A stretch of 48,098 bases of DNA, taken from assembly GCF_016429285.1 (NCBI RefSeq), contig NZ_JAELUI010000026.1, forward strand, positions 1 to 48,098, written 5' to 3'. The DNA is from Ralstonia sp. ASV6 (GTDB lineage Bacteria; Pseudomonadota; Gammaproteobacteria; Burkholderiales; Burkholderiaceae). A program made the translations under genes and the position numbers. A model generated the notes under the pieces. It was given only the letters and a program-made list of their open reading frames with translations, searched no databases and was not told the origin of the DNA. Positions 1 through 48,098 of the stretch are shown here, piece by piece (position 1 is the first letter of the stretch; each line of letters begins with the position of its first letter).

Positions 1-252
1 CACGCTTGGCACATAGAACAGCGCAGACAAGCCGGGCGTCTTGAGCCCCAGTTCAATCAGCCCGCCCATGGCATAGCAGAGCAGCCCGCACCAGATCCAT
101 CGTCGCATGTAGGCGAGCAACCAGTGCGCGTGCGCCTTGTTGAAACGCCACGCTGCGGAGCGTTCGAACAGGTTGCCGTGGCTGGCATCCTTGAACAGCC
201 AGCCGAAGAAGAAGTAGCGATACAGCAGGGTGCAAAAAGCCAGCTCTTGCAT
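1..252 (-). CDS. Membrane protein of unknown function, 3' end outside window
   Basis: The first 84 codons of a minus-strand gene, running off the left edge. It starts at ATG 252 behind a strong ribosome binding site (GGAGGTGAAGGAG, about 5 nt before the ATG). The N-terminus is rich in aromatic residues (YRYFFFGWLF), and a hydrophobic segment at about residues 52-70 (WIWCGLLCYAMGG) is probably membrane-spanning. I do not recognise the family. The reading frame is open throughout and the start signal is good, so the gene is probably real, but no function can be assigned. Confidence 0.6.
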   Translation of the reverse strand, partial: MQELAFCTLLYRYFFFGWLFKDASHGNLFERSAAWRFNKAHAHWLLAYMRRWIWCGLLCYAMGGLIELGLKTPGLSALFYVPSV

Positions 253-347
253 GATGACTCCTTCACCTCCTCCAACTGCACGGAACCGATTCAATCCAGC
301 GTATCAAGGAATCAGCGTATTTGAAGCCGATTCAACATCCTGCTCCA

Positions 348-1004
348 TTACGGTGCAGCAAGGCGCTGCCGTATCAACTGCTCGACTATCGGGCGCAGCG
401 CTTGCGCCACAACGCCATACCCCTTGGGCGTCAGGTGCTGGCCGTCGACCTGGTATTCCTCTAGCGGGGCAAGGTGGTTGAGTTCATCCACGGTCGGTAC
501 ACCTAGCGGCGCGACCGCCTGCTGCTTGGCAGCATTGCCGCTCACGATCACACCGATCTTGCGTGCATGCAGCCGTTGAACAACGGCAACGATGTTGTCT
601 TCCGTATTGCCGCGGCTGGCCAGCGGACGCCGCGCGTTGTAGCGCGTGTCATTGCCGCCCGGTTGAAAGATCACGATGTCGGTGCCCTCCGGCACGGCAG
701 CATCCACGCGTGACAGCGCTTCGGCCGTGGTCTGGCCGTTGGTGCCCGCGTTCCTGACTTCCACATCAAAGCCATCGCTGCGGAGCAATCTTTCCAGCTG
801 CGCCGGATACGCGTCGCCGCGCGGCAGGTTCTTGCCATACGTGTTGCTGCCGCCAAAGGCCACGATATGGATGACACGCCCCACCTGGGCGTCACACGGT
901 TTCGCATCCACCCCAGCCTGACAAGGAGAAGGCGTTGTCTGCGCCCAACCCTCGCTCGCACACAGCAGGGCCACCACCAGCATCCAGCCACGCATCAGGT
1001 TCAT
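348..1004 (-). CDS. Secreted SGNH/GDSL-type esterase (TesA-like)
   Basis: 218 residues starting at ATG 1004, preceded by GGAGGCGTG. An upstream extension of the frame has no such site. Residues 1-21 form a signal peptide (MLVVALLCASEGWAQ), so the enzyme should be periplasmic or secreted. SGNH blocks are visible: block I around Ser53 (AFGGSNTYG), block II around Gly87/Asn89 (NAGTNGQT), block III at GGND with Asn118, and block V DGQHLTPKGY with the Asp187/His190 dyad. The family cleaves carboxylic or thio-esters of lipids. Block I reads GGS where GDS is usual, so the Asp before the nucleophile is replaced by Gly; the catalytic Ser, Asn, Asp and His are all kept. The substrate cannot be inferred. 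Confidence 0.8.
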   Translation of the reverse strand: MNLMRGWMLVVALLCASEGWAQTTPSPCQAGVDAKPCDAQVGRVIHIVAFGGSNTYGKNLPRGDAYPAQLERLLRSDGFDVEVRNAGTNGQTTAEALSRVDAAVPEGTDIVIFQPGGNDTRYNARRPLASRGNTEDNIVAVVQRLHARKIGVIVSGNAAKQQAVAPLGVPTVDELNHLAPLEEYQVDGQHLTPKGYGVVAQALRPIVEQLIRQRLAAP

Positions 1005-1345
1005 CACGCCTCCAGCCTCTACGTATGCCACCACGATCTGCGGAGCATACGGATCGTATACCCGGCGTCGACCAGATTGCCTGCTTCGAAATGACGAAGT
1101 GCCGGCTCGCAACACGGCGGTGCGAACGCTCTCCATGCCGCTTCCCCGCCACTTCGCACGGTTTTTGTATGCGTTTGTATCTGTCACCCACCTCGATACG
1201 CGCCCTGACAGAAAGGGGGCCCGGGCGCTACGTGCGTGATACGTCCGCCGTCTTAAATGCGTCTCGTGGCCCGGCGCCGAACGCAAGCAAAGCGATCTCC
1301 GGCCGCGCAATCCCAACGCAAACCCTCTCTCCAAGGAACACGATC
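1005..1345. promoter_or_regulatory. Divergent control region between SGNH hydrolase and ohr
   Basis: 341 bp without a convincing gene; it must hold the promoters of both divergent genes. Short inverted repeats occur next to the hydrolase start (CGTATGC near 1022 with GCATACG near 1047). No OhrR gene lies in the window, and I could not identify an OhrR operator by eye. Confidence 0.4.
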
Positions 1346-1762
1346 ATGACCCGCATCGAGAACGTGCTGTACACCGCCAACGTCCACGTCACGGGTGGCC
1401 GCGACGGCCAAGCCCAGAGCAATGACGACCGCCTGAACCTGAAGCTCTCGCCCCCGGGCAGCAGCGGCCGCGGCACAAACCCCGAGCAGTTGTTTGCCGC
1501 AGGGTGGTCAGCCTGCTTCATCGGCGCGATGGGCCGTGCTGCCAGCCAGATGAAGATCAGGCTGCCGGCAGACCTGGCCCTGGATACCGAAGTGGACCTG
1601 GGCACCACCGACGATGCGTACTTCTTGCAGGCCCGCCTGAACGTCAGCCTGCCGGGTCTGGACCGCGAGGTCGCGCAAGCCGTGGTGGAAGCTGCCCACC
1701 AGCTCTGCCCGTACTCGAAGGCCACGCGCGGCAACATCCATGTCGAACTGAATCTGGTCTGA
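1346..1762 (+). CDS. ohr: Organic hydroperoxide resistance protein (Ohr/OsmC family)
   Basis: 138 residues from ATG 1346, with an AAGGA box about 10 nt upstream. Ohr reduces organic hydroperoxides with a thiol pair. The Ohr signature is visible: the N-terminal VLYTANVHVTGGRDG, the catalytic Cys57 in GWSACFIGAM, the resolving Cys121 in HQLCPYSKATRGN, and Arg19 and Glu47 that gate the active site. Length matches the Ohr subfamily (about 140) and the TGGRDG motif separates it from OsmC. The protein is cytoplasmic, with no signal peptide. It is probably monocistronic: the next gene starts 68 bp later, after a small GC-rich inverted repeat (1774-1798, GCCAGCC/GGCTGGC). Confidence 0.93.
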   Translation: MTRIENVLYTANVHVTGGRDGQAQSNDDRLNLKLSPPGSSGRGTNPEQLFAAGWSACFIGAMGRAASQMKIRLPADLALDTEVDLGTTDDAYFLQARLNVSLPGLDREVAQAVVEAAHQLCPYSKATRGNIHVELNLV

Positions 1763-1830
1763 CGCCATTCACAGCCAGCCTGGTGTGATTGGGCTGGCGA
1801 CCACCCTCAACTTTCTACAGGCTAGAGATC

Positions 1831-2397
1831 ATGCGCATCGACTTACGCGCCGCCCTGGTGGCGATTGCCATTGGTGCGGCCTACTTTGCCACCACCGGCG
1901 CACGCGCCTACAGCCCATTCAGCGCACCGGCGGCCAGCGGCAGTGCTGCCCCAGAGTTCACCGGCATCGACCAATGGCTGAATTCCCCACCGCTCACCAT
2001 GAGCAGCCTGCGCGGCAAGGTGGTGCTGGTCGATTTCTGGACGTACTCGTGCATCAACTGCATCAACACGCTGCCGTACGTGAAGCAGTTGCACGAGAAG
2101 TACAAGGATCAAGGGCTCGTTGTGGTGGGCGTACATACACCCGAGTACCCGTTCGAGAAGTCGACTGCGAATGTGCAGGCCGCGCTCAAGCGCTTCGACA
2201 TCCGCTATCCGGTGGCGCAGGACAACAGCTATGCCATGTGGACGGCCTTCCACAACCAGTACTGGCCCGCCCAGTACCTGATCGACGCCGATGGCCGCAT
2301 CGTCTATCAGCACTTTGGCGAAGGGCACTATGCAGAAACGGAAGCCGCCATCCAGAAGCTGCTGGCAGAACGCAAGCCGGCACAACCCACGCGTTGA
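1831..2397 (+). CDS. Periplasmic thioredoxin-like protein (DipZ/TlpA type)
   Basis: 188 residues from ATG 1831. Residues 1-26 are a signal peptide or N-terminal anchor ending ATTGARA. The rest is a thioredoxin fold with active site FWTYSCINCINT, Cys74 and Cys77 forming the CXXC pair. The WTYxCINCxNxLPY pattern is typical of the thioredoxin-like domain of DipZ/CcdA-associated proteins. The C-terminal part holds the cis-Pro region (WPAQYLIDADGRIVYQHFGEG). A thiol-disulfide exchange role in the periplasm is inferred from the family; no CcdA or DsbD partner is present here. The start has only a weak ribosome binding site (GAGAT). Confidence 0.82.
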   Translation: MRIDLRAALVAIAIGAAYFATTGARAYSPFSAPAASGSAAPEFTGIDQWLNSPPLTMSSLRGKVVLVDFWTYSCINCINTLPYVKQLHEKYKDQGLVVVGVHTPEYPFEKSTANVQAALKRFDIRYPVAQDNSYAMWTAFHNQYWPAQYLIDADGRIVYQHFGEGHYAETEAAIQKLLAERKPAQPTR

Positions 2398-2402
2398 CGC
2401 CA

Positions 2403-2792
2403 TCACCCCAAGGGGGATGACGCCTTGGGGTGTGGCGGAACGCGCCACCACGTGAGCACCACTGCCAGCAGAAACACGGCATAGCTCACGGCAAACACCC
2501 ACAGCGGCAAGTCGTAGTAGAGCAGCGCGCTCACCCAGCGCTGGATGAAGCCGCTTGAACCGGCCGAACCGGTGCGCAGCCAATCCTCCAGCACCGTGAG
2601 CGGACACGGCACATCAAGCACCGCCAGCCCGGCAACGATGCTGATGGCCGCGAGATGGACAAAGCGGAAAACGCGATGGCGCGCCCAACTGCGCCTGAGC
2701 GCGGCGCCTACCCAAACTGCGACCAGCCCGCCCACGATGAACAGGACGAGCACCGCATGCAGCACGAGCACGGCATCGGCCAAAGCAGCCAT
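2403..2792 (-). CDS. DUF2784 family inner-membrane protein
   Basis: 129 residues with about four hydrophobic helices (near residues 5-30, 45-60, 88-95 and 98-118). It matches the DUF2784 pattern from memory: an N-terminal ADAVLVLHAVLVLFIVGG helix, a central HLAAISIVAG...CPLTVLEDWLR block, and a FIQRW...YYDLPLWVF block near the end. The function of this family is unknown. It follows cheY on the same strand after a 74-bp gap, so read-through is possible, but there is no sign that it belongs to the signalling operon. Confidence 0.75.
   Translation of the reverse strand: MAALADAVLVLHAVLVLFIVGGLVAVWVGAALRRSWARHRVFRFVHLAAISIVAGLAVLDVPCPLTVLEDWLRTGSAGSSGFIQRWVSALLYYDLPLWVFAVSYAVFLLAVVLTWWRVPPHPKASSPLG
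2404..2432. terminator. Inverted repeat between converging genes, possible terminator
   Basis: A perfect 10-bp inverted repeat, CACCCCAAGG (2404-2413) and CCTTGGGGTG (2423-2432), 9-nt loop. It lies just after the thioredoxin-like gene and overlaps the last codons of the convergent DUF2784 gene. No T-run follows on either strand, so intrinsic termination is uncertain. Confidence 0.4.
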
Positions 2793-2866
2793 GGCGTCTG
2801 GGTACGCTCGATATTCGAAGATGCCTAGTTTCGCCCCAAAACCAGTATGGCGCTAAGGTGCGGGGC

Positions 2867-3232
2867 TCAACTCGCCAGCTTCTTGAACGTCTCCAGCACA
2901 GCCTCCCCCTTGAAGGGTTTGACGATCCAGCCCTTCACACCAGCCGCCTTGCCGCGGTCCTTCATGGCCGGGCTGCTTTCCGTGGTGAGCATGATGACGT
3001 TGACTGTCTTGTTGCCCAGCTCGCTGCGCACCTTCTCAACCATCGTCAGGCCGTCCATGTTGGGCATGTTCACGTCGCTGATGACCAGTTTGAGGCCCGG
3101 GTTGGCCTTGATCTTTGCCAGGCCGTCCTTGCCATCCACGGCGGTATCCACCGCCAGGCCGTTCTTCTTCAGGAAGCCGGCCACCTCGTCGCGTACCGTG
3201 CTCGAATCGTCGACCACCAGAATCTTGCTCAT
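2867..3232 (-). CDS. CheY-like single-domain response regulator
   Basis: 121 residues, a stand-alone receiver domain, starting at ATG 3232 after an AGAGGAAAA purine stretch. All receiver residues are present: acidic pair Asp8/Asp9 (VVDDSST), phospho-acceptor Asp53 (ISDVNMPNMDG), Thr83/Thr84 and Lys105 (VKPFKG). It is the last gene of a four-gene chemosensory-like set, 26 bp behind the CheX-like gene. The kinase upstream is its probable phosphodonor and the CheX-like protein its possible phosphatase. Whether it acts on flagellar motors, pili or another output cannot be told from the sequence. Confidence 0.9.
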   Translation of the reverse strand: MSKILVVDDSSTVRDEVAGFLKKNGLAVDTAVDGKDGLAKIKANPGLKLVISDVNMPNMDGLTMVEKVRSELGNKTVNVIMLTTESSPAMKDRGKAAGVKGWIVKPFKGEAVLETFKKLAS

Positions 3233-3258
3233 GGGTTTTTCCTCTTTCTCAATCTGAA

Positions 3259-3792
3259 TCAAAACAATTCCAGTTCACCGCTGGACTCGACTTCGTCACG
3301 CACGTCGGCCACGAAGTTCAGCGGTGCATGGGTGCACACACACACCGTGGCGGCCGCCCGCACGGCGTCATTGATCGTGACCGTATAGGCGGCCATGTAC
3401 CCCGGCTTGAGCGCATCCAGGTACGGCAGGCAGCGCGCGCTCACCATATAGGGCGTCGACATGCCCAGGTCCGGAAACACTTGCAGCAGTTCCTGATTCA
3501 CCGCCCCGCAGCACAGGTTGCCGATCTCCAGCAGCGCTTCCTCAAACGAACGGCCCGCGCCTTCTCCGGTGAAGTACGCACGCGTCGCCTCGTCTTCATC
3601 AAAGCGCAGCACCAGCAACAGACGGAATGCGATGGACGAGATGGTCAGGATCATGGCCTGCTCACCGCCAACGGCATCGCCCTGCGCTGCGGTGGCCACA
3701 TCGCAGGTATCTTCCGCATGCAGTGCGAGCCTGGAGCGCGCGGCCTTGCGGAAGATGCGGTCGAAGCTGTCTTGCGCGTTACTGCTGATCAC
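3259..3792 (-). CDS. CheC/CheX-like protein, putative CheY-P phosphatase
   Basis: 177 residues starting at ATG 3792, 11 bp behind the MCP-like gene. It shows the CheC/CheX/FliY active-site pattern [D/S/E]-x3-E-x2-N followed by a distal Pro: Glu85, Glu89, Asn92 and Pro114 in EALLEIGNLCCG...STP. In the family, the Glu and Asn promote hydrolysis of phospho-Asp on CheY. Only one such motif is visible, as in CheX; CheC has two. Spacing to the Pro is about 21 residues, close to the family value. The first acidic position is Glu where Asp or Ser is usual. Phosphatase activity is inferred from these residues and from the adjacent cheY. Confidence 0.72.
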   Translation of the reverse strand: MISSNAQDSFDRIFRKAARSRLALHAEDTCDVATAAQGDAVGGEQAMILTISSIAFRLLLVLRFDEDEATRAYFTGEGAGRSFEEALLEIGNLCCGAVNQELLQVFPDLGMSTPYMVSARCLPYLDALKPGYMAAYTVTINDAVRAAATVCVCTHAPLNFVADVRDEVESSGELELF

Positions 3793-3803
3793 GTCGTATC
3801 TGC

Positions 3804-4520
3804 CTAGTGAAGCTGGGTTTGAAACTGGTTGGCCAGCGCCTCAACGCTCGACAACGACGCCGTGATCATCTTCCCGCCTGCCTGAATGTCCTGGAACGTG
3901 GCGGTGGTGGTCAGATCATTGAGGTGCAGGCTGTTGCGATAGCTCTTGGACAACTCTTCCGACCGCGCTGCAAGCGAACGCACCTCGCTGGCGACCACGG
4001 CAAAGCCACGCCCCGCGGTACCTGCACGCGCTGCCTCAATGGATGCATTGAGCGAAACGATCACCACATGGCGCACGATCGACTGCAACTCCTGGTTCTT
4101 GGCGTGCATGTCGTGGTTCTGTTCCATGAGCGAGATCATCTGCTCGTGCCAGCGCTCAAAAGTCAGTGCCAGGCCACGCAGGCGTGCAGCCTCGTCAGTA
4201 ATCTGCCGGGCGCGGCTGGCCCATTGTTCCTTGGCCTCCGCAGCCGACTGCAGCTCGGTGCGCAACTGCTCGACAAGTTCTGCCTGGTCGGATGCAGCGC
4301 TCTGCATCTGCGCGACGGTGGCTTCCAGCCTCTGCACATCACGCGTGCCGGCCTCCACTTGCCCGGCTTGTTTCGCCAAGTCACTCGACAGTGCGGCGAT
4401 GCGGTGTTCGGCGTCCCCCAGCATGCGGGCAACCGCGTTCACGCGGCGCTGCTGCGCCAGCCATACCATCACACCCAGCACCAAGCCGCCGGCCAGCGCG
4501 GCCAGAACAATCGATCCCAT
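3804..4520 (-). CDS. MCP-type signalling protein without a sensor domain
   Basis: 238 residues from ATG 4520 (a GTG at 4523 in the same frame is an alternative). The stop of the upstream kinase overlaps the start as TGATG, implying translational coupling. One N-terminal membrane helix (residues 4-22) is followed by a long coiled coil (about 30-130) and an MCP signalling region: [31 protein letters not shown]. There is no periplasmic sensor domain and no HAMP, and the hairpin is short, so it looks more like a scaffold or relay than a complete chemoreceptor. Its partner is probably the receptor-kinase encoded just upstream, which has its own sensor and HAMP. Confidence 0.8.
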
Positions 4521-6904
4521 CACGACGCTTCCTTGTCCATATCCAGATGCATATCCGGCTGGCCACCGAGTGCCGCATTCACGCTGTCCACCGCAAAGCG
4601 CTCGGGCAGGCAGACCACGGTCTGGAACTGGCGAAACGCGGCGCCCTTGTGGTCATCGGTAAAACGCAGCTCGATGCGCCCCTGCTCGCGCTTGAGGAAC
4701 TCCAGCACGGCATCCATGCCAACGCCCCGGCCAGACACTTCCGTCACGGTCTCGGCGGTTGAAAAACCCGGTCGGAAGATGAACTGCGCGATGTCCTCAT
4801 CGCTCGGGCGCTCTTGCGCGCCAATCCAGCCGCGCTCCACAGCGATGTTGCGGATACGGTCGAGCGCCAGGCCGCGTCCGTCATCGCACAGCGTGATCTG
4901 CAACATGCCTTGGTCGACACCAACCTCAAGGTCGATCGTGCCGGCAGCCGATTTGCCCTGCGCCGTGCGCACATCAGCTGTTTCGATGCCGTGGTCGATG
5001 GAGTTGCGCAGCAGATGCGTGAATACGTTCTGCAGGATGCCGCCGGCCTCCGTGCGCACGCGGTAGCCGTTGTCGTCGATGCGCACTGCGGCCGGCTCCT
5101 TGCCCAGCTCGCGCGCCAGCGACGGCAGCGATTGCAGCACGCCCGACAACATCTCATCCACCGTTTCGCTGCCCAGCAGGCGCAGCAGGTGATAAACGGA
5201 ATCGCGCATCGAGACCAGCTCGTACAGGCTGCCGGGGTTGGCCGACTCCAGCAGGCGCAGGCTTTCCTGAATACGCGCCATGGCGTCCGGCACCACCTGC
5301 ACCGCACTGCCCTGGGCTGCACCACCCTTGCGGCCCAGCTTGTTTTCGTTGATGCGCGCGTAGTTCTCGATGGCCTCGCGCACGCGGGTCAGCTCTTGCA
5401 TCAGCCAGTCCTGGTCCCACGTGTGCTCGCTGCCGGGCTCGCGCAGGGCATGGTAGGTCTGCTCGGTCTCATGCACCACGTTGGTCAAGTGCTGCAGGTT
5501 GTATGTACGCGCATTGCCTTTGATGGTGTGCATGTTGCGGAACAATGCCGCAATGGCCGCACTGTCGGCCTGCGAGTACTGGCGGATGATGCGTTCGTTC
5601 TCGTGCACGAAGCTGGTGGAGCTGTCGATGAAGTGCTGGAATTTCTCCTGGCTCACTGCCAGGATCTCGCCAATCATCTCCAGGTTGCGACGCTGCTCGC
5701 TGGCTTCAGCCGCCAGCTTGCGCAGCTCGGTCACATCACGCACACACAGCATCAGGCGCAGGATGGTGTCGCTCTCATCCGTAATGGCCGACCACGACAG
5801 GTCCAGCGTCTTCACGCGGCCATCCGGCATGCGCTTTTCCACTTCGCTCGCCAGCAAGTGCTGGTTGAAGGCGAAATTGATGACGTCCTGCCCCAGGCAT
5901 GCATCCACCGCTGCGTCCACCTGCGACAGCGCATCGGCGCCCAGGCTGGTATCGGCAAAGATCAGGTCCATCAGCTTGCGGCCTGCAATCTCCTGCGTCT
6001 CGAAAATCGACTCCAGGTAGATCGAGTACTCCTCGTGCACCACCCCGCCATCGACCACCGTCAGAATGCCCTGCTGCATATTCTGCAGCATCGCCTGAAT
6101 GTCGGCCGTCTTCTGTTTGAGTAGCGCCTGGTTCTCCTGGATTTTCTCGATCATCTGGTTGAACGCCACTACCGAATGACCGATCTCGTCCATGCGGCCG
6201 ACCGGCACGCGGCGCGTGAAATCCTGGCTGGTGGCGATTTCGCTCATTTCGCCCTGCATGCGCGTCAGCGGCCGGGTGATCTGGCGATACAACAGCATGC
6301 CGATGGCGGTCAGCAGCACGATGGCCACACCGCTCACCACACCAATGGTGGTGGCCGTGCTGGCGAGCTTGCCGTTGAGGCCGGCGATGGCGTCGTCCTT
6401 CTCGCGGTTCTTCTCAATGCGCAGCGTCTCAACAATCTTCTCCAGCACATCGCGATAGCTGGCCACATTGGCAAACAGGAAGGCCTGCGCAAGCTCGTTC
6501 TTGCCTTGCACCTTCATGTCGGTGGTCTGCTGGATGGCCTCAAAATAGCTGTCGACGGTTTCCTTGGCCTGCGTAACCAGCCCCTCCTGCGCGTGACTGT
6601 TGGCGCGCTTGGCCTGCACGTCCAGCGCGGCACGCAGCGCGGCTTCCTTGGTCTTCAGGTCTTCCTTGGCCTGGCTGACGATGTTGTCGTCGGGCGCATA
6701 CACCAACACCATTGTCGCCAGTTGCACATCCTTGACGAGCGACACCAGGTCGGCCGACGCCAGCGCGCTCGGCACTACGCCCTCTGTCACCTGCTTGACC
6801 TCGGACGCACTGCTGCGAGTCTGGTAGACCGCATAACCGCCAATGGCCGCCAAGGCGACAAACATCAGCACGATCAGCAAAGTAATACGATGACGAATAG
6901 TCAT
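4520..6904 (-). CDS. Receptor-fused CheA-like histidine kinase (4HB sensor, HAMP, Hpt, HATPase)
   Basis: 794 residues from ATG 6904. Order of domains: TM1 (8-27); a periplasmic helical segment of about 155 residues resembling a four-helix-bundle MCP sensor; TM2 (187-206); HAMP (207-258); a PAS-like region (about 275-395, ending [10 protein letters not shown]); a coiled coil; an Hpt/P1 domain with phospho-acceptor His459 ([11 protein letters not shown]); a helical linker; and a CheA-type ATPase with N-box [10 protein letters not shown] (Asn634), G1 CDDGRG, F-box IFRPGFST and G2 GRGVGM (725-730). The CheW-like P5 domain, the P2 domain and a DHp His are all absent. It should autophosphorylate on the Hpt domain as CheA does, yet it senses directly. 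First gene of the operon. Confidence 0.85.
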
Positions 6905-7150
6905 TTGAAATTCTCTCGGTCCAATCGCCACCCCCTTCAAAAGTGGGGGGCATCCTTATGCGTTACCGAACTTCGGAGGCGCAATTATTGGAGTCGAAAG
7001 ATGACCAATCGATGACTGCCACAGCAGAAATCAGGGCATTGCAACATCGCGCCGCTGCGTGCGAGCATCGGACTGCACACCCGTATCCCGCTTGGGTTCT
7101 GGCTGAAATGGCCGCGCACCCTACTCAAGTGGGGAATTAACGGAAAAGGC

Positions 7151-7177
7151 TCAAGTTCTGAGTAATCTCGCCGTTAA
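7151..7177 (+). promoter_or_regulatory. Sigma-28 (FliA)-like promoter
   Basis: TCAAGTTC (7151-7158), an 11-nt spacer, and GCCGTTAA (7170-7177). Against the FliA consensus TAAAGTTT-N11-GCCGATAA this matches 6 of 8 and 7 of 8 positions, with exact spacing. It points toward the DUF1801 gene at 7366, leaving a leader of about 180 nt. No similarly good copy was found facing the chemosensory-like operon. Confidence 0.6.
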
Positions 7178-7215
7178 ATGAACGCCGCTTTATTATCTTT
7201 TTATTTTCAGATTCA

Positions 7216-7247
7216 TTTTTCCAAAATCAACCCGGATTTCGGAAAAA
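7216..7247. repeat. Imperfect inverted repeat in AT-rich leader
   Basis: TTTTTCC-a-AAATC (7216-7228) pairs with GATTT-c-GGAAAAA (7235-7247) around a 6-nt loop, with one internal mismatch. T-runs precede and A-runs follow, the reverse of an intrinsic terminator, so an operator or a leader-RNA structure is more likely. Confidence 0.4.
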
Positions 7248-7365
7248 AGGCGTTTCTAAGCTTTCCACTGAATATCTGCGGCCATACCCGCACAGCGTTG
7301 CCGATTGGCGACCGCCCCGCGTTCCTGCCAGAATGATCTGCTGATCCCACCAGGAGGCAGACCCC

Positions 7366-7761
7366 ATGAAGAAAAGCGCACCGGAGAACGCGGCACCTGC
7401 ATCTGAACTGATCGACGCGAAGATCGCTGAGCTGGATGATTGGCGCGGCGAGATGCTCGCCAAGCTGCGCGCGCTGATCCTGGCCGCCGACCCTGAGGTG
7501 GTTGAAGAATGGAAGTGGAGCGTGCCTGTCTGGTCGCACGACGGCATCCTCTGCACTGGCGAGACCTACAAGCAGACGGTAAAGATGACGTTTGCCAGGG
7601 GCGCTGCCGTACCGGACCCTGCAGGCCTCTTCAACTCAAGCCTGGATGGCAACACCCGGCGCGCGATTGATTTTCGCGAAGGCGACAAAGTAAACGAGAA
7701 AGCGCTGAAGGCACTCATCCAGGCCGCTGCTGCGCTGAACACGTCCACCGCACGGCGCTGA
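7366..7761 (+). CDS. DUF1801 domain protein
   Basis: 131 residues from ATG 7366, behind a good AGGAGG box. It matches the DUF1801 (YdhG/YjbR-like) pattern from memory: an N-terminal helical part (WRGEMLAKLRALILAADPEVVEEWKW), then VPVWSHDGILCTGETYKQTVKMTFARGAA and a C-terminal FREGDKVNEKALKALIQAA. Members are small cytoplasmic proteins of unknown biochemical role. It is the first gene after a sigma-28-like promoter and is followed after 87 bp by the DUF2322 gene, so the two may be co-transcribed. Confidence 0.8.
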   Translation: MKKSAPENAAPASELIDAKIAELDDWRGEMLAKLRALILAADPEVVEEWKWSVPVWSHDGILCTGETYKQTVKMTFARGAAVPDPAGLFNSSLDGNTRRAIDFREGDKVNEKALKALIQAAAALNTSTARR

Positions 7762-7848
7762 GGTTCGAGGTTCACGTTGGCTGTGCCAGAGCAGCTAACA
7801 TACGGCCCATCCAGGGCCGAACCCTGGCCAACCAACGGAGCATTCCCA

Positions 7849-8181
7849 GTGATTCAGCCGAGCAACGTATTCAAGGACAACCTCACCCAACTGCCCGCCA
7901 TTGACGGCATCGAGCGCATCGACCTAATCGATGGCAAGGGCGCCGTGGTGGCCGACATCGAGAACAAGCCCGGCAAGCAAGGCTCGCTGGCGGTGTATCA
8001 CTATCTGCAGCAGGCCTTCGGCCAGCTCGACGCCAAGGCTGCCGAGCATGGCCTGGCCGTGTTTGCCGAGCACACGGTGGATGCACGCAACCGCCCGGGT
8101 GCCCACCCGAATGTTGATCGCCTGCTCGCCATCGCCGCCGGCGGTGAGGCGCTGCAGATCAACATCATCGCCCGCGCCTGA
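7849..8181 (+). CDS. DUF2322 family protein
   Basis: 110 residues. I chose the GTG at 7849 because GGAG sits 8 nt upstream and the protein then begins MIQPSNVFKDNLTQLPAIDGIERIDL, as family members do; an upstream in-frame start at 7777 lacks support. The conserved core (IENKPGKQGSLAVYHYLQQAFG, then GLAVFAEHTVDARNRPGAHPNVDRLL) fits DUF2322 as I remember it. No function is known. It converges on the regulator gene ending at 8204. Confidence 0.75.
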   Translation: MIQPSNVFKDNLTQLPAIDGIERIDLIDGKGAVVADIENKPGKQGSLAVYHYLQQAFGQLDAKAAEHGLAVFAEHTVDARNRPGAHPNVDRLLAIAAGGEALQINIIARA

Positions 8182-8189
8182 CGGCTTCT

Positions 8190-8221
8190 CTCGCGCTGCG
8201 TGCTCAGGCTTGCAGCGCGAG
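8190..8221. terminator. Hairpin between converging genes, possible bidirectional terminator
   Basis: A 10-bp perfect stem, CTCGCGCTGC (8190-8199) with GCAGCGCGAG (8212-8221), 12-nt loop. It sits between the DUF2322 stop and the 3' end of the convergent regulator, which it overlaps. No T-run is present. Confidence 0.45.
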
Positions 8222-8944
8222 CGACAGCATAGGATCGGTCAACTGATCGATCCCCTGGTGTGCGACGCGCTCAAGGCGATAGCCCACGTTGTAGACCGCG
8301 CGCAGCCGCACACCATTCTCTTCATGCAACCCGAGCTTGAGCCGCAAGCGTGAGATATGCGTATCGATCGTGCGCGTCATCTGCAGCGTCGTGCGCCCCC
8401 AAACCAGCGCGAAGATGTGGTTGCGCGACAGCGTGCGGTCCATGTTGGTGAACAGCAGCAGCACCAGGCGGGTTTCCGTATCCGTCAGGTCAGCCTGCTC
8501 GCCACAAACCTCGACGACGCGCCGGAACGGGCTGATCTCAAAGTTGCCGATGGTGAAGCTGGTCTGCTGAAAGCTCGCCGGATACACGCGCCGCAGAAGC
8601 GCAGTCACGCGCGCTGCAAACACCGCCGCCCCGGTGGGAATATCCACGTAGTCATCCGCGCCGCCGTTGAGCAGCTTGGCAATCTCGCCGGAGTCGAGCG
8701 TGCTGCCATACACCAGCAAAGGCACGCTGTGCTGCTGCCGGGCGCGCAACACTGCAAGCGCGTCCAGGCTATGTGCGCGGCTCAAACCGTTGTGCAGCAC
8801 GACCAGATCGTATGAGGTCTGGTGAACGGTGCGCAGCAGCGCATCCAGGCTGAAAAAACGAACCACGTCGTGCCTGAGCTGCCCCAACGCGCATTCCACC
8901 CAGTCCCCTTCGATCGTGCCGGAATGAACAAGTGCGACATGCAT
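8204..8944 (-). CDS. OmpR-type winged-helix regulator with a receiver lacking the phospho-Asp
   Basis: 246 residues from ATG 8944, behind AGAGGGA. Residues 1-120 have the length and layout of a receiver domain and residues about 130-232 are a winged-helix DNA-binding domain (TIGNFEISPFRRVVEV, TRTIDTHISRLRLKLGL, VYNVGYRLERV). The receiver is degenerate at every catalytic position: His7-Ser8-Gly9 where the acidic pair should be (ALVHSGT), His51 in place of the phospho-Asp (LVVLHNGLSR), and no Lys after the fifth strand (YVDIPTG). It therefore cannot be controlled by standard Asp phosphorylation. It lies 118 bp downstream of the hybrid kinase on the same strand and may be co-expressed with it. 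Confidence 0.85.
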   Translation of the reverse strand: MHVALVHSGTIEGDWVECALGQLRHDVVRFFSLDALLRTVHQTSYDLVVLHNGLSRAHSLDALAVLRARQQHSVPLLVYGSTLDSGEIAKLLNGGADDYVDIPTGAAVFAARVTALLRRVYPASFQQTSFTIGNFEISPFRRVVEVCGEQADLTDTETRLVLLLFTNMDRTLSRNHIFALVWGRTTLQMTRTIDTHISRLRLKLGLHEENGVRLRAVYNVGYRLERVAHQGIDQLTDPMLSLALQA

Positions 8945-9062
8945 GGCGATCCCTCTATCGTCTGAACTTAAGGCGCCCTCGGGGGGCGTCATCGTTACAG
9001 ACTTTAAAGACCCGAAACCCAGCCGGATATTGGACGCGTACGAAATTGAGTCTGCCGCCGCC

Positions 9063-12000
9063 TCAGTTCGTGAGGTCAACCGGTGCACGCTGCTCGAACA
9101 TATGCTCAGCATGCTCGGCCAACGCATCCAACTGCCGCAGGATTTCGATGCCGGCCCCGCCTCGCAGCAGCAGGCCTTCCAGCTGTTGTGATGCCTCCAC
9201 CAGTGCCACCTCACGCACCACAGCAAAACCGCCCTTGATGAAGTGCATGGACTTGGCCGCCTTGTGGAAGTCGGATTCCACCACGGCGGTACGCGCCTCG
9301 TGCATTGATGTGCGGAACGATGTGGTCAGCGCTGACCAGATCTCGTGCGACAGCGGGCCGCCGTTCTCGAGGCTGCTCACATTGGCCTGCGCCTTGTTCA
9401 GATGCTGCGCGACTTGGCTCTTGCGCTCGGCAATGGGCTGCAGCGCCTGCACCAGGGCGTCAATCGAAAGCGGCTTGACCAACATGTCCGTCATGCCGGC
9501 GGCCTCACACGCGGCACGCTCTTCCACGCTGGCATGCGCGGTCACGGCCAGAACAGGTAACGTCGCCCCCTGGTTGCGCAGGGCACGGCACAGCGCAAAA
9601 CCATCCATGCCAGGCATGCTCAGATCAGTCAGCACCACGTCGTACTGGCTTGCATTGAAGTGCTCCAGTGCTTCGCTGCCGCCCGCGGCGAGCGTGACAT
9701 CGTGGCCAAGCAGCGTCAGCTGATCACGCAGCAGCAAGCGGTTCACCGGGTTGTCTTCTGCCACCAGCACACGCAGCACAGCCCCGTGCGCCTGCGCTGG
9801 ACCCGGCACATCGTTCTGTGTGGGTACAGCAAACTCGCGGGCGCCGCCCAGCAACTGCATCAAGCTGCGCAAGCTGTAGCTGGAGATGACCATGCGTCCG
9901 GCATGGCGGGTTGGCTTGCGCGGCCCGTCGTCGATCACGTCGATGACACGTCGGGCACGTGCCACCAATGCGTCCTCCTCCGCCAGCGGCCAGTTGCGTG
10001 AGCTGCCATGCACCAGCAGCACATCGCACCCGGTGGGCAACGCCGCCGGGGATGCACTCACCTGCACACGTGCACCGCGCGACTGCAGATGTGGCACCAG
10101 CGCCTGCGCCCAGACCTCGTCGCCGCACAGGAACGCGATGGCGACGCTCTGCAACGGCTGGGATGGCTGGGACACAGCATCCGACCCGCTCGCCACGCCC
10201 AGCACCAGCTCAACAGTAAACGTCGAACCACGCCCCGGTGTGCTTTGCACCCGCACAGCCCCATGCATCAATTCGGCCAACCGACGGCACAGCGCGAGGC
10301 CCAGTCCGGTACCACCAAACTTGCGCGTGATGGAAGTGTCGGCCTGCGTGAAGGCTTGGAACAACGCGCTCTGCTTGTCTTCGGCAATACCGATGCCCGT
10401 GTCCGCCACCTTGAACGCCAGCCGCGCCTGCTCGCCGTGCCCGCTGAGCGGCTCTACCGCAATGCATACGCTACCCGCCTGTGTGAACTTGATGGCATTG
10501 CTCAGCAGGTTGTTGAGAATCTGCCGCAAGCGTGTCGGATCGCCCAGGTAGCGTTGCGCGAGGGTGGGCGCAATTCGGTAATGCAGCGTCAGGTCCTTGG
10601 CCTCAGCCACTGGCAGGAAGACGGCGATGACCGACTCCACCACCTCCACCACATCAAACGGGATCGACTCCAGGTGCATCTGGCCGGCTTCGATCTTGGA
10701 GAAATCGAGAATATCGTCGATCAGTGCAACCAGCGTATGCGACGAGGTAGAGACCACTTCCAGCCGATCGCGCTCCACACCGTGCAGCGTTTGCGCGTGC
10801 TGGATGAGCTCGAGATTACCGAGAATGGCATTCAACGGCGTGCGAATCTCATGACTCATCGTGGCGAGAAACGAGGACTTGGCGCGGTTGGCCTCTTCCG
10901 CAGCAGTGCGGGCGTCGTTGAGCGCGCGCTCGGTCTGCTTGCGTGATGTGATGTCGATAAAGCTGCAGAGCAGCGCGTCTTCGCCCTGATACTTGGTGGG
11001 GACAAGATCGACATGCAGTTCGGCGATTCGCCCGCCCGGCCCATCGACTTCGATCTCGCGGCTGACTGCGGCGCCTGGTGCGTGGTGGTCTTCACGATAC
11101 GCGCCCAGCAGCCTCCGGTGCAGTGGGTGGCCCTGGGTGTGGTAGTGGCCAGCCACCTCGTTCTGCAGCAGTAGTTCGCCCGACCCAAACGCAATCAGGC
11201 TCAGACCCACAGGCGCCGTCCCGATAATGGTGCGGCTCAGGTTCTCGCTTTCGTACACTCGCAGCGACTGAAGGTATGCAGGCCGGAACACGCGATAGTG
11301 GAACAGCAGTACAAAGGTCCAGATCAGGACCAACATGACCAGTACTGCGGCCACATACGCCCACAGAGAATCCTGCAGTGCGCTCAGGATCGTTCGCCAC
11401 GAATAGGTGTAGACCAGCACCCAACCGGTTTCGGAAAGGGGCTCGCTGATCGTGAACACGCCGTCGTGATAGCTGCTGTCGGTTTGCGTGAGCCCGCGCT
11501 TCCACATGCCGTCCTGCACCACCTTCATCGTCAGCGCGTGAGCACGCTCTGGCGACGTCTCCTGACTGCCGAAACCTTCGAGCAGCACATCACCGCTCTT
11601 GGACAGCAGCAGCATGTTGCCGTCATACGGCGCCTGATCGAGCCGATTGGAAAGCACCCGGACCGGCAGATCGCTCACAAACACGATGAACGGCTTGTCA
11701 CCGTCAAACGCCGGCTGCACGAGCTTGAACACGTTGTCGCCCGTAAACGGATCGGTATGCGGCGGTATCCACATGACCTTGCGGCTCTCCAGCAGCTTGC
11801 GGTCAACCTCAGGGTCATTCAGATCTCCAATATCCTTGGCCAACGCATGGATGAGCTCGGCCAGTGAATGCGCTTTCACGGCCTGCAGCGGATCGCCCGT
11901 TCTTGGCGGCGGCATGATCGATACGAACTTCTCGTCGGGCGAGTAGTAATAGCCGGTCAGCAGTTGACCCCGTTGGCGGGCACTGGCACTGGCGGTAAAG

Positions 12001-12446
12001 GCCTGTTCCTCGCTGAATGCAAGGTAATTGGAATAGGCCTCCGGCGCTTTGGCTCCCAGGTCTCCCAATGCAAGCTGGGGTTCAAGGCTGGGGTTGGCCC
12101 GAAGGTAAGCACGCCCCCCCTGCATCTTGAAATCACGCAGCAGGGCAGCGCGGGCGGGGCGATGTTCACCCCAGAGGAATTCCGCATTGATGACTCCGCG
12201 CTGAAGCGCGGCCTGCTTGGTCTCTACATCAATCAGCAGCAACGCCTTGTGGGTAATGAAGGTTTCTCGCCCGTCGGCAATGTAGTTCGAGATCTTTACG
12301 TAGGCCCCGATTCCAGCCACAACGAGAACCACCAGCGACAGCACGGCCGCACCGCCAAACAGCATGCCGCGTTGCATCTTGCCGAAGGCGCCCAGCTCCT
12401 TGAATCCGGGCACACGGCGCAGCCAATGCGGGGGTTGGGTCAACAT
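9063..12446 (-). CDS. RcsC-like hybrid sensor kinase with its own Hpt domain
   Basis: 1127 residues. TM1 (28-50) and TM2 (360-383) flank a periplasmic sensor of about 310 residues; then a PAS-like segment (402-500), DHp with His532 ([10 protein letters not shown]), HATPase (N-box Asn650, DTGIG at 682, GGTGLGL), an alpha-beta insert (about 765-870), a receiver with Asp941 ([11 protein letters not shown]) and a C-terminal Hpt with His1068 (MHFIKGGF). The kinase / insert / receiver order resembles Enterobacteriaceae RcsC, whose ABL domain sits at the same place; here the Hpt, provided in trans by RcsD there, is fused. Expected relay: His532 to Asp941 to His1068 to an RcsB-like regulator. Such a regulator is divergently encoded at 12890. 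The start at ATG 12446 has a poor ribosome binding site. Confidence 0.9.
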
Positions 12447-12889
12447 GGTGTTCTTGGTGAATTTGACAAAGCGCTACTGTATTGCGCCGTTGCGGCCCTG
12501 TGCGTCTGCGCCGTGCTTTTTCGTACTTGTACGACGCATCTTGAGCCTTTCGATCTTGTCCTATTATGCGAACGGGCCGGGAGACCGACAATGCACTGCG
12601 CAATATTGTGCGTTCACTGTCCGAATATGCCAGTCAGATCGGTTACGCCTACGTCGTTGATTGGGCGATCACACCCCTGTCAACACAGACCCTTCTGGAG
12701 CCGGGGCGCCTTTCAGCGGCAAAGAAAAGCGCTCTATACTGCATTTGAATATGGTCTTACGTGTCCCCCTCCAGGATCGACGGGAATCCATCCTGTAAGG
12801 ACGAAACGGGCTGGCAGAGCACCAATAAGTACATCGCTGCGCGACAACAACAATCGCACCATCGCGTCAAACCGGGGAATCACATCACC
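12447..12889. promoter_or_regulatory. Divergent control region, hybrid kinase / RcsB-like regulator
   Basis: 443 bp without a convincing gene (small frames here lack ribosome binding sites). It carries both divergent promoters and the inverted repeat at 12520-12535, which recurs upstream of the autotransporter. Candidate -35/-10 elements are too poor to call. Confidence 0.5.
12520..12535. promoter_or_regulatory. 7-2-7 inverted repeat, candidate regulator operator (copy 1)
   Basis: TTCGTAC-TT-GTACGAC: perfect over the inner 6-2-6 and 6 of 7 pairs overall. It is 74 bp upstream of the kinase start codon. The same element (TTCGTAC-GA-GTACGAA) occurs at 13980-13995. The 7-2-7 geometry is that used by NarL/FixJ-family dimers. 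Confidence 0.5.
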
Positions 12890-13567
12890 ATGAAGGATCC
12901 TGTTCGGCTGCTGCTGGCGGACGATCATCCAGCCATCATTGCAGGGGTGAAATTTGCTGTCGGCAATGCAGAAGGCATCGAGATCATCGGGACGTCACCA
13001 AGCTCGACCGAGATGGTCGCGTTCCTGGATCGAAACCCGTGCGACGTGCTGGTGACCGACTACGCCATGCCTGGCGGCAACTATGGCGACGGTATCCCGC
13101 TGCTTTCCTTCATCCTGCGCCGCTACCCCGGGGTGCGCGTGCTCGTGCTAACCATGATGGACAACCCCGCCGTGCTCTCGGCGATTGCCGCGACGGGTGT
13201 GCAGGGTGTTCTGAGCAAATCCGACGACCTCACGCACATCGTGCCGGCCGTGCATGCCGCCATGCTGGGGCAGTCGTACTTCTCGCCAACGGCACGGACC
13301 ATTCTGGATACGTCCAAAGAGACACAAGGCCCGGGCACACAAACCCTGACGCGCCGCGAAAGCGAGGTGGTGCGACTGTTCGTGTCGGGGCTGTCGGTTG
13401 GGGAGATTGCCGAGCGGCTGCACCGCAGCAAGCAGACCGTCAGCACACAGAAGAACTCCGCCATGCGCAAGCTGGGCCTGGAACGTGAAGCCGACCTGTT
13501 CCGCTATGCGATTGAGACCGGCCTGGTTTCTGCCGCAACAACCGCGCAGCCCGACGCCAAGATTTGA
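12890..13567 (+). CDS. RcsB-like (NarL/FixJ family) response regulator, copy 1
   Basis: 225 residues from ATG 12890, behind GGGGA. The receiver has Asp11/Asp12 (LLADDHP), phospho-acceptor Asp57 (VTDYAMPGGNYGDG), Thr near 88 and Lys near 110 (LSKSDD). The C-terminal LuxR-type helix-turn-helix is LTRRESEVVRLFVSGLSVGEIAERLHRSKQTVSTQK. The TDYxMPGG..YGDG and KTVSxQKxxAMxKLG motifs are RcsB-like. It is divergent from the hybrid kinase and very similar to the regulator at 18465. By context it is the kinase's output and a regulator of the adjacent autotransporter; the relation resembles RocS1/RocA1 and PvrS/RcsC-RcsB systems that control fimbriae in Pseudomonas. Confidence 0.9.
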   Translation: MKDPVRLLLADDHPAIIAGVKFAVGNAEGIEIIGTSPSSTEMVAFLDRNPCDVLVTDYAMPGGNYGDGIPLLSFILRRYPGVRVLVLTMMDNPAVLSAIAATGVQGVLSKSDDLTHIVPAVHAAMLGQSYFSPTARTILDTSKETQGPGTQTLTRRESEVVRLFVSGLSVGEIAERLHRSKQTVSTQKNSAMRKLGLEREADLFRYAIETGLVSAATTAQPDAKI

Positions 13568-13570
13568 AGT

Positions 13571-13774
13571 TCACGTGGTTTTGCCGGCGCCCGCAACAAG
13601 CGGCTCCAGGCTGGCGCATTCTGCATGCTCCCATTCGTGCATTTGCGATCGCCGTTGATGCGGCGACGCAAGCATGAACTGATTCAGTTGAGTAAGAAAT
13701 GCCCTCTGCTCCGCAGCAGAAAGCCGGGCAAAGCCAAGAAGAAGGTGTGCGAGAGGCAGGGAAGTCAGGGGCAT
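13571..13774 (-). CDS. Possible small hypothetical protein
   Basis: 67 codons from ATG 13774. The translation has a natural-looking amphipathic helix (FARLSAAEQRAFLTQLNQFMLASPHQRRS) with none of the Arg/Ala/Pro bias of antisense frames here. There is no clear ribosome binding site and I do not know the family. It is convergent with the RcsB-like gene ending at 13567. Confidence 0.35.
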   Translation of the reverse strand: MPLTSLPLAHLLLGFARLSAAEQRAFLTQLNQFMLASPHQRRSQMHEWEHAECASLEPLVAGAGKTT

Positions 13775-13979
13775 CGTCTAAGCATCTTGAGGGCCGATCA
13801 AACATCGTTGCCTGATGGGATCGATTGTCGGATGAACCCCGCCCGCCCGTAATCGGACGACAACGAAATGCATTGCGCATCTCTACACACAGAGTTCGGC
13901 CCTGGTGAATACCGCTCGCCGCTGCAGCGCCTGTACTGAGGCACGATCCTCCTCGGCTGCGCCCAACCCCTCCCCCCGC

Positions 13980-13995
13980 TTCGTACGAGTACGAA
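13980..13995. promoter_or_regulatory. 7-2-7 inverted repeat, candidate regulator operator (copy 2)
   Basis: TTCGTAC-GA-GTACGAA, a perfect 7-2-7 inverted repeat 111 bp upstream of the autotransporter start. An additional GTACGA half-site follows at 14010-14015. It matches the element at 12520-12535 except for the spacer and one outer base. Confidence 0.55.
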
Positions 13996-14047
13996 ATCAA
14001 GACGACTCAGTACGAGGTGCAGTCGTTTTAGTACTCGTCAGATAGTT

Positions 14048-14061
14048 TAAGAATCGTCTGA
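14048..14061 (+). promoter_or_regulatory. RcsB-box-like element
   Basis: TAAGAATCGTCTGA matches 10 of 14 positions of the RcsAB box TAAGAATATTCCTA, including the whole TAAGAAT half. It is 45 bp before the autotransporter start. The 10-mer ATCGTCTGAA that overlaps it also occurs at 8957-8966, just before the Asp-less regulator gene. Confidence 0.4.
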
Positions 14062-14106
14062 AAAATACAGTGACTCCCGTCAGATCAATCCATCTCAGGA
14101 GTCACC

Positions 14107-17100
14107 ATGAACAAGACCTATCGCAGCATCTTCAACACGGCCACCGGCACCTGGGTGGCCGCCTCGGAAACCGCCAAGAGCCGCAGGAAGTCCGGTGGTC
14201 AGCGCACGCTGGCACGCGTTTCGGTTGTACTCGCCGCCGTAACGCTGAGCCTTGGCGCTACGCAGTCCTTCGCTTACGTTGCCGGTACGGGCGCGCAACA
14301 GGGCAATGCCAACAACACCGTCATTGGCGATAACGCCAACGGTAGCGCAGCAGGCTGCAACAGCACCTACCTGCCCGGCTCTGCATGCAGCACGATCATC
14401 GGTAACAGCGCCTCTTCAACGGCTGGAGCGACCACGGTCATCGGTGACCACGCCTCCGCAACGGGTTCCAACTCCACCGCGATCGGCGCGTACGCCAGTG
14501 CTGCACAATGGTCCCAAGCCATTGGTGCTGGCGCGGCAGCCACGGGTGGCTGGGCCACGGCCATTGGCCAAAGCGCTCAGGCGACCGCCACCAACACAAC
14601 CGCAATCGGCACCAACTCCACGGCGCTCGGCAACGGCGCGACGGCGCTTGGCAGCGGCGCGCACGCCACGCAGCAAGATAGCTTTGCGATGGGTTGGAAT
14701 GCCAATGCCACCGCGCAGGGTTCCATGGCTTTTGGCACAAGCGTAACGTCCGCTGGCGTCAACGCCGTGGCGCTGGGGATGGGAGCAAAAACAACTGCCA
14801 ATGACTCCGTCGCCTTGGGCTCCGCCAGCGTGGCCGACCGTGCCAATACCATCTCGGTCGGCGCGCAAGGCAGCGAACGCCAAGTGGTGAACATGGCCGC
14901 CGGTGTTGCCGATACCGACGCGGTGAACGTCTCCCAGCTCAAGCCGGTGCTTACCGGACTGGGCGGCGGCGCATCCATTGACCCGGCCACCGGCGTGGTG
15001 ACGGGCCCAACCTACAAGGTGCAGGGCGGTACGCAAGACAACGTTGGGGCAGCGCTCGACGCGTTGAATGACGGTGTCAACGACCGCGTTGCTTACGACA
15101 AGAATGGCGACGGCAGTACCAACTACAACAGTGTGACGCTGGGCAATGGCCTTGCGTCTGGCCCGGTGGCACTACACAACGTGGCGCCAGGTGTCGCTGA
15201 TCTGGATGCGGTGAACATGTCGCAGCTCAACGCGACCAACGCGCAGGTCGCACAAAACACCACGGCCATCGAGAACATGGCGAACGGCAGCCGATTCATT
15301 GCCGCGTTCCAGAACACGGGTACGGCGGCATCTGCGCCTGTAGGACCGAACTCGCTCGCCGTGGGACAAAGCGCAGTGGCCAGTGGAAACGCCGCTAACG
15401 CGTTCGGTTCCAGCGCCAGAGCAACCAACAACGGTGCCACCGCTGTTGGCAATAGCGCATCAGCAGGCGGAAACAACGCAACAGCAATCGGCTACGGCTC
15501 CAACGCATCCGGCGGAAACGCCTTTGCCATCGGTACGAGCTCCGCCGCGGCAGCGCAGGGTAGCGTTGCAATGGGTGCCAATGCCAAAGTAAACGCGAGC
15601 GCAAGCAGTTCAACCGCGCTGGGCTACGGTGCCACCGTGGCAGCAAACGTGACATCTGCTGTTGCGCTGGGCGCGAGCAGCACCAATACGCGCAGCAACA
15701 CCGTTTCAATGGGCTCGACCGGAAACGAGCGCCAAGTCACCAACGTCGCTGCAGGCACGGCTGATACCGACGCAGTCAACGTCAACCAGCTCAGCGCGGC
15801 AACCACCCAGCTTGGCGATCAAATCACGACGGTGAACAACAACCTGACCACGCTCGGGGATCAGATCACCGCCGGCCAAATCGGGCTGGTGCAGCAGGCA
15901 GCTGCCGGTGCGGACCTCACGGTAGGTGCCGGCACGGACGGCACACGCGTGAACTTCGCCGACAAGGATGGCAACACCCGCACACTGGCCAACGTCAGCG
16001 ATGGTATTGCCGACACCGACGCCGTGAACGTTGGCCAACTCAACACGACGGCCACGCAGCTTGGCGACCAGATCACGACCGTGAACAACAATGTGACCAA
16101 GCTGGGCGACCAGATCTCGTCCGGTCAAGTAGGCCTGGTACAGCAAGCTGCAGCCGGCGCTGACCTGACCGTCGGCGCCGGCACCGACGGCGCACGCGTG
16201 AACTTTGCCGACAGGAGCGGCGCAACCCGAACGCTGGCGAACGTCAGCGCGGGCACTGCCGCCACCGATGCGGTGAACGTTCAGCAACTGCGTACTGAAC
16301 TGGCCAACGCCAGCGCAAGCGACATGGCCTACTTCCAGGCAGACGGCTGGAGCAACAAGGCAGACGTTGCCAAGGTTGCCGCTGGCTCCCGGGGCGTGGC
16401 GATTGGCGCCAATGCCAATGCAACCGGCGAGAACTCCGTTGCCCTGGGTGCGGACTCCGTTGCCGATCGTGACAACGTGGTCTCGGTGGGCTGGGGCATG
16501 GGCGGCAACGGCACGCGCCAGATCATCAACGTGGCCAATGGCAACGAGAACACCGACGCAGTGAATGTGCAGCAACTCAAGCCGGTCATTGCGGGCCTTG
16601 GCGGCGGCGCCAAGATTGACGCGAACACGGGCGTCGTCACCGGCCCGACGTACAACGTGCAGGGTGGCACGCAGAACGACGTTGGCACGGCACTTGACGC
16701 ACTCGACACCGGACTGACGACTGCGCAAGGGGACATCGCCAATCTGGATGGCCGTGTCACGAACAACGAAACCAATATCACCGACCTGCAGAAGCAGATT
16801 GGCGACGGTTCGGTGGGCCTGGTGCAACAAGACGCGACCACCCGCAACATCACGGTGGCGGCTGGCACCGATGGGGGCGTGGTGGACTTCACCGGCAAAG
16901 CAGGTGCACGCCAACTGACCGGCGTGGCCGACGGCACGGTGACGGACGGCAGCACCGACGCGGTGAATGGCTCGCAGCTGTATGCAACCAACCAGCAAGT
17001 GGCCAAGAACACGGGAGACATCACCACGATCAACTCCAACGTAACCGCCCTTGATGGCCGCGTGACGACCAACGAAACCAACATCACCAACCTGCAGAAG

Positions 17101-18366
17101 CAGATTGGCGATGGTTCGGTGGGCCTGGTGCAACAAGACACGACCACCCGCAACATCACCGTAGCCGCTGGCACCGACGGAGGCGTGGTGGATTTGACCG
17201 GCACGGCGGGCGCACGCAAGCTGACGGGGGTGGCGAACGGCACGAGCGACCACGATGCAGTGAATGTGAGCCAGCTCAAGCAGAGCGGTTTGATCGACAA
17301 CAACGGCAATGCGCTGGCAGCCGTGACGTATGACGTGAACACAGACGGTTCGGTCAACTACAGCAGCGTGACGCTTGGCGGCCAGAATGCAGCAGGCCCG
17401 GTGCAGCTCCATAACGTCGCAGATGGCACGGCAGAAACCGACGCCGTGAACCTGCGCCAACTCAAGCAAGCCGGCCTGGTCGACAACAACGGCAACACGC
17501 TGGACGCCGTGACCTACGACGCAGGTTCAAACCGCACGCAGGTCACCTTCGGCAATGCGGGGGCACCGGTGCTGCTGTCGAACGTGCAAGCCGGCATGGC
17601 GGATACGGACGCGGCCAATGTCGGCCAGTTGCGTGGCCTGGCCAGCGGGCTGGGCGGCGGAGCCGGGATCGGTGCAGACGGTGCATACATCGCGCCGAGC
17701 TATACCTTCAACGACGTGACCTACAACAACGTGGGTGACGCCTTGAGCGGGTTGGCAACGCAGATTGGCCAGACCGGCGACCGCATCACCACGGTTGAGA
17801 AAGTGATCTCCACGGGTGAGTCCAACGCACACGTTGCCACCAGCGGCGATCAAGCCAACGCGGCCTCGGCAACCGGCGGCGACGCGGTGGCAATTGGTGC
17901 CGGCGCCTCGGCATCGAACACGAACAGCGTGGCGCTGGGCGCGGGCTCGACCACAGATCGTGACAACACGGTCTCGGTCGGCTCGGCCGGCAGCGAGCGC
18001 GCCATCACCAACGTGGCAGATGCCGTGATGAGCACCGATGCCGTCAACAAGCGCACGATGGATACAGCAGTGGCAGGCGCCAAGAGCTACACCGACCAGC
18101 AGATCGGCATGGTGCAGCAAGCACTGGGAGATGTCTCGCGCAAGGCCTACTCCGGCATTGCCGGTGCCACGGCGCTCACCATGATCCCGGATGTGGATCA
18201 GGGCAAGACGATTGCGGTGGGCGTAGGCGTGGGCTCGTATCAGGGCTATGCAGCATCTGCCATCGGGGTGAGCGCGCGCCTGAACGATCGCATCAAGGTC
18301 AAGATGGGCGCGAGTGTGAGCGGTGCAGGCACCACCTACGGCGCAGGCGCGTCGTATCAGTGGTAA
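14107..18366 (+). CDS. Trimeric autotransporter adhesin (YadA/Hia-like)
   Basis: 1419 residues from ATG 14107, with AGGAG 7 nt upstream. The N-terminus is an extended signal peptide region (ESPR) MNKTYRSIFNTATGTWVAASE followed by the hydrophobic core, cleaved near SFAYVAG. The passenger is a long run of YadA-head repeats (TAIGxxAxAxGxNxxALG), neck motifs (ADTDAVNVxQL, repeated many times) and coiled-coil stalk segments (LGDQITTVNNNLT, LDGRVTNNETNI). The last 100 residues are the YadA anchor: a coiled coil (KSYTDQQIGMVQQ) and four strands ending GAGASYQW with terminal aromatic Trp. The product is an outer-membrane trimer for adhesion or autoaggregation. It lies between two RcsB-like regulators and is probably their target. 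Confidence 0.95.
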   Translation: MNKTYRSIFNTATGTWVAASETAKSRRKSGGQRTLARVSVVLAAVTLSLGATQSFAYVAGTGAQQGNANNTVIGDNANGSAAGCNSTYLPGSACSTIIGNSASSTAGATTVIGDHASATGSNSTAIGAYASAAQWSQAIGAGAAATGGWATAIGQSAQATATNTTAIGTNSTALGNGATALGSGAHATQQDSFAMGWNANATAQGSMAFGTSVTSAGVNAVALGMGAKTTANDSVALGSASVADRANTISVGAQGSERQVVNMAAGVADTDAVNVSQLKPVLTGLGGGASIDPATGVVTGPTYKVQGGTQDNVGAALDALNDGVNDRVAYDKNGDGSTNYNSVTLGNGLASGPVALHNVAPGVADLDAVNMSQLNATNAQVAQNTTAIENMANGSRFIAAFQNTGTAASAPVGPNSLAVGQSAVASGNAANAFGSSARATNNGATAVGNSASAGGNNATAIGYGSNASGGNAFAIGTSSAAAAQGSVAMGANAKVNASASSSTALGYGATVAANVTSAVALGASSTNTRSNTVSMGSTGNERQVTNVAAGTADTDAVNVNQLSAATTQLGDQITTVNNNLTTLGDQITAGQIGLVQQAAAGADLTVGAGTDGTRVNFADKDGNTRTLANVSDGIADTDAVNVGQLNTTATQLGDQITTVNNNVTKLGDQISSGQVGLVQQAAAGADLTVGAGTDGARVNFADRSGATRTLANVSAGTAATDAVNVQQLRTELANASASDMAYFQADGWSNKADVAKVAAGSRGVAIGANANATGENSVALGADSVADRDNVVSVGWGMGGNGTRQIINVANGNENTDAVNVQQLKPVIAGLGGGAKIDANTGVVTGPTYNVQGGTQNDVGTALDALDTGLTTAQGDIANLDGRVTNNETNITDLQKQIGDGSVGLVQQDATTRNITVAAGTDGGVVDFTGKAGARQLTGVADGTVTDGSTDAVNGSQLYATNQQVAKNTGDITTINSNVTALDGRVTTNETNITNLQKQIGDGSVGLVQQDTTTRNITVAAGTDGGVVDLTGTAGARKLTGVANGTSDHDAVNVSQLKQSGLIDNNGNALAAVTYDVNTDGSVNYSSVTLGGQNAAGPVQLHNVADGTAETDAVNLRQLKQAGLVDNNGNTLDAVTYDAGSNRTQVTFGNAGAPVLLSNVQAGMADTDAANVGQLRGLASGLGGGAGIGADGAYIAPSYTFNDVTYNNVGDALSGLATQIGQTGDRITTVEKVISTGESNAHVATSGDQANAASATGGDAVAIGAGASASNTNSVALGAGSTTDRDNTVSVGSAGSERAITNVADAVMSTDAVNKRTMDTAVAGAKSYTDQQIGMVQQALGDVSRKAYSGIAGATALTMIPDVDQGKTIAVGVGVGSYQGYAASAIGVSARLNDRIKVKMGASVSGAGTTYGAGASYQW
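15811..16308 (+). repeat. Tandem duplication inside the autotransporter (83-codon unit)
   Basis: Units 15811-16059 and 16060-16308 encode nearly the same segment: LGDQITTVNNN..., GLVQQAAAGADLTVGAGTDG and a neck motif TDAVNV. The period is 249 bp, in frame. Confidence 0.75.
16744..17300 (+). repeat. Second duplication inside the autotransporter (102-codon period)
   Basis: Segments starting at 16744 and 17050 both encode LDGRVT-N-NETNIT followed by LQKQIGDGSVGLVQQD and TTRNITVAAGTDGGVVD. They are offset by 306 bp. The second unit diverges after the neck motif (end approximate). Confidence 0.7.
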
Positions 18367-18371
18367 CGCAG

Positions 18372-18399
18372 TCAATCAATCAATCGATCGATCGATCGG
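18372..18399. repeat. Short tetranucleotide tracts after the autotransporter stop
   Basis: (TCAA)3 at 18372-18383, then TCGA three times and TCGG to 18399. The tract is outside the coding sequence, between the TAA stop and the terminator. Confidence 0.7.
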
Positions 18400-18404
18400 C
18401 ACAG

Positions 18405-18432
18405 AACGGCCCCCGTCTTTGGGGGCCGTTTT
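18405..18432 (+). terminator. Intrinsic terminator of the autotransporter gene
   Basis: A 10-bp perfect GC-rich stem, AACGGCCCCC (18405-18414) with GGGGGCCGTT (18421-18430), 6-nt loop, ending in a run of four T (18429-18432). It is 38 bp after the stop and only 32 bp before the next start codon. Confidence 0.85.
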
Positions 18433-18464
18433 CTCGCCACCGATCCGGACGTGTGTTGAATCCA

Positions 18465-19145
18465 ATGAAAACTCCCATTCGACTGTTGCTCGCTGACGAT
18501 CACCCCGCCGTCATCGCCGGCGTGCGCGCGGCGATCGAGCCAATCAGCGACATCAGCATCATCGATACGGCCTGTAGCTCCACCGAGGTGGTCGCACTCC
18601 TGGATCGCCAGCCGTGCGACGTGCTGCTGACCGACTACGCCATGCCCGGCGGGGATTACGGAGACGGTGTTCCGTTGCTCTCGTTCCTCATGCGTCGCTA
18701 CCCGGCCTTGCGCATTGTCGTGCTGACGATGCTGGACAACCCGGCAATCCTGTCGGGAATCATCGCCACAGGTGTACAGGGCGTGCTGAGCAAATCCGAC
18801 GATGTCGAACACATCGTGCTTGGGGTGCGCTCCGCGATGGGGGGGAAGACGTACTTCTCGCCAACCATGCAAGCGATCTTCAACACAACGCGCGAGTTGC
18901 AAGGCCCCGGCATGCGCCCCCTGAGCCGCCGAGAGACCGAGGTTGTCCGCCTGTTCGTGTCGGGCTTGTCGATTGGTGAGATCGCGCAGCGCCTGCAAAG
19001 AGGCAAGCAGACCGTCAGCACGCAGAAGATGATGGCCATGCGAAAGCTCGGCATTGAGCGCGAAGCAGACCTGTTCCGCTATGCCATCGAGGTGGGATTG
19101 GTCTCTTCATCGGCAGCACTGCCGGATGCCCATCCGCGGTCCTGA
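18465..19145 (+). CDS. RcsB-like (NarL/FixJ family) response regulator, copy 2
   Basis: 226 residues from ATG 18465; the ribosome binding site is weak. The receiver has Asp11/Asp12, phospho-acceptor Asp57 (LTDYAMPGGDYGDG) and Lys near 110 (LSKSDD). The LuxR-type helix-turn-helix LSRRETEVVRLFVSGLSIGEIAQRLQRGKQTVSTQK has nearly the same recognition helix as the regulator at 12890. The two are clear paralogues, aligned without gaps across most of their length. There is no second hybrid kinase nearby, so both may take phosphate from the kinase at 9063-12446. It is placed between the autotransporter and the fimbrial operon. A strong terminator 32 bp upstream leaves little room for its own promoter. 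Confidence 0.9.
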   Translation: MKTPIRLLLADDHPAVIAGVRAAIEPISDISIIDTACSSTEVVALLDRQPCDVLLTDYAMPGGDYGDGVPLLSFLMRRYPALRIVVLTMLDNPAILSGIIATGVQGVLSKSDDVEHIVLGVRSAMGGKTYFSPTMQAIFNTTRELQGPGMRPLSRRETEVVRLFVSGLSIGEIAQRLQRGKQTVSTQKMMAMRKLGIEREADLFRYAIEVGLVSSSAALPDAHPRS

Positions 19146-19294
19146 CACGCACGTCCTCCCGGTTTCGTTGTCAGCGTGCACCTCGCAGTGCATTTCGAAC
19201 GCGTCCGATTTCGGACTGACGGCGTACTGCCAATAATCGCATCGCGTGCACAAACACCGCATCGCATCTAACAACTTCTTTGAACTGAAACCCC

Positions 19295-19813
19295 ATGAAA
19301 AAAGCTCTCGCAGCCGCTGCACTTGCAGCCCTGTCCGCATCCGCCCTTGCTGCCGGCACCGGCAACCCGGGCACCATCACGTTCAACGGTGAAATCGTTG
19401 CAGGCGCCTGCGGCATCAGCGGCGACACGCTGGACCAGACCGTCTCGCTGGGCCAGGTTCCGGCCAACACGTTCGCCAAGCTGGGGGACCGTTCGCAAGC
19501 CACGCCGTTCAACATCCAGCTGACCGACTGCGACACGACCACCGCCAAGAACGCGTTCTTCACGTTCACCGGCACGGCCGACACGGTCACCCCGGGCCTG
19601 TTCGCCACCACCGGCAGCGCCAGCAACGTGGGTGTGCGCCTGCAAAGTGCCGCCGGCGAATACCTGGACAACGGTACCGAACAGAAGGCCCCGGTCGTGC
19701 TGTCCAACGGCAACAACACCGTTCAGTTCGCTGCCATGTACGAAGCGACCGCCGCAACGGTCACGCCGGGCCTGGCCAACTCGGTGGCCAACTTCACCGT
19801 GCGTTACCAGTAA
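19295..19813 (+). CDS. Type 1-like major fimbrial subunit
   Basis: 172 residues. A signal peptide (1-20, MKKALAAAALAALSASALAA) is followed by a pilin domain with the conserved disulfide pair Cys39 (GEIVAGACGI) and Cys79 (LTDCD), and a C-terminal NSVANFTVRYQ strand with the penultimate Tyr used in donor-strand exchange. It should be secreted to the periplasm, bound by the chaperone at 22415 and assembled through the usher at 19929. First gene of a four-gene chaperone-usher operon. There is a 149-bp region upstream after the RcsB-like gene, in which I could not call a promoter. The ribosome binding site is weak. Confidence 0.92.
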   Translation: MKKALAAAALAALSASALAAGTGNPGTITFNGEIVAGACGISGDTLDQTVSLGQVPANTFAKLGDRSQATPFNIQLTDCDTTTAKNAFFTFTGTADTVTPGLFATTGSASNVGVRLQSAAGEYLDNGTEQKAPVVLSNGNNTVQFAAMYEATAATVTPGLANSVANFTVRYQ

Positions 19814-19854
19814 AGACAGTGCTACGTGCGCCCGACACATCGGGTGCACTTTTG

Positions 19855-19876
19855 GGGGGCGCGAGCCCCCTTTTTT
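19855..19876 (+). terminator. Intrinsic terminator between pilin and usher genes
   Basis: GGGGGC (19855-19860), loop GCGA, GCCCCC (19865-19870), followed by TTTTTT (19871-19876). It lies 41 bp after the pilin stop and inside the operon, so it should lower usher, chaperone and adhesin expression relative to the pilin. Confidence 0.85.
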
Positions 19877-19928
19877 CTTCCTTTTCTCCGCCTCGCCTGC
19901 CGGAAGTGCCCCCCCCGGCCTCATCGAC

Positions 19929-22418
19929 GTGAACCTCAAGCTACGCGTGCTCTGCGCCAGCCTTGCCGCCCTCGGTCTAACAGCACATGCTCGGGCGACC
20001 GAATTCAATTCATCGTTCCTCAGCATCGATGGGGCAAACGACGTGGACCTCTCGCAGTTCGCGCGCGCAGACTACACACCACCGGGCACCTACCTGCTGG
20101 ACGTGGTACTCAACGGTCAGCTGCTGCAACGCGAGAGCATCGTGTTCGTGCCGTCATCGTCAGATCCCGGCATCAGCCAAGCCTGCCTGCCGGCAGCCCT
20201 GGTGGATCAGTTTGGCTTGAAAGCAGCCATTCGAAACGCATTGCCCACTACGCAGGAGAGCAACTGTGTCGACCTCGGCACCATTGAAGGCGCCTCTGTC
20301 CGGCACAACAAGGGCAAGGGGCAGCTCCAGATCACAGTGCCGCAGGTGGCACTGGAATATGCAGACCCGAACTACATTCCGCCGCAGCGTTGGAGTGATG
20401 GCATTCCGGGCGCGATGCTCGACTATCGCGTCATCGGCACCACACAGAATGCACCCGGCGGAACCACCAATACGCTGCAAGCCTACGGCACAGTCGGCGC
20501 AAATGCGGGCGGCTGGCGCCTGCGGGGCGACTATCAAGCGCAGACATCCTCTGGCTCGGCGGCCAACTTTGGCGGCTCAAGCAGCGCGTTCCAGTTCAAT
20601 CGCCTGTACGCCTATCGCGCGCTGCCCAGCATTCAGTCGACGATCTCGCTCGGGCAGACGTACCTGAGCTCCGACATCTTTGACACGTTCGCACTGGACG
20701 GCGCAGCCATCCAGAGCGACGACCGCATGTTGCCGCCCGGCATGCGCGGATACGCCGCGCCCATCACCGGCGTGGCACGCACATACGCCATGGTGACGGT
20801 ATCGCAGCAGGGGCGCGTGCTGTATGCCACGCGCGTGCCCCCCGGTGCGTTTGCGTTGCAGGATTTTTCCGCCAACGTGCAAGGCACGCTGGACGTCACC
20901 GTGCAGGAAGAAGATGGGTCGGAGCAGCACTTCACCGTCACCACCTCTGCGGTGCCTTTCCTCGCACGCGAGGGAGAATTGCGCTACAAGGCCGCCGCGG
21001 GCCAGCCGCGCTTGTTTGGTGGGAATGGCATCTCGCCCACCTTCGGTTTTGTTGAAGCCGCTTATGGCCTTCCTCACGAGCTGACGGTCTACGGCGGTAC
21101 CATCGGGGCAGACGGCTATGCATCGGTAGCGTCTGGCATGGGTAAGAACCTGGGCAAACTGGGCGCTATCTCTGCAGACGTGACCTTCGCCCGTGCCCGC
21201 CTATGGTGGAACGGCGATACGCAAACGGGCCGCTCGTATCGCTTCAACTACGCCAAGCATTTCGACACGCTCGATTCGGACCTGCGCTTTTTCGGTTACC
21301 GCTTTTCTGATCGCACCTACACCAGCTTCCCGCAATTCTTTGGCGACCCGACCGCTGCCGGCCTGGCTGGCAGCCGCCAACGGGTTTCCTTGTCATTGGC
21401 CAAACGACTGGGCGATGTCTCAGCCTTCTTGTCGTTGGACCACACCAGCTATTGGAACCGCTCGCCGGATGATCGCCTTGGGTTGACGCTGACGCGCACG
21501 GTGTCGATCGGCTCGGTACGCAACATCTCGCTCAACGTGTCGGCGTACCGCACGCGCGGCGTGACGGGCAACGGCAATCAGGTCTTCCTGGCGATGACGA
21601 TTCCGCTGGGCAACCGTCAAGTGGTGTCGACCAGCGTCACATCCTCCAGCACGGGCGGCACCAACATCAGCACGGGCTACTCCGGCGGTGACGACCATGG
21701 ACTGAGCTATGCCGCCTACGCCGGCACCAACGACGGTCGTGCATCGTTCAGCGCCAACGTGCGCAAGCAGACCAGCGCAGTGCAAGTCAATGCGCAGGCC
21801 TCGGCCACCGGCAATGCCTACAGCGCAGCCTCGCTTGAGTTGGATGGCTCCTTGGTGGCAACGCAATACGGGATCGAGCCGCACGCGGTCGGCACCAATG
21901 GTGATACGCGTCTCCTTGTTTCGTCTGACGGCGTGCCGGATGTGGCCTTCTCCGGCTCGCAGGCCAGGACGGACGCCCGCGGCTATGCCGTGATCGGCTC
22001 GGTGGCGCCGTTCAACCCGTATGACGCCCGCGTCAATACCAACGCCATGTCACTGGAGACCACGGTGGCCAATCCTGTACAGCGCGTCGTCCTGACGGAT
22101 GGCGCCATCGGCTTCCTGCGCTTTGACGCCACGCACGGAAGCAACGCCTTGGTGGCACTGACACTGCCATCGGGCAAAGAAGTGCCGTTTGGGGCTTCCG
22201 TCATCGACCTGACCAGCGGCAAGGAGTTGGGCATCGTTGGCGAACATGGCGTCGTGTATCTCGCAGGCGTTCGATCGGACACCGTGCTGTCCGTCCGGCA
22301 AGCGGACCATGCCGTCTGTGAAGTCGGCCCCGTCAAGCAAACGCTCCACCTGACGCCAGACCCCATCCCGATGTCCTGCGTGGCGTCGGCCACCCCCACT
22401 CCGACACCCTCATCATGA
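19929..22418 (+). CDS. Fimbrial outer-membrane usher (PapC/FimD family)
   Basis: 829 residues from GTG 19929, the only in-frame start that gives a clean signal peptide (LRVLCASLAALGLTAHARA); no good ribosome binding site is visible. The usher N-terminal domain begins FNSSFLSIDGANDVDLSQF, then DYTPPGTYLLDVVLNG. The long beta-barrel with plug follows (GFVEAAYGLPHELTVYGG, FRYSLSLAKRLG-type strands), and the C-terminal domain has a Cys pair in HAVCEVGP...PMSC. It translocates chaperone-subunit complexes. Its stop overlaps the chaperone start as ATGA, implying translational coupling. Confidence 0.92.
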   Translation: MNLKLRVLCASLAALGLTAHARATEFNSSFLSIDGANDVDLSQFARADYTPPGTYLLDVVLNGQLLQRESIVFVPSSSDPGISQACLPAALVDQFGLKAAIRNALPTTQESNCVDLGTIEGASVRHNKGKGQLQITVPQVALEYADPNYIPPQRWSDGIPGAMLDYRVIGTTQNAPGGTTNTLQAYGTVGANAGGWRLRGDYQAQTSSGSAANFGGSSSAFQFNRLYAYRALPSIQSTISLGQTYLSSDIFDTFALDGAAIQSDDRMLPPGMRGYAAPITGVARTYAMVTVSQQGRVLYATRVPPGAFALQDFSANVQGTLDVTVQEEDGSEQHFTVTTSAVPFLAREGELRYKAAAGQPRLFGGNGISPTFGFVEAAYGLPHELTVYGGTIGADGYASVASGMGKNLGKLGAISADVTFARARLWWNGDTQTGRSYRFNYAKHFDTLDSDLRFFGYRFSDRTYTSFPQFFGDPTAAGLAGSRQRVSLSLAKRLGDVSAFLSLDHTSYWNRSPDDRLGLTLTRTVSIGSVRNISLNVSAYRTRGVTGNGNQVFLAMTIPLGNRQVVSTSVTSSSTGGTNISTGYSGGDDHGLSYAAYAGTNDGRASFSANVRKQTSAVQVNAQASATGNAYSAASLELDGSLVATQYGIEPHAVGTNGDTRLLVSSDGVPDVAFSGSQARTDARGYAVIGSVAPFNPYDARVNTNAMSLETTVANPVQRVVLTDGAIGFLRFDATHGSNALVALTLPSGKEVPFGASVIDLTSGKELGIVGEHGVVYLAGVRSDTVLSVRQADHAVCEVGPVKQTLHLTPDPIPMSCVASATPTPTPSS

Positions 22419-23155
22419 AGCGACGCTTTCCTACCCATTTCTACCGGCTAGCCAGTATTGCCCTCACCCTGCAACTGTGTGCCGCAGCCGCTCAGGCTGC
22501 CGTGGTGCCGGATCGCACCCGAGTCATCTATAACGCCGATGCGCAATCGGAAAGCCTGACCATCGCCAACAAGAGCACGACCTACCCCTACGTCGTGCAG
22601 TCATGGATTGAAGACAGCGCTGGCAAACGCATCACATCGCCATTCATGGTGCTGCCGCCACTGCAGCGCATCGAGCCAAACGAGCGCAACGTCCTGCGTA
22701 TCGTGAAACTGCCGGGCGATGCGCTGCCCACCGACCGCGAATCGGTGTTCTACCTGAACGTACGCGAGATCCCACCCAAGACCGACGCGCAGAACGCGAT
22801 CCAGATCGCCCTGCACTCCAAGATCAAGCTGTTCTATCGGCCCAAGGGTGTACAGCCCAAGCAGGATGAAGATGTGTCTCTGGCGATGACGCTGCGGCTG
22901 GATGCTGCACATCACAAGCTGGTGTTCGATAACCCGACGCCTTATCACGTCACCGTGGTTGAGTTGGCCGCCGGTGAAGAGAAGAAGACGCTCAAGTTCG
23001 ACGCTGTGATGATCGAGCCCAAGGCCAATGCCGAAGTGGACTTCACCGGCACGTTGCCCAGCACGCTCTATGTGTCGCACATGAACGATTGGGGCGGGCA
23101 GAACGCTGTCAAGTATGCGTGTGACGCCACCCTTTGCCGGAGCGTGCAGCCATGA
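22415..23155 (+). CDS. Periplasmic pilus chaperone (PapD-like)
   Basis: 246 residues, start overlapping the usher stop (ATGA at 22415-22418). Signal peptide 1-28 (ends AAAAQAA). The PapD fold is shown by VVPDRTRVIYNADAQSESLTIANKS (strand A1 with the conserved Arg), the PFMVLPPLQRIEPNERNVLRIV block with the G1-type motif, the signature ESVFYLNVREIPPK, and IKLFYRPKG with its Lys. It caps and stabilises pilin subunits by donor-strand complementation. The stop overlaps the adhesin start as ATGA. Confidence 0.93.
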   Translation: MKRRFPTHFYRLASIALTLQLCAAAAQAAVVPDRTRVIYNADAQSESLTIANKSTTYPYVVQSWIEDSAGKRITSPFMVLPPLQRIEPNERNVLRIVKLPGDALPTDRESVFYLNVREIPPKTDAQNAIQIALHSKIKLFYRPKGVQPKQDEDVSLAMTLRLDAAHHKLVFDNPTPYHVTVVELAAGEEKKTLKFDAVMIEPKANAEVDFTGTLPSTLYVSHMNDWGGQNAVKYACDATLCRSVQP

Positions 23156-24168
23156 CAACGCATTGCGGCTTCTTGCGGCGGGCGGTACTGCAAGCACTGC
23201 TTGGCCTGGCTTTTCTCTTGGGCTCGCATTCGGCACTGGCAGTGCGCTGCCTCACCTCGGGCGGTGCTGATCAATTCATCGAACCCATCGGCTCGGTCCA
23301 AACCTATCCGGTCAACGCTCCCGATGGTTACGTCATCTGGATCTCGCCCACCCGCACTACCACGGGTGTCTGCTACAAGGATCTGGGCGGCGGGTCCTTG
23401 ACCTACGACGATCCGATCTCCTTCTATGCCAACCCGGCCAAGATGGACCCAGCTGCATGGGGGCTGGAAATCGGTATCCGTTACAACGGCGTCGACTACT
23501 TTGGTGCGGGCAATCTGCCCGGCACGGGCGTGCCAACAGGCTATGTGGTGCCGCCCTGCTCAAGCAGCGACTATTCTGCGGGCCTCTGCCCGAAGGTTCC
23601 GGTCAGCATCAGCTATCAGGTGGTGGTACGCAAGCGTGGTACCTGGGTGGGTGTGCCGCAAGACACCTATCCAGCATTCCAGTTCGATGGTCTGAATGGC
23701 ATCAACTGCTGCAACACGAGTTTCCGGTACATCCTGAGCGGGCTGGACAACCTGAAACCCACGCCGTGCATCGTTGATGTAACCGTCACACCTGAGCCCG
23801 GCATTGTCGACTTCGGGCAAGTGCAGGCCACACCCACGGGGTTCTCACCGACCGCCCCCGCCAAGCCGTTCAGTCTGGCGCTGAACAAGACGCAGTGCAC
23901 AACAGGGGTCAACATCAACGGCTACTTTGAAACCGCCAATCCGGTGCAGAACAACCTGATCCTGCCCACGGCCGACAGCAACTTCGGCATCAGCATCCAG
24001 GATCAGCACGGACAGCAGTTGCCGATCGGCGAGCCGTTTCCGCTGGCGAATTTTGGTGCCACCGACACCCACATCGACGTGCCCATGAGCGCCACGCTCA
24101 AACCGCTCGGCGCGCCGAAGATCGGGCCATTCACAGCCGTGGTGACAGTGCAGATCCTGTACGACTGA
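23152..24168 (+). CDS. Two-domain fimbrial tip adhesin
   Basis: 338 residues, starting at ATG 23152 in an ATGA overlap with the chaperone stop. Signal peptide 1-30 (LLGLAFLLGSHSALA). The N-terminal half (about 31-200) has several Cys and no pilin motifs, as in FimH-like lectin domains. The C-terminal half (about 205-338) is pilin-like: PTPCIVDVTVTPEPGIVDFGQV, NKTQCTTGVNINGYF and a final TAVVTVQILYD strand. It is probably the tip adhesin. The ligand cannot be inferred. The operon has no separate minor subunits, so the fimbria may consist only of FimA-like pilin and this protein. Confidence 0.82.
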   Translation: MTTHCGFLRRAVLQALLGLAFLLGSHSALAVRCLTSGGADQFIEPIGSVQTYPVNAPDGYVIWISPTRTTTGVCYKDLGGGSLTYDDPISFYANPAKMDPAAWGLEIGIRYNGVDYFGAGNLPGTGVPTGYVVPPCSSSDYSAGLCPKVPVSISYQVVVRKRGTWVGVPQDTYPAFQFDGLNGINCCNTSFRYILSGLDNLKPTPCIVDVTVTPEPGIVDFGQVQATPTGFSPTAPAKPFSLALNKTQCTTGVNINGYFETANPVQNNLILPTADSNFGISIQDQHGQQLPIGEPFPLANFGATDTHIDVPMSATLKPLGAPKIGPFTAVVTVQILYD

Positions 24169-24243
24169 CAGGGCGGCGGCACCGCTCAGGCAGCGCGGAT
24201 ACCTGATAATGTTCGCCACCGCCCACCTCTCGACCACCAACTC

Positions 24244-24825
24244 ATGAAGCCCACCCGGATCCTGCTGGCCGCCAGTGCCGCCCTGTTGGTCGCACTGCCC
24301 GCTGTGGCGCTTGCCTTCGTCAAGCCGCTGCGGGTTGTTGCTCCATCGCTCATGCCGGGGGTGTCCTGCCCGTTGCCCAACATCTGCACCGACAACGTTG
24401 CCAGCCTGAGCGAAGCACAACAGCTGTACCAGGATGGCTACACCCACGCCGCGAACGCTGTCGGGCCGTTTCAGCGGGCGCCGCGCATGGTGTTCTGCAC
24501 GACATCGACTTGCGCCGATACGTTCGGCATTGGGCGCCGTGCGGCAGAAGCCGTGGGCAACCTGGGCCTGGTCATTGCGCCACGCGGGTGGAAAACCTAT
24601 TACGTGACACACGAGTTGATCCATTTCCGGCAAGCAGAAGTGCTGGGCAACTATGCGGTGGCCACCCGCCCCGGATGGCTGATCGAGGGCATGGCCTATG
24701 CGTTGAGCGACGACCCCAGGCACCCGCTGGGCGAGCCCTTTGAGCAATGGCGATCCCGCTTTGAAGCCTGGCATGCAACCCTCGGCACACGCGACCTGTG
24801 GGACGCGGCAAAAGACATCCGTTAA
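24244..24825 (+). CDS. Exported HEXXH metallopeptidase-like protein
   Basis: 193 residues from ATG 24244. An N-terminal hydrophobic segment (residues 6-25) acts as signal peptide or anchor. THELIHFRQAE carries an HEXXH zinc motif (His123, Glu124, His127), and WLIEGMAYAL supplies Glu148 21 residues downstream as a plausible third zinc ligand, the gluzincin arrangement. Four Cys (42, 48, 85, 90) lie before the motif. The family is not one I can name; peptidase activity is inferred only from these motifs. It lies 75 bp after the adhesin gene, on the same strand, and the region between has no obvious terminator. Confidence 0.65.
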   Translation: MKPTRILLAASAALLVALPAVALAFVKPLRVVAPSLMPGVSCPLPNICTDNVASLSEAQQLYQDGYTHAANAVGPFQRAPRMVFCTTSTCADTFGIGRRAAEAVGNLGLVIAPRGWKTYYVTHELIHFRQAEVLGNYAVATRPGWLIEGMAYALSDDPRHPLGEPFEQWRSRFEAWHATLGTRDLWDAAKDIR

Positions 24826-24842
24826 CCCTCACGCAGCGCGCC

Positions 24843-26081
24843 ATGGATACCAACATGGATGCATCACGACCCGCACAGGCAACCAATGCGCTGGGCGTGC
24901 TCGCCGTCTTCCTCAAGCTGGGGCTGACGTCGTTTGGCGGCCCGGTGGCACACATCGGGTACTTCCGCCGCGAGTTTGTCGAGCGGCGGCGCTGGCTTGA
25001 CGACGCAACGTTCACCGATCTGGTTGGTTTGTGTCAGTTCCTGCCGGGGCCGGCCAGCAGTCAGGTAGGCTTTTCGATCGGCTTGCTGCGCGCCGGGTGG
25101 CTTGGCGGCCTGGCAGCGTGGTGCGGGTTCACGCTGCCGTCCGTCTTGCTGCTGATTGCCTTTGCCATGCTGGCGCCAACGCTCGGCGGCCCCTTTGGCG
25201 ACGGATTGATCCACGGGTTGAAGCTGGTGGCCGTTGCCGTGGTTGCGCAAGCCGTGTGGGACATGGCGCGGCGCTTGTGCCCCGATTTTCGTCGGGCCGG
25301 CATCGCGCTGGCAGCCATCGTGCTACTAAGCCTGACGGCTTCCGTCTATGCGCAGCTCATCGCCATTGCGCTCGGCGCAGTACTTGGCCTTGCGCTGTGC
25401 AGAGGCACATCCGCGACCGGCGTCATCGCTGCGCCCGGGCAACACACGGGGTTCCGCATTTCCCGCAGCGCTGGCGCCATTGCGCTGGTGCTCTTTGGTG
25501 TGTTGTTGCTCGGGTTGCCGGCGCTATCGCAAGCCGGCGCAGGCGATGCTGTGCGTGTGTTCGACGCGTTCTACCGCTCGGGCGCGCTGGTGTTTGGCGG
25601 CGGCCACGTCGTGCTTCCGTTGCTGCAAGAGCAGACGGTCGCCACGGGGTGGGTGACCTCCAGCGATTTTCTTGCCGGATACGGTGCTGCACAGGCCGTA
25701 CCGGGGCCACTGTTTACATTCGCCGCGTTTCTCGGCTGGATGATGCGCGGCGTGCCCAATCACCTGGGCGGTGCCGTGCTCGCCACGGTGGGCATCTTCC
25801 TGCCAGGGCTGCTGCTGGTTGTTGCCGCGTTGCCGTACTGGCAGGCATTGCGTGCGCGCAAGTCCATGGCGGCGCTGTTGGCAGGGGTGAATGCCGCCGT
25901 GGTTGGCGTGCTGGCCGCCGCGCTGTACTCGCCGGTTTGGACCAGCGCGGTGCATGCCCCGCTGGATTTTGCGATTGCCGCCGTCGGGTTCTGCCTGCTG
26001 ACGCGGTGGAAGCTGCCGCCGCTTGCCGTGGTGGCCCTCTGCGCAGTTGCGGGCATTGCCCAAGCCACCCTCCTGCACTAG
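24843..26081 (+). CDS. chrA: Chromate transporter (CHR family, two-domain)
   Basis: 412 residues from ATG 24843 (ATG 24855 is an alternative; neither has a good ribosome binding site). It is an integral membrane protein with two homologous halves. Half one has LTSFGGPVAHIGYFRREFVERRRW and GLCQFLPGPASSQVGFSIG; half two repeats them as LVFGGGHVVLPLLQ and YGAAQAVPGPLFTFAAFLG. These are the CHR family signatures, and the length fits the long-chain form. Chromate export is the known role of characterised members; sulfate-related or other anion transport is possible. No chrB regulator is adjacent. Confidence 0.9.
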   Translation: MDTNMDASRPAQATNALGVLAVFLKLGLTSFGGPVAHIGYFRREFVERRRWLDDATFTDLVGLCQFLPGPASSQVGFSIGLLRAGWLGGLAAWCGFTLPSVLLLIAFAMLAPTLGGPFGDGLIHGLKLVAVAVVAQAVWDMARRLCPDFRRAGIALAAIVLLSLTASVYAQLIAIALGAVLGLALCRGTSATGVIAAPGQHTGFRISRSAGAIALVLFGVLLLGLPALSQAGAGDAVRVFDAFYRSGALVFGGGHVVLPLLQEQTVATGWVTSSDFLAGYGAAQAVPGPLFTFAAFLGWMMRGVPNHLGGAVLATVGIFLPGLLLVVAALPYWQALRARKSMAALLAGVNAAVVGVLAAALYSPVWTSAVHAPLDFAIAAVGFCLLTRWKLPPLAVVALCAVAGIAQATLLH

Positions 26082-26096
26082 CGCCCACGTCAACGG

Positions 26097-27332
26097 TCAA
26101 TGTAAGGCGCGCTGCGCCGTCCAGCGCTTGTACCGCCGTGTCTGGCAGGCATTAGCCAGCTGCTGCACCACCAGTGCCCTGAACGGCGAAACACGCGGGT
26201 TCGTCCCACGCCCCTGGCTTAGCCGTTGCAGCTGAAACTTGACCACCGCCATATTGGCCAGCGAGCCCAGCACCTTGTTCTTCCAGGTAATCGGGCGCAG
26301 CACCGGTGCAGTGTTCTTGCCCGCCCGCCAATCGCGCGGCAGGTTCGGATCAATCGACAGCGCGGTCGCAATGCCAACCATGGCGATACCGCTGTTGACC
26401 ACCTGTTCTGCCACCGCACGGCGGCGGATACCGCCCGTGACCATCAGCGGCATCTGCGCAATGCCAACGATGTCACGCGCGAATTCCAGAAAGTAGGCCT
26501 CGCGGGCAAGCGTGCGGCCGTCGCGGGCTTGCCCTTGCATGGCCGGTGCTTCGTAGCTGCCGCCGGACAGCTCCACCAGATCAACGCCCAGCGGGTTGAG
26601 CAGTTCGACCACACGCTTGGCATCGTCCGGGCTGAAGCCGCCGCGCTGGAAGTCCGCCGAGTTCAGCTTGACCGCCACCACAAACTGCGGCGACACCGCG
26701 CCGCGCACCGAACGCACGATGTCGAGGAGCAGGCGCGCGCGGTTCTCGATCGGGCCGCCCCATTGGTCCTGCCGTTTGTTCGTGATCGGGGAAAGAAACT
26801 GGCTCAGCAGATAGCCATGCGCCGCGTGAATCTGCACGCCTGTAAAGCCACTCTGCTCGGCCAGCACCGCTGCGTGCGTGAAGCGTTGCTGCACGTCCGC
26901 AATGTCGGCGGCGTTCATCTCCCGAGGCACCGGAAACTGCTTGGACAGCGCACCCAGGTCCATCGCCACGGCAGACGGCGCCAGCGTGGTCTGGCCAAGT
27001 GCAGCAGGCATCTGGCGGCCCGGGTGGTTGATCTGCATCCAGACATGCGCGCCGTGGGCGCGTGCGGTTTGCGCCCAGCGCCGGAAGCGGTCGAGGTGGG
27101 CATCGTCTTCCAGCACCACGCCGTTGGGCCCGGTCATGGCGCGGTGGTCCACCATGACGTTGCCCGTGAGCATCAGGCCAACGTTGCCTTCGGCCCAGGC
27201 TTTATACAGGCGTACCAATGCATCGGATGGCGCGTGGTCCGCATCGGCCATGTTCTCTTCCATGGCGGCCTTGGCAAGGCGGTTGGTAATCACCGCGCCA
27301 TTGGGTAGCGTAAGGGGCGTGAACAGATTCAT
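26097..27332 (-). CDS. Old Yellow Enzyme family NADH:flavin oxidoreductase
   Basis: 411 residues from ATG 27332 (MNLFTPLTLPNG, the usual family N-terminus; ATG 27341 is possible). An FMN-binding TIM barrel: residues 1-30 (NRLAKAAMEENMAD), substrate-binding His169 and His172 with Tyr174 (QIHAAHGYLLSQFLSP), the NKRQDQWGG loop, and FMN phosphate-binding MVTGGIRRR. The C-terminal 40 residues are basic. It reduces activated C=C bonds or related electrophiles with NAD(P)H. It is transcribed from a MerR-type promoter at 27362-27392 and divergent from the MerR regulator, so it is probably induced by an electrophile or other effector of that regulator. Confidence 0.88.
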   Translation of the reverse strand: MNLFTPLTLPNGAVITNRLAKAAMEENMADADHAPSDALVRLYKAWAEGNVGLMLTGNVMVDHRAMTGPNGVVLEDDAHLDRFRRWAQTARAHGAHVWMQINHPGRQMPAALGQTTLAPSAVAMDLGALSKQFPVPREMNAADIADVQQRFTHAAVLAEQSGFTGVQIHAAHGYLLSQFLSPITNKRQDQWGGPIENRARLLLDIVRSVRGAVSPQFVVAVKLNSADFQRGGFSPDDAKRVVELLNPLGVDLVELSGGSYEAPAMQGQARDGRTLAREAYFLEFARDIVGIAQMPLMVTGGIRRRAVAEQVVNSGIAMVGIATALSIDPNLPRDWRAGKNTAPVLRPITWKNKVLGSLANMAVVKFQLQRLSQGRGTNPRVSPFRALVVQQLANACQTRRYKRWTAQRALH

Positions 27333-27361
27333 GAGGGGCATCCCGGTTTGACGACGCCCTA

Positions 27362-27392
27362 ACCTTAAGCTTAAAGTCGACTTTAATGTCAA
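27362..27392 (-). promoter_or_regulatory. MerR-type promoter and operator
   Basis: On the minus strand: -35 TTGACA (27392-27387), 19-bp spacer, -10 TAAGGT (27367-27362). The spacer holds the perfect 16-bp palindrome TTAAAGTCGACTTTAA (27371-27386). A 19-bp spacer with a palindromic operator between -35 and -10 is the hallmark of MerR-activated promoters. It drives the Old Yellow Enzyme gene; a transcript start near 27355 would be 14-23 nt before its ATG. Confidence 0.85.
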
Positions 27393-27408
27393 GACCCGGA
27401 GCATGCGT

Positions 27409-27867
27409 ATGAAAATCGGCGAACTGGCGGAGCTGAGTGGCGTAGCCGCCTCGCGCATCCGCTTTTACGAAGCCAGCGGCCTGCTGCAGCCTGCGCAGCG
27501 ACAGGCCAACGGCTACCGCGAGTACACGCCCGACACGCTGACCCGGCTGGAGATCATCCTGCTGGCGCAGGGTGCTGGGTTCTCGCTGGAAGAAATCCGC
27601 GCCATCCTGCCGCCCGACCTCGACAAGTGGCCGCATCAGGAACTGCTTGAGGCGCTGCACCGCAAAATCAGCGAGATCGAATTGCTGGAGCAGCGCCTGG
27701 CACAGAGCAAGCACCACCTGCTCGCGCTCGTGAGCGACATCAACAGCCGCACTGAAAACGAGAGCTGCGCAGGGCGGACCAAGCGCGTGCTGGACAAGAT
27801 CACGCAAGGCGCCGCAAAGGCACCGTCGGCCGATCTACAGACGCGCCGCACAAAAAGGCGCGCCTGA
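27409..27867 (+). CDS. MerR family transcriptional regulator
   Basis: 152 residues. I chose ATG 27409 over 27403 because GGAG at 27398-27401 is then 7 nt away, and MKIGELAELSGV is the typical MerR start. The winged helix covers residues 1-70 (SRIRFYEASGLLQP, NGYREYTPDTLTRL), followed by the dimerisation coiled coil (about 85-118). There is no Cys pattern for metal binding, so a small molecule or oxidant is the likelier signal. It is divergent from the Old Yellow Enzyme gene and should bind the palindrome at 27371-27386, which also covers its own promoter region. Confidence 0.9.
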   Translation: MKIGELAELSGVAASRIRFYEASGLLQPAQRQANGYREYTPDTLTRLEIILLAQGAGFSLEEIRAILPPDLDKWPHQELLEALHRKISEIELLEQRLAQSKHHLLALVSDINSRTENESCAGRTKRVLDKITQGAAKAPSADLQTRRTKRRA

Positions 27868-27972
27868 CCCACGCCCCCCCCTTTTTGGTTGACACGGGTT
27901 GCACGTTGCGGCCCAAGGGCACGCGGCGTAGCATGGAAAAGCTGTTTTTCCGCGCTTTTCGGGAGATCGCCC

Positions 27973-30900
27973 ATGTCTGCCCAGCACGAAGAAAAAGTCC
28001 GTCAGCACATGGCGGATGCAGTGGCCCTTGCACGCGGACGTGCGCCAGAGATCGCCGCACTGTTCGAGCCATTCATGCGGCACTACTACGGACTGGCCGA
28101 CCCCGAAGACGTCGTCTTGCGCAGCGTGGCCGATCTCTACGGAGCGGCAATGGCCCATTGGCAGCTTGGCCAGAAGTTCGTGTCAGGGCAGCCACGCGTA
28201 CGGGTCTACAACCCAAGCCTTGAGCAGCACGGCTGGTACAGCGGCCATACGGTGGTCGAGATCGTCAACGACGACATGCCGTTCCTGTTCGACTCCGTGA
28301 CGATGGAGATCAACCGGCAGGGTCTCGCGCTGCATTCTGCTTGCCACCCGGTCTATCGCATGCGGCGCGATGCGGCCGGCACCCGTCTGGCAGTGGAAGC
28401 CGGCGGCGTGCTGCGGCCGGCGACACTCGCGGGCGACACCCCCGCCGATGCCGATGACGAGACCACCGGCGAAAGCGACAAGAACGGCGAAAGCGCCCGC
28501 TACGAGTCCTACATCCACATCGAGGTCGATCGTTTCTCAGAGCCACAGCGGATACAGGCACTGCATGACGGCCTGGTGCGCGTGCTGCGTGACGTGCGCG
28601 CAGCCGTGGAAGACTGGAAGCCGATGCAGGCCGCAGCCCAATCCGCCATCGACGCGTTGGGCGCCCGCGCCGCGCAACCCTCTGCCGATGAGACAGAGCG
28701 CGCGGAAATTGCCGAGGCACAGGCCTTCCTCGACTGGATGCTGGCGCGGCACTTCACCTTCCTTGGGTATCGAGACTACGAACTCGTCGTCAAGGAAGAC
28801 GGCCATTACCTGCAAGGTTTGCCAGGAACGGGCCTTGGCGTGCTGCGCGAGGCGTTGCGCGATGCCGGCCGCTCGGATCTGTCGCGGCTCGCTCCCGGCG
28901 CGGTGAAGATCATCAATGCGCCCGCGCCCATTTTCATCACGAAAGCCAACTCGCGCGCCACCGTGCACCGGCCTGGCTATCTCGACTACGTGGGCGTCAA
29001 GCGCTTCGATGCCAACGGGCACGCATGCGGCGAGCGACGTTTCCTGGGGCTCTACACCTCCACCGTCTACATGGTGCCGGCGGAGAGCATTCCGCTGGCG
29101 CGGCGCAAGGTTGCCAGCGTCATTGCGCGCACCGGTTTCCTGCCGAACGGGCATCTTGCCAAGACCCTCATCACGATTCTTGAGCAGTATCCGCGCGATG
29201 AGCTCTTTCAGATCGAGGGGGAAGAGCTGCACGACATCGCGCTCGGCATCCTGCGACTGCAAGAGCGGCAACGCACACGGCTGTTCGTACGGCGTGACCG
29301 CTTTGATCGCTTCGTGTCGTGCCTTGTATTCGTGCCGCGCGAGAAGTTCAACACAGACTTGCGCGTGCGCATTCAAAAGCTGCTGCAAGACGCCTATCAC
29401 GGTACGGGGGTTGAGTTCACACCGCTGCTGTCGGAGTCGATGCTCGCGCGCATCCACATCACTGTGCGCACACAGCCGGGCAACGTGCCCGAGGTGGATG
29501 TGGCTGAACTGGAAGAGCGCATCGTACAGGCCGCACGGCGCTGGCAAGACGACCTGGCCGATGCCTTGCTCGAACGCGGTGGTGAGGAGCGCGGCAACCG
29601 CCTGCTGCGCCGCTATGGGGATGCCTTCCCCGCCGGCTTTCGGGAGGACTACCCCGCCCGGCTTGCCGTGCGCGACATCGAGCTGATGGAGCCATTGCTG
29701 GCGGGCGCACCATCGGCACCGCAAGCCGCTGCCGCCGGCACGCTCACGATGCAGCTCTACCGGCCACTGGAAGCCCCCACCGGCGCACTGCGCTTCAAGA
29801 TCTACCGTGCAGGCGAGCCGACCTCGCTGTCGCGCAGCCTGCCGATGCTTGAGCACCTTGGCGTGCGCGTCAACGAAGAGCGCCCCTACTGTGTCGAACC
29901 CGCCGATACTGCCCCCATCTGGATGCACGACTTCGGCATGGAGACCATCGACGGCAGCGAGGTCGACCTGGACGAAGCACGTGGGCGCTTTGAAGACACT
30001 TTCGCACGCATCTGGACGGGCGAGGTCGAGAACGACGATCTGAACCGTCTCGTGCTGCAGGCTGGCCTGACCTGGCGCGAGGTACGCATCCTGCGAGCGT
30101 ATGCGCGCTACATCCGTCAGATCGGCTCGACCTTCAGCAACGCCTACATGGAAAGCGCGCTGACGGGCAATCCGTCCATTGCCCGGGCATTGGTCCGCCT
30201 GTTCCTGGTGCGCTTTGACCCGTCACTCAACGAGGCCGAACGCACCCGCGATGCCGACAAGCTGCGCGCACAGATTGCCGAAGCGCTGGAAGAGGTGCCG
30301 AACCTGGACGAAGACCGCATCCTGCGTCAATTCCTGGGCGTGCTGGAGGCCACGCTGCGCACCAATTACTTCCAGCGTGCGGCAGACGATGGGCAGGCTG
30401 CGCAATCCAAACCCTACCTGTCGTTCAAGTTCGACCCTGCACGCGTGCCGGGCCTGCCCGAGCCCAAACCGATGTTCGAGATCTGGGTGTATTCGCCGCG
30501 TGTCGAGGGCGTGCACCTGCGTGGCGGCAAGGTTGCGCGCGGCGGGCTGCGCTGGTCTGACCGGCGCGAAGATTTCCGCACCGAGGTGCTGGGGCTGGTC
30601 AAGGCGCAGATGGTCAAGAACACCGTCATCGTGCCGGTGGGCTCCAAGGGCGGCTTCATCGTCAAGCAACCGCCGCCGGCCAGTGATCGTGACGCGTATC
30701 TGGCCGAAGGCGTGGCGTGCTACCAGACCTTCCTGCGCGGCCTGCTCGACCTGACTGACAACTACGTCGACGGCCACCTCGTGCCACCGCGTGACGTGGT
30801 GCGCTACGACGAGGACGACCCCTACCTGGTGGTGGCCGCCGACAAGGGCACGGCCACCTTCTCGGACTACGCCAACGCCATCTCTGCCGAATACGGCTTC

Positions 30901-32925
30901 TGGCTGGGCGACGCGTTTGCCTCAGGCGGCTCGGTGGGTTATGACCACAAAAAGATGGCCATCACCGCACGCGGCGCGTGGGAATCGGTCAAGCGGCACT
31001 TCAGCGAGATGGGTGTCGATACGCAATCGCAGGACTTCACCGTGGTGGGTGTGGGCGACATGTCAGGCGACGTGTTTGGCAATGGCATGCTGCTCTCGCG
31101 CCATATCCGTTTGCTGGCGGCGTTCGATCATCGCCATGTCTTTCTCGATCCGTCACCCGATGCGGCCGCCAGCTTTGCCGAGCGCGAACGCATGTTCAAC
31201 CTGCCGCGCTCAAGCTGGGCTGACTATGACAAGGCGCTGATCAGCCCGGGGGGCGGCATCTTCCCGCGCACGGCCAAGGCAATTCCGCTATCGCCCGAAG
31301 TGCGCGCCATGCTGGATGTCACTGCAACCGAGATGGCGCCAAATGATCTGCTGCACGCCATCCTCAAGGCGCCAGTGGACCTGCTCTACAACGGGGGCAT
31401 CGGCACCTACGTCAAGGCCAGCAGCGAAACGCATGCCCAGGTGGGCGACCGCGCCAACGACGGGCTGCGCGTGGATGGGGCAGAGCTACGCTGCAAGGTC
31501 GTGGCCGAGGGCGGCAACCTGGGCTGCACGCAACTCGGCCGCATCGAATATGCATTGCACGGCGGGCGCATCAATACCGATGCCATCGACAATTCAGCCG
31601 GTGTCGATTGCTCCGACCACGAGGTCAACATCAAGATCCTGCTCGGCCTGGTGGTGGCCGATGGCGAGATGACGCTCAAGCAGCGCAACACGCTGCTCGC
31701 CGAGATGACCGACGAGGTGGGCGAGCTGGTGCTGCGCGACAACTACTTCCAGACGCAGGCGCTTTCACTCGCACGCACGCGCACGACACAGTGGCTGGAT
31801 GCCGAAGCACGGCTGATGCGTTATCTGGAACGCACCGGGCGCCTGAACCGGGTCATTGAATTTCTGCCGCCGGATGAGGAAATCGATGCCCGGCGGGCTG
31901 CCGGCGGTGGCCTCACGACACCGGAACGCGCGGTGCTGATGGCCTACAGCAAGATGTGGCTGTACGACGCGCTGCTGGCCAGTGACTTGCCCGACCAGCC
32001 CTTCGTGGCCGATGGCCTGCCCGGCTACTTTCCGCACCCGCTGCAGGCACGTTGCGGCCCGACCATGCCGCGGCACCCGCTGCGGCGCGAGATCCCGGCG
32101 ACCATGCACGCCAATGCACTCATCAACCGCGCGGGTGTGACGTTCGTGCACCGCCTTGCCGAAGAAACTGGCGCAGAACCGCGGGCCGTCGTGTGGGCCA
32201 GCCTGGTGGCGCGCGCGGTCTATCGGATGGACCCGCTCTGGGCGCAAGTCGACGGGCTCGATGCGCAGGTGCCGCACGAAACGCAGACGGCGCTGTTCAC
32301 CGCATTTGCACAGCTGCACGAGCGCGCCGCGCTGTGGTTCCTGCGGCGGCGCATGTCGGATGTGCCTGCCACGGTGGAGCGCTTTCGTGATGCGGTGGAT
32401 GCGCTGGCGCCACAAGTGGATGGCTTGCAGACGGAAGACTCCGCGCGCGCGTCGGCACAACAGCAGCAGGCGTTGGCTGACGAGGGCGTACCCGAAGCGC
32501 TGGCACGCATTGCGGCAGGTGTGCCGGCACGGGTGTCGCTGCTCGATATTGCCGAAGTGGCCACCGCCAGCGGTTGCGACGCCAAGCTCGCCGCGCGGGT
32601 GTACTTTGCACTCGACCAGCCGCTTGGTTATGGCTGGCTGCAAAGCGGCATCCTCAACCTGCCCACGCAAACCCACTGGCAGATGTTGGCACGTGCAACG
32701 CTGCTCGAAGAGCTGGGGCAACTGCGCCGCAGGCTGACCGGCTCGGTGCTGCGTGATGCGCCCGCCGGTGCGGGAGCAGAAGCGCTGGTCGATGCATGGA
32801 AAGCCGCCCGGCAGGAAGCACTGGCACGCTACAACCGCGTGATTGCCGATCAGGTGGCCGCGGGGCAGGCCGATCTGGCCATGTTGTCGGTGGGGCTCAA
32901 GGCGCTGGCGGAAGTGGAGGCTTAA
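27973..32925 (+). CDS. NAD-specific glutamate dehydrogenase, large type (GDH2)
   Basis: 1650 residues from ATG 27973, with GGGAGA about 6 nt upstream. It catalyses oxidative deamination of glutamate to 2-oxoglutarate, using NAD. The length fits the about 180-kDa bacterial GDH. The N-terminal half (about 1-700) is the regulatory region with ACT-like segments. The catalytic part has GGKVARGGLRWSDRREDFRTEV (Lys853) and VGSKGGF (Lys892), both conserved in the family, then VVGVGDMSGDVFGNGML, FLDPSPD and EGGNLGCTQLGRIEYA of the Rossmann part. The C-terminal 350 residues are helical. It is monocistronic by spacing, 105 bp after merR. Confidence 0.93.
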   Translation: MSAQHEEKVRQHMADAVALARGRAPEIAALFEPFMRHYYGLADPEDVVLRSVADLYGAAMAHWQLGQKFVSGQPRVRVYNPSLEQHGWYSGHTVVEIVNDDMPFLFDSVTMEINRQGLALHSACHPVYRMRRDAAGTRLAVEAGGVLRPATLAGDTPADADDETTGESDKNGESARYESYIHIEVDRFSEPQRIQALHDGLVRVLRDVRAAVEDWKPMQAAAQSAIDALGARAAQPSADETERAEIAEAQAFLDWMLARHFTFLGYRDYELVVKEDGHYLQGLPGTGLGVLREALRDAGRSDLSRLAPGAVKIINAPAPIFITKANSRATVHRPGYLDYVGVKRFDANGHACGERRFLGLYTSTVYMVPAESIPLARRKVASVIARTGFLPNGHLAKTLITILEQYPRDELFQIEGEELHDIALGILRLQERQRTRLFVRRDRFDRFVSCLVFVPREKFNTDLRVRIQKLLQDAYHGTGVEFTPLLSESMLARIHITVRTQPGNVPEVDVAELEERIVQAARRWQDDLADALLERGGEERGNRLLRRYGDAFPAGFREDYPARLAVRDIELMEPLLAGAPSAPQAAAAGTLTMQLYRPLEAPTGALRFKIYRAGEPTSLSRSLPMLEHLGVRVNEERPYCVEPADTAPIWMHDFGMETIDGSEVDLDEARGRFEDTFARIWTGEVENDDLNRLVLQAGLTWREVRILRAYARYIRQIGSTFSNAYMESALTGNPSIARALVRLFLVRFDPSLNEAERTRDADKLRAQIAEALEEVPNLDEDRILRQFLGVLEATLRTNYFQRAADDGQAAQSKPYLSFKFDPARVPGLPEPKPMFEIWVYSPRVEGVHLRGGKVARGGLRWSDRREDFRTEVLGLVKAQMVKNTVIVPVGSKGGFIVKQPPPASDRDAYLAEGVACYQTFLRGLLDLTDNYVDGHLVPPRDVVRYDEDDPYLVVAADKGTATFSDYANAISAEYGFWLGDAFASGGSVGYDHKKMAITARGAWESVKRHFSEMGVDTQSQDFTVVGVGDMSGDVFGNGMLLSRHIRLLAAFDHRHVFLDPSPDAAASFAERERMFNLPRSSWADYDKALISPGGGIFPRTAKAIPLSPEVRAMLDVTATEMAPNDLLHAILKAPVDLLYNGGIGTYVKASSETHAQVGDRANDGLRVDGAELRCKVVAEGGNLGCTQLGRIEYALHGGRINTDAIDNSAGVDCSDHEVNIKILLGLVVADGEMTLKQRNTLLAEMTDEVGELVLRDNYFQTQALSLARTRTTQWLDAEARLMRYLERTGRLNRVIEFLPPDEEIDARRAAGGGLTTPERAVLMAYSKMWLYDALLASDLPDQPFVADGLPGYFPHPLQARCGPTMPRHPLRREIPATMHANALINRAGVTFVHRLAEETGAEPRAVVWASLVARAVYRMDPLWAQVDGLDAQVPHETQTALFTAFAQLHERAALWFLRRRMSDVPATVERFRDAVDALAPQVDGLQTEDSARASAQQQQALADEGVPEALARIAAGVPARVSLLDIAEVATASGCDAKLAARVYFALDQPLGYGWLQSGILNLPTQTHWQMLARATLLEELGQLRRRLTGSVLRDAPAGAGAEALVDAWKAARQEALARYNRVIADQVAAGQADLAMLSVGLKALAEVEA

Positions 32926-33014
32926 GACCGCCTCCGCGCGATGGACACCGATTGCTGCATTGCTGCACCGATATTGTCGCCATCCCAACCCACATTCGCC
33001 CGCCTCAGCACAGC

Positions 33015-33046
33015 AAAAAGGCCCATGCAGATGCACCGCATGGGCC
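33015..33046 (-). terminator. Intrinsic terminator on the minus strand
   Basis: A 9-bp perfect stem, GGCCCATGC (33020-33028) with GCATGGGCC (33038-33046), followed on the minus strand by TTTTT (33019-33015). On the plus strand no T-run follows. It therefore serves a minus-strand transcript, probably from 33520 or from a shorter start. Confidence 0.75.
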
Positions 33047-33065
33047 GCTTGGGGTTGTCATCGCG

Positions 33066-33176
33066 TTAGTGGATCAAATACTCCATGTGCTCGCGCATTT
33101 CTCGTTCACCGGCCTCACGTTCGCGGCGCTCGCGCAGTTCGCGTGCGTGGCCTATGAACGATGGTGATCCGCACAC
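33066..33176 (-). CDS. Possible 36-residue small protein
   Basis: A frame from GTG 33176 encoding a charged C-terminal helix (HARELRERREREAGEREMREHM) and stopping 20 bp before a minus-strand intrinsic terminator. The charged helix and the terminator argue for a real gene. The lack of a ribosome binding site and of an ATG argues against; the frame stays open further upstream. It could be the 3' region of the transcript from 33520. Confidence 0.25.
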   Translation of the reverse strand: MCGSPSFIGHARELRERREREAGEREMREHMEYLIH

Positions 33177-33274
33177 CGCGCATGAGTGAAGCGGCAAACG
33201 ACAACCGTCAAGAGCGGACGCGGCGATGGCTGCACACCAGGAATGAGGAAACGTTCGTACGCGGAGCGGTACCC

Positions 33275-33520
33275 TCAATGCGCAGTTGCCGTGGCCAACC
33301 TGCGTCCGCTGGCGCGGACATGGCCTGAGGCCTTGAGAAAGACATAGCCCTGGAGGGTCACCCGAGCGTAGCAACGGTCGGGGCCACGATGCTCCAGCGT
33401 GACGAGTTGCCGCTCGATCAGCGCTTCGACATCGGCGCGATCCAGTTGATTGGACTCGGCGCCATCGTTGACGAGAAGCAGAACGGCAAATTCATGGGGA
33501 CTCAGCACAGTCGACTCCAT
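33275..33520 (-). CDS. Small hypothetical protein, winged-helix-like
   Basis: 81 residues from ATG 33520. The sequence LSPHEFAVLLLVNDGAE...LDRADVEALIERQLVTLE...RVTLQGYVFLKA has the helix-helix-helix and strand pattern of a small winged-helix or DprA-type C-terminal domain. It looks like a genuine protein rather than an antisense frame. I do not recognise a named family. The minus-strand terminator at 33046-33015 probably ends its transcript. Confidence 0.6.
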   Translation of the reverse strand: MESTVLSPHEFAVLLLVNDGAESNQLDRADVEALIERQLVTLEHRGPDRCYARVTLQGYVFLKASGHVRASGRRLATATAH

Positions 33521-33857
33521 CGTGGTTGTCGGTCACGGACGGGCCGCCGTGACGATATTGATCTACGGACACCATGAGCACTGCAAGCGCCGATGACAAT
33601 GAGAGAGTGTGCTGGCCGGCCTGCAGGAGAACCAAGCATAGGCGTGCGCGATTGACCAAGCAAGGCGCCTGCTCGCCACGTCTGCGTGATGCGCTGCACG
33701 ATCGTTCACACGTTTACGCGCCTTGCCGGGCGACATACGTTTGCCCTCAAAATGCGCGAACGGGTGACAACGATTGCGCTGGCTTGATGTGCGCGCCCTA
33801 GTCTTTTTGCGCTAGGGCATCTGAAGGTGGATCTGCGTCTTGTTGCTGCTGCAGCAA
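33521..33857. other. Intergenic region, no gene recognised
   Basis: 337 bp. A 75-codon plus-strand frame (33574-33801) is Arg/Cys-rich and unconvincing. Only the inverted repeat at 33795-33818 stands out. Confidence 0.5.
33795..33818. terminator. Hairpin downstream of the GNAT gene, possible terminator
   Basis: GCCCTAG (33795-33801) and CTAGGGC (33812-33818), 10-nt loop containing TTTTT. It lies 40 bp past the GNAT stop. No terminal T-run on the minus strand. Confidence 0.3.
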
Positions 33858-34406
33858 TCAACCGTCGACTGGTTGCTCTGGCATTTGCAGATTCAGTTGA
33901 TAGAACGCGGCATCCAGCCAGCGGCCGAACTTGAAGCCGGCCTCTTTGACGGTGCCCGCGTGCACGAACCCCAGGCGGGTGTGCAGACCGATACTCGCCC
34001 CGTTGACCGCATCAATGCAGCCCACCAGCACGTGCACCTGCTTCTCTTTTGCGCGGCGAATCAACTCACGCAGCAACCGCTCGCCAAGCTTGCGGCCACG
34101 GCATGCGTGGTGCACGTACACGCTGTGCTCCACCGTGTACTTATAGGCAGGAAATGCGCGGAACGTGCCCCAACTCGCAAAGCCCAGCAGCTTGCCCGAG
34201 GCATCGACCGCACCCACCACCGGAAAGCCGCCGGCGCGCTTGGCGGCAAACCAGGTCTCCATGGCCTGCGGCGGGCGCGGCACGTAGTCGTACAGCGCTG
34301 TGGAATTGACGATGGCTTCGTTCAGGATTTCAAGAATGGCGGACGCATGCTCGGCCTCGGTGCAGTCGATCAGGCGGATATCGTCATGGAGTGCGGGGGA
34401 AATCAT
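33858..34406 (-). CDS. GNAT N-acetyltransferase (phosphinothricin/methionine-sulfone type)
   Basis: 182 residues from ATG 34406, with GGAGC 5 nt upstream. A single GNAT domain: IRLIDCTEAEHASAILEILNEAIVNSTALYDYVPR at the N-terminus is characteristic of the Pat/YncA (MddA) group. The acetyl-CoA motif is HACRGRKLGERLLRELI, and LHTRLGFVHAGTVKEAGFKFGRWLD closes the fold. Members acetylate the amino group of phosphinothricin, methionine sulfone or similar amino acids, protecting glutamine synthetase. The actual substrate is not deducible. Confidence 0.88.
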   Translation of the reverse strand: MISPALHDDIRLIDCTEAEHASAILEILNEAIVNSTALYDYVPRPPQAMETWFAAKRAGGFPVVGAVDASGKLLGFASWGTFRAFPAYKYTVEHSVYVHHACRGRKLGERLLRELIRRAKEKQVHVLVGCIDAVNGASIGLHTRLGFVHAGTVKEAGFKFGRWLDAAFYQLNLQMPEQPVDG

Positions 34407-34463
34407 TCAAGCTCCGGTGCAGCGTTTGATATTTCCATCTTACTGGATTTTCATTCCATTAAA

Positions 34464-34475
34464 CTGGAATTCCAG
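34464..34475. promoter_or_regulatory. Palindrome between divergent GNAT and SRPBCC genes
   Basis: CTGGAATTCCAG, a perfect 12-bp palindrome in the AT-rich 150-bp divergent region; a looser copy (CTGGATTTTCATTCCA) lies just before it. It is a possible operator for an unlinked regulator. Confidence 0.35.
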
Positions 34476-34556
34476 AACTGGGCGACGCAATAGGCCACCC
34501 CCTGTTTTCGTCGCCGATCACGCGTTCTATGCTGAAACGACAACGGGAGAACGCCC

Positions 34557-35033
34557 ATGCCACAGTCGACCTTTGCCTACGTCACCTATATCCGCACCAC
34601 ACCTGAGAAGCTGTGGCATGCCCTGACCGATGCCGACGCCATGGAGCAGTACTGGTTCGGCATGCGCTGCGAAAGCCAATGGACGGCGGGCGCTTCATGG
34701 GCGCTGGTATCCGGCGATGGTGTGGTCTTCGACGACGGTGAGATCGTCGAGGCCGTGCCGCCCCGTCGTCTGGTGATCCGCTGGCAGCACCAGACCAAAC
34801 CTGAGCTCAAGGCCGAGGGCCCGTCGCTCTGCACGATGGAACTGGAACCCAGCAGCACGGCGATCAAGCTGACACTCACGCACACCATTGAGCGTGCGCC
34901 GTCGAAGCTGATCGACGCCGTGTCGGGCGGCTGGCCAAAGATTCTCTCCAACCTGAAGTCATTGCTGGAGACGGGCGCCATTGCGCTGGAGGAGGCGTAT
35001 CCGTCTCAGAGCGCCCAGCCCCAACAGGCGTGA
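34557..35033 (+). CDS. SRPBCC (AHSA1/START-like) family protein
   Basis: 158 residues from ATG 34557, with GGGAGA 7 nt upstream. AHSA1-type fold: FAYVTYIRTTPEKLWHALTDADAMEQYWFGMRCESQW at the N-terminus, then GEIVEAVPPRRLVIRWQH, and the C-terminal helix GGWPKILSNLKSLLETG. Such proteins have a hydrophobic cavity and often accompany ArsR regulators, but none is present here. The ligand is unknown. It converges on pgaD. Confidence 0.88.
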   Translation: MPQSTFAYVTYIRTTPEKLWHALTDADAMEQYWFGMRCESQWTAGASWALVSGDGVVFDDGEIVEAVPPRRLVIRWQHQTKPELKAEGPSLCTMELEPSSTAIKLTLTHTIERAPSKLIDAVSGGWPKILSNLKSLLETGAIALEEAYPSQSAQPQQA

Positions 35034-35045
35034 CTGACACGTGAT

Positions 35046-35075
35046 AAAAAAACGCGCCTTCCAAGGAAGGGCGCG
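35046..35075 (-). terminator. Intrinsic terminator of the pgaABCD operon
   Basis: CGCGCCTTCC (35053-35062), a 2-nt loop core AA, and GGAAGGGCGCG (35065-35075) with one bulged G. On the minus strand seven T follow (35052-35046). It is 36 bp past the pgaD stop. Confidence 0.85.
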
Positions 35076-35110
35076 CTCATGGCGGATGGCTCCGTTCCCG
35101 GTTCAGGCGA

Positions 35111-36136
35111 TCAGTCTTCGTCTGCAATGACGTTGCCGCGTCGCCCGAAGCCATGCAGTCGGTCGACACGCTCAACACGGTCCAGCGTCGCATACGGGTC
35201 TTCCAGTTGCGCATGTGCGCCGAAGGCGTGCATGCTCGGGTAGCGCTCCAATGTGCGCTCAGAGATACGGCCTGACGCATGCACCGCCGGGCGAGCACGG
35301 CCGTGCACCACCGCCGTCACGCCGCCGTAGTAGCGTGCCAAGCCCGGACGCATCGCAAACGATGCCGGCTCGGGCGGCTCCACCCAATCGTTGCGACCCA
35401 GTTTTCCGCGATAACCGAAGCGATGAAAACCGGCGGCTTCCGCGGTGACGATGTCGGCGGCCGTCATCACGTCGCGCTGCTGCGGTGCAGGTGCAGGCGC
35501 ATGCGATGCGACTTCGGCAACGCGGGCCAGGGAGGGTTCGGCACGATCGGTGCGGTCGGTGACGATCACCGGGCCCGCCGGGAGCATCGGCTCGTCCGGG
35601 TCGTATTCGGGGCTGCGCGTGAACAGCACGGCTGGCGTGGCAGTACCTGCAGGTGCCGGGTGGCCAGTCCACTCCTGCCATGAGCGCACGTGGGTGATGT
35701 CGCCGTCGTCGTCATGGTCAACCACCAGCAGGCGCGTGTTGCTCGGGCGCTGCCAGGCGGTCTGCTTGGCGCGCGATGCAGCCGCGCGAGAGGCGCTGAC
35801 AGCCGCGGCGGACGCTGGCGTTGCAGCTTGCGTACGCGCCATCTTGCGGCGGATGGCGCGGTCCAGCCGCGAGAGGACCATCCACACCACCAGCACGGCG
35901 CCCATGCCGGCAATGATGTGGCTATACATGCGCAGTTGCTCGAACGGTAGACCGCTTGGCCCCACGCTGCTGATGGAGTAGCCCACATACAGCCCCAGCA
36001 GAGCCCAGATCGAGATCACAAGAATCGGCCGGAAGATGCGGAACCACAGCACGTGGTGCAACGTGCCGACGATCCCCTTGTCCGAAAACGACTGCCGGAT
36101 CGAATTGCGAGAGACGTCAATGACGAGTGCGGTCAT
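35111..36136 (-). CDS. pgaD: PgaD-like poly-GlcNAc biosynthesis protein with a long C-terminal extension
   Basis: 341 residues from ATG 36136, overlapping the pgaC stop as ATGA. Two membrane helices (about 35-55 and 70-89) match PgaD, which binds PgaC and c-di-GMP and supports the synthase. Escherichia coli PgaD is about 137 residues; here a cytoplasmic tail of about 250 residues follows the second helix. Only its beginning (TRLLVVDHDDDGDITHV, near 145) resembles the PgaD C-terminus. The rest is Ala/Pro/Arg-rich with isolated ordered patches (AAGFHRFGYRGKLGRNDW, HGRARPAVHASGRISERTLERYPSMHAFG). The gene identity rests on position and topology. The role of the tail is unknown. Confidence 0.82.
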   Translation of the reverse strand: MTALVIDVSRNSIRQSFSDKGIVGTLHHVLWFRIFRPILVISIWALLGLYVGYSISSVGPSGLPFEQLRMYSHIIAGMGAVLVVWMVLSRLDRAIRRKMARTQAATPASAAAVSASRAAASRAKQTAWQRPSNTRLLVVDHDDDGDITHVRSWQEWTGHPAPAGTATPAVLFTRSPEYDPDEPMLPAGPVIVTDRTDRAEPSLARVAEVASHAPAPAPQQRDVMTAADIVTAEAAGFHRFGYRGKLGRNDWVEPPEPASFAMRPGLARYYGGVTAVVHGRARPAVHASGRISERTLERYPSMHAFGAHAQLEDPYATLDRVERVDRLHGFGRRGNVIADED

Positions 36137-37413
36137 GGCGAATTCCCCTGTTGTTGTACGCCCCGGTCGGGGCTGGTCCAGCGTGCGCGAGCACGTGTAC
36201 GCTGGAAGGCGACGGCCGGAAAGCCGACCACCGTGGTGATGAGGTTGAGAATCCAGAACGCCACCGGGTACCAGACGGCATCGACGAAGTAGCCCAGGAT
36301 GCCGTCGTCGTAGCGGCGGTCGATAAAGCAGCCGATCAGCAACTGCAGCACGCACGTGATGAACAGCAGCGTGCCGTGCCAGCGCGGGAAGGCCTCCATG
36401 CGCCATTCGGGTGGCATGTCGATAAAGAAGCCAAGCACCGACCACGAAATAACGATCAGCATGCTGTACGCCCACACGACCGACAGCGCGTATTCAAAGA
36501 AGATCGGCCACATCATCGATTGCCGCAGGCTCAACATGGCCGGCGCGTACTTGATGAGCGCCTGGATGCCGCCCTTGGCCCAGCGCAGCCGCTGCTTGTA
36601 CAGGCCGCGGAAGGTCTCGGGCATCAGAATCCACGACAGCGCGCGCGGCTCGTAACGGATGATCCATCCGCCCACCTGCAGCTTCCAGCTGATGTCGATG
36701 TCTTCCGTGAGCATGTCGTTGCTCCAGTAGCCCACCTCTTCCAGCGCGTGCTTGCGGAACATCACGACCACGCCCGACACCGTCAGCAAGCGCCCATAGA
36801 TCTGCTGCGTACGCTTGATGAGCCCCACGATCGACGAGAATTCGCCCACCTGCATGCGCCCCAGCAGCGTGGAACGCGTGCGGATGCGCGGGTTGCCCGT
36901 CACCGCCCCGATGGTCGGGTTCTCCATCAGGTGGCGGATCATCCAGGCAATGGCGTCCACGTCGAGGATGGAGTCGCCGTCGATGCACATCAGGTACTCG
37001 GCGTCCGTCACCTGCGCGGCGGTGGTCAGCCCAATCGCCTTGCCTTGGTTCGACGACTGATGAATCACCAACAGTTGCGGGTACTGCGCGGCGAGTTCGT
37101 TCAGGCGCTCGCCGGTGCGGTCGGAGCTGCCGTCGTTGACGGCGATGATGTCGAAGTTCGGATACCGCATGCGGGCGAGGTGGCTGATCACCTCGCGCAC
37201 GTTGGCCTCCTCGTTGTAGCAGGGCACGATGATCGACACCTTCGGGTAGCGCTTCACGCCCAGCAGCGCCAGTGGATGCTGCACGCGCGCGGTGCCGCGC
37301 TCCAACAGGAAGTAATGCAGCAGCCCCCCGATCATCCAGAAGTACGACATGAAGAACGGGTAGTAGAAGACGAAGCCGGATACCCAGCGCTTGGCGATCA
37401 GCAAGTCCACCAT
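36133..37413 (-). CDS. pgaC: Poly-beta-1,6-N-acetylglucosamine synthase PgaC/HmsR
   Basis: 426 residues from ATG 37413, with GGAGG 6 nt upstream. A membrane GT2 glycosyltransferase: an N-terminal helix (15-37), then VSIIVPCYNEE (UDP binding), NDGSSD (93-98), DGDS (Asp145/Asp147), the acceptor motif TEDID (catalytic Asp238) and QRLRW (Gln274, Arg277, Trp278), followed by three or more C-terminal helices. It polymerises UDP-GlcNAc and exports the chain with PgaD. The start is one base after the pgaB stop and the stop overlaps the pgaD start, so it is tightly coupled. Confidence 0.95.
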   Translation of the reverse strand: MVDLLIAKRWVSGFVFYYPFFMSYFWMIGGLLHYFLLERGTARVQHPLALLGVKRYPKVSIIVPCYNEEANVREVISHLARMRYPNFDIIAVNDGSSDRTGERLNELAAQYPQLLVIHQSSNQGKAIGLTTAAQVTDAEYLMCIDGDSILDVDAIAWMIRHLMENPTIGAVTGNPRIRTRSTLLGRMQVGEFSSIVGLIKRTQQIYGRLLTVSGVVVMFRKHALEEVGYWSNDMLTEDIDISWKLQVGGWIIRYEPRALSWILMPETFRGLYKQRLRWAKGGIQALIKYAPAMLSLRQSMMWPIFFEYALSVVWAYSMLIVISWSVLGFFIDMPPEWRMEAFPRWHGTLLFITCVLQLLIGCFIDRRYDDGILGYFVDAVWYPVAFWILNLITTVVGFPAVAFQRTRARARWTSPDRGVQQQGNSP

Positions 37414-37414
37414 G

Positions 37415-39643
37415 TCAGCCTCCGGCCTTGTTGTTGGCTGCGCGATTGACCGATGCCGTGCCTTCTGCCACCGCTTCGGTCGCGACCGGGCTCTTGGGCG
37501 CCGGCGCTGCCGGTGTGGCCTGGGCACGCGGTGGCTGCGTCTTCGGCAACGCACCATTGATCTTCTCGGCGCTGGGCGGCGCGCTGCGCGTTTCGATATA
37601 GCTCTTGAGCGACATCACATCACGCAGCACCTCGGTGTCGGGCCGCCCGGCAATGAAGTCGTCCGGGTAGTAACCGTAGTTGAGGGCGCCGGCGGCGCGC
37701 AAACGGCTCATCTGGTCACGCAGCTCGGCAGTCGGAATCGGCTTGTCCTTGTTGCGCCAGTCCACGGCTTGCAGCTCAAAGATGGTCTTGCGCAAGCCAT
37801 CCTTGTGCTTAGCCACAGCCGCCGTCAGCCTCTTCATCCAGTCCTTCGGGTCGCGCGCCTCTTCCATGTAGGGCATGGCTTCCAGCGCAACGTAGTCGTA
37901 GGCCCGCAGGAAGTCGTCATAGTTCTGTGCCGTCCAGGCCTCGGCCTTCGGGTCAAGCACGGGGCCGGCGAAGATATTGCGCGCGGTCAGCATGTCGCGG
38001 CCGTTCTGATAGCCCTGCACCGTGGAGATCAGCTCGTGCGAGAAGGCAATGAGCGCAGCGGTCTTGCCGCGTGTCCACTTCTGCATCAGTTCCGGCGACT
38101 GGCGGATCTGGTTGATGTCCCCTGGCAGACCCATGGCCTGGTAGGCCTTGAGTGCGGCCGGGCTGGCGTCTTCGTAGTCGTCGAGCACACCGTCATCGTG
38201 GAAGAGGATGCCGTCGATGATGGCGTTCTTGGCCAAGTCCTCGTAGATGTCACTGATCATCTTGCGTGCTTCCGGATCAAACGGCGACAGGCGCGGGGGC
38301 TTGACCGCTCCCGGCTTCTGCGGTGCGCCGGGCAAGGTCTGCACGAGGTGCGTGGCGGCCGGGTTATTGGCCGGCAGCTTGAACGACAGCATTGGCAGCC
38401 AGGCGTACACCTCCACCTTGGCACGCGTCTTCAATTGCCACGACACGCGCGAGAAGAGGTCGGCACGCATCGGCATATGGCGGTTCGGGAAGTACACGGA
38501 CTCCACGGCGCCGTTGCCCTTTGGATCTGCATAGGCCTGCAGATAGACCACCCGCGGCGCCAGGTCCTTGATGCGGTCGATCAGCTTGCCGAGGTTGGCT
38601 TCCTGCTGCTTCGGGTCGGGGTCGTAGATGTAGTCCATGTCGACCTGCACGACGCGCTGCACGGGGTTGATCTCGCCGTGGTGGGTCGCCGGCTCACGCA
38701 GCGATCGCTCCAGGCTGCCGGTCTCGGTGTCGTAGCCCATCAGGCTGCGGCGGATAGCGGTGAGCGGCACGTCCGGCGTGTTGGGGCCGGGCTCCAGCGT
38801 GAGCATGTACTTCAGGCCCGCGTTGGCTGCCTCCTGGTCAAGGATCACGTTGTGCGCGCCGTACGGCCACACCACGGTCTGCACCTTGGCGCCGACGTTT
38901 TTCTGGATGATGTCGATGCTGCGCTGCAGATCATCGCGCACGCGCTTGCGATACTCGTCGTCAGTCTCATACCGGCCCATCTTCGGCAGATATTCGTGCG
39001 TACTGGCGGCCGGCAATTCGTTGCCCTGCGGGTTGCCCAGAATGCCGTGGTGCATGTCGTGCGTGTGGGTAGCGAATTCCGCCAGGCCCGAGGCCTGCAT
39101 CTCTCGGATCTGGTTCCAGTTCATGAAGAAATCGCGGTCGACGATCTGCTTGTCCGACAGCTTGATCTTGGCGCCCGGGGGCGCGTTGGTCCACTCCGTC
39201 ACCAGCCCGAACACGGCTGGAAAGCGGAACTGCTTGAGCAGCGGGAAGACCTTCGCGTAGTGGCTTTCGTAGCCATCATCAAAGGTCAGCAGCACCGGCC
39301 GCTTGGGCAACGGCTTGCCGCCCTTGCGTGCCTCGTCAATCTGCGCCAGCGTCACCGGGTGATAGCCGTTGGCCTGCAGCCAGCTGAACATGTTGGTGAG
39401 CGCCTTGGTGTCGATGGCAAACGCATCGGGCAGCGTCTCGAAGCTGGCGCGCAGGTTGTCGCGAATGTCGTGGAAGCACAGCACGCGGAACGTCTTGCCG
39501 TCGTCCGGGTCGGGCTTGGGCAGGAAGTCCACCTGCAGGGCGGCGGCCGGACGGGCGGCAGCGACCAGCGTCATCGCCGCAACCAAGACCATCCAGCCGA
39601 AGAATCGTCGCAATGACGTTTGTCGGAGAGCTTGCATGGGCAT
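37415..39643 (-). CDS. pgaB: Poly-GlcNAc N-deacetylase PgaB/HmsF
   Basis: 742 residues from ATG 39643 (TGATG overlap with the pgaA stop; ATG 39637 also possible). N-terminal carbohydrate esterase 4 domain: LCFHDI (56-60), VLLTFDDGY with Asp122/Asp123, and HTHDMHH with His193/His198 binding the metal; TVVWPYGAHN follows. The C-terminal domain (about 330-680) is the glycoside-hydrolase-like, PNAG-binding part with ILFHDDGVLDDYED. It partly deacetylates the polymer in the periplasm for export through PgaA. The signal peptide (about 12-36) ends PAAALQ with no lipobox Cys, unlike the E. coli lipoprotein. A Pro/Ala-rich tail of about 50 residues ends the protein. Confidence 0.94.
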   Translation of the reverse strand: MPMQALRQTSLRRFFGWMVLVAAMTLVAAARPAAALQVDFLPKPDPDDGKTFRVLCFHDIRDNLRASFETLPDAFAIDTKALTNMFSWLQANGYHPVTLAQIDEARKGGKPLPKRPVLLTFDDGYESHYAKVFPLLKQFRFPAVFGLVTEWTNAPPGAKIKLSDKQIVDRDFFMNWNQIREMQASGLAEFATHTHDMHHGILGNPQGNELPAASTHEYLPKMGRYETDDEYRKRVRDDLQRSIDIIQKNVGAKVQTVVWPYGAHNVILDQEAANAGLKYMLTLEPGPNTPDVPLTAIRRSLMGYDTETGSLERSLREPATHHGEINPVQRVVQVDMDYIYDPDPKQQEANLGKLIDRIKDLAPRVVYLQAYADPKGNGAVESVYFPNRHMPMRADLFSRVSWQLKTRAKVEVYAWLPMLSFKLPANNPAATHLVQTLPGAPQKPGAVKPPRLSPFDPEARKMISDIYEDLAKNAIIDGILFHDDGVLDDYEDASPAALKAYQAMGLPGDINQIRQSPELMQKWTRGKTAALIAFSHELISTVQGYQNGRDMLTARNIFAGPVLDPKAEAWTAQNYDDFLRAYDYVALEAMPYMEEARDPKDWMKRLTAAVAKHKDGLRKTIFELQAVDWRNKDKPIPTAELRDQMSRLRAAGALNYGYYPDDFIAGRPDTEVLRDVMSLKSYIETRSAPPSAEKINGALPKTQPPRAQATPAAPAPKSPVATEAVAEGTASVNRAANNKAGG

Positions 39644-42057
39644 CAAAGAGGAATGTTGAGGTTCAGGTACAGGAACTTGCGGTTCTCGGGCTGGCCGTCA
39701 TAGCGATGGCGCCCGTAACCGATGCCGTACGAGATCTGCGTCTTGCGGTTGATCTGCCAGACGTGCTCCAGCCGCGCTTCATACATGGGGCTGGTGCCGA
39801 ACGACTGCTCGTTGTACATGCCGCCGGTCAGGTACACACGCTGCGTAAAGGACTTGTCGGCATAACGCCATGGCGTCCATGACCAGATGGCGGTAGCCGT
39901 GCCGCTGTAGTCGCGCGATGGGCTGAAGTAGTTCAGGTTTGTCATCGTGCTGCTGCTCGTGTCGGCACCAAACAGCACGCCCACGGTATGGCGCGGCGAG
40001 GTGAACACCTGCTGATAGAGGTTGGCAGCCCAGCGCTGGCGCAGGTTGTCGTCGGAATAGCGCGACACGCCGTACGTCAACGATGCGTAGCGCGTTTCAT
40101 CCCAGGTGTAGCGCACATTGCCGCTCACGGTCTTGCCGGTCACGCCCACCTGGTACGCCTTGTACGGCACCTCCAGGTCATCGGTGGTGACCAGGCCCGA
40201 TACCTTCCAGTGGTCGCTCGGCATCCAGGTGGCGTCGAGAGTGCCGCCCGTCTTGCCGGCCGCACCCACCGATTGGTGCACCTCGCCGTTCACCTCGACG
40301 CCGGTGTCGAACCACTGCACGCCCGCGCCATTGCGCACGCGGCTTTGCGATGCACCATCAAACTGCGCCTTGCCCACAAAGCTGTCGAAGAACAGGCGGT
40401 AGTGGTCGGCAAACGGGCTACTGTAAATCTTGGTATCGACCCCGTACTCGTTGTTGGCAAAGACGGAATTACCCTTGTCGGCCGTGGACTGGATGATGAG
40501 TTGCGGGCTCTGGTAGACATCCAGGTCCTTGTTCAGCGCATTGATCGAGCCGTTCTCCGGAAAGCGCTCGCCCAGCCCGTTGGCGACATCCTTGGCGGTC
40601 TTGAGGTCATCCACCGCAAGCGATGCGCGCCCATAACCCGAGACCACGCTCAGATCGTCCGGGTGCTCCGCCAGCGCAGTCTTGTACATCTCGCGCGAGC
40701 GGTAGGGCTCGGCCTGCACCATCGCACCATCGGCACGTGCACTCACCAGCGAAGCGGAGAACGGCGCCTCGTGCCGCCACTTGTCCATCTCGGCAATGCC
40801 CTGGTGCGTGCGGCCAGTCAGCACCAGGTATTGCGCTTCCAGGCGCTTGACGCGCGAGTAGTCCGGGTTGGGCGTGCCGGCTTCCGGTGCCAGGCGCACG
40901 TACTCGGGGTTGTCGGCCTTCATCTTGTCGAGCAGTGCACGAGCCTCTTCAAAGCGCCCCGTATCCAGCAGCGCGTAGAACAGGCCTTCCTGCACGTCAC
41001 CGGTCTCGATCTCACCCGGGCCGGCGTCTCTCAACGCCTGCGCGTAGGCAGCAGCAGCCTTGTCCGGCGTATCGAGATAGGCGTAGGCATCGCCCGCGGC
41101 CACGCGCGTGTAGGCGGGCACCTTGCCAGCCGGCGACATCGCTTCGTAGCGCTTGACGGCATCCTTCATGCGCCCGCGCGAAGCCAGCGCAACCACTTCG
41201 TCAGCGACGATCTCCTGGCGGAACTCGGCGTTCTCCTTCGTATCGGGCACCTTCTTGATCAGCGCCTCGATCTCGGCCACCGCCTGGTCGATGATGACGA
41301 AGCGCTCAGGCCCCTGGATGGACTTCAACTGCTGCCGGCCCCACCGGATGCGCTGCGCGGCGGCCGCATGATCGACATGCCAGGACTCGGCTTCCGTGAA
41401 CCAGTCCGGGTGCTCACGCAAGTGTTCCTGCGCCAGCGTGGCCGCACCTTCGCGCGACTCGCGCTGGACTTCGTTGCGGAATGCCTCGCGGTCGGTCGGC
41501 ATCGGGCCTGCGGGAGCATTCTCAGGCTGGTTGGCGGTGGCGTGGGTGGCCGCAGCGTTGGCCGCTTCAGGAGACACCTGCAGCGGCTCCAGCGCACCCG
41601 GGCCCTGGGCGCTGGGGCCTGCAGGCATGGCCGGCGTGGGCGGTGCAGCGTCGGGCGACGGTGTACCCGGCGGCAGGATGACCGTGGGCGACGGCGGTGG
41701 CGCAAACGACGGTGCCTGCGCAGGCACCGCCGGCATCGCGGAGGTGGCATCAGCCGGAGCAGGCTGCTGCGCCTGCGCCACCAGCCTTGCGTTGGCGGGC
41801 GAAGCCGGCAGGCCGCTCGATCCGGTCGGCGCCGTAGCTGCCGTGGTGCTGCCATTCAACTCAGCGAGTTCCGCATTGATCAGATTGCGCGTCGCGATGC
41901 TCGATGCCTCGCTTGTTGTGGCTGCAGCCTGCGCAACCATCGGCGCACTGCCGACCAGCACGACCGTGGCTGCGGCAATCGCACACCGGCGCGGGTGCCA
42001 GGCCGGGGCCGTACTGGCGCACGGCTGGCCGGAGAGCGTTGGCTCGAAGGTGTTCAT
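39643..42057 (-). CDS. pgaA: Poly-GlcNAc export porin PgaA/HmsH
   Basis: 804 residues from ATG 42057. Signal peptide about 20-45 (IAAATVVLVGSAPMVAQAA), then a Pro/Ala-rich low-complexity linker (about 70-185). A periplasmic TPR superhelix follows (about 190-500; for example VPAYTRVAAGDAYAYLDTPDKAAAAYAQAL, GDVQEGLFYALLDTGRFEEARALL). The C-terminal outer-membrane beta-barrel covers about 530-804, ending in the strand KFLYLNLNIPL. PgaA exports the deacetylated polymer. First gene of pgaABCD; 88 bp separate it from the regulator upstream, on the same strand. The long linker between signal peptide and TPR domain is more extended than in E. coli. Confidence 0.93.
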   Translation of the reverse strand: MNTFEPTLSGQPCASTAPAWHPRRCAIAAATVVLVGSAPMVAQAAATTSEASSIATRNLINAELAELNGSTTAATAPTGSSGLPASPANARLVAQAQQPAPADATSAMPAVPAQAPSFAPPPSPTVILPPGTPSPDAAPPTPAMPAGPSAQGPGALEPLQVSPEAANAAATHATANQPENAPAGPMPTDREAFRNEVQRESREGAATLAQEHLREHPDWFTEAESWHVDHAAAAQRIRWGRQQLKSIQGPERFVIIDQAVAEIEALIKKVPDTKENAEFRQEIVADEVVALASRGRMKDAVKRYEAMSPAGKVPAYTRVAAGDAYAYLDTPDKAAAAYAQALRDAGPGEIETGDVQEGLFYALLDTGRFEEARALLDKMKADNPEYVRLAPEAGTPNPDYSRVKRLEAQYLVLTGRTHQGIAEMDKWRHEAPFSASLVSARADGAMVQAEPYRSREMYKTALAEHPDDLSVVSGYGRASLAVDDLKTAKDVANGLGERFPENGSINALNKDLDVYQSPQLIIQSTADKGNSVFANNEYGVDTKIYSSPFADHYRLFFDSFVGKAQFDGASQSRVRNGAGVQWFDTGVEVNGEVHQSVGAAGKTGGTLDATWMPSDHWKVSGLVTTDDLEVPYKAYQVGVTGKTVSGNVRYTWDETRYASLTYGVSRYSDDNLRQRWAANLYQQVFTSPRHTVGVLFGADTSSSTMTNLNYFSPSRDYSGTATAIWSWTPWRYADKSFTQRVYLTGGMYNEQSFGTSPMYEARLEHVWQINRKTQISYGIGYGRHRYDGQPENRKFLYLNLNIPL

Positions 42058-42145
42058 GTTGTTTTGGTGTCCGTTAAGCGCCGCGCACGTGCGTGCATGC
42101 GTCGGCCGCGTGATGTGGGGATCGGACCCGGCAGACCAGAGCGCC

Positions 42146-43072
42146 TCAACCCAGGCGGGCTGTGCCGTTGGCGGTACGCATGGGCGTGCGTGGTGGGTTG
42201 GCGGGCGTCACGCCACCAAAGGCGCGTGTCATGGCAGCCCACCGCGATTCCGCACCGTGGTCGGCCGCCGCAACGCGGGGCGACGTCATCACGGCATCCG
42301 TGGCAGAGATCGAGGTGGACGCAGACGCGCGCGACGGGCTGGCGGCAGTCTGGACAAACACGGCGGCGGCGTCCTGCACGGCGGCAGTGGCTTCACCCAG
42401 CGCTACGGCACCACCTTGCAGTTCCAGCGGAATGCCCAGGCGCATCGCGGCGTACACGGCCTCGCTCTTGTTGCGCACGTTCAGGCGGCGATACAGCGTG
42501 CATGCGTGCGTTTTGACCGTGGCTTCCGAAATGCCGAGCAGCCGGCCAACCCCCTTGACCGAGTGCCCGCGCGACAGGAGCACCAGCACTTCGTACTGGC
42601 GCAGCGATACGTTCAACCGCTGCGCGGCTTCCGACGCGTCGAGCGCAAGCATGGTCACGGCCGTGGCAGCCGGGCGCGGCATCAGTGCCGGATACGACTG
42701 CCCACCCGCCAGCACCAACTGCAACGTGGCCAGCAGCACTTCGGGCGGCTGTGATTTGGCAACATAGGCATCGACCCCACATGTCATGGCAACGTGTGCT
42801 TCTTCAGCCGACAGGCACGCGGCGAGCAGCACGACGCGGCTGGCCTCACTGCGGGCGATGGCCTCGCGCAGTTGAGCGGCGTCGACAGGTGCTTCAGCTT
42901 CATCCAGGCCAACGACAAGCAGGTCGGCATTCATATCAACGGCATGCACGACACGCGGCTCGCCAACAGGCAGGGCGGGAGCAACGACTTCCAGGCCCAG
43001 GGGGGGATGCGCGAGCAATTGCGCAAGTCCGGCTCGCAGCAACGGATGGTTCTCCAGCAGGACTGCTTTCAT
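42146..43072 (-). CDS. LuxR-type regulator with degenerate receiver, upstream of pgaABCD
   Basis: 308 residues from ATG 43072, with GAGGAAA 5 nt upstream. Residues 1-125 have the receiver layout, but the acidic pair is Glu7-Asn8 (LLENHP) and the phospho-Asp position is Gly55 (LLVVGLDEAE), so canonical phosphorylation is unlikely; the Lys remains (YVAKSQPP). The LuxR helix-turn-helix is at about 153-215 (LSRGHSVKGVGRLLGISEATVKTHACTLYRRLNVRNKSEA). A low-complexity C-terminal tail of about 90 residues follows (Ala/Ser/Thr-rich), which LuxR-type regulators do not usually have. By position it probably controls pgaABCD, and could be co-transcribed with it. Confidence 0.85.
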   Translation of the reverse strand: MKAVLLENHPLLRAGLAQLLAHPPLGLEVVAPALPVGEPRVVHAVDMNADLLVVGLDEAEAPVDAAQLREAIARSEASRVVLLAACLSAEEAHVAMTCGVDAYVAKSQPPEVLLATLQLVLAGGQSYPALMPRPAATAVTMLALDASEAAQRLNVSLRQYEVLVLLSRGHSVKGVGRLLGISEATVKTHACTLYRRLNVRNKSEAVYAAMRLGIPLELQGGAVALGEATAAVQDAAAVFVQTAASPSRASASTSISATDAVMTSPRVAAADHGAESRWAAMTRAFGGVTPANPPRTPMRTANGTARLG

Positions 43073-43664
43073 GGTTTCCTCGTTTTCTGATGAAGCGATT
43101 CCGGTCGAGCGCGTACCGAGCCTGCCGCGGCAGGTATGCACGCGCGCGTCATCGACCGTTGAAACCCCGGGATCGTCCGAGAAGCGCCCTGCCACCAGCA
43201 AATGCAAGAGAGCCTGCAGTGGAGAAGCGAAGTGCGAATGCCGTTGCTACTGATCCGGATTCGCTTATGGGAAGAGCGTTGTGTGCGTCAAGCGCCAAGC
43301 GCCTGCTCACGCAGAGTGACCGCACGACATTGAGCAAGCATCGGGCCAGAGCAGTGCAACGCAACATCTGCTTACACTCTTGGCACAGGACCGACCGGTT
43401 GGAGAACGATCGAGACCCGCTGTGGCAAAGGCTCGTGAGCCCACAGCATGGTTTGCTGCACCGCCGCGTACGCACACTGTTTCTGTAACCAACTGGTTAC
43501 GACTGCAGGACACGTGGCAAATGCACGCGCGTGCCGTTGGCCGGCACCTGAACGTTTTTACAACCTGTTTTAAAACTTACCAAGCGTGAGAGGTGCGCGC
43601 CGCTTGCCACAGGGTCATGGGGCATGCGTTGCCGGCAGCGCGGAGATGACCGATGCGTAACCGC
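43073..43664. promoter_or_regulatory. Control region upstream of the pga regulator
   Basis: 592 bp. Several frames cross it but none has a ribosome binding site or protein-like composition. It should contain the promoter for the regulator and pga genes. The palindrome at 43485-43500 and an AT-rich stretch at about 43550-43580 are the notable parts. Confidence 0.5.
43485..43500. promoter_or_regulatory. 7-2-7 palindrome upstream of the pga regulator
   Basis: GTAACCA-AC-TGGTTAC, a perfect 7-2-7 inverted repeat, 412 bp before the regulator start. It is a candidate operator, possibly for the LuxR-type protein itself or for an unlinked factor. Confidence 0.4.
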
Positions 43665-43925
43665 TTAGGGTTTGCGGCGCATGGCAAAGAGGAAGAGGCT
43701 ATCGATGGCGCCCACCATGAAGATGAGGCCTGCAGCCGCGTGCAGCATCCAGGCGCCATCTGCAAACGGCAATGAAATCGACGTGTGTGGAATCGCACCC
43801 ACCACTGCCGCCGCCACGGACATGCGCGCCACCGGCACCCACCATGTGCGCTGCTCGCGCGGCGGGTCGTCATGATGGCGCGGCGTCGGACAGGGCATGC
43901 GGCGGGGGCAGGAAGTGGCGGGCAT
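43665..43925 (-). CDS. Small two-helix membrane protein
   Basis: 86 residues from ATG 43925 (ATG 43898 also possible; neither has a clear ribosome binding site). The C-terminal 60 residues form two hydrophobic segments (WWVPVARMSVAAAVVGAIPH and GAWMLHAAAGLIFMVGAIDSLFLFAMRRK), with a positive C-terminus as expected at the cytoplasmic face. The N-terminal part is Pro/His/Arg-rich. I do not know the family. It lies 87 bp beyond the stop of tdh on the same strand... on the 3' side, so it could be read from the tdh-kbl transcript. Confidence 0.5.
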   Translation of the reverse strand: MPATSCPRRMPCPTPRHHDDPPREQRTWWVPVARMSVAAAVVGAIPHTSISLPFADGAWMLHAAAGLIFMVGAIDSLFLFAMRRKP

Positions 43926-44012
43926 GCTGCATTGTTGGACACAACTTGTCCGACCGATACCGGGAGCAGCCTTGCACATCGGCCCTATTTCCGCCGACTG
44001 CCAGGCATGTGC

Positions 44013-44972
44013 TCAATGCGCCAGGTGCGCGAGATTCTTCAGCATGTCGGCCGTCATCTCCGCCACGCCAAACTCGGGTTTCCAGCCCCAGTCGCGCCGG
44101 GCCACAGAATCGTCAATCGAATTGGGCCAGCTTGCGGCAATCGCCTGACGAAAATCCGGCGCGTACGCCACGTCAAACGAGGGGTGATGCCGGCGAATTT
44201 CCGCCGCCAGTTCTGCCGGCGTAAAGCTCACACCCGCCAGGTTGTAGCTGCCGCGCTCGGTAATGTGCTCGGCCGGTGCCTCCATCAGCTCGATGGTGGC
44301 GCGCACGGCATCGGGCATGTACATCATGGGCAGCGCCTCGTCGCGCTCCAGAAAGCACGTGTAGCGCTCGCCCTTCACGGCGGAGTGGAAGATGTCGATG
44401 GCGTAATCGGTCGTACCGCCGCCCGGCGCGGTCTTGTACGAGATCAGCCCCGGGTAGCGCAGGCTGCGCACGTCGATACCGTGGTGCTCGAAATACCAAC
44501 GGCACCAGCCCTCCCCGGCAAGCTTGGAGATGCCGTAGACGGTCTTGGGCTCCATGATCGTGCTCTGCGGCGTGTTGTCGGGCGGCGTGGTGGGCCCGAA
44601 TGCCGCAATCGAACTCGGCCAAAAGATGCGCTCGATGTTGTGCTGGCGCGCGGCCTCCAGTACGTTCAGCAGGCCGTTCATGTTGAGCTGCCAGCCCCAC
44701 GTGGGCGATTGCTCGGCGGCAGCCGAAAGCGCCGCCGCCAGGTGATAGATCTGTGTGATGCCGTGGCGCTCGATGATCTCGCGCAACTGGCCGCGATCGG
44801 TCACGTCGAGCATTTCGTGGCGGATCTGCGGATGGCGGCCCTTGGGCACCATATCGCTGGTCACCACGTTGCCGGTGCCGTAACGCTCGGCCAGCGCCGC
44901 CGCCAGCTCCGTACCCAATTGCCCATTGGCGCCGATGATGAGAATGCGCGGCACAGTACTGGTGTTGCTCAT
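44013..44972 (-). CDS. tdh: L-threonine 3-dehydrogenase, SDR type
   Basis: 319 residues from ATG 44972, overlapping the kbl stop as TGATG. Extended SDR (epimerase-like) fold: the NAD-binding Gly motif IIGANGQLG (Gly14, Gly17, Gly20), Ser121 (WPSSIAAFGP), and the YxxxK pair Tyr146/Lys150 (TVYGISKLAGE). The TWGWQLNMNGLLNVLE and KTAPGGGTTDYA stretches are typical of the SDR threonine dehydrogenases, as opposed to the zinc-dependent MDR type. It oxidises threonine to 2-amino-3-ketobutyrate, which the adjacent Kbl cleaves. The linkage with kbl makes the assignment firm. Confidence 0.93.
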   Translation of the reverse strand: MSNTSTVPRILIIGANGQLGTELAAALAERYGTGNVVTSDMVPKGRHPQIRHEMLDVTDRGQLREIIERHGITQIYHLAAALSAAAEQSPTWGWQLNMNGLLNVLEAARQHNIERIFWPSSIAAFGPTTPPDNTPQSTIMEPKTVYGISKLAGEGWCRWYFEHHGIDVRSLRYPGLISYKTAPGGGTTDYAIDIFHSAVKGERYTCFLERDEALPMMYMPDAVRATIELMEAPAEHITERGSYNLAGVSFTPAELAAEIRRHHPSFDVAYAPDFRQAIAASWPNSIDDSVARRDWGWKPEFGVAEMTADMLKNLAHLAH

Positions 44973-46201
44973 CAGATGATCCCCAGTTCCTTGCCGGCGG
45001 TCTCGAACGCCTTGAGTGCCGCATCCAGCTGTGCGCGCTCATGCACCGCGCTGATCTGCACGCGAATGCGCGCCTGCCCCTTGGGCACCACCGGGTAGAA
45101 GAAGCCGATCACATACACGCCCAGCTCCAGCAAGCGCTTGGACAACGCCTGTGCCTTGGGCGCGTCGTACACCATGATCGGCACGATGGGGTGGTCGCCC
45201 GGTTTGATGTCAAAACCCAGCTCGACGATTTTGCGGCGGAAATACAGCGCGCTGTCTTCCAGCTTGTCGCGCAGCGCGGTGTCGGCTTCCAGCAAGTCGA
45301 GCACCTTGATGCTGGCCCCGACAATGGCCGGTGCCACGGTGTTCGAGAACAGATACGGCCGCGAGCGCTGGCGCAGCAGCGCCACCACTTCCTTGCGCGC
45401 GCTGGTGAAACCACCCGATGCACCGCCCAGGCCCTTGCCCAGCGTGCCGGTAATGATGTCGACCTTGCCGAACACGCCGCGATGCTCGTGCGAGCCGCGC
45501 CCGCGCTTGCCCAGGAAACCCGTGGCATGGCATTCATCAATGCCCAGCAGCGCACCAAACGCATCGCAGATGGCGCGAATCTCATCGAGCCGCGCAATGG
45601 TGCCGTCCATCGAGAACACGCCATCGGTAAAGACCAGCTTGAAGCGCGCGCCGGCTGCATCCGCGGCTTTCAGTTGTTCGCGCAGGTCATCCAGATCGTT
45701 GTGCTTGTAGCGATAGCGACGGGCCTTGCACAGGCGGATGCCGTCGATGATGGACGCGTGGTTCAGCTCGTCGCTGATCACGGCATCCTCCGGCCCAAGC
45801 AGCGTTTCGAACAAGCCGCCGTTGGCATCGAATGCCGAGCCGTAGAGGATGGTGTCTTCCGTGCCGAGAAACTTCGCCAGCCGCGCTTCCAGCGTCTTGT
45901 GCAGATCCTGCGTGCCGCAGATGAAGCGCACGGAGCTGAGGCCAAAGCCGTGCGAATCCAGTGCCTCGTGCGCGGCCTTCAGCACCTCGGGGTGCGACGA
46001 CAAACCCAGGTAGTTGTTGGCGCAGAGGTTGATGACCTCCTTGCCATCCGCCGTGTGGATCACGCTGCCCTGCGGCGAGGTGATGATGCGCTCGGTCTTG
46101 TACAGACCGGCCGCTTCAATGGCTTCCAGCTCGTGGCGGATATTGGCGTAGAAGGCATCGATCGAAGCCCCCGTCGAAGCATTGCCTGCCGTTGTCCCCA
46201 T
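44972..46201 (-). CDS. kbl: 2-amino-3-ketobutyrate CoA ligase (glycine C-acetyltransferase)
   Basis: 409 residues from ATG 46201, behind AGGAGGAGC. An alpha-oxoamine synthase: [14 protein letters not shown] near 60, [14 protein letters not shown], the PLP-contacting [11 protein letters not shown] (144-154), [20 protein letters not shown] and the PLP lysine Lys256 ([14 protein letters not shown]). It converts 2-amino-3-ketobutyrate and CoA to glycine and acetyl-CoA, completing threonine breakdown with Tdh, to which it is translationally coupled. It is divergent from the XRE-cupin regulator at 46289, with an operator-like palindrome between. Confidence 0.96.
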
Positions 46202-46235
46202 GGTGCTCCTCCTGTAGACTGCGTTGATCGATAAA

Positions 46236-46249
46236 TCGAACAAGTTCGA
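46236..46249. promoter_or_regulatory. Palindromic operator candidate for kbl-tdh and its regulator
   Basis: TCGAAC-AA-GTTCGA, a perfect inverted repeat, in the 87-bp divergent region. Flanking copies of related half-sites (ATCGATAAATCGAAC, TATATCGAATA, TTTGTTCAA) continue to 46270. The short AT-rich region leaves both promoters covered, as for an autoregulating divergent repressor. Confidence 0.6.
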
Positions 46250-46288
46250 TATATCGAATAATTTGTTCAATTTACAAGATACCATCCG

Positions 46289-46903
46289 ATGGCACAAGCC
46301 CCTGCCACCCGTCCGTTTGATGAAGGGCTCGCCGAAGGCCCGCCGGCCGTTGGCGCCAAGCTGCAAGTGCTGCGTCAGGCACGCAAGCTGTCGCTGGACG
46401 AACTCTCGCGCCGTGCCGGCGTGTCCAAATCGATGCTCTCGCAGGTCGAGCGCAACCTCGCCAACCCGACCGTGGCCGTGCTGTGGCGCCTGGCCACCGC
46501 ACTGGGCGTGGGGCTGGCGGATTTCCTCTCACCCGAAGGTGCTGCGGATGCGGCGCCAGCCGTGACCGTCATTCCGGCTCACTCCATCCCAGTCATCAAA
46601 AGCCCGGATGGCAAGTGCGAATTGAAGATTCTTGGGCCGGTGGACTTGGCGGCGCGCTTCGAGTGGTATGAACTGGCGATCCAGCCGGGCGGTGTGCTGG
46701 CGTCAGAACCGCATGAGGTGGGGACGAAGGAGCACCTATCGGTGCTCAGCGGCACGCTGACGGTGCAGTCCGGTTCAAGCGAGAAAAAGGTACGGCACGG
46801 AGAATCCGCGCGCTACCCGGCGGACGTGCAGCACGCGATTTCCAATGCGGGGAAGACCGTGGCGACAGCGTTACTGGTGGTGGAGTGCGCGCAGTCACTG
46901 TAG
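46289..46903 (+). CDS. XRE-cupin transcriptional regulator of threonine degradation
   Basis: 204 residues from ATG 46289. N-terminal helix-turn-helix (about 21-78: [41 protein letters not shown]) and a C-terminal cupin barrel (about 110-200: [49 protein letters not shown]). This XRE-cupin arrangement is widespread in amino-acid catabolism regulators; the cupin probably senses a ligand. It is divergent from kbl-tdh by 87 bp, so control of threonine breakdown is inferred from position. There is no strong ribosome binding site (AAGATACCATCCG precedes the ATG). Confidence 0.9.
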
Positions 46904-46916
46904 CGCGCCAGGTTGC

Positions 46917-48098
46917 CTAGGCCGCCGGCACCTGCGGCGCCCGCCACACGCGCGGCAGCAACGCACCCAGCATCAACCCGCGCAGCGCCATAAAGCCCAG
47001 CATTGACACCCATAGCCCGTGGTTGCCCCACAGCGGCTGCAGCGTGACCGACAGCCCCCAGAACGCCGCCGCCGCCACGGCCATCGTCACCAGCAGTTCA
47101 CGCGTGCGCGTGGCGCCGATGAACACGCCGTCAAACTGAAAGCCCCACACCGACACGATGGGCAGCAGCGCCGCCCACACCAGATAGTGGCGCGCAGCTT
47201 CGCGCACGGCCGGCTGATCGGTCAGCACGCCGATGATGGCTGAGCCCGTCAGCGCATAGACGGCCGCAAACAACCCCGCCCCCAGCACTGACCAGAGTGT
47301 CGACACGCGAATCGCCATACGCAGTGCGTGGCGATCACGCCCGCCCAGTGCAGCACCCACCAGTGCTTCGGCTGCATGTGCAAAGCCGTCCAGCCCGTAG
47401 GCCATGAAGGTCAGGAAGTTGAGCAGCAGCGCGTTGGCGGCCAGCACCACATCGCCCTGCTTGGCGCCCGCGTGGGCAAACCAGCCGAAAGCGGCCAACA
47501 GACACAGCGTGCGCAGGAAGATGTCGGTGTTCAAACCCATCAGCCGGCGCCAGGCATCGCGCGCGAGCAGTTCAGCACGCGTGAGCGGCGGCAAACCCAG
47601 CGGCCGCTGCAGCCACAGCAGCAGCATGCCCAGCGCAAACCCGGCAATGTCCGCCAGCGCTGTCGCCGCACCAATGCCACCGACGCCCATGCCCGCCCCC
47701 AGCACTAGGCCCAGCACCGCCACCATGTTGACCGCGTTGATGAACACCTGCAGCAGCAACGCGCGCCGCACTTGCTGGCGCCCGAGCAAGGTGCCGAGCA
47801 CCACATAGTTGGCCAGCGCAAACGGCGCCGACCAGATGCGCGCATGGCAATACACCTCGGCCATGCGGGTGACGGTGTCACTTGCCCCCAGCAGCGCCAG
47901 CGTGATGCGGATGGCCGGCCCTTGCAGCATCAGCAACGCCGCCCCGATGGCCAACGCCAGCAGCAACGCACGCACCACGCTCGCCCGCAACGCCTGTGCA
48001 TCCCCCGCGCCATGCGCCTGCGACACCAGCCCCGTGGTGCCCATGCGCAAAAAGCCGAAGCCCCAGAACACAAAGTTGAAGAACACCCCGCCCAGCGC
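46917..48098 (-). CDS. MATE family efflux transporter (DinF-like), 5' end outside window
   Basis: 393 codons plus stop, continuing past the right edge; the first visible residues are ALGGVFFNFVFWGFGFLRMGTTGLVSQAHGAGD, which is the interior of the first MATE helices. About ten hydrophobic helices are visible, with the second-half counterpart GLDGFAHAAEALVGAALGGRD. The G-T-T-G-L-V-S-Q-A and DGFAHAAEALVG motifs are characteristic of the DinF branch, a proton- or sodium-coupled drug/metabolite exporter group. Substrate unknown. It converges on the XRE-cupin gene with a 13-bp gap. Confidence 0.9.
   Translation of the reverse strand, partial: ALGGVFFNFVFWGFGFLRMGTTGLVSQAHGAGDAQALRASVVRALLLALAIGAALLMLQGPAIRITLALLGASDTVTRMAEVYCHARIWSAPFALANYVVLGTLLGRQQVRRALLLQVFINAVNMVAVLGLVLGAGMGVGGIGAATALADIAGFALGMLLLWLQRPLGLPPLTRAELLARDAWRRLMGLNTDIFLRTLCLLAAFGWFAHAGAKQGDVVLAANALLLNFLTFMAYGLDGFAHAAEALVGAALGGRDRHALRMAIRVSTLWSVLGAGLFAAVYALTGSAIIGVLTDQPAVREAARHYLVWAALLPIVSVWGFQFDGVFIGATRTRELLVTMAVAAAAFWGLSVTLQPLWGNHGLWVSMLGFMALRGLMLGALLPRVWRAPQVPAA

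What the first reader, a model, noticed from the sequence alone, without database searches (positions are those of the whole stretch)
8204..19145. RcsC/RcsB-like phosphorelay locus built around a trimeric autotransporter
Seen: one hybrid kinase (His532, Asp941, His1068) that carries in a single chain what RcsC and RcsD split between them, an alpha-beta insert at the position of the RcsC ABL domain, and two intact RcsB-like regulators (Asp57 in both) on either side of a 1419-residue YadA-like adhesin, with a chaperone-usher operon beyond. Established: RocS1/RocA1 and PvrS/RcsC-RcsB in Pseudomonas link similar kinase-regulator pairs to Cup fimbriae. Inference: the locus coordinates two adhesin types from one sensor. 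Two regulators for one kinase, with an autotransporter as central target, is not an arrangement I know.
Basis: partly seen in the sequence, partly recalled or inferred. Interest (0 to 1): 0.72.

Follow-up and report, generated by a model that had tools for sequence, protein, structure and literature searches.

The report
Adhesin locus with shared DNA operator
A Ralstonia locus joins one sensor kinase and three gene regulators to two kinds of sticky surface protein; the parts are known from Burkholderia, but they appear to share a DNA switch site that regulators of this type may read by a simple two-residue code.

Summary
The parts described are present: an unorthodox RcsC-like kinase, two intact RcsB-like regulators, a 1419-aa trimeric autotransporter (TAA), a chaperone-usher operon. 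The arrangement is not new: the Burkholderia cenocepacia TAA cluster (BCAM0218-0228) has the same gene kinds with 39-42% identical kinases; 4 of 95 relative loci hold kinase, two regulators and TAA, and three Ralstonia loci (one in this genome) kinase, TAA and usher.

New here is a 7-2-7 palindrome, TMGKACnnGTMCKA. The window has five sites (0-1 mismatch), all upstream of the TAA, kinase/regulator 1, OmpR-like and pilin genes (0 of 100 shuffles reach five). Many relatives carry it upstream of TAA, pilin, kinase or regulator genes, often in tandem 32 or 51 bp apart. GTAC half-sites go with regulators of helix S-K-Q-T, GTCC with S-K-K-T (and some S-K-Q-T); E. coli RcsB (S-I-K-T) reads TTCC. I infer that the kinase and regulators co-control adhesin, their own genes and, less surely, the fimbria. 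The kinase insert at the RcsC-ABL position is predicted to fold like a receiver.

The parts
8204..8944 (-). OmpR-type regulator with degenerate receiver (no phospho-Asp), like the gene at the BCAM0228 position
   Evidence: Pfam Trans_reg_C 63 bits, Response_reg below cut-off; Burkholderia homologues L143, L162, L187, L188 also lack the Asp
9063..12446 (-). Unorthodox hybrid kinase: 2 TM, periplasmic sensor, HisKA (H532), HATPase, insert, REC (D941), Hpt (H1068)
11382..12284 (-). Periplasmic sensor domain (about residues 55-355), probably dCache-like
   Evidence: profile of 46 homologues matches four sensor chains at E 3.8e-6 to 8.4e-4 (7k5n, 6pxy, PctB, PctC); that these are dCache folds is recalled; the fold job did not finish
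9834..10151 (-). Insert at the RcsC-ABL position, receiver-like alpha/beta fold without phospho-Asp
12521..12534 (.). Operator, exact TMGKACnnGTMCKA, in the divergent kinase / regulator 1 region
12890..13567 (+). RcsB-like response regulator 1 (helix RSKQTVSTQK)
13981..13994 (.). Operator, exact, upstream of the TAA gene
14010..14015 (+). Half-site GTACGA between the two TAA operators
   Evidence: read
14029..14042 (.). Proximal TAA operator (1 mismatch), 48 bp from the first; resembles the proximal site of pilin promoters in Cupriavidus and Herbaspirillum
14107..18366 (+). Trimeric autotransporter adhesin, 1419 aa
   Evidence: ESPR, YadA head, stalk and anchor
18465..19145 (+). RcsB-like response regulator 2 (helix RGKQTVSTQK), 71% identical to regulator 1
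19195..19208 (.). Operator-like site (1 mismatch) upstream of the pilin gene; no tandem partner
9030..9043 (.). Operator-like site (1 mismatch) upstream of the OmpR-type gene; no tandem partner
19295..19813 (+). Major pilin (LpfA/FimA-like, below the cut-offs of those models)
19929..22418 (+). Outer membrane usher
22415..23155 (+). Periplasmic chaperone
23134..24168 (+). Fimbrial tip-type subunit
   Evidence: PF00419; 'tip' is inferred from its place and length

Best explanation
This is an adhesin locus run by an RcsC/RcsB-type phosphorelay. Inferred: the kinase senses a periplasmic ligand and passes phosphate H532 to D941 to H1068 to D57 of two sister RcsB-like regulators. Inferred from sequence statistics: these bind 7-2-7 palindromes (TMGKACnnGTMCKA) in the TAA promoter, the kinase/regulator 1 intergenic region and, more weakly, the pilin and OmpR-like promoters, so that one sensor drives the adhesin, its own genes and probably the fimbria. 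Regulator 2 is an in-place duplicate of regulator 1. The OmpR-type pseudo-receiver is a phosphate-independent co-regulator (inferred). Shown: gene content, intact residues, operators and their recurrence in relatives. Not shown: phosphotransfer, binding, expression.
For: Relay residues and regulator residues intact. All 5 window sites with at most 1 mismatch lie in the locus's own intergenic regions, none elsewhere in the 48 kb; 0 of 100 shuffles reach 5. Two of the three exact places in the 5.9-Mb genome are here. Relatives' sites crowd upstream of key genes: GTAC in S-K-Q-T loci 27 of 42 (p 3e-14), GTCC in S-K-K-T loci 26 of 35 (p 1.7e-15), GTCC in S-K-Q-T loci 22 of 42 (p 1.9e-9) (these p-values treat near-copies as independent). 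Second sites stand 32 or 51 bp away: 48 and 17 hits against a mean of 1.7 per offset for 147 primary sites; held-out set 7 and 3 against 0.3 for 25 primary sites. Eleven of 13 S-K-Q-T loci with an exact GTAC site have no OmpR-like gene in the stretch held, which points to the RcsB-like proteins as readers. Kinase and regulators share near relatives: Herbaspirillum L115, Comamonas L102, Duganella L111, Solimicrobium L131.
Against: No wet evidence. The window's pilin, kinase and OmpR-like sites have no 32- or 51-bp partner, and the TAA pair is 48 bp apart, not 51. Three Ralstonia loci with kinase, TAA and usher operon (L062, L068, L072) show no site in the scanned promoters. Only 27 of 58 S-K-Q-T loci have a GTAC site with at most 1 mismatch, and a comparison half-site, GTTCKA, gave 47 such sites in 25 of these loci, though only 2 exact ones. 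Neither regulator gene has a site close to its start; the nearest to regulator 1 is about 360 bp away. One of three exact genomic places (C330:8511) is not near adhesin genes, and the reversed control pattern is commoner in the genome than the pattern (13 against 3 per strand).
Confidence: 0.7

Rival explanations
1. The palindrome is read by the OmpR-type pseudo-receiver protein, not by the RcsB-like regulators.
For: One site lies upstream of its own gene, and an OmpR-type gene without the phospho-Asp is a recurrent partner in Burkholderia TAA clusters.
Against: 11 of 13 S-K-Q-T loci with exact GTAC sites have no such gene within the stretch held. A 7-2-7 inverted repeat is usual for LuxR/NarL-type domains and not for OmpR-type ones (recalled). 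Half-site letters follow the RcsB-like recognition helix.
Confidence: 0.1
2. Only the TAA (and the kinase) is under this system; the fimbrial operon is a neighbour with its own control.
For: The pilin site has a mismatch and no tandem partner.
Against: Kinases of this type lie within the same stretch as an usher gene in 22 of 95 relative loci, including two Paraburkholderia loci with the same gene order pilin-usher-chaperone-tip (L105, L122), and in Burkholderia the operator lies upstream of pilin genes.
Confidence: 0.25
3. The two regulators are not redundant: one is activated by the kinase and the other antagonises it or serves a different operator set.
For: Paired regulators recur: 21 of the 61 relative loci with a kinase have two or more.
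Against: They are sisters (71% identity, support 100/99) with the same K-Q pair.
Confidence: 0.3
4. The S-K-Q-T / GTAC and S-K-K-T / GTCC link is shared ancestry and not a recognition code.
For: Only three independent contrasts are available, which cannot reach significance; S-K-Q-T loci also carry GTCC sites (6 of 103 non-redundant regions).
Against: Those contrasts went the same way in 2.8 of 3 on average and never the other way. The residue that varies aligns with RcsB K180, one of two residues that touch bases in the RcsB-DNA structure (PMC5829831 passages; alignment).
Confidence: 0.35

Closest known systems
Burkholderia cenocepacia TAA cluster BCAM0218-BCAM0228
   Same: Homologous kinases at both ends (42% over query 15-749 and 39% over 20-755), two RcsB-like regulators, an OmpR-type regulator without phospho-Asp, TAA genes; GTCC-type sites (1 mismatch each) in tandem at 51 bp before a TAA gene
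   Different: Two kinases and three TAAs; regulators are S-K-K-T; kinases have no room for the insert (16-17 residues between the aligned parts); no usher or chaperone gene found in the 40 kb read
CblSTR / cable pili of B. cenocepacia
   Same: Kinase/response-regulator control of pili (passages); the HK-RR-HK-pilus loci of Burkholderia found here look like this type (inference) and several carry GTAC operators before pilin genes
   Different: Uses two kinases, a hybrid and an unorthodox one; the window has one
P. aeruginosa PA14 RcsCB/PvrSR and cupD
   Same: Unorthodox kinase and RcsB acting on a fimbrial promoter with RcsAB-box-like sites (passages)
   Different: Second sensor and an EAL regulator; no TAA mentioned in the passages seen
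E. coli RcsC/RcsD/RcsB
   Same: Best NCBIfam match for kinase and regulators; one alignment through the kinase, 36% identity
   Different: RcsD is a separate gene; the window's proteins score far below the equivalog cut-offs; RcsB helix is S-I-K-T

Membership tests
Rcs phosphorelay (RcsC, RcsB) | RcsC equivalog score (NF008099, cut-off 920 bits) | tested here: not met
   438 bits, best family
Rcs phosphorelay (RcsC, RcsB) | RcsB equivalog score (NF008098, cut-off 235 bits) | tested here: not met
   162 and 154 bits, best family
Rcs phosphorelay (RcsC, RcsB) | Kinase chain without an Hpt of its own (the Hpt is on RcsD) | tested here: not met
   Hpt motif H1068 in the same chain; a separate RcsD was not looked for
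Rcs phosphorelay (RcsC, RcsB) | ABL domain between HATPase and receiver | tested here: inconclusive
   Insert at that position, BLASTP alignment runs through it, hhalign to the RcsC stretch weak (14.9% probability, 45 columns); model receiver-like
BCAM0218-0228-type TAA regulatory cluster | Homologous kinase with periplasmic sensor | tested here: met
   42% identity over query 15-749
BCAM0218-0228-type TAA regulatory cluster | Two RcsB-like regulators beside a TAA gene | tested here: met
BCAM0218-0228-type TAA regulatory cluster | OmpR-type regulator next to the kinase | tested here: met
BCAM0218-0228-type TAA regulatory cluster | Response to BDSF | not testable with these tools
   reported for BCAM0227 (PMC4504480 passages)
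CblSTR-type fimbrial control | Two kinases, hybrid plus unorthodox | tested here: not met
   one kinase of this family in the window
CblSTR-type fimbrial control | RcsB-like regulator beside a chaperone-usher operon | tested here: met
   CblR itself was not compared

The most novel reading that the evidence does not exclude
A family-wide adhesin operator and a two-residue recognition code for RcsB-type regulators. In the half-site xTyCKA, residue 1 of the pair sets x (I with T, K with G) and residue 2 sets y (K with C, Q with A). TAA, pilus and kinase genes of Burkholderiales and Xanthomonadales would be wired to their sensors by this operator, in tandem at 32 or 51 bp.
Probability: 0.55. Interest if true: 0.7.

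Novelty: new variant of a known kind. Interest (0 to 1): 0.55.

Why it matters
The locus is a new combination of known modules. The operator would give a readable link between orphan sensors and their adhesins, including the published B. cenocepacia TAA cluster. A review draws phosphotransfer from BCAM0227 to BCAM0228 (PMC4504480, passages), yet the protein at that position lacks a phospho-Asp here, so the two RcsB-like regulators are better candidates. The code would make regulons predictable from protein sequence and can be tested in vitro.

Tried and rejected

Led nowhere: Burkholderiaceae-wide exact double-site pattern (13 of 398 genomes, some matches coding by look); order-wide search with a Collimonas regulator (5 of 220 genomes at E 1e-50); promoter scan (1 site found against 3.0 expected); exact site at C330, with no adhesin genes by eye. 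The class test on held-out loci had too few S-K-K-T loci (3) and gave Fisher p 0.46. Independent-pair test: 3 pairs, p 0.25. The sensor-domain fold job (ticket) had not finished at the last poll.

Not in print, as far as searched: no paper on a 7-2-7 operator for these regulators was seen in the listings (listings, not whole texts). The CblR paper of Tomich and Mohr is not held, so a CblR site in it cannot be excluded.

Rows dropped before counts: L121, L127, L142 and L169 (same contigs as L067, L070, L071, L072) were left out; still held them. A locus counted as S-K-Q-T if any of its regulators is; a mixed site (one GTAC and one GTCC half) counts in both lists. Of 40 loci fetched for the held-out test 13 were kept (less than 10% shared 24-mers). 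Two of 86 kinases, both of L150, had no receiver found and were left out of the insert count. In the kinase tree the 'noinsert' label of the two NCTC13227 kinases was set by hand. The 33 promoter sites were picked by hand.
Full report
What is there. The locus runs from 8204 to 24168: OmpR-type regulator(-), kinase(-), regulator 1(+), TAA(+), regulator 2(+), pilin(+), usher(+), chaperone(+), tip-type subunit(+). The third regulator was passed over: its winged helix is intact but its receiver has no phospho-acceptor Asp, and this is also so in the Burkholderia homologues L143 and L162, L187 and L188; L138 is cut before that position.

Relatives. Four double fetches were dropped. Of the 95 left besides the window, 61 hold a kinase of this type, 21 a kinase with two or more regulators, 22 a kinase with an usher gene, 9 a kinase with a TAA, 3 kinase, TAA and usher (all Ralstonia: L062 of this same genome, L068, L072), and 4 kinase, TAA and two or more regulators (L103, L138, L143, L171). 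None of the 95 holds all of them, within stretches of about 20 kb that are sometimes cut. The arrangement is thus a new combination of a known kind. The published TAA cluster of B. cenocepacia has two kinases, three regulators and three TAAs (PMC3404963, passages). In NCTC13227 (which I recall to be strain J2315) the kinases at the two ends are 42% and 39% identical to the window's and have no room for the insert, and two RcsB-like regulators, TAAs and the OmpR-type gene lie between or beside them; BCAM numbers are assigned by position. BCAM0227 is reported to respond to BDSF and to pass phosphate to BCAM0228 (PMC4504480, passages). The protein at that position has no phospho-Asp here, which does not fit.

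History. Regulators 1 and 2 are sisters (71% identity, 100/99), nearest to a Herbaspirillum regulator (L115), and not to the other Ralstonia regulators in the tree. The kinase tree, a quick tree, gives the same kin: Herbaspirillum L115 and Comamonas L102, then further Oxalobacteraceae. In the genus, kinases at E 1e-100 or better occur in 4 of 16 genomes, this one included, and outside this locus the best is 38% identical. The locus is an accessory one, perhaps acquired, with regulator 2 a later copy (inference). Two Paraburkholderia loci (L105, L122) have kinase, S-K-Q-T regulator and a pilin-usher-chaperone-tip operon with no TAA found, so the TAA looks like the addition.

The operator. By eye the kinase and TAA upstream regions share TTCGTACnnGTACGA. 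With up to 2 mismatches the window has 6 matches, both strands counted, against 0.33 expected. In the whole genome the perfect form occurs at two places only, both here. The wider form TMGKACnnGTMCKA has three exact places in the genome, two of them here; the reversed control pattern has 13 per strand, so the form is rare genome-wide but concentrated in this locus. With up to 1 mismatch the window has five sites: 9030 (before the OmpR-type gene), 12521 (between kinase and regulator 1), 13981 and 14029 (before the TAA), 19195 (before the pilin). None lies elsewhere in the 48 kb and none of 100 shuffles reaches five.

The operator in relatives. A count of all 7-2-7 half-sites alike, upstream of TAA, pilin, kinase and usher genes, ranks GTACTA and GTACGA high in loci with S-K-Q-T regulators and GTCCTA and GTCCGA in loci with S-K-K-T regulators; GC-rich words such as TCGCCG, GCCGGC and GCGGCG rank as high or higher in the raw count. 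Against all 180 orderings of their letters GTACGA and GTCCGA rank first in their classes. In non-redundant regions GTAC sites occur in 19 of 103 S-K-Q-T and 0 of 59 S-K-K-T regions, GTCC sites in 6 of 103 and 11 of 59 (Fisher on these region counts 2e-5). Over whole loci, sites gather upstream of the key genes: GTAC in S-K-Q-T loci 27 of 42, GTCC in S-K-Q-T loci 22 of 42, GTCC in S-K-K-T loci 26 of 35, GTAC in S-K-K-T loci 0 of 1, where such regions make up 13-14% of the DNA. Many loci have none: GTAC with at most 1 mismatch is in 27 of 58 S-K-Q-T loci, GTCC in 21 of 31 S-K-K-T loci. Of ten half-site types compared, GTTCKA was as frequent as GTACKA in S-K-Q-T loci at 1 mismatch (47 against 42 sites) though not in exact form (2 against 19).

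Tandem spacing. Around 33 hand-picked promoter sites a second, looser site lies exactly 32 bp on in 15, at 31 in one, at 51 in three TAA promoters of Burkholderia; the window's TAA pair is 48 bp apart; the window's kinase, OmpR-type and pilin sites have none. Without choosing promoters, 147 primary sites in the relatives give 48 partners at 32 bp and 17 at 51 bp against a mean of 1.7 per offset; 25 primary sites in 13 held-out loci give 7 at 32 bp and 3 at 51 bp against 0.3. Pairs in which both members are primary count twice, and near-copies among Burkholderia loci are not independent. This spacing was not used to find the motif. The window's proximal TAA site, TAGTACTCGTCAGATAG, resembles the proximal sites of pilin promoters in Cupriavidus (L129) and Herbaspirillum (L115).

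The code. In the RcsB-DNA structure K180 and S184 are the two residues that make sequence-specific base contacts, in half-sites given as TTAGGAA (reverse complement TTCCTAA) and TCTAAGA (PMC5829831, passages). The varying pair (K-Q, K-K, and I-K in RcsB) aligns with I179-K180. So S-I-K-T, S-K-K-T and S-K-Q-T go with TTCC, GTCC and GTAC. Caveats: three independent contrasts only; S-K-Q-T loci also hold GTCC sites and mixed ones; in the held-out set the S-K-Q-T loci have 10 GTAC sites in 5 of 8 loci and the S-K-K-T loci none in 3, too few for a class test (p 0.46).

Mechanism and verdict. Most likely the kinase phosphorylates the two sister regulators, which bind these operators and switch on the TAA, the kinase/regulator genes and probably the fimbria; the OmpR-type protein adds a phosphate-independent input. 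Steps shown: parts, residues, operators, recurrence, spacing. Steps inferred: signal, phosphotransfer, binding, direction of control. Against the model: the kin loci L062, L068 and L072 lack the operator in the scanned promoters, and the pilin site is weak. The locus alone is an ordinary relative of published clusters; the operator and the code raise the interest.

Noticed in passing
window 2867-6940 (-): Chemosensory-like cluster: CheY-like protein, a protein with no Pfam match, an MCP-signalling-domain protein, and an 806-aa CheA-like protein that itself carries 4HB_MCP, HAMP, Hpt and HATPase domains.
   Followed up: partly
window 35111-43207 (-): pgaABCD-like operon for a poly-GlcNAc exopolysaccharide with a LuxR-type regulator upstream, so three adhesion systems lie on one contig.
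   Followed up: no
L187:14047-15039 (-), B. cenocepacia NCTC13227: The OmpR-type protein at the BCAM0228 position has no receiver Asp, although a review draws phosphotransfer from BCAM0227 to it.
   Followed up: partly
Burkholderia loci such as L137, L153, L154: Kinase pairs around one regulator: the first has the receiver-like insert and no Hpt found, the second has Hpt and no insert, a division of labour that recalls RcsC/RcsD or CblS/CblT.
   Followed up: partly
L115:433 and 1203, Herbaspirillum sp. BIN44: Mixed operators with one GTAC and one GTCC half before pilin genes, in a locus where one S-K-Q-T regulator sits inside an S-K-K-T clade.
   Followed up: no
G026 C2:2309232 and 2318287: The same 45-bp stretch with a GTAC palindrome occurs twice, 9 kb apart; the second copy lies in L065, which holds a kinase and two S-K-Q-T regulators.
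   Followed up: no
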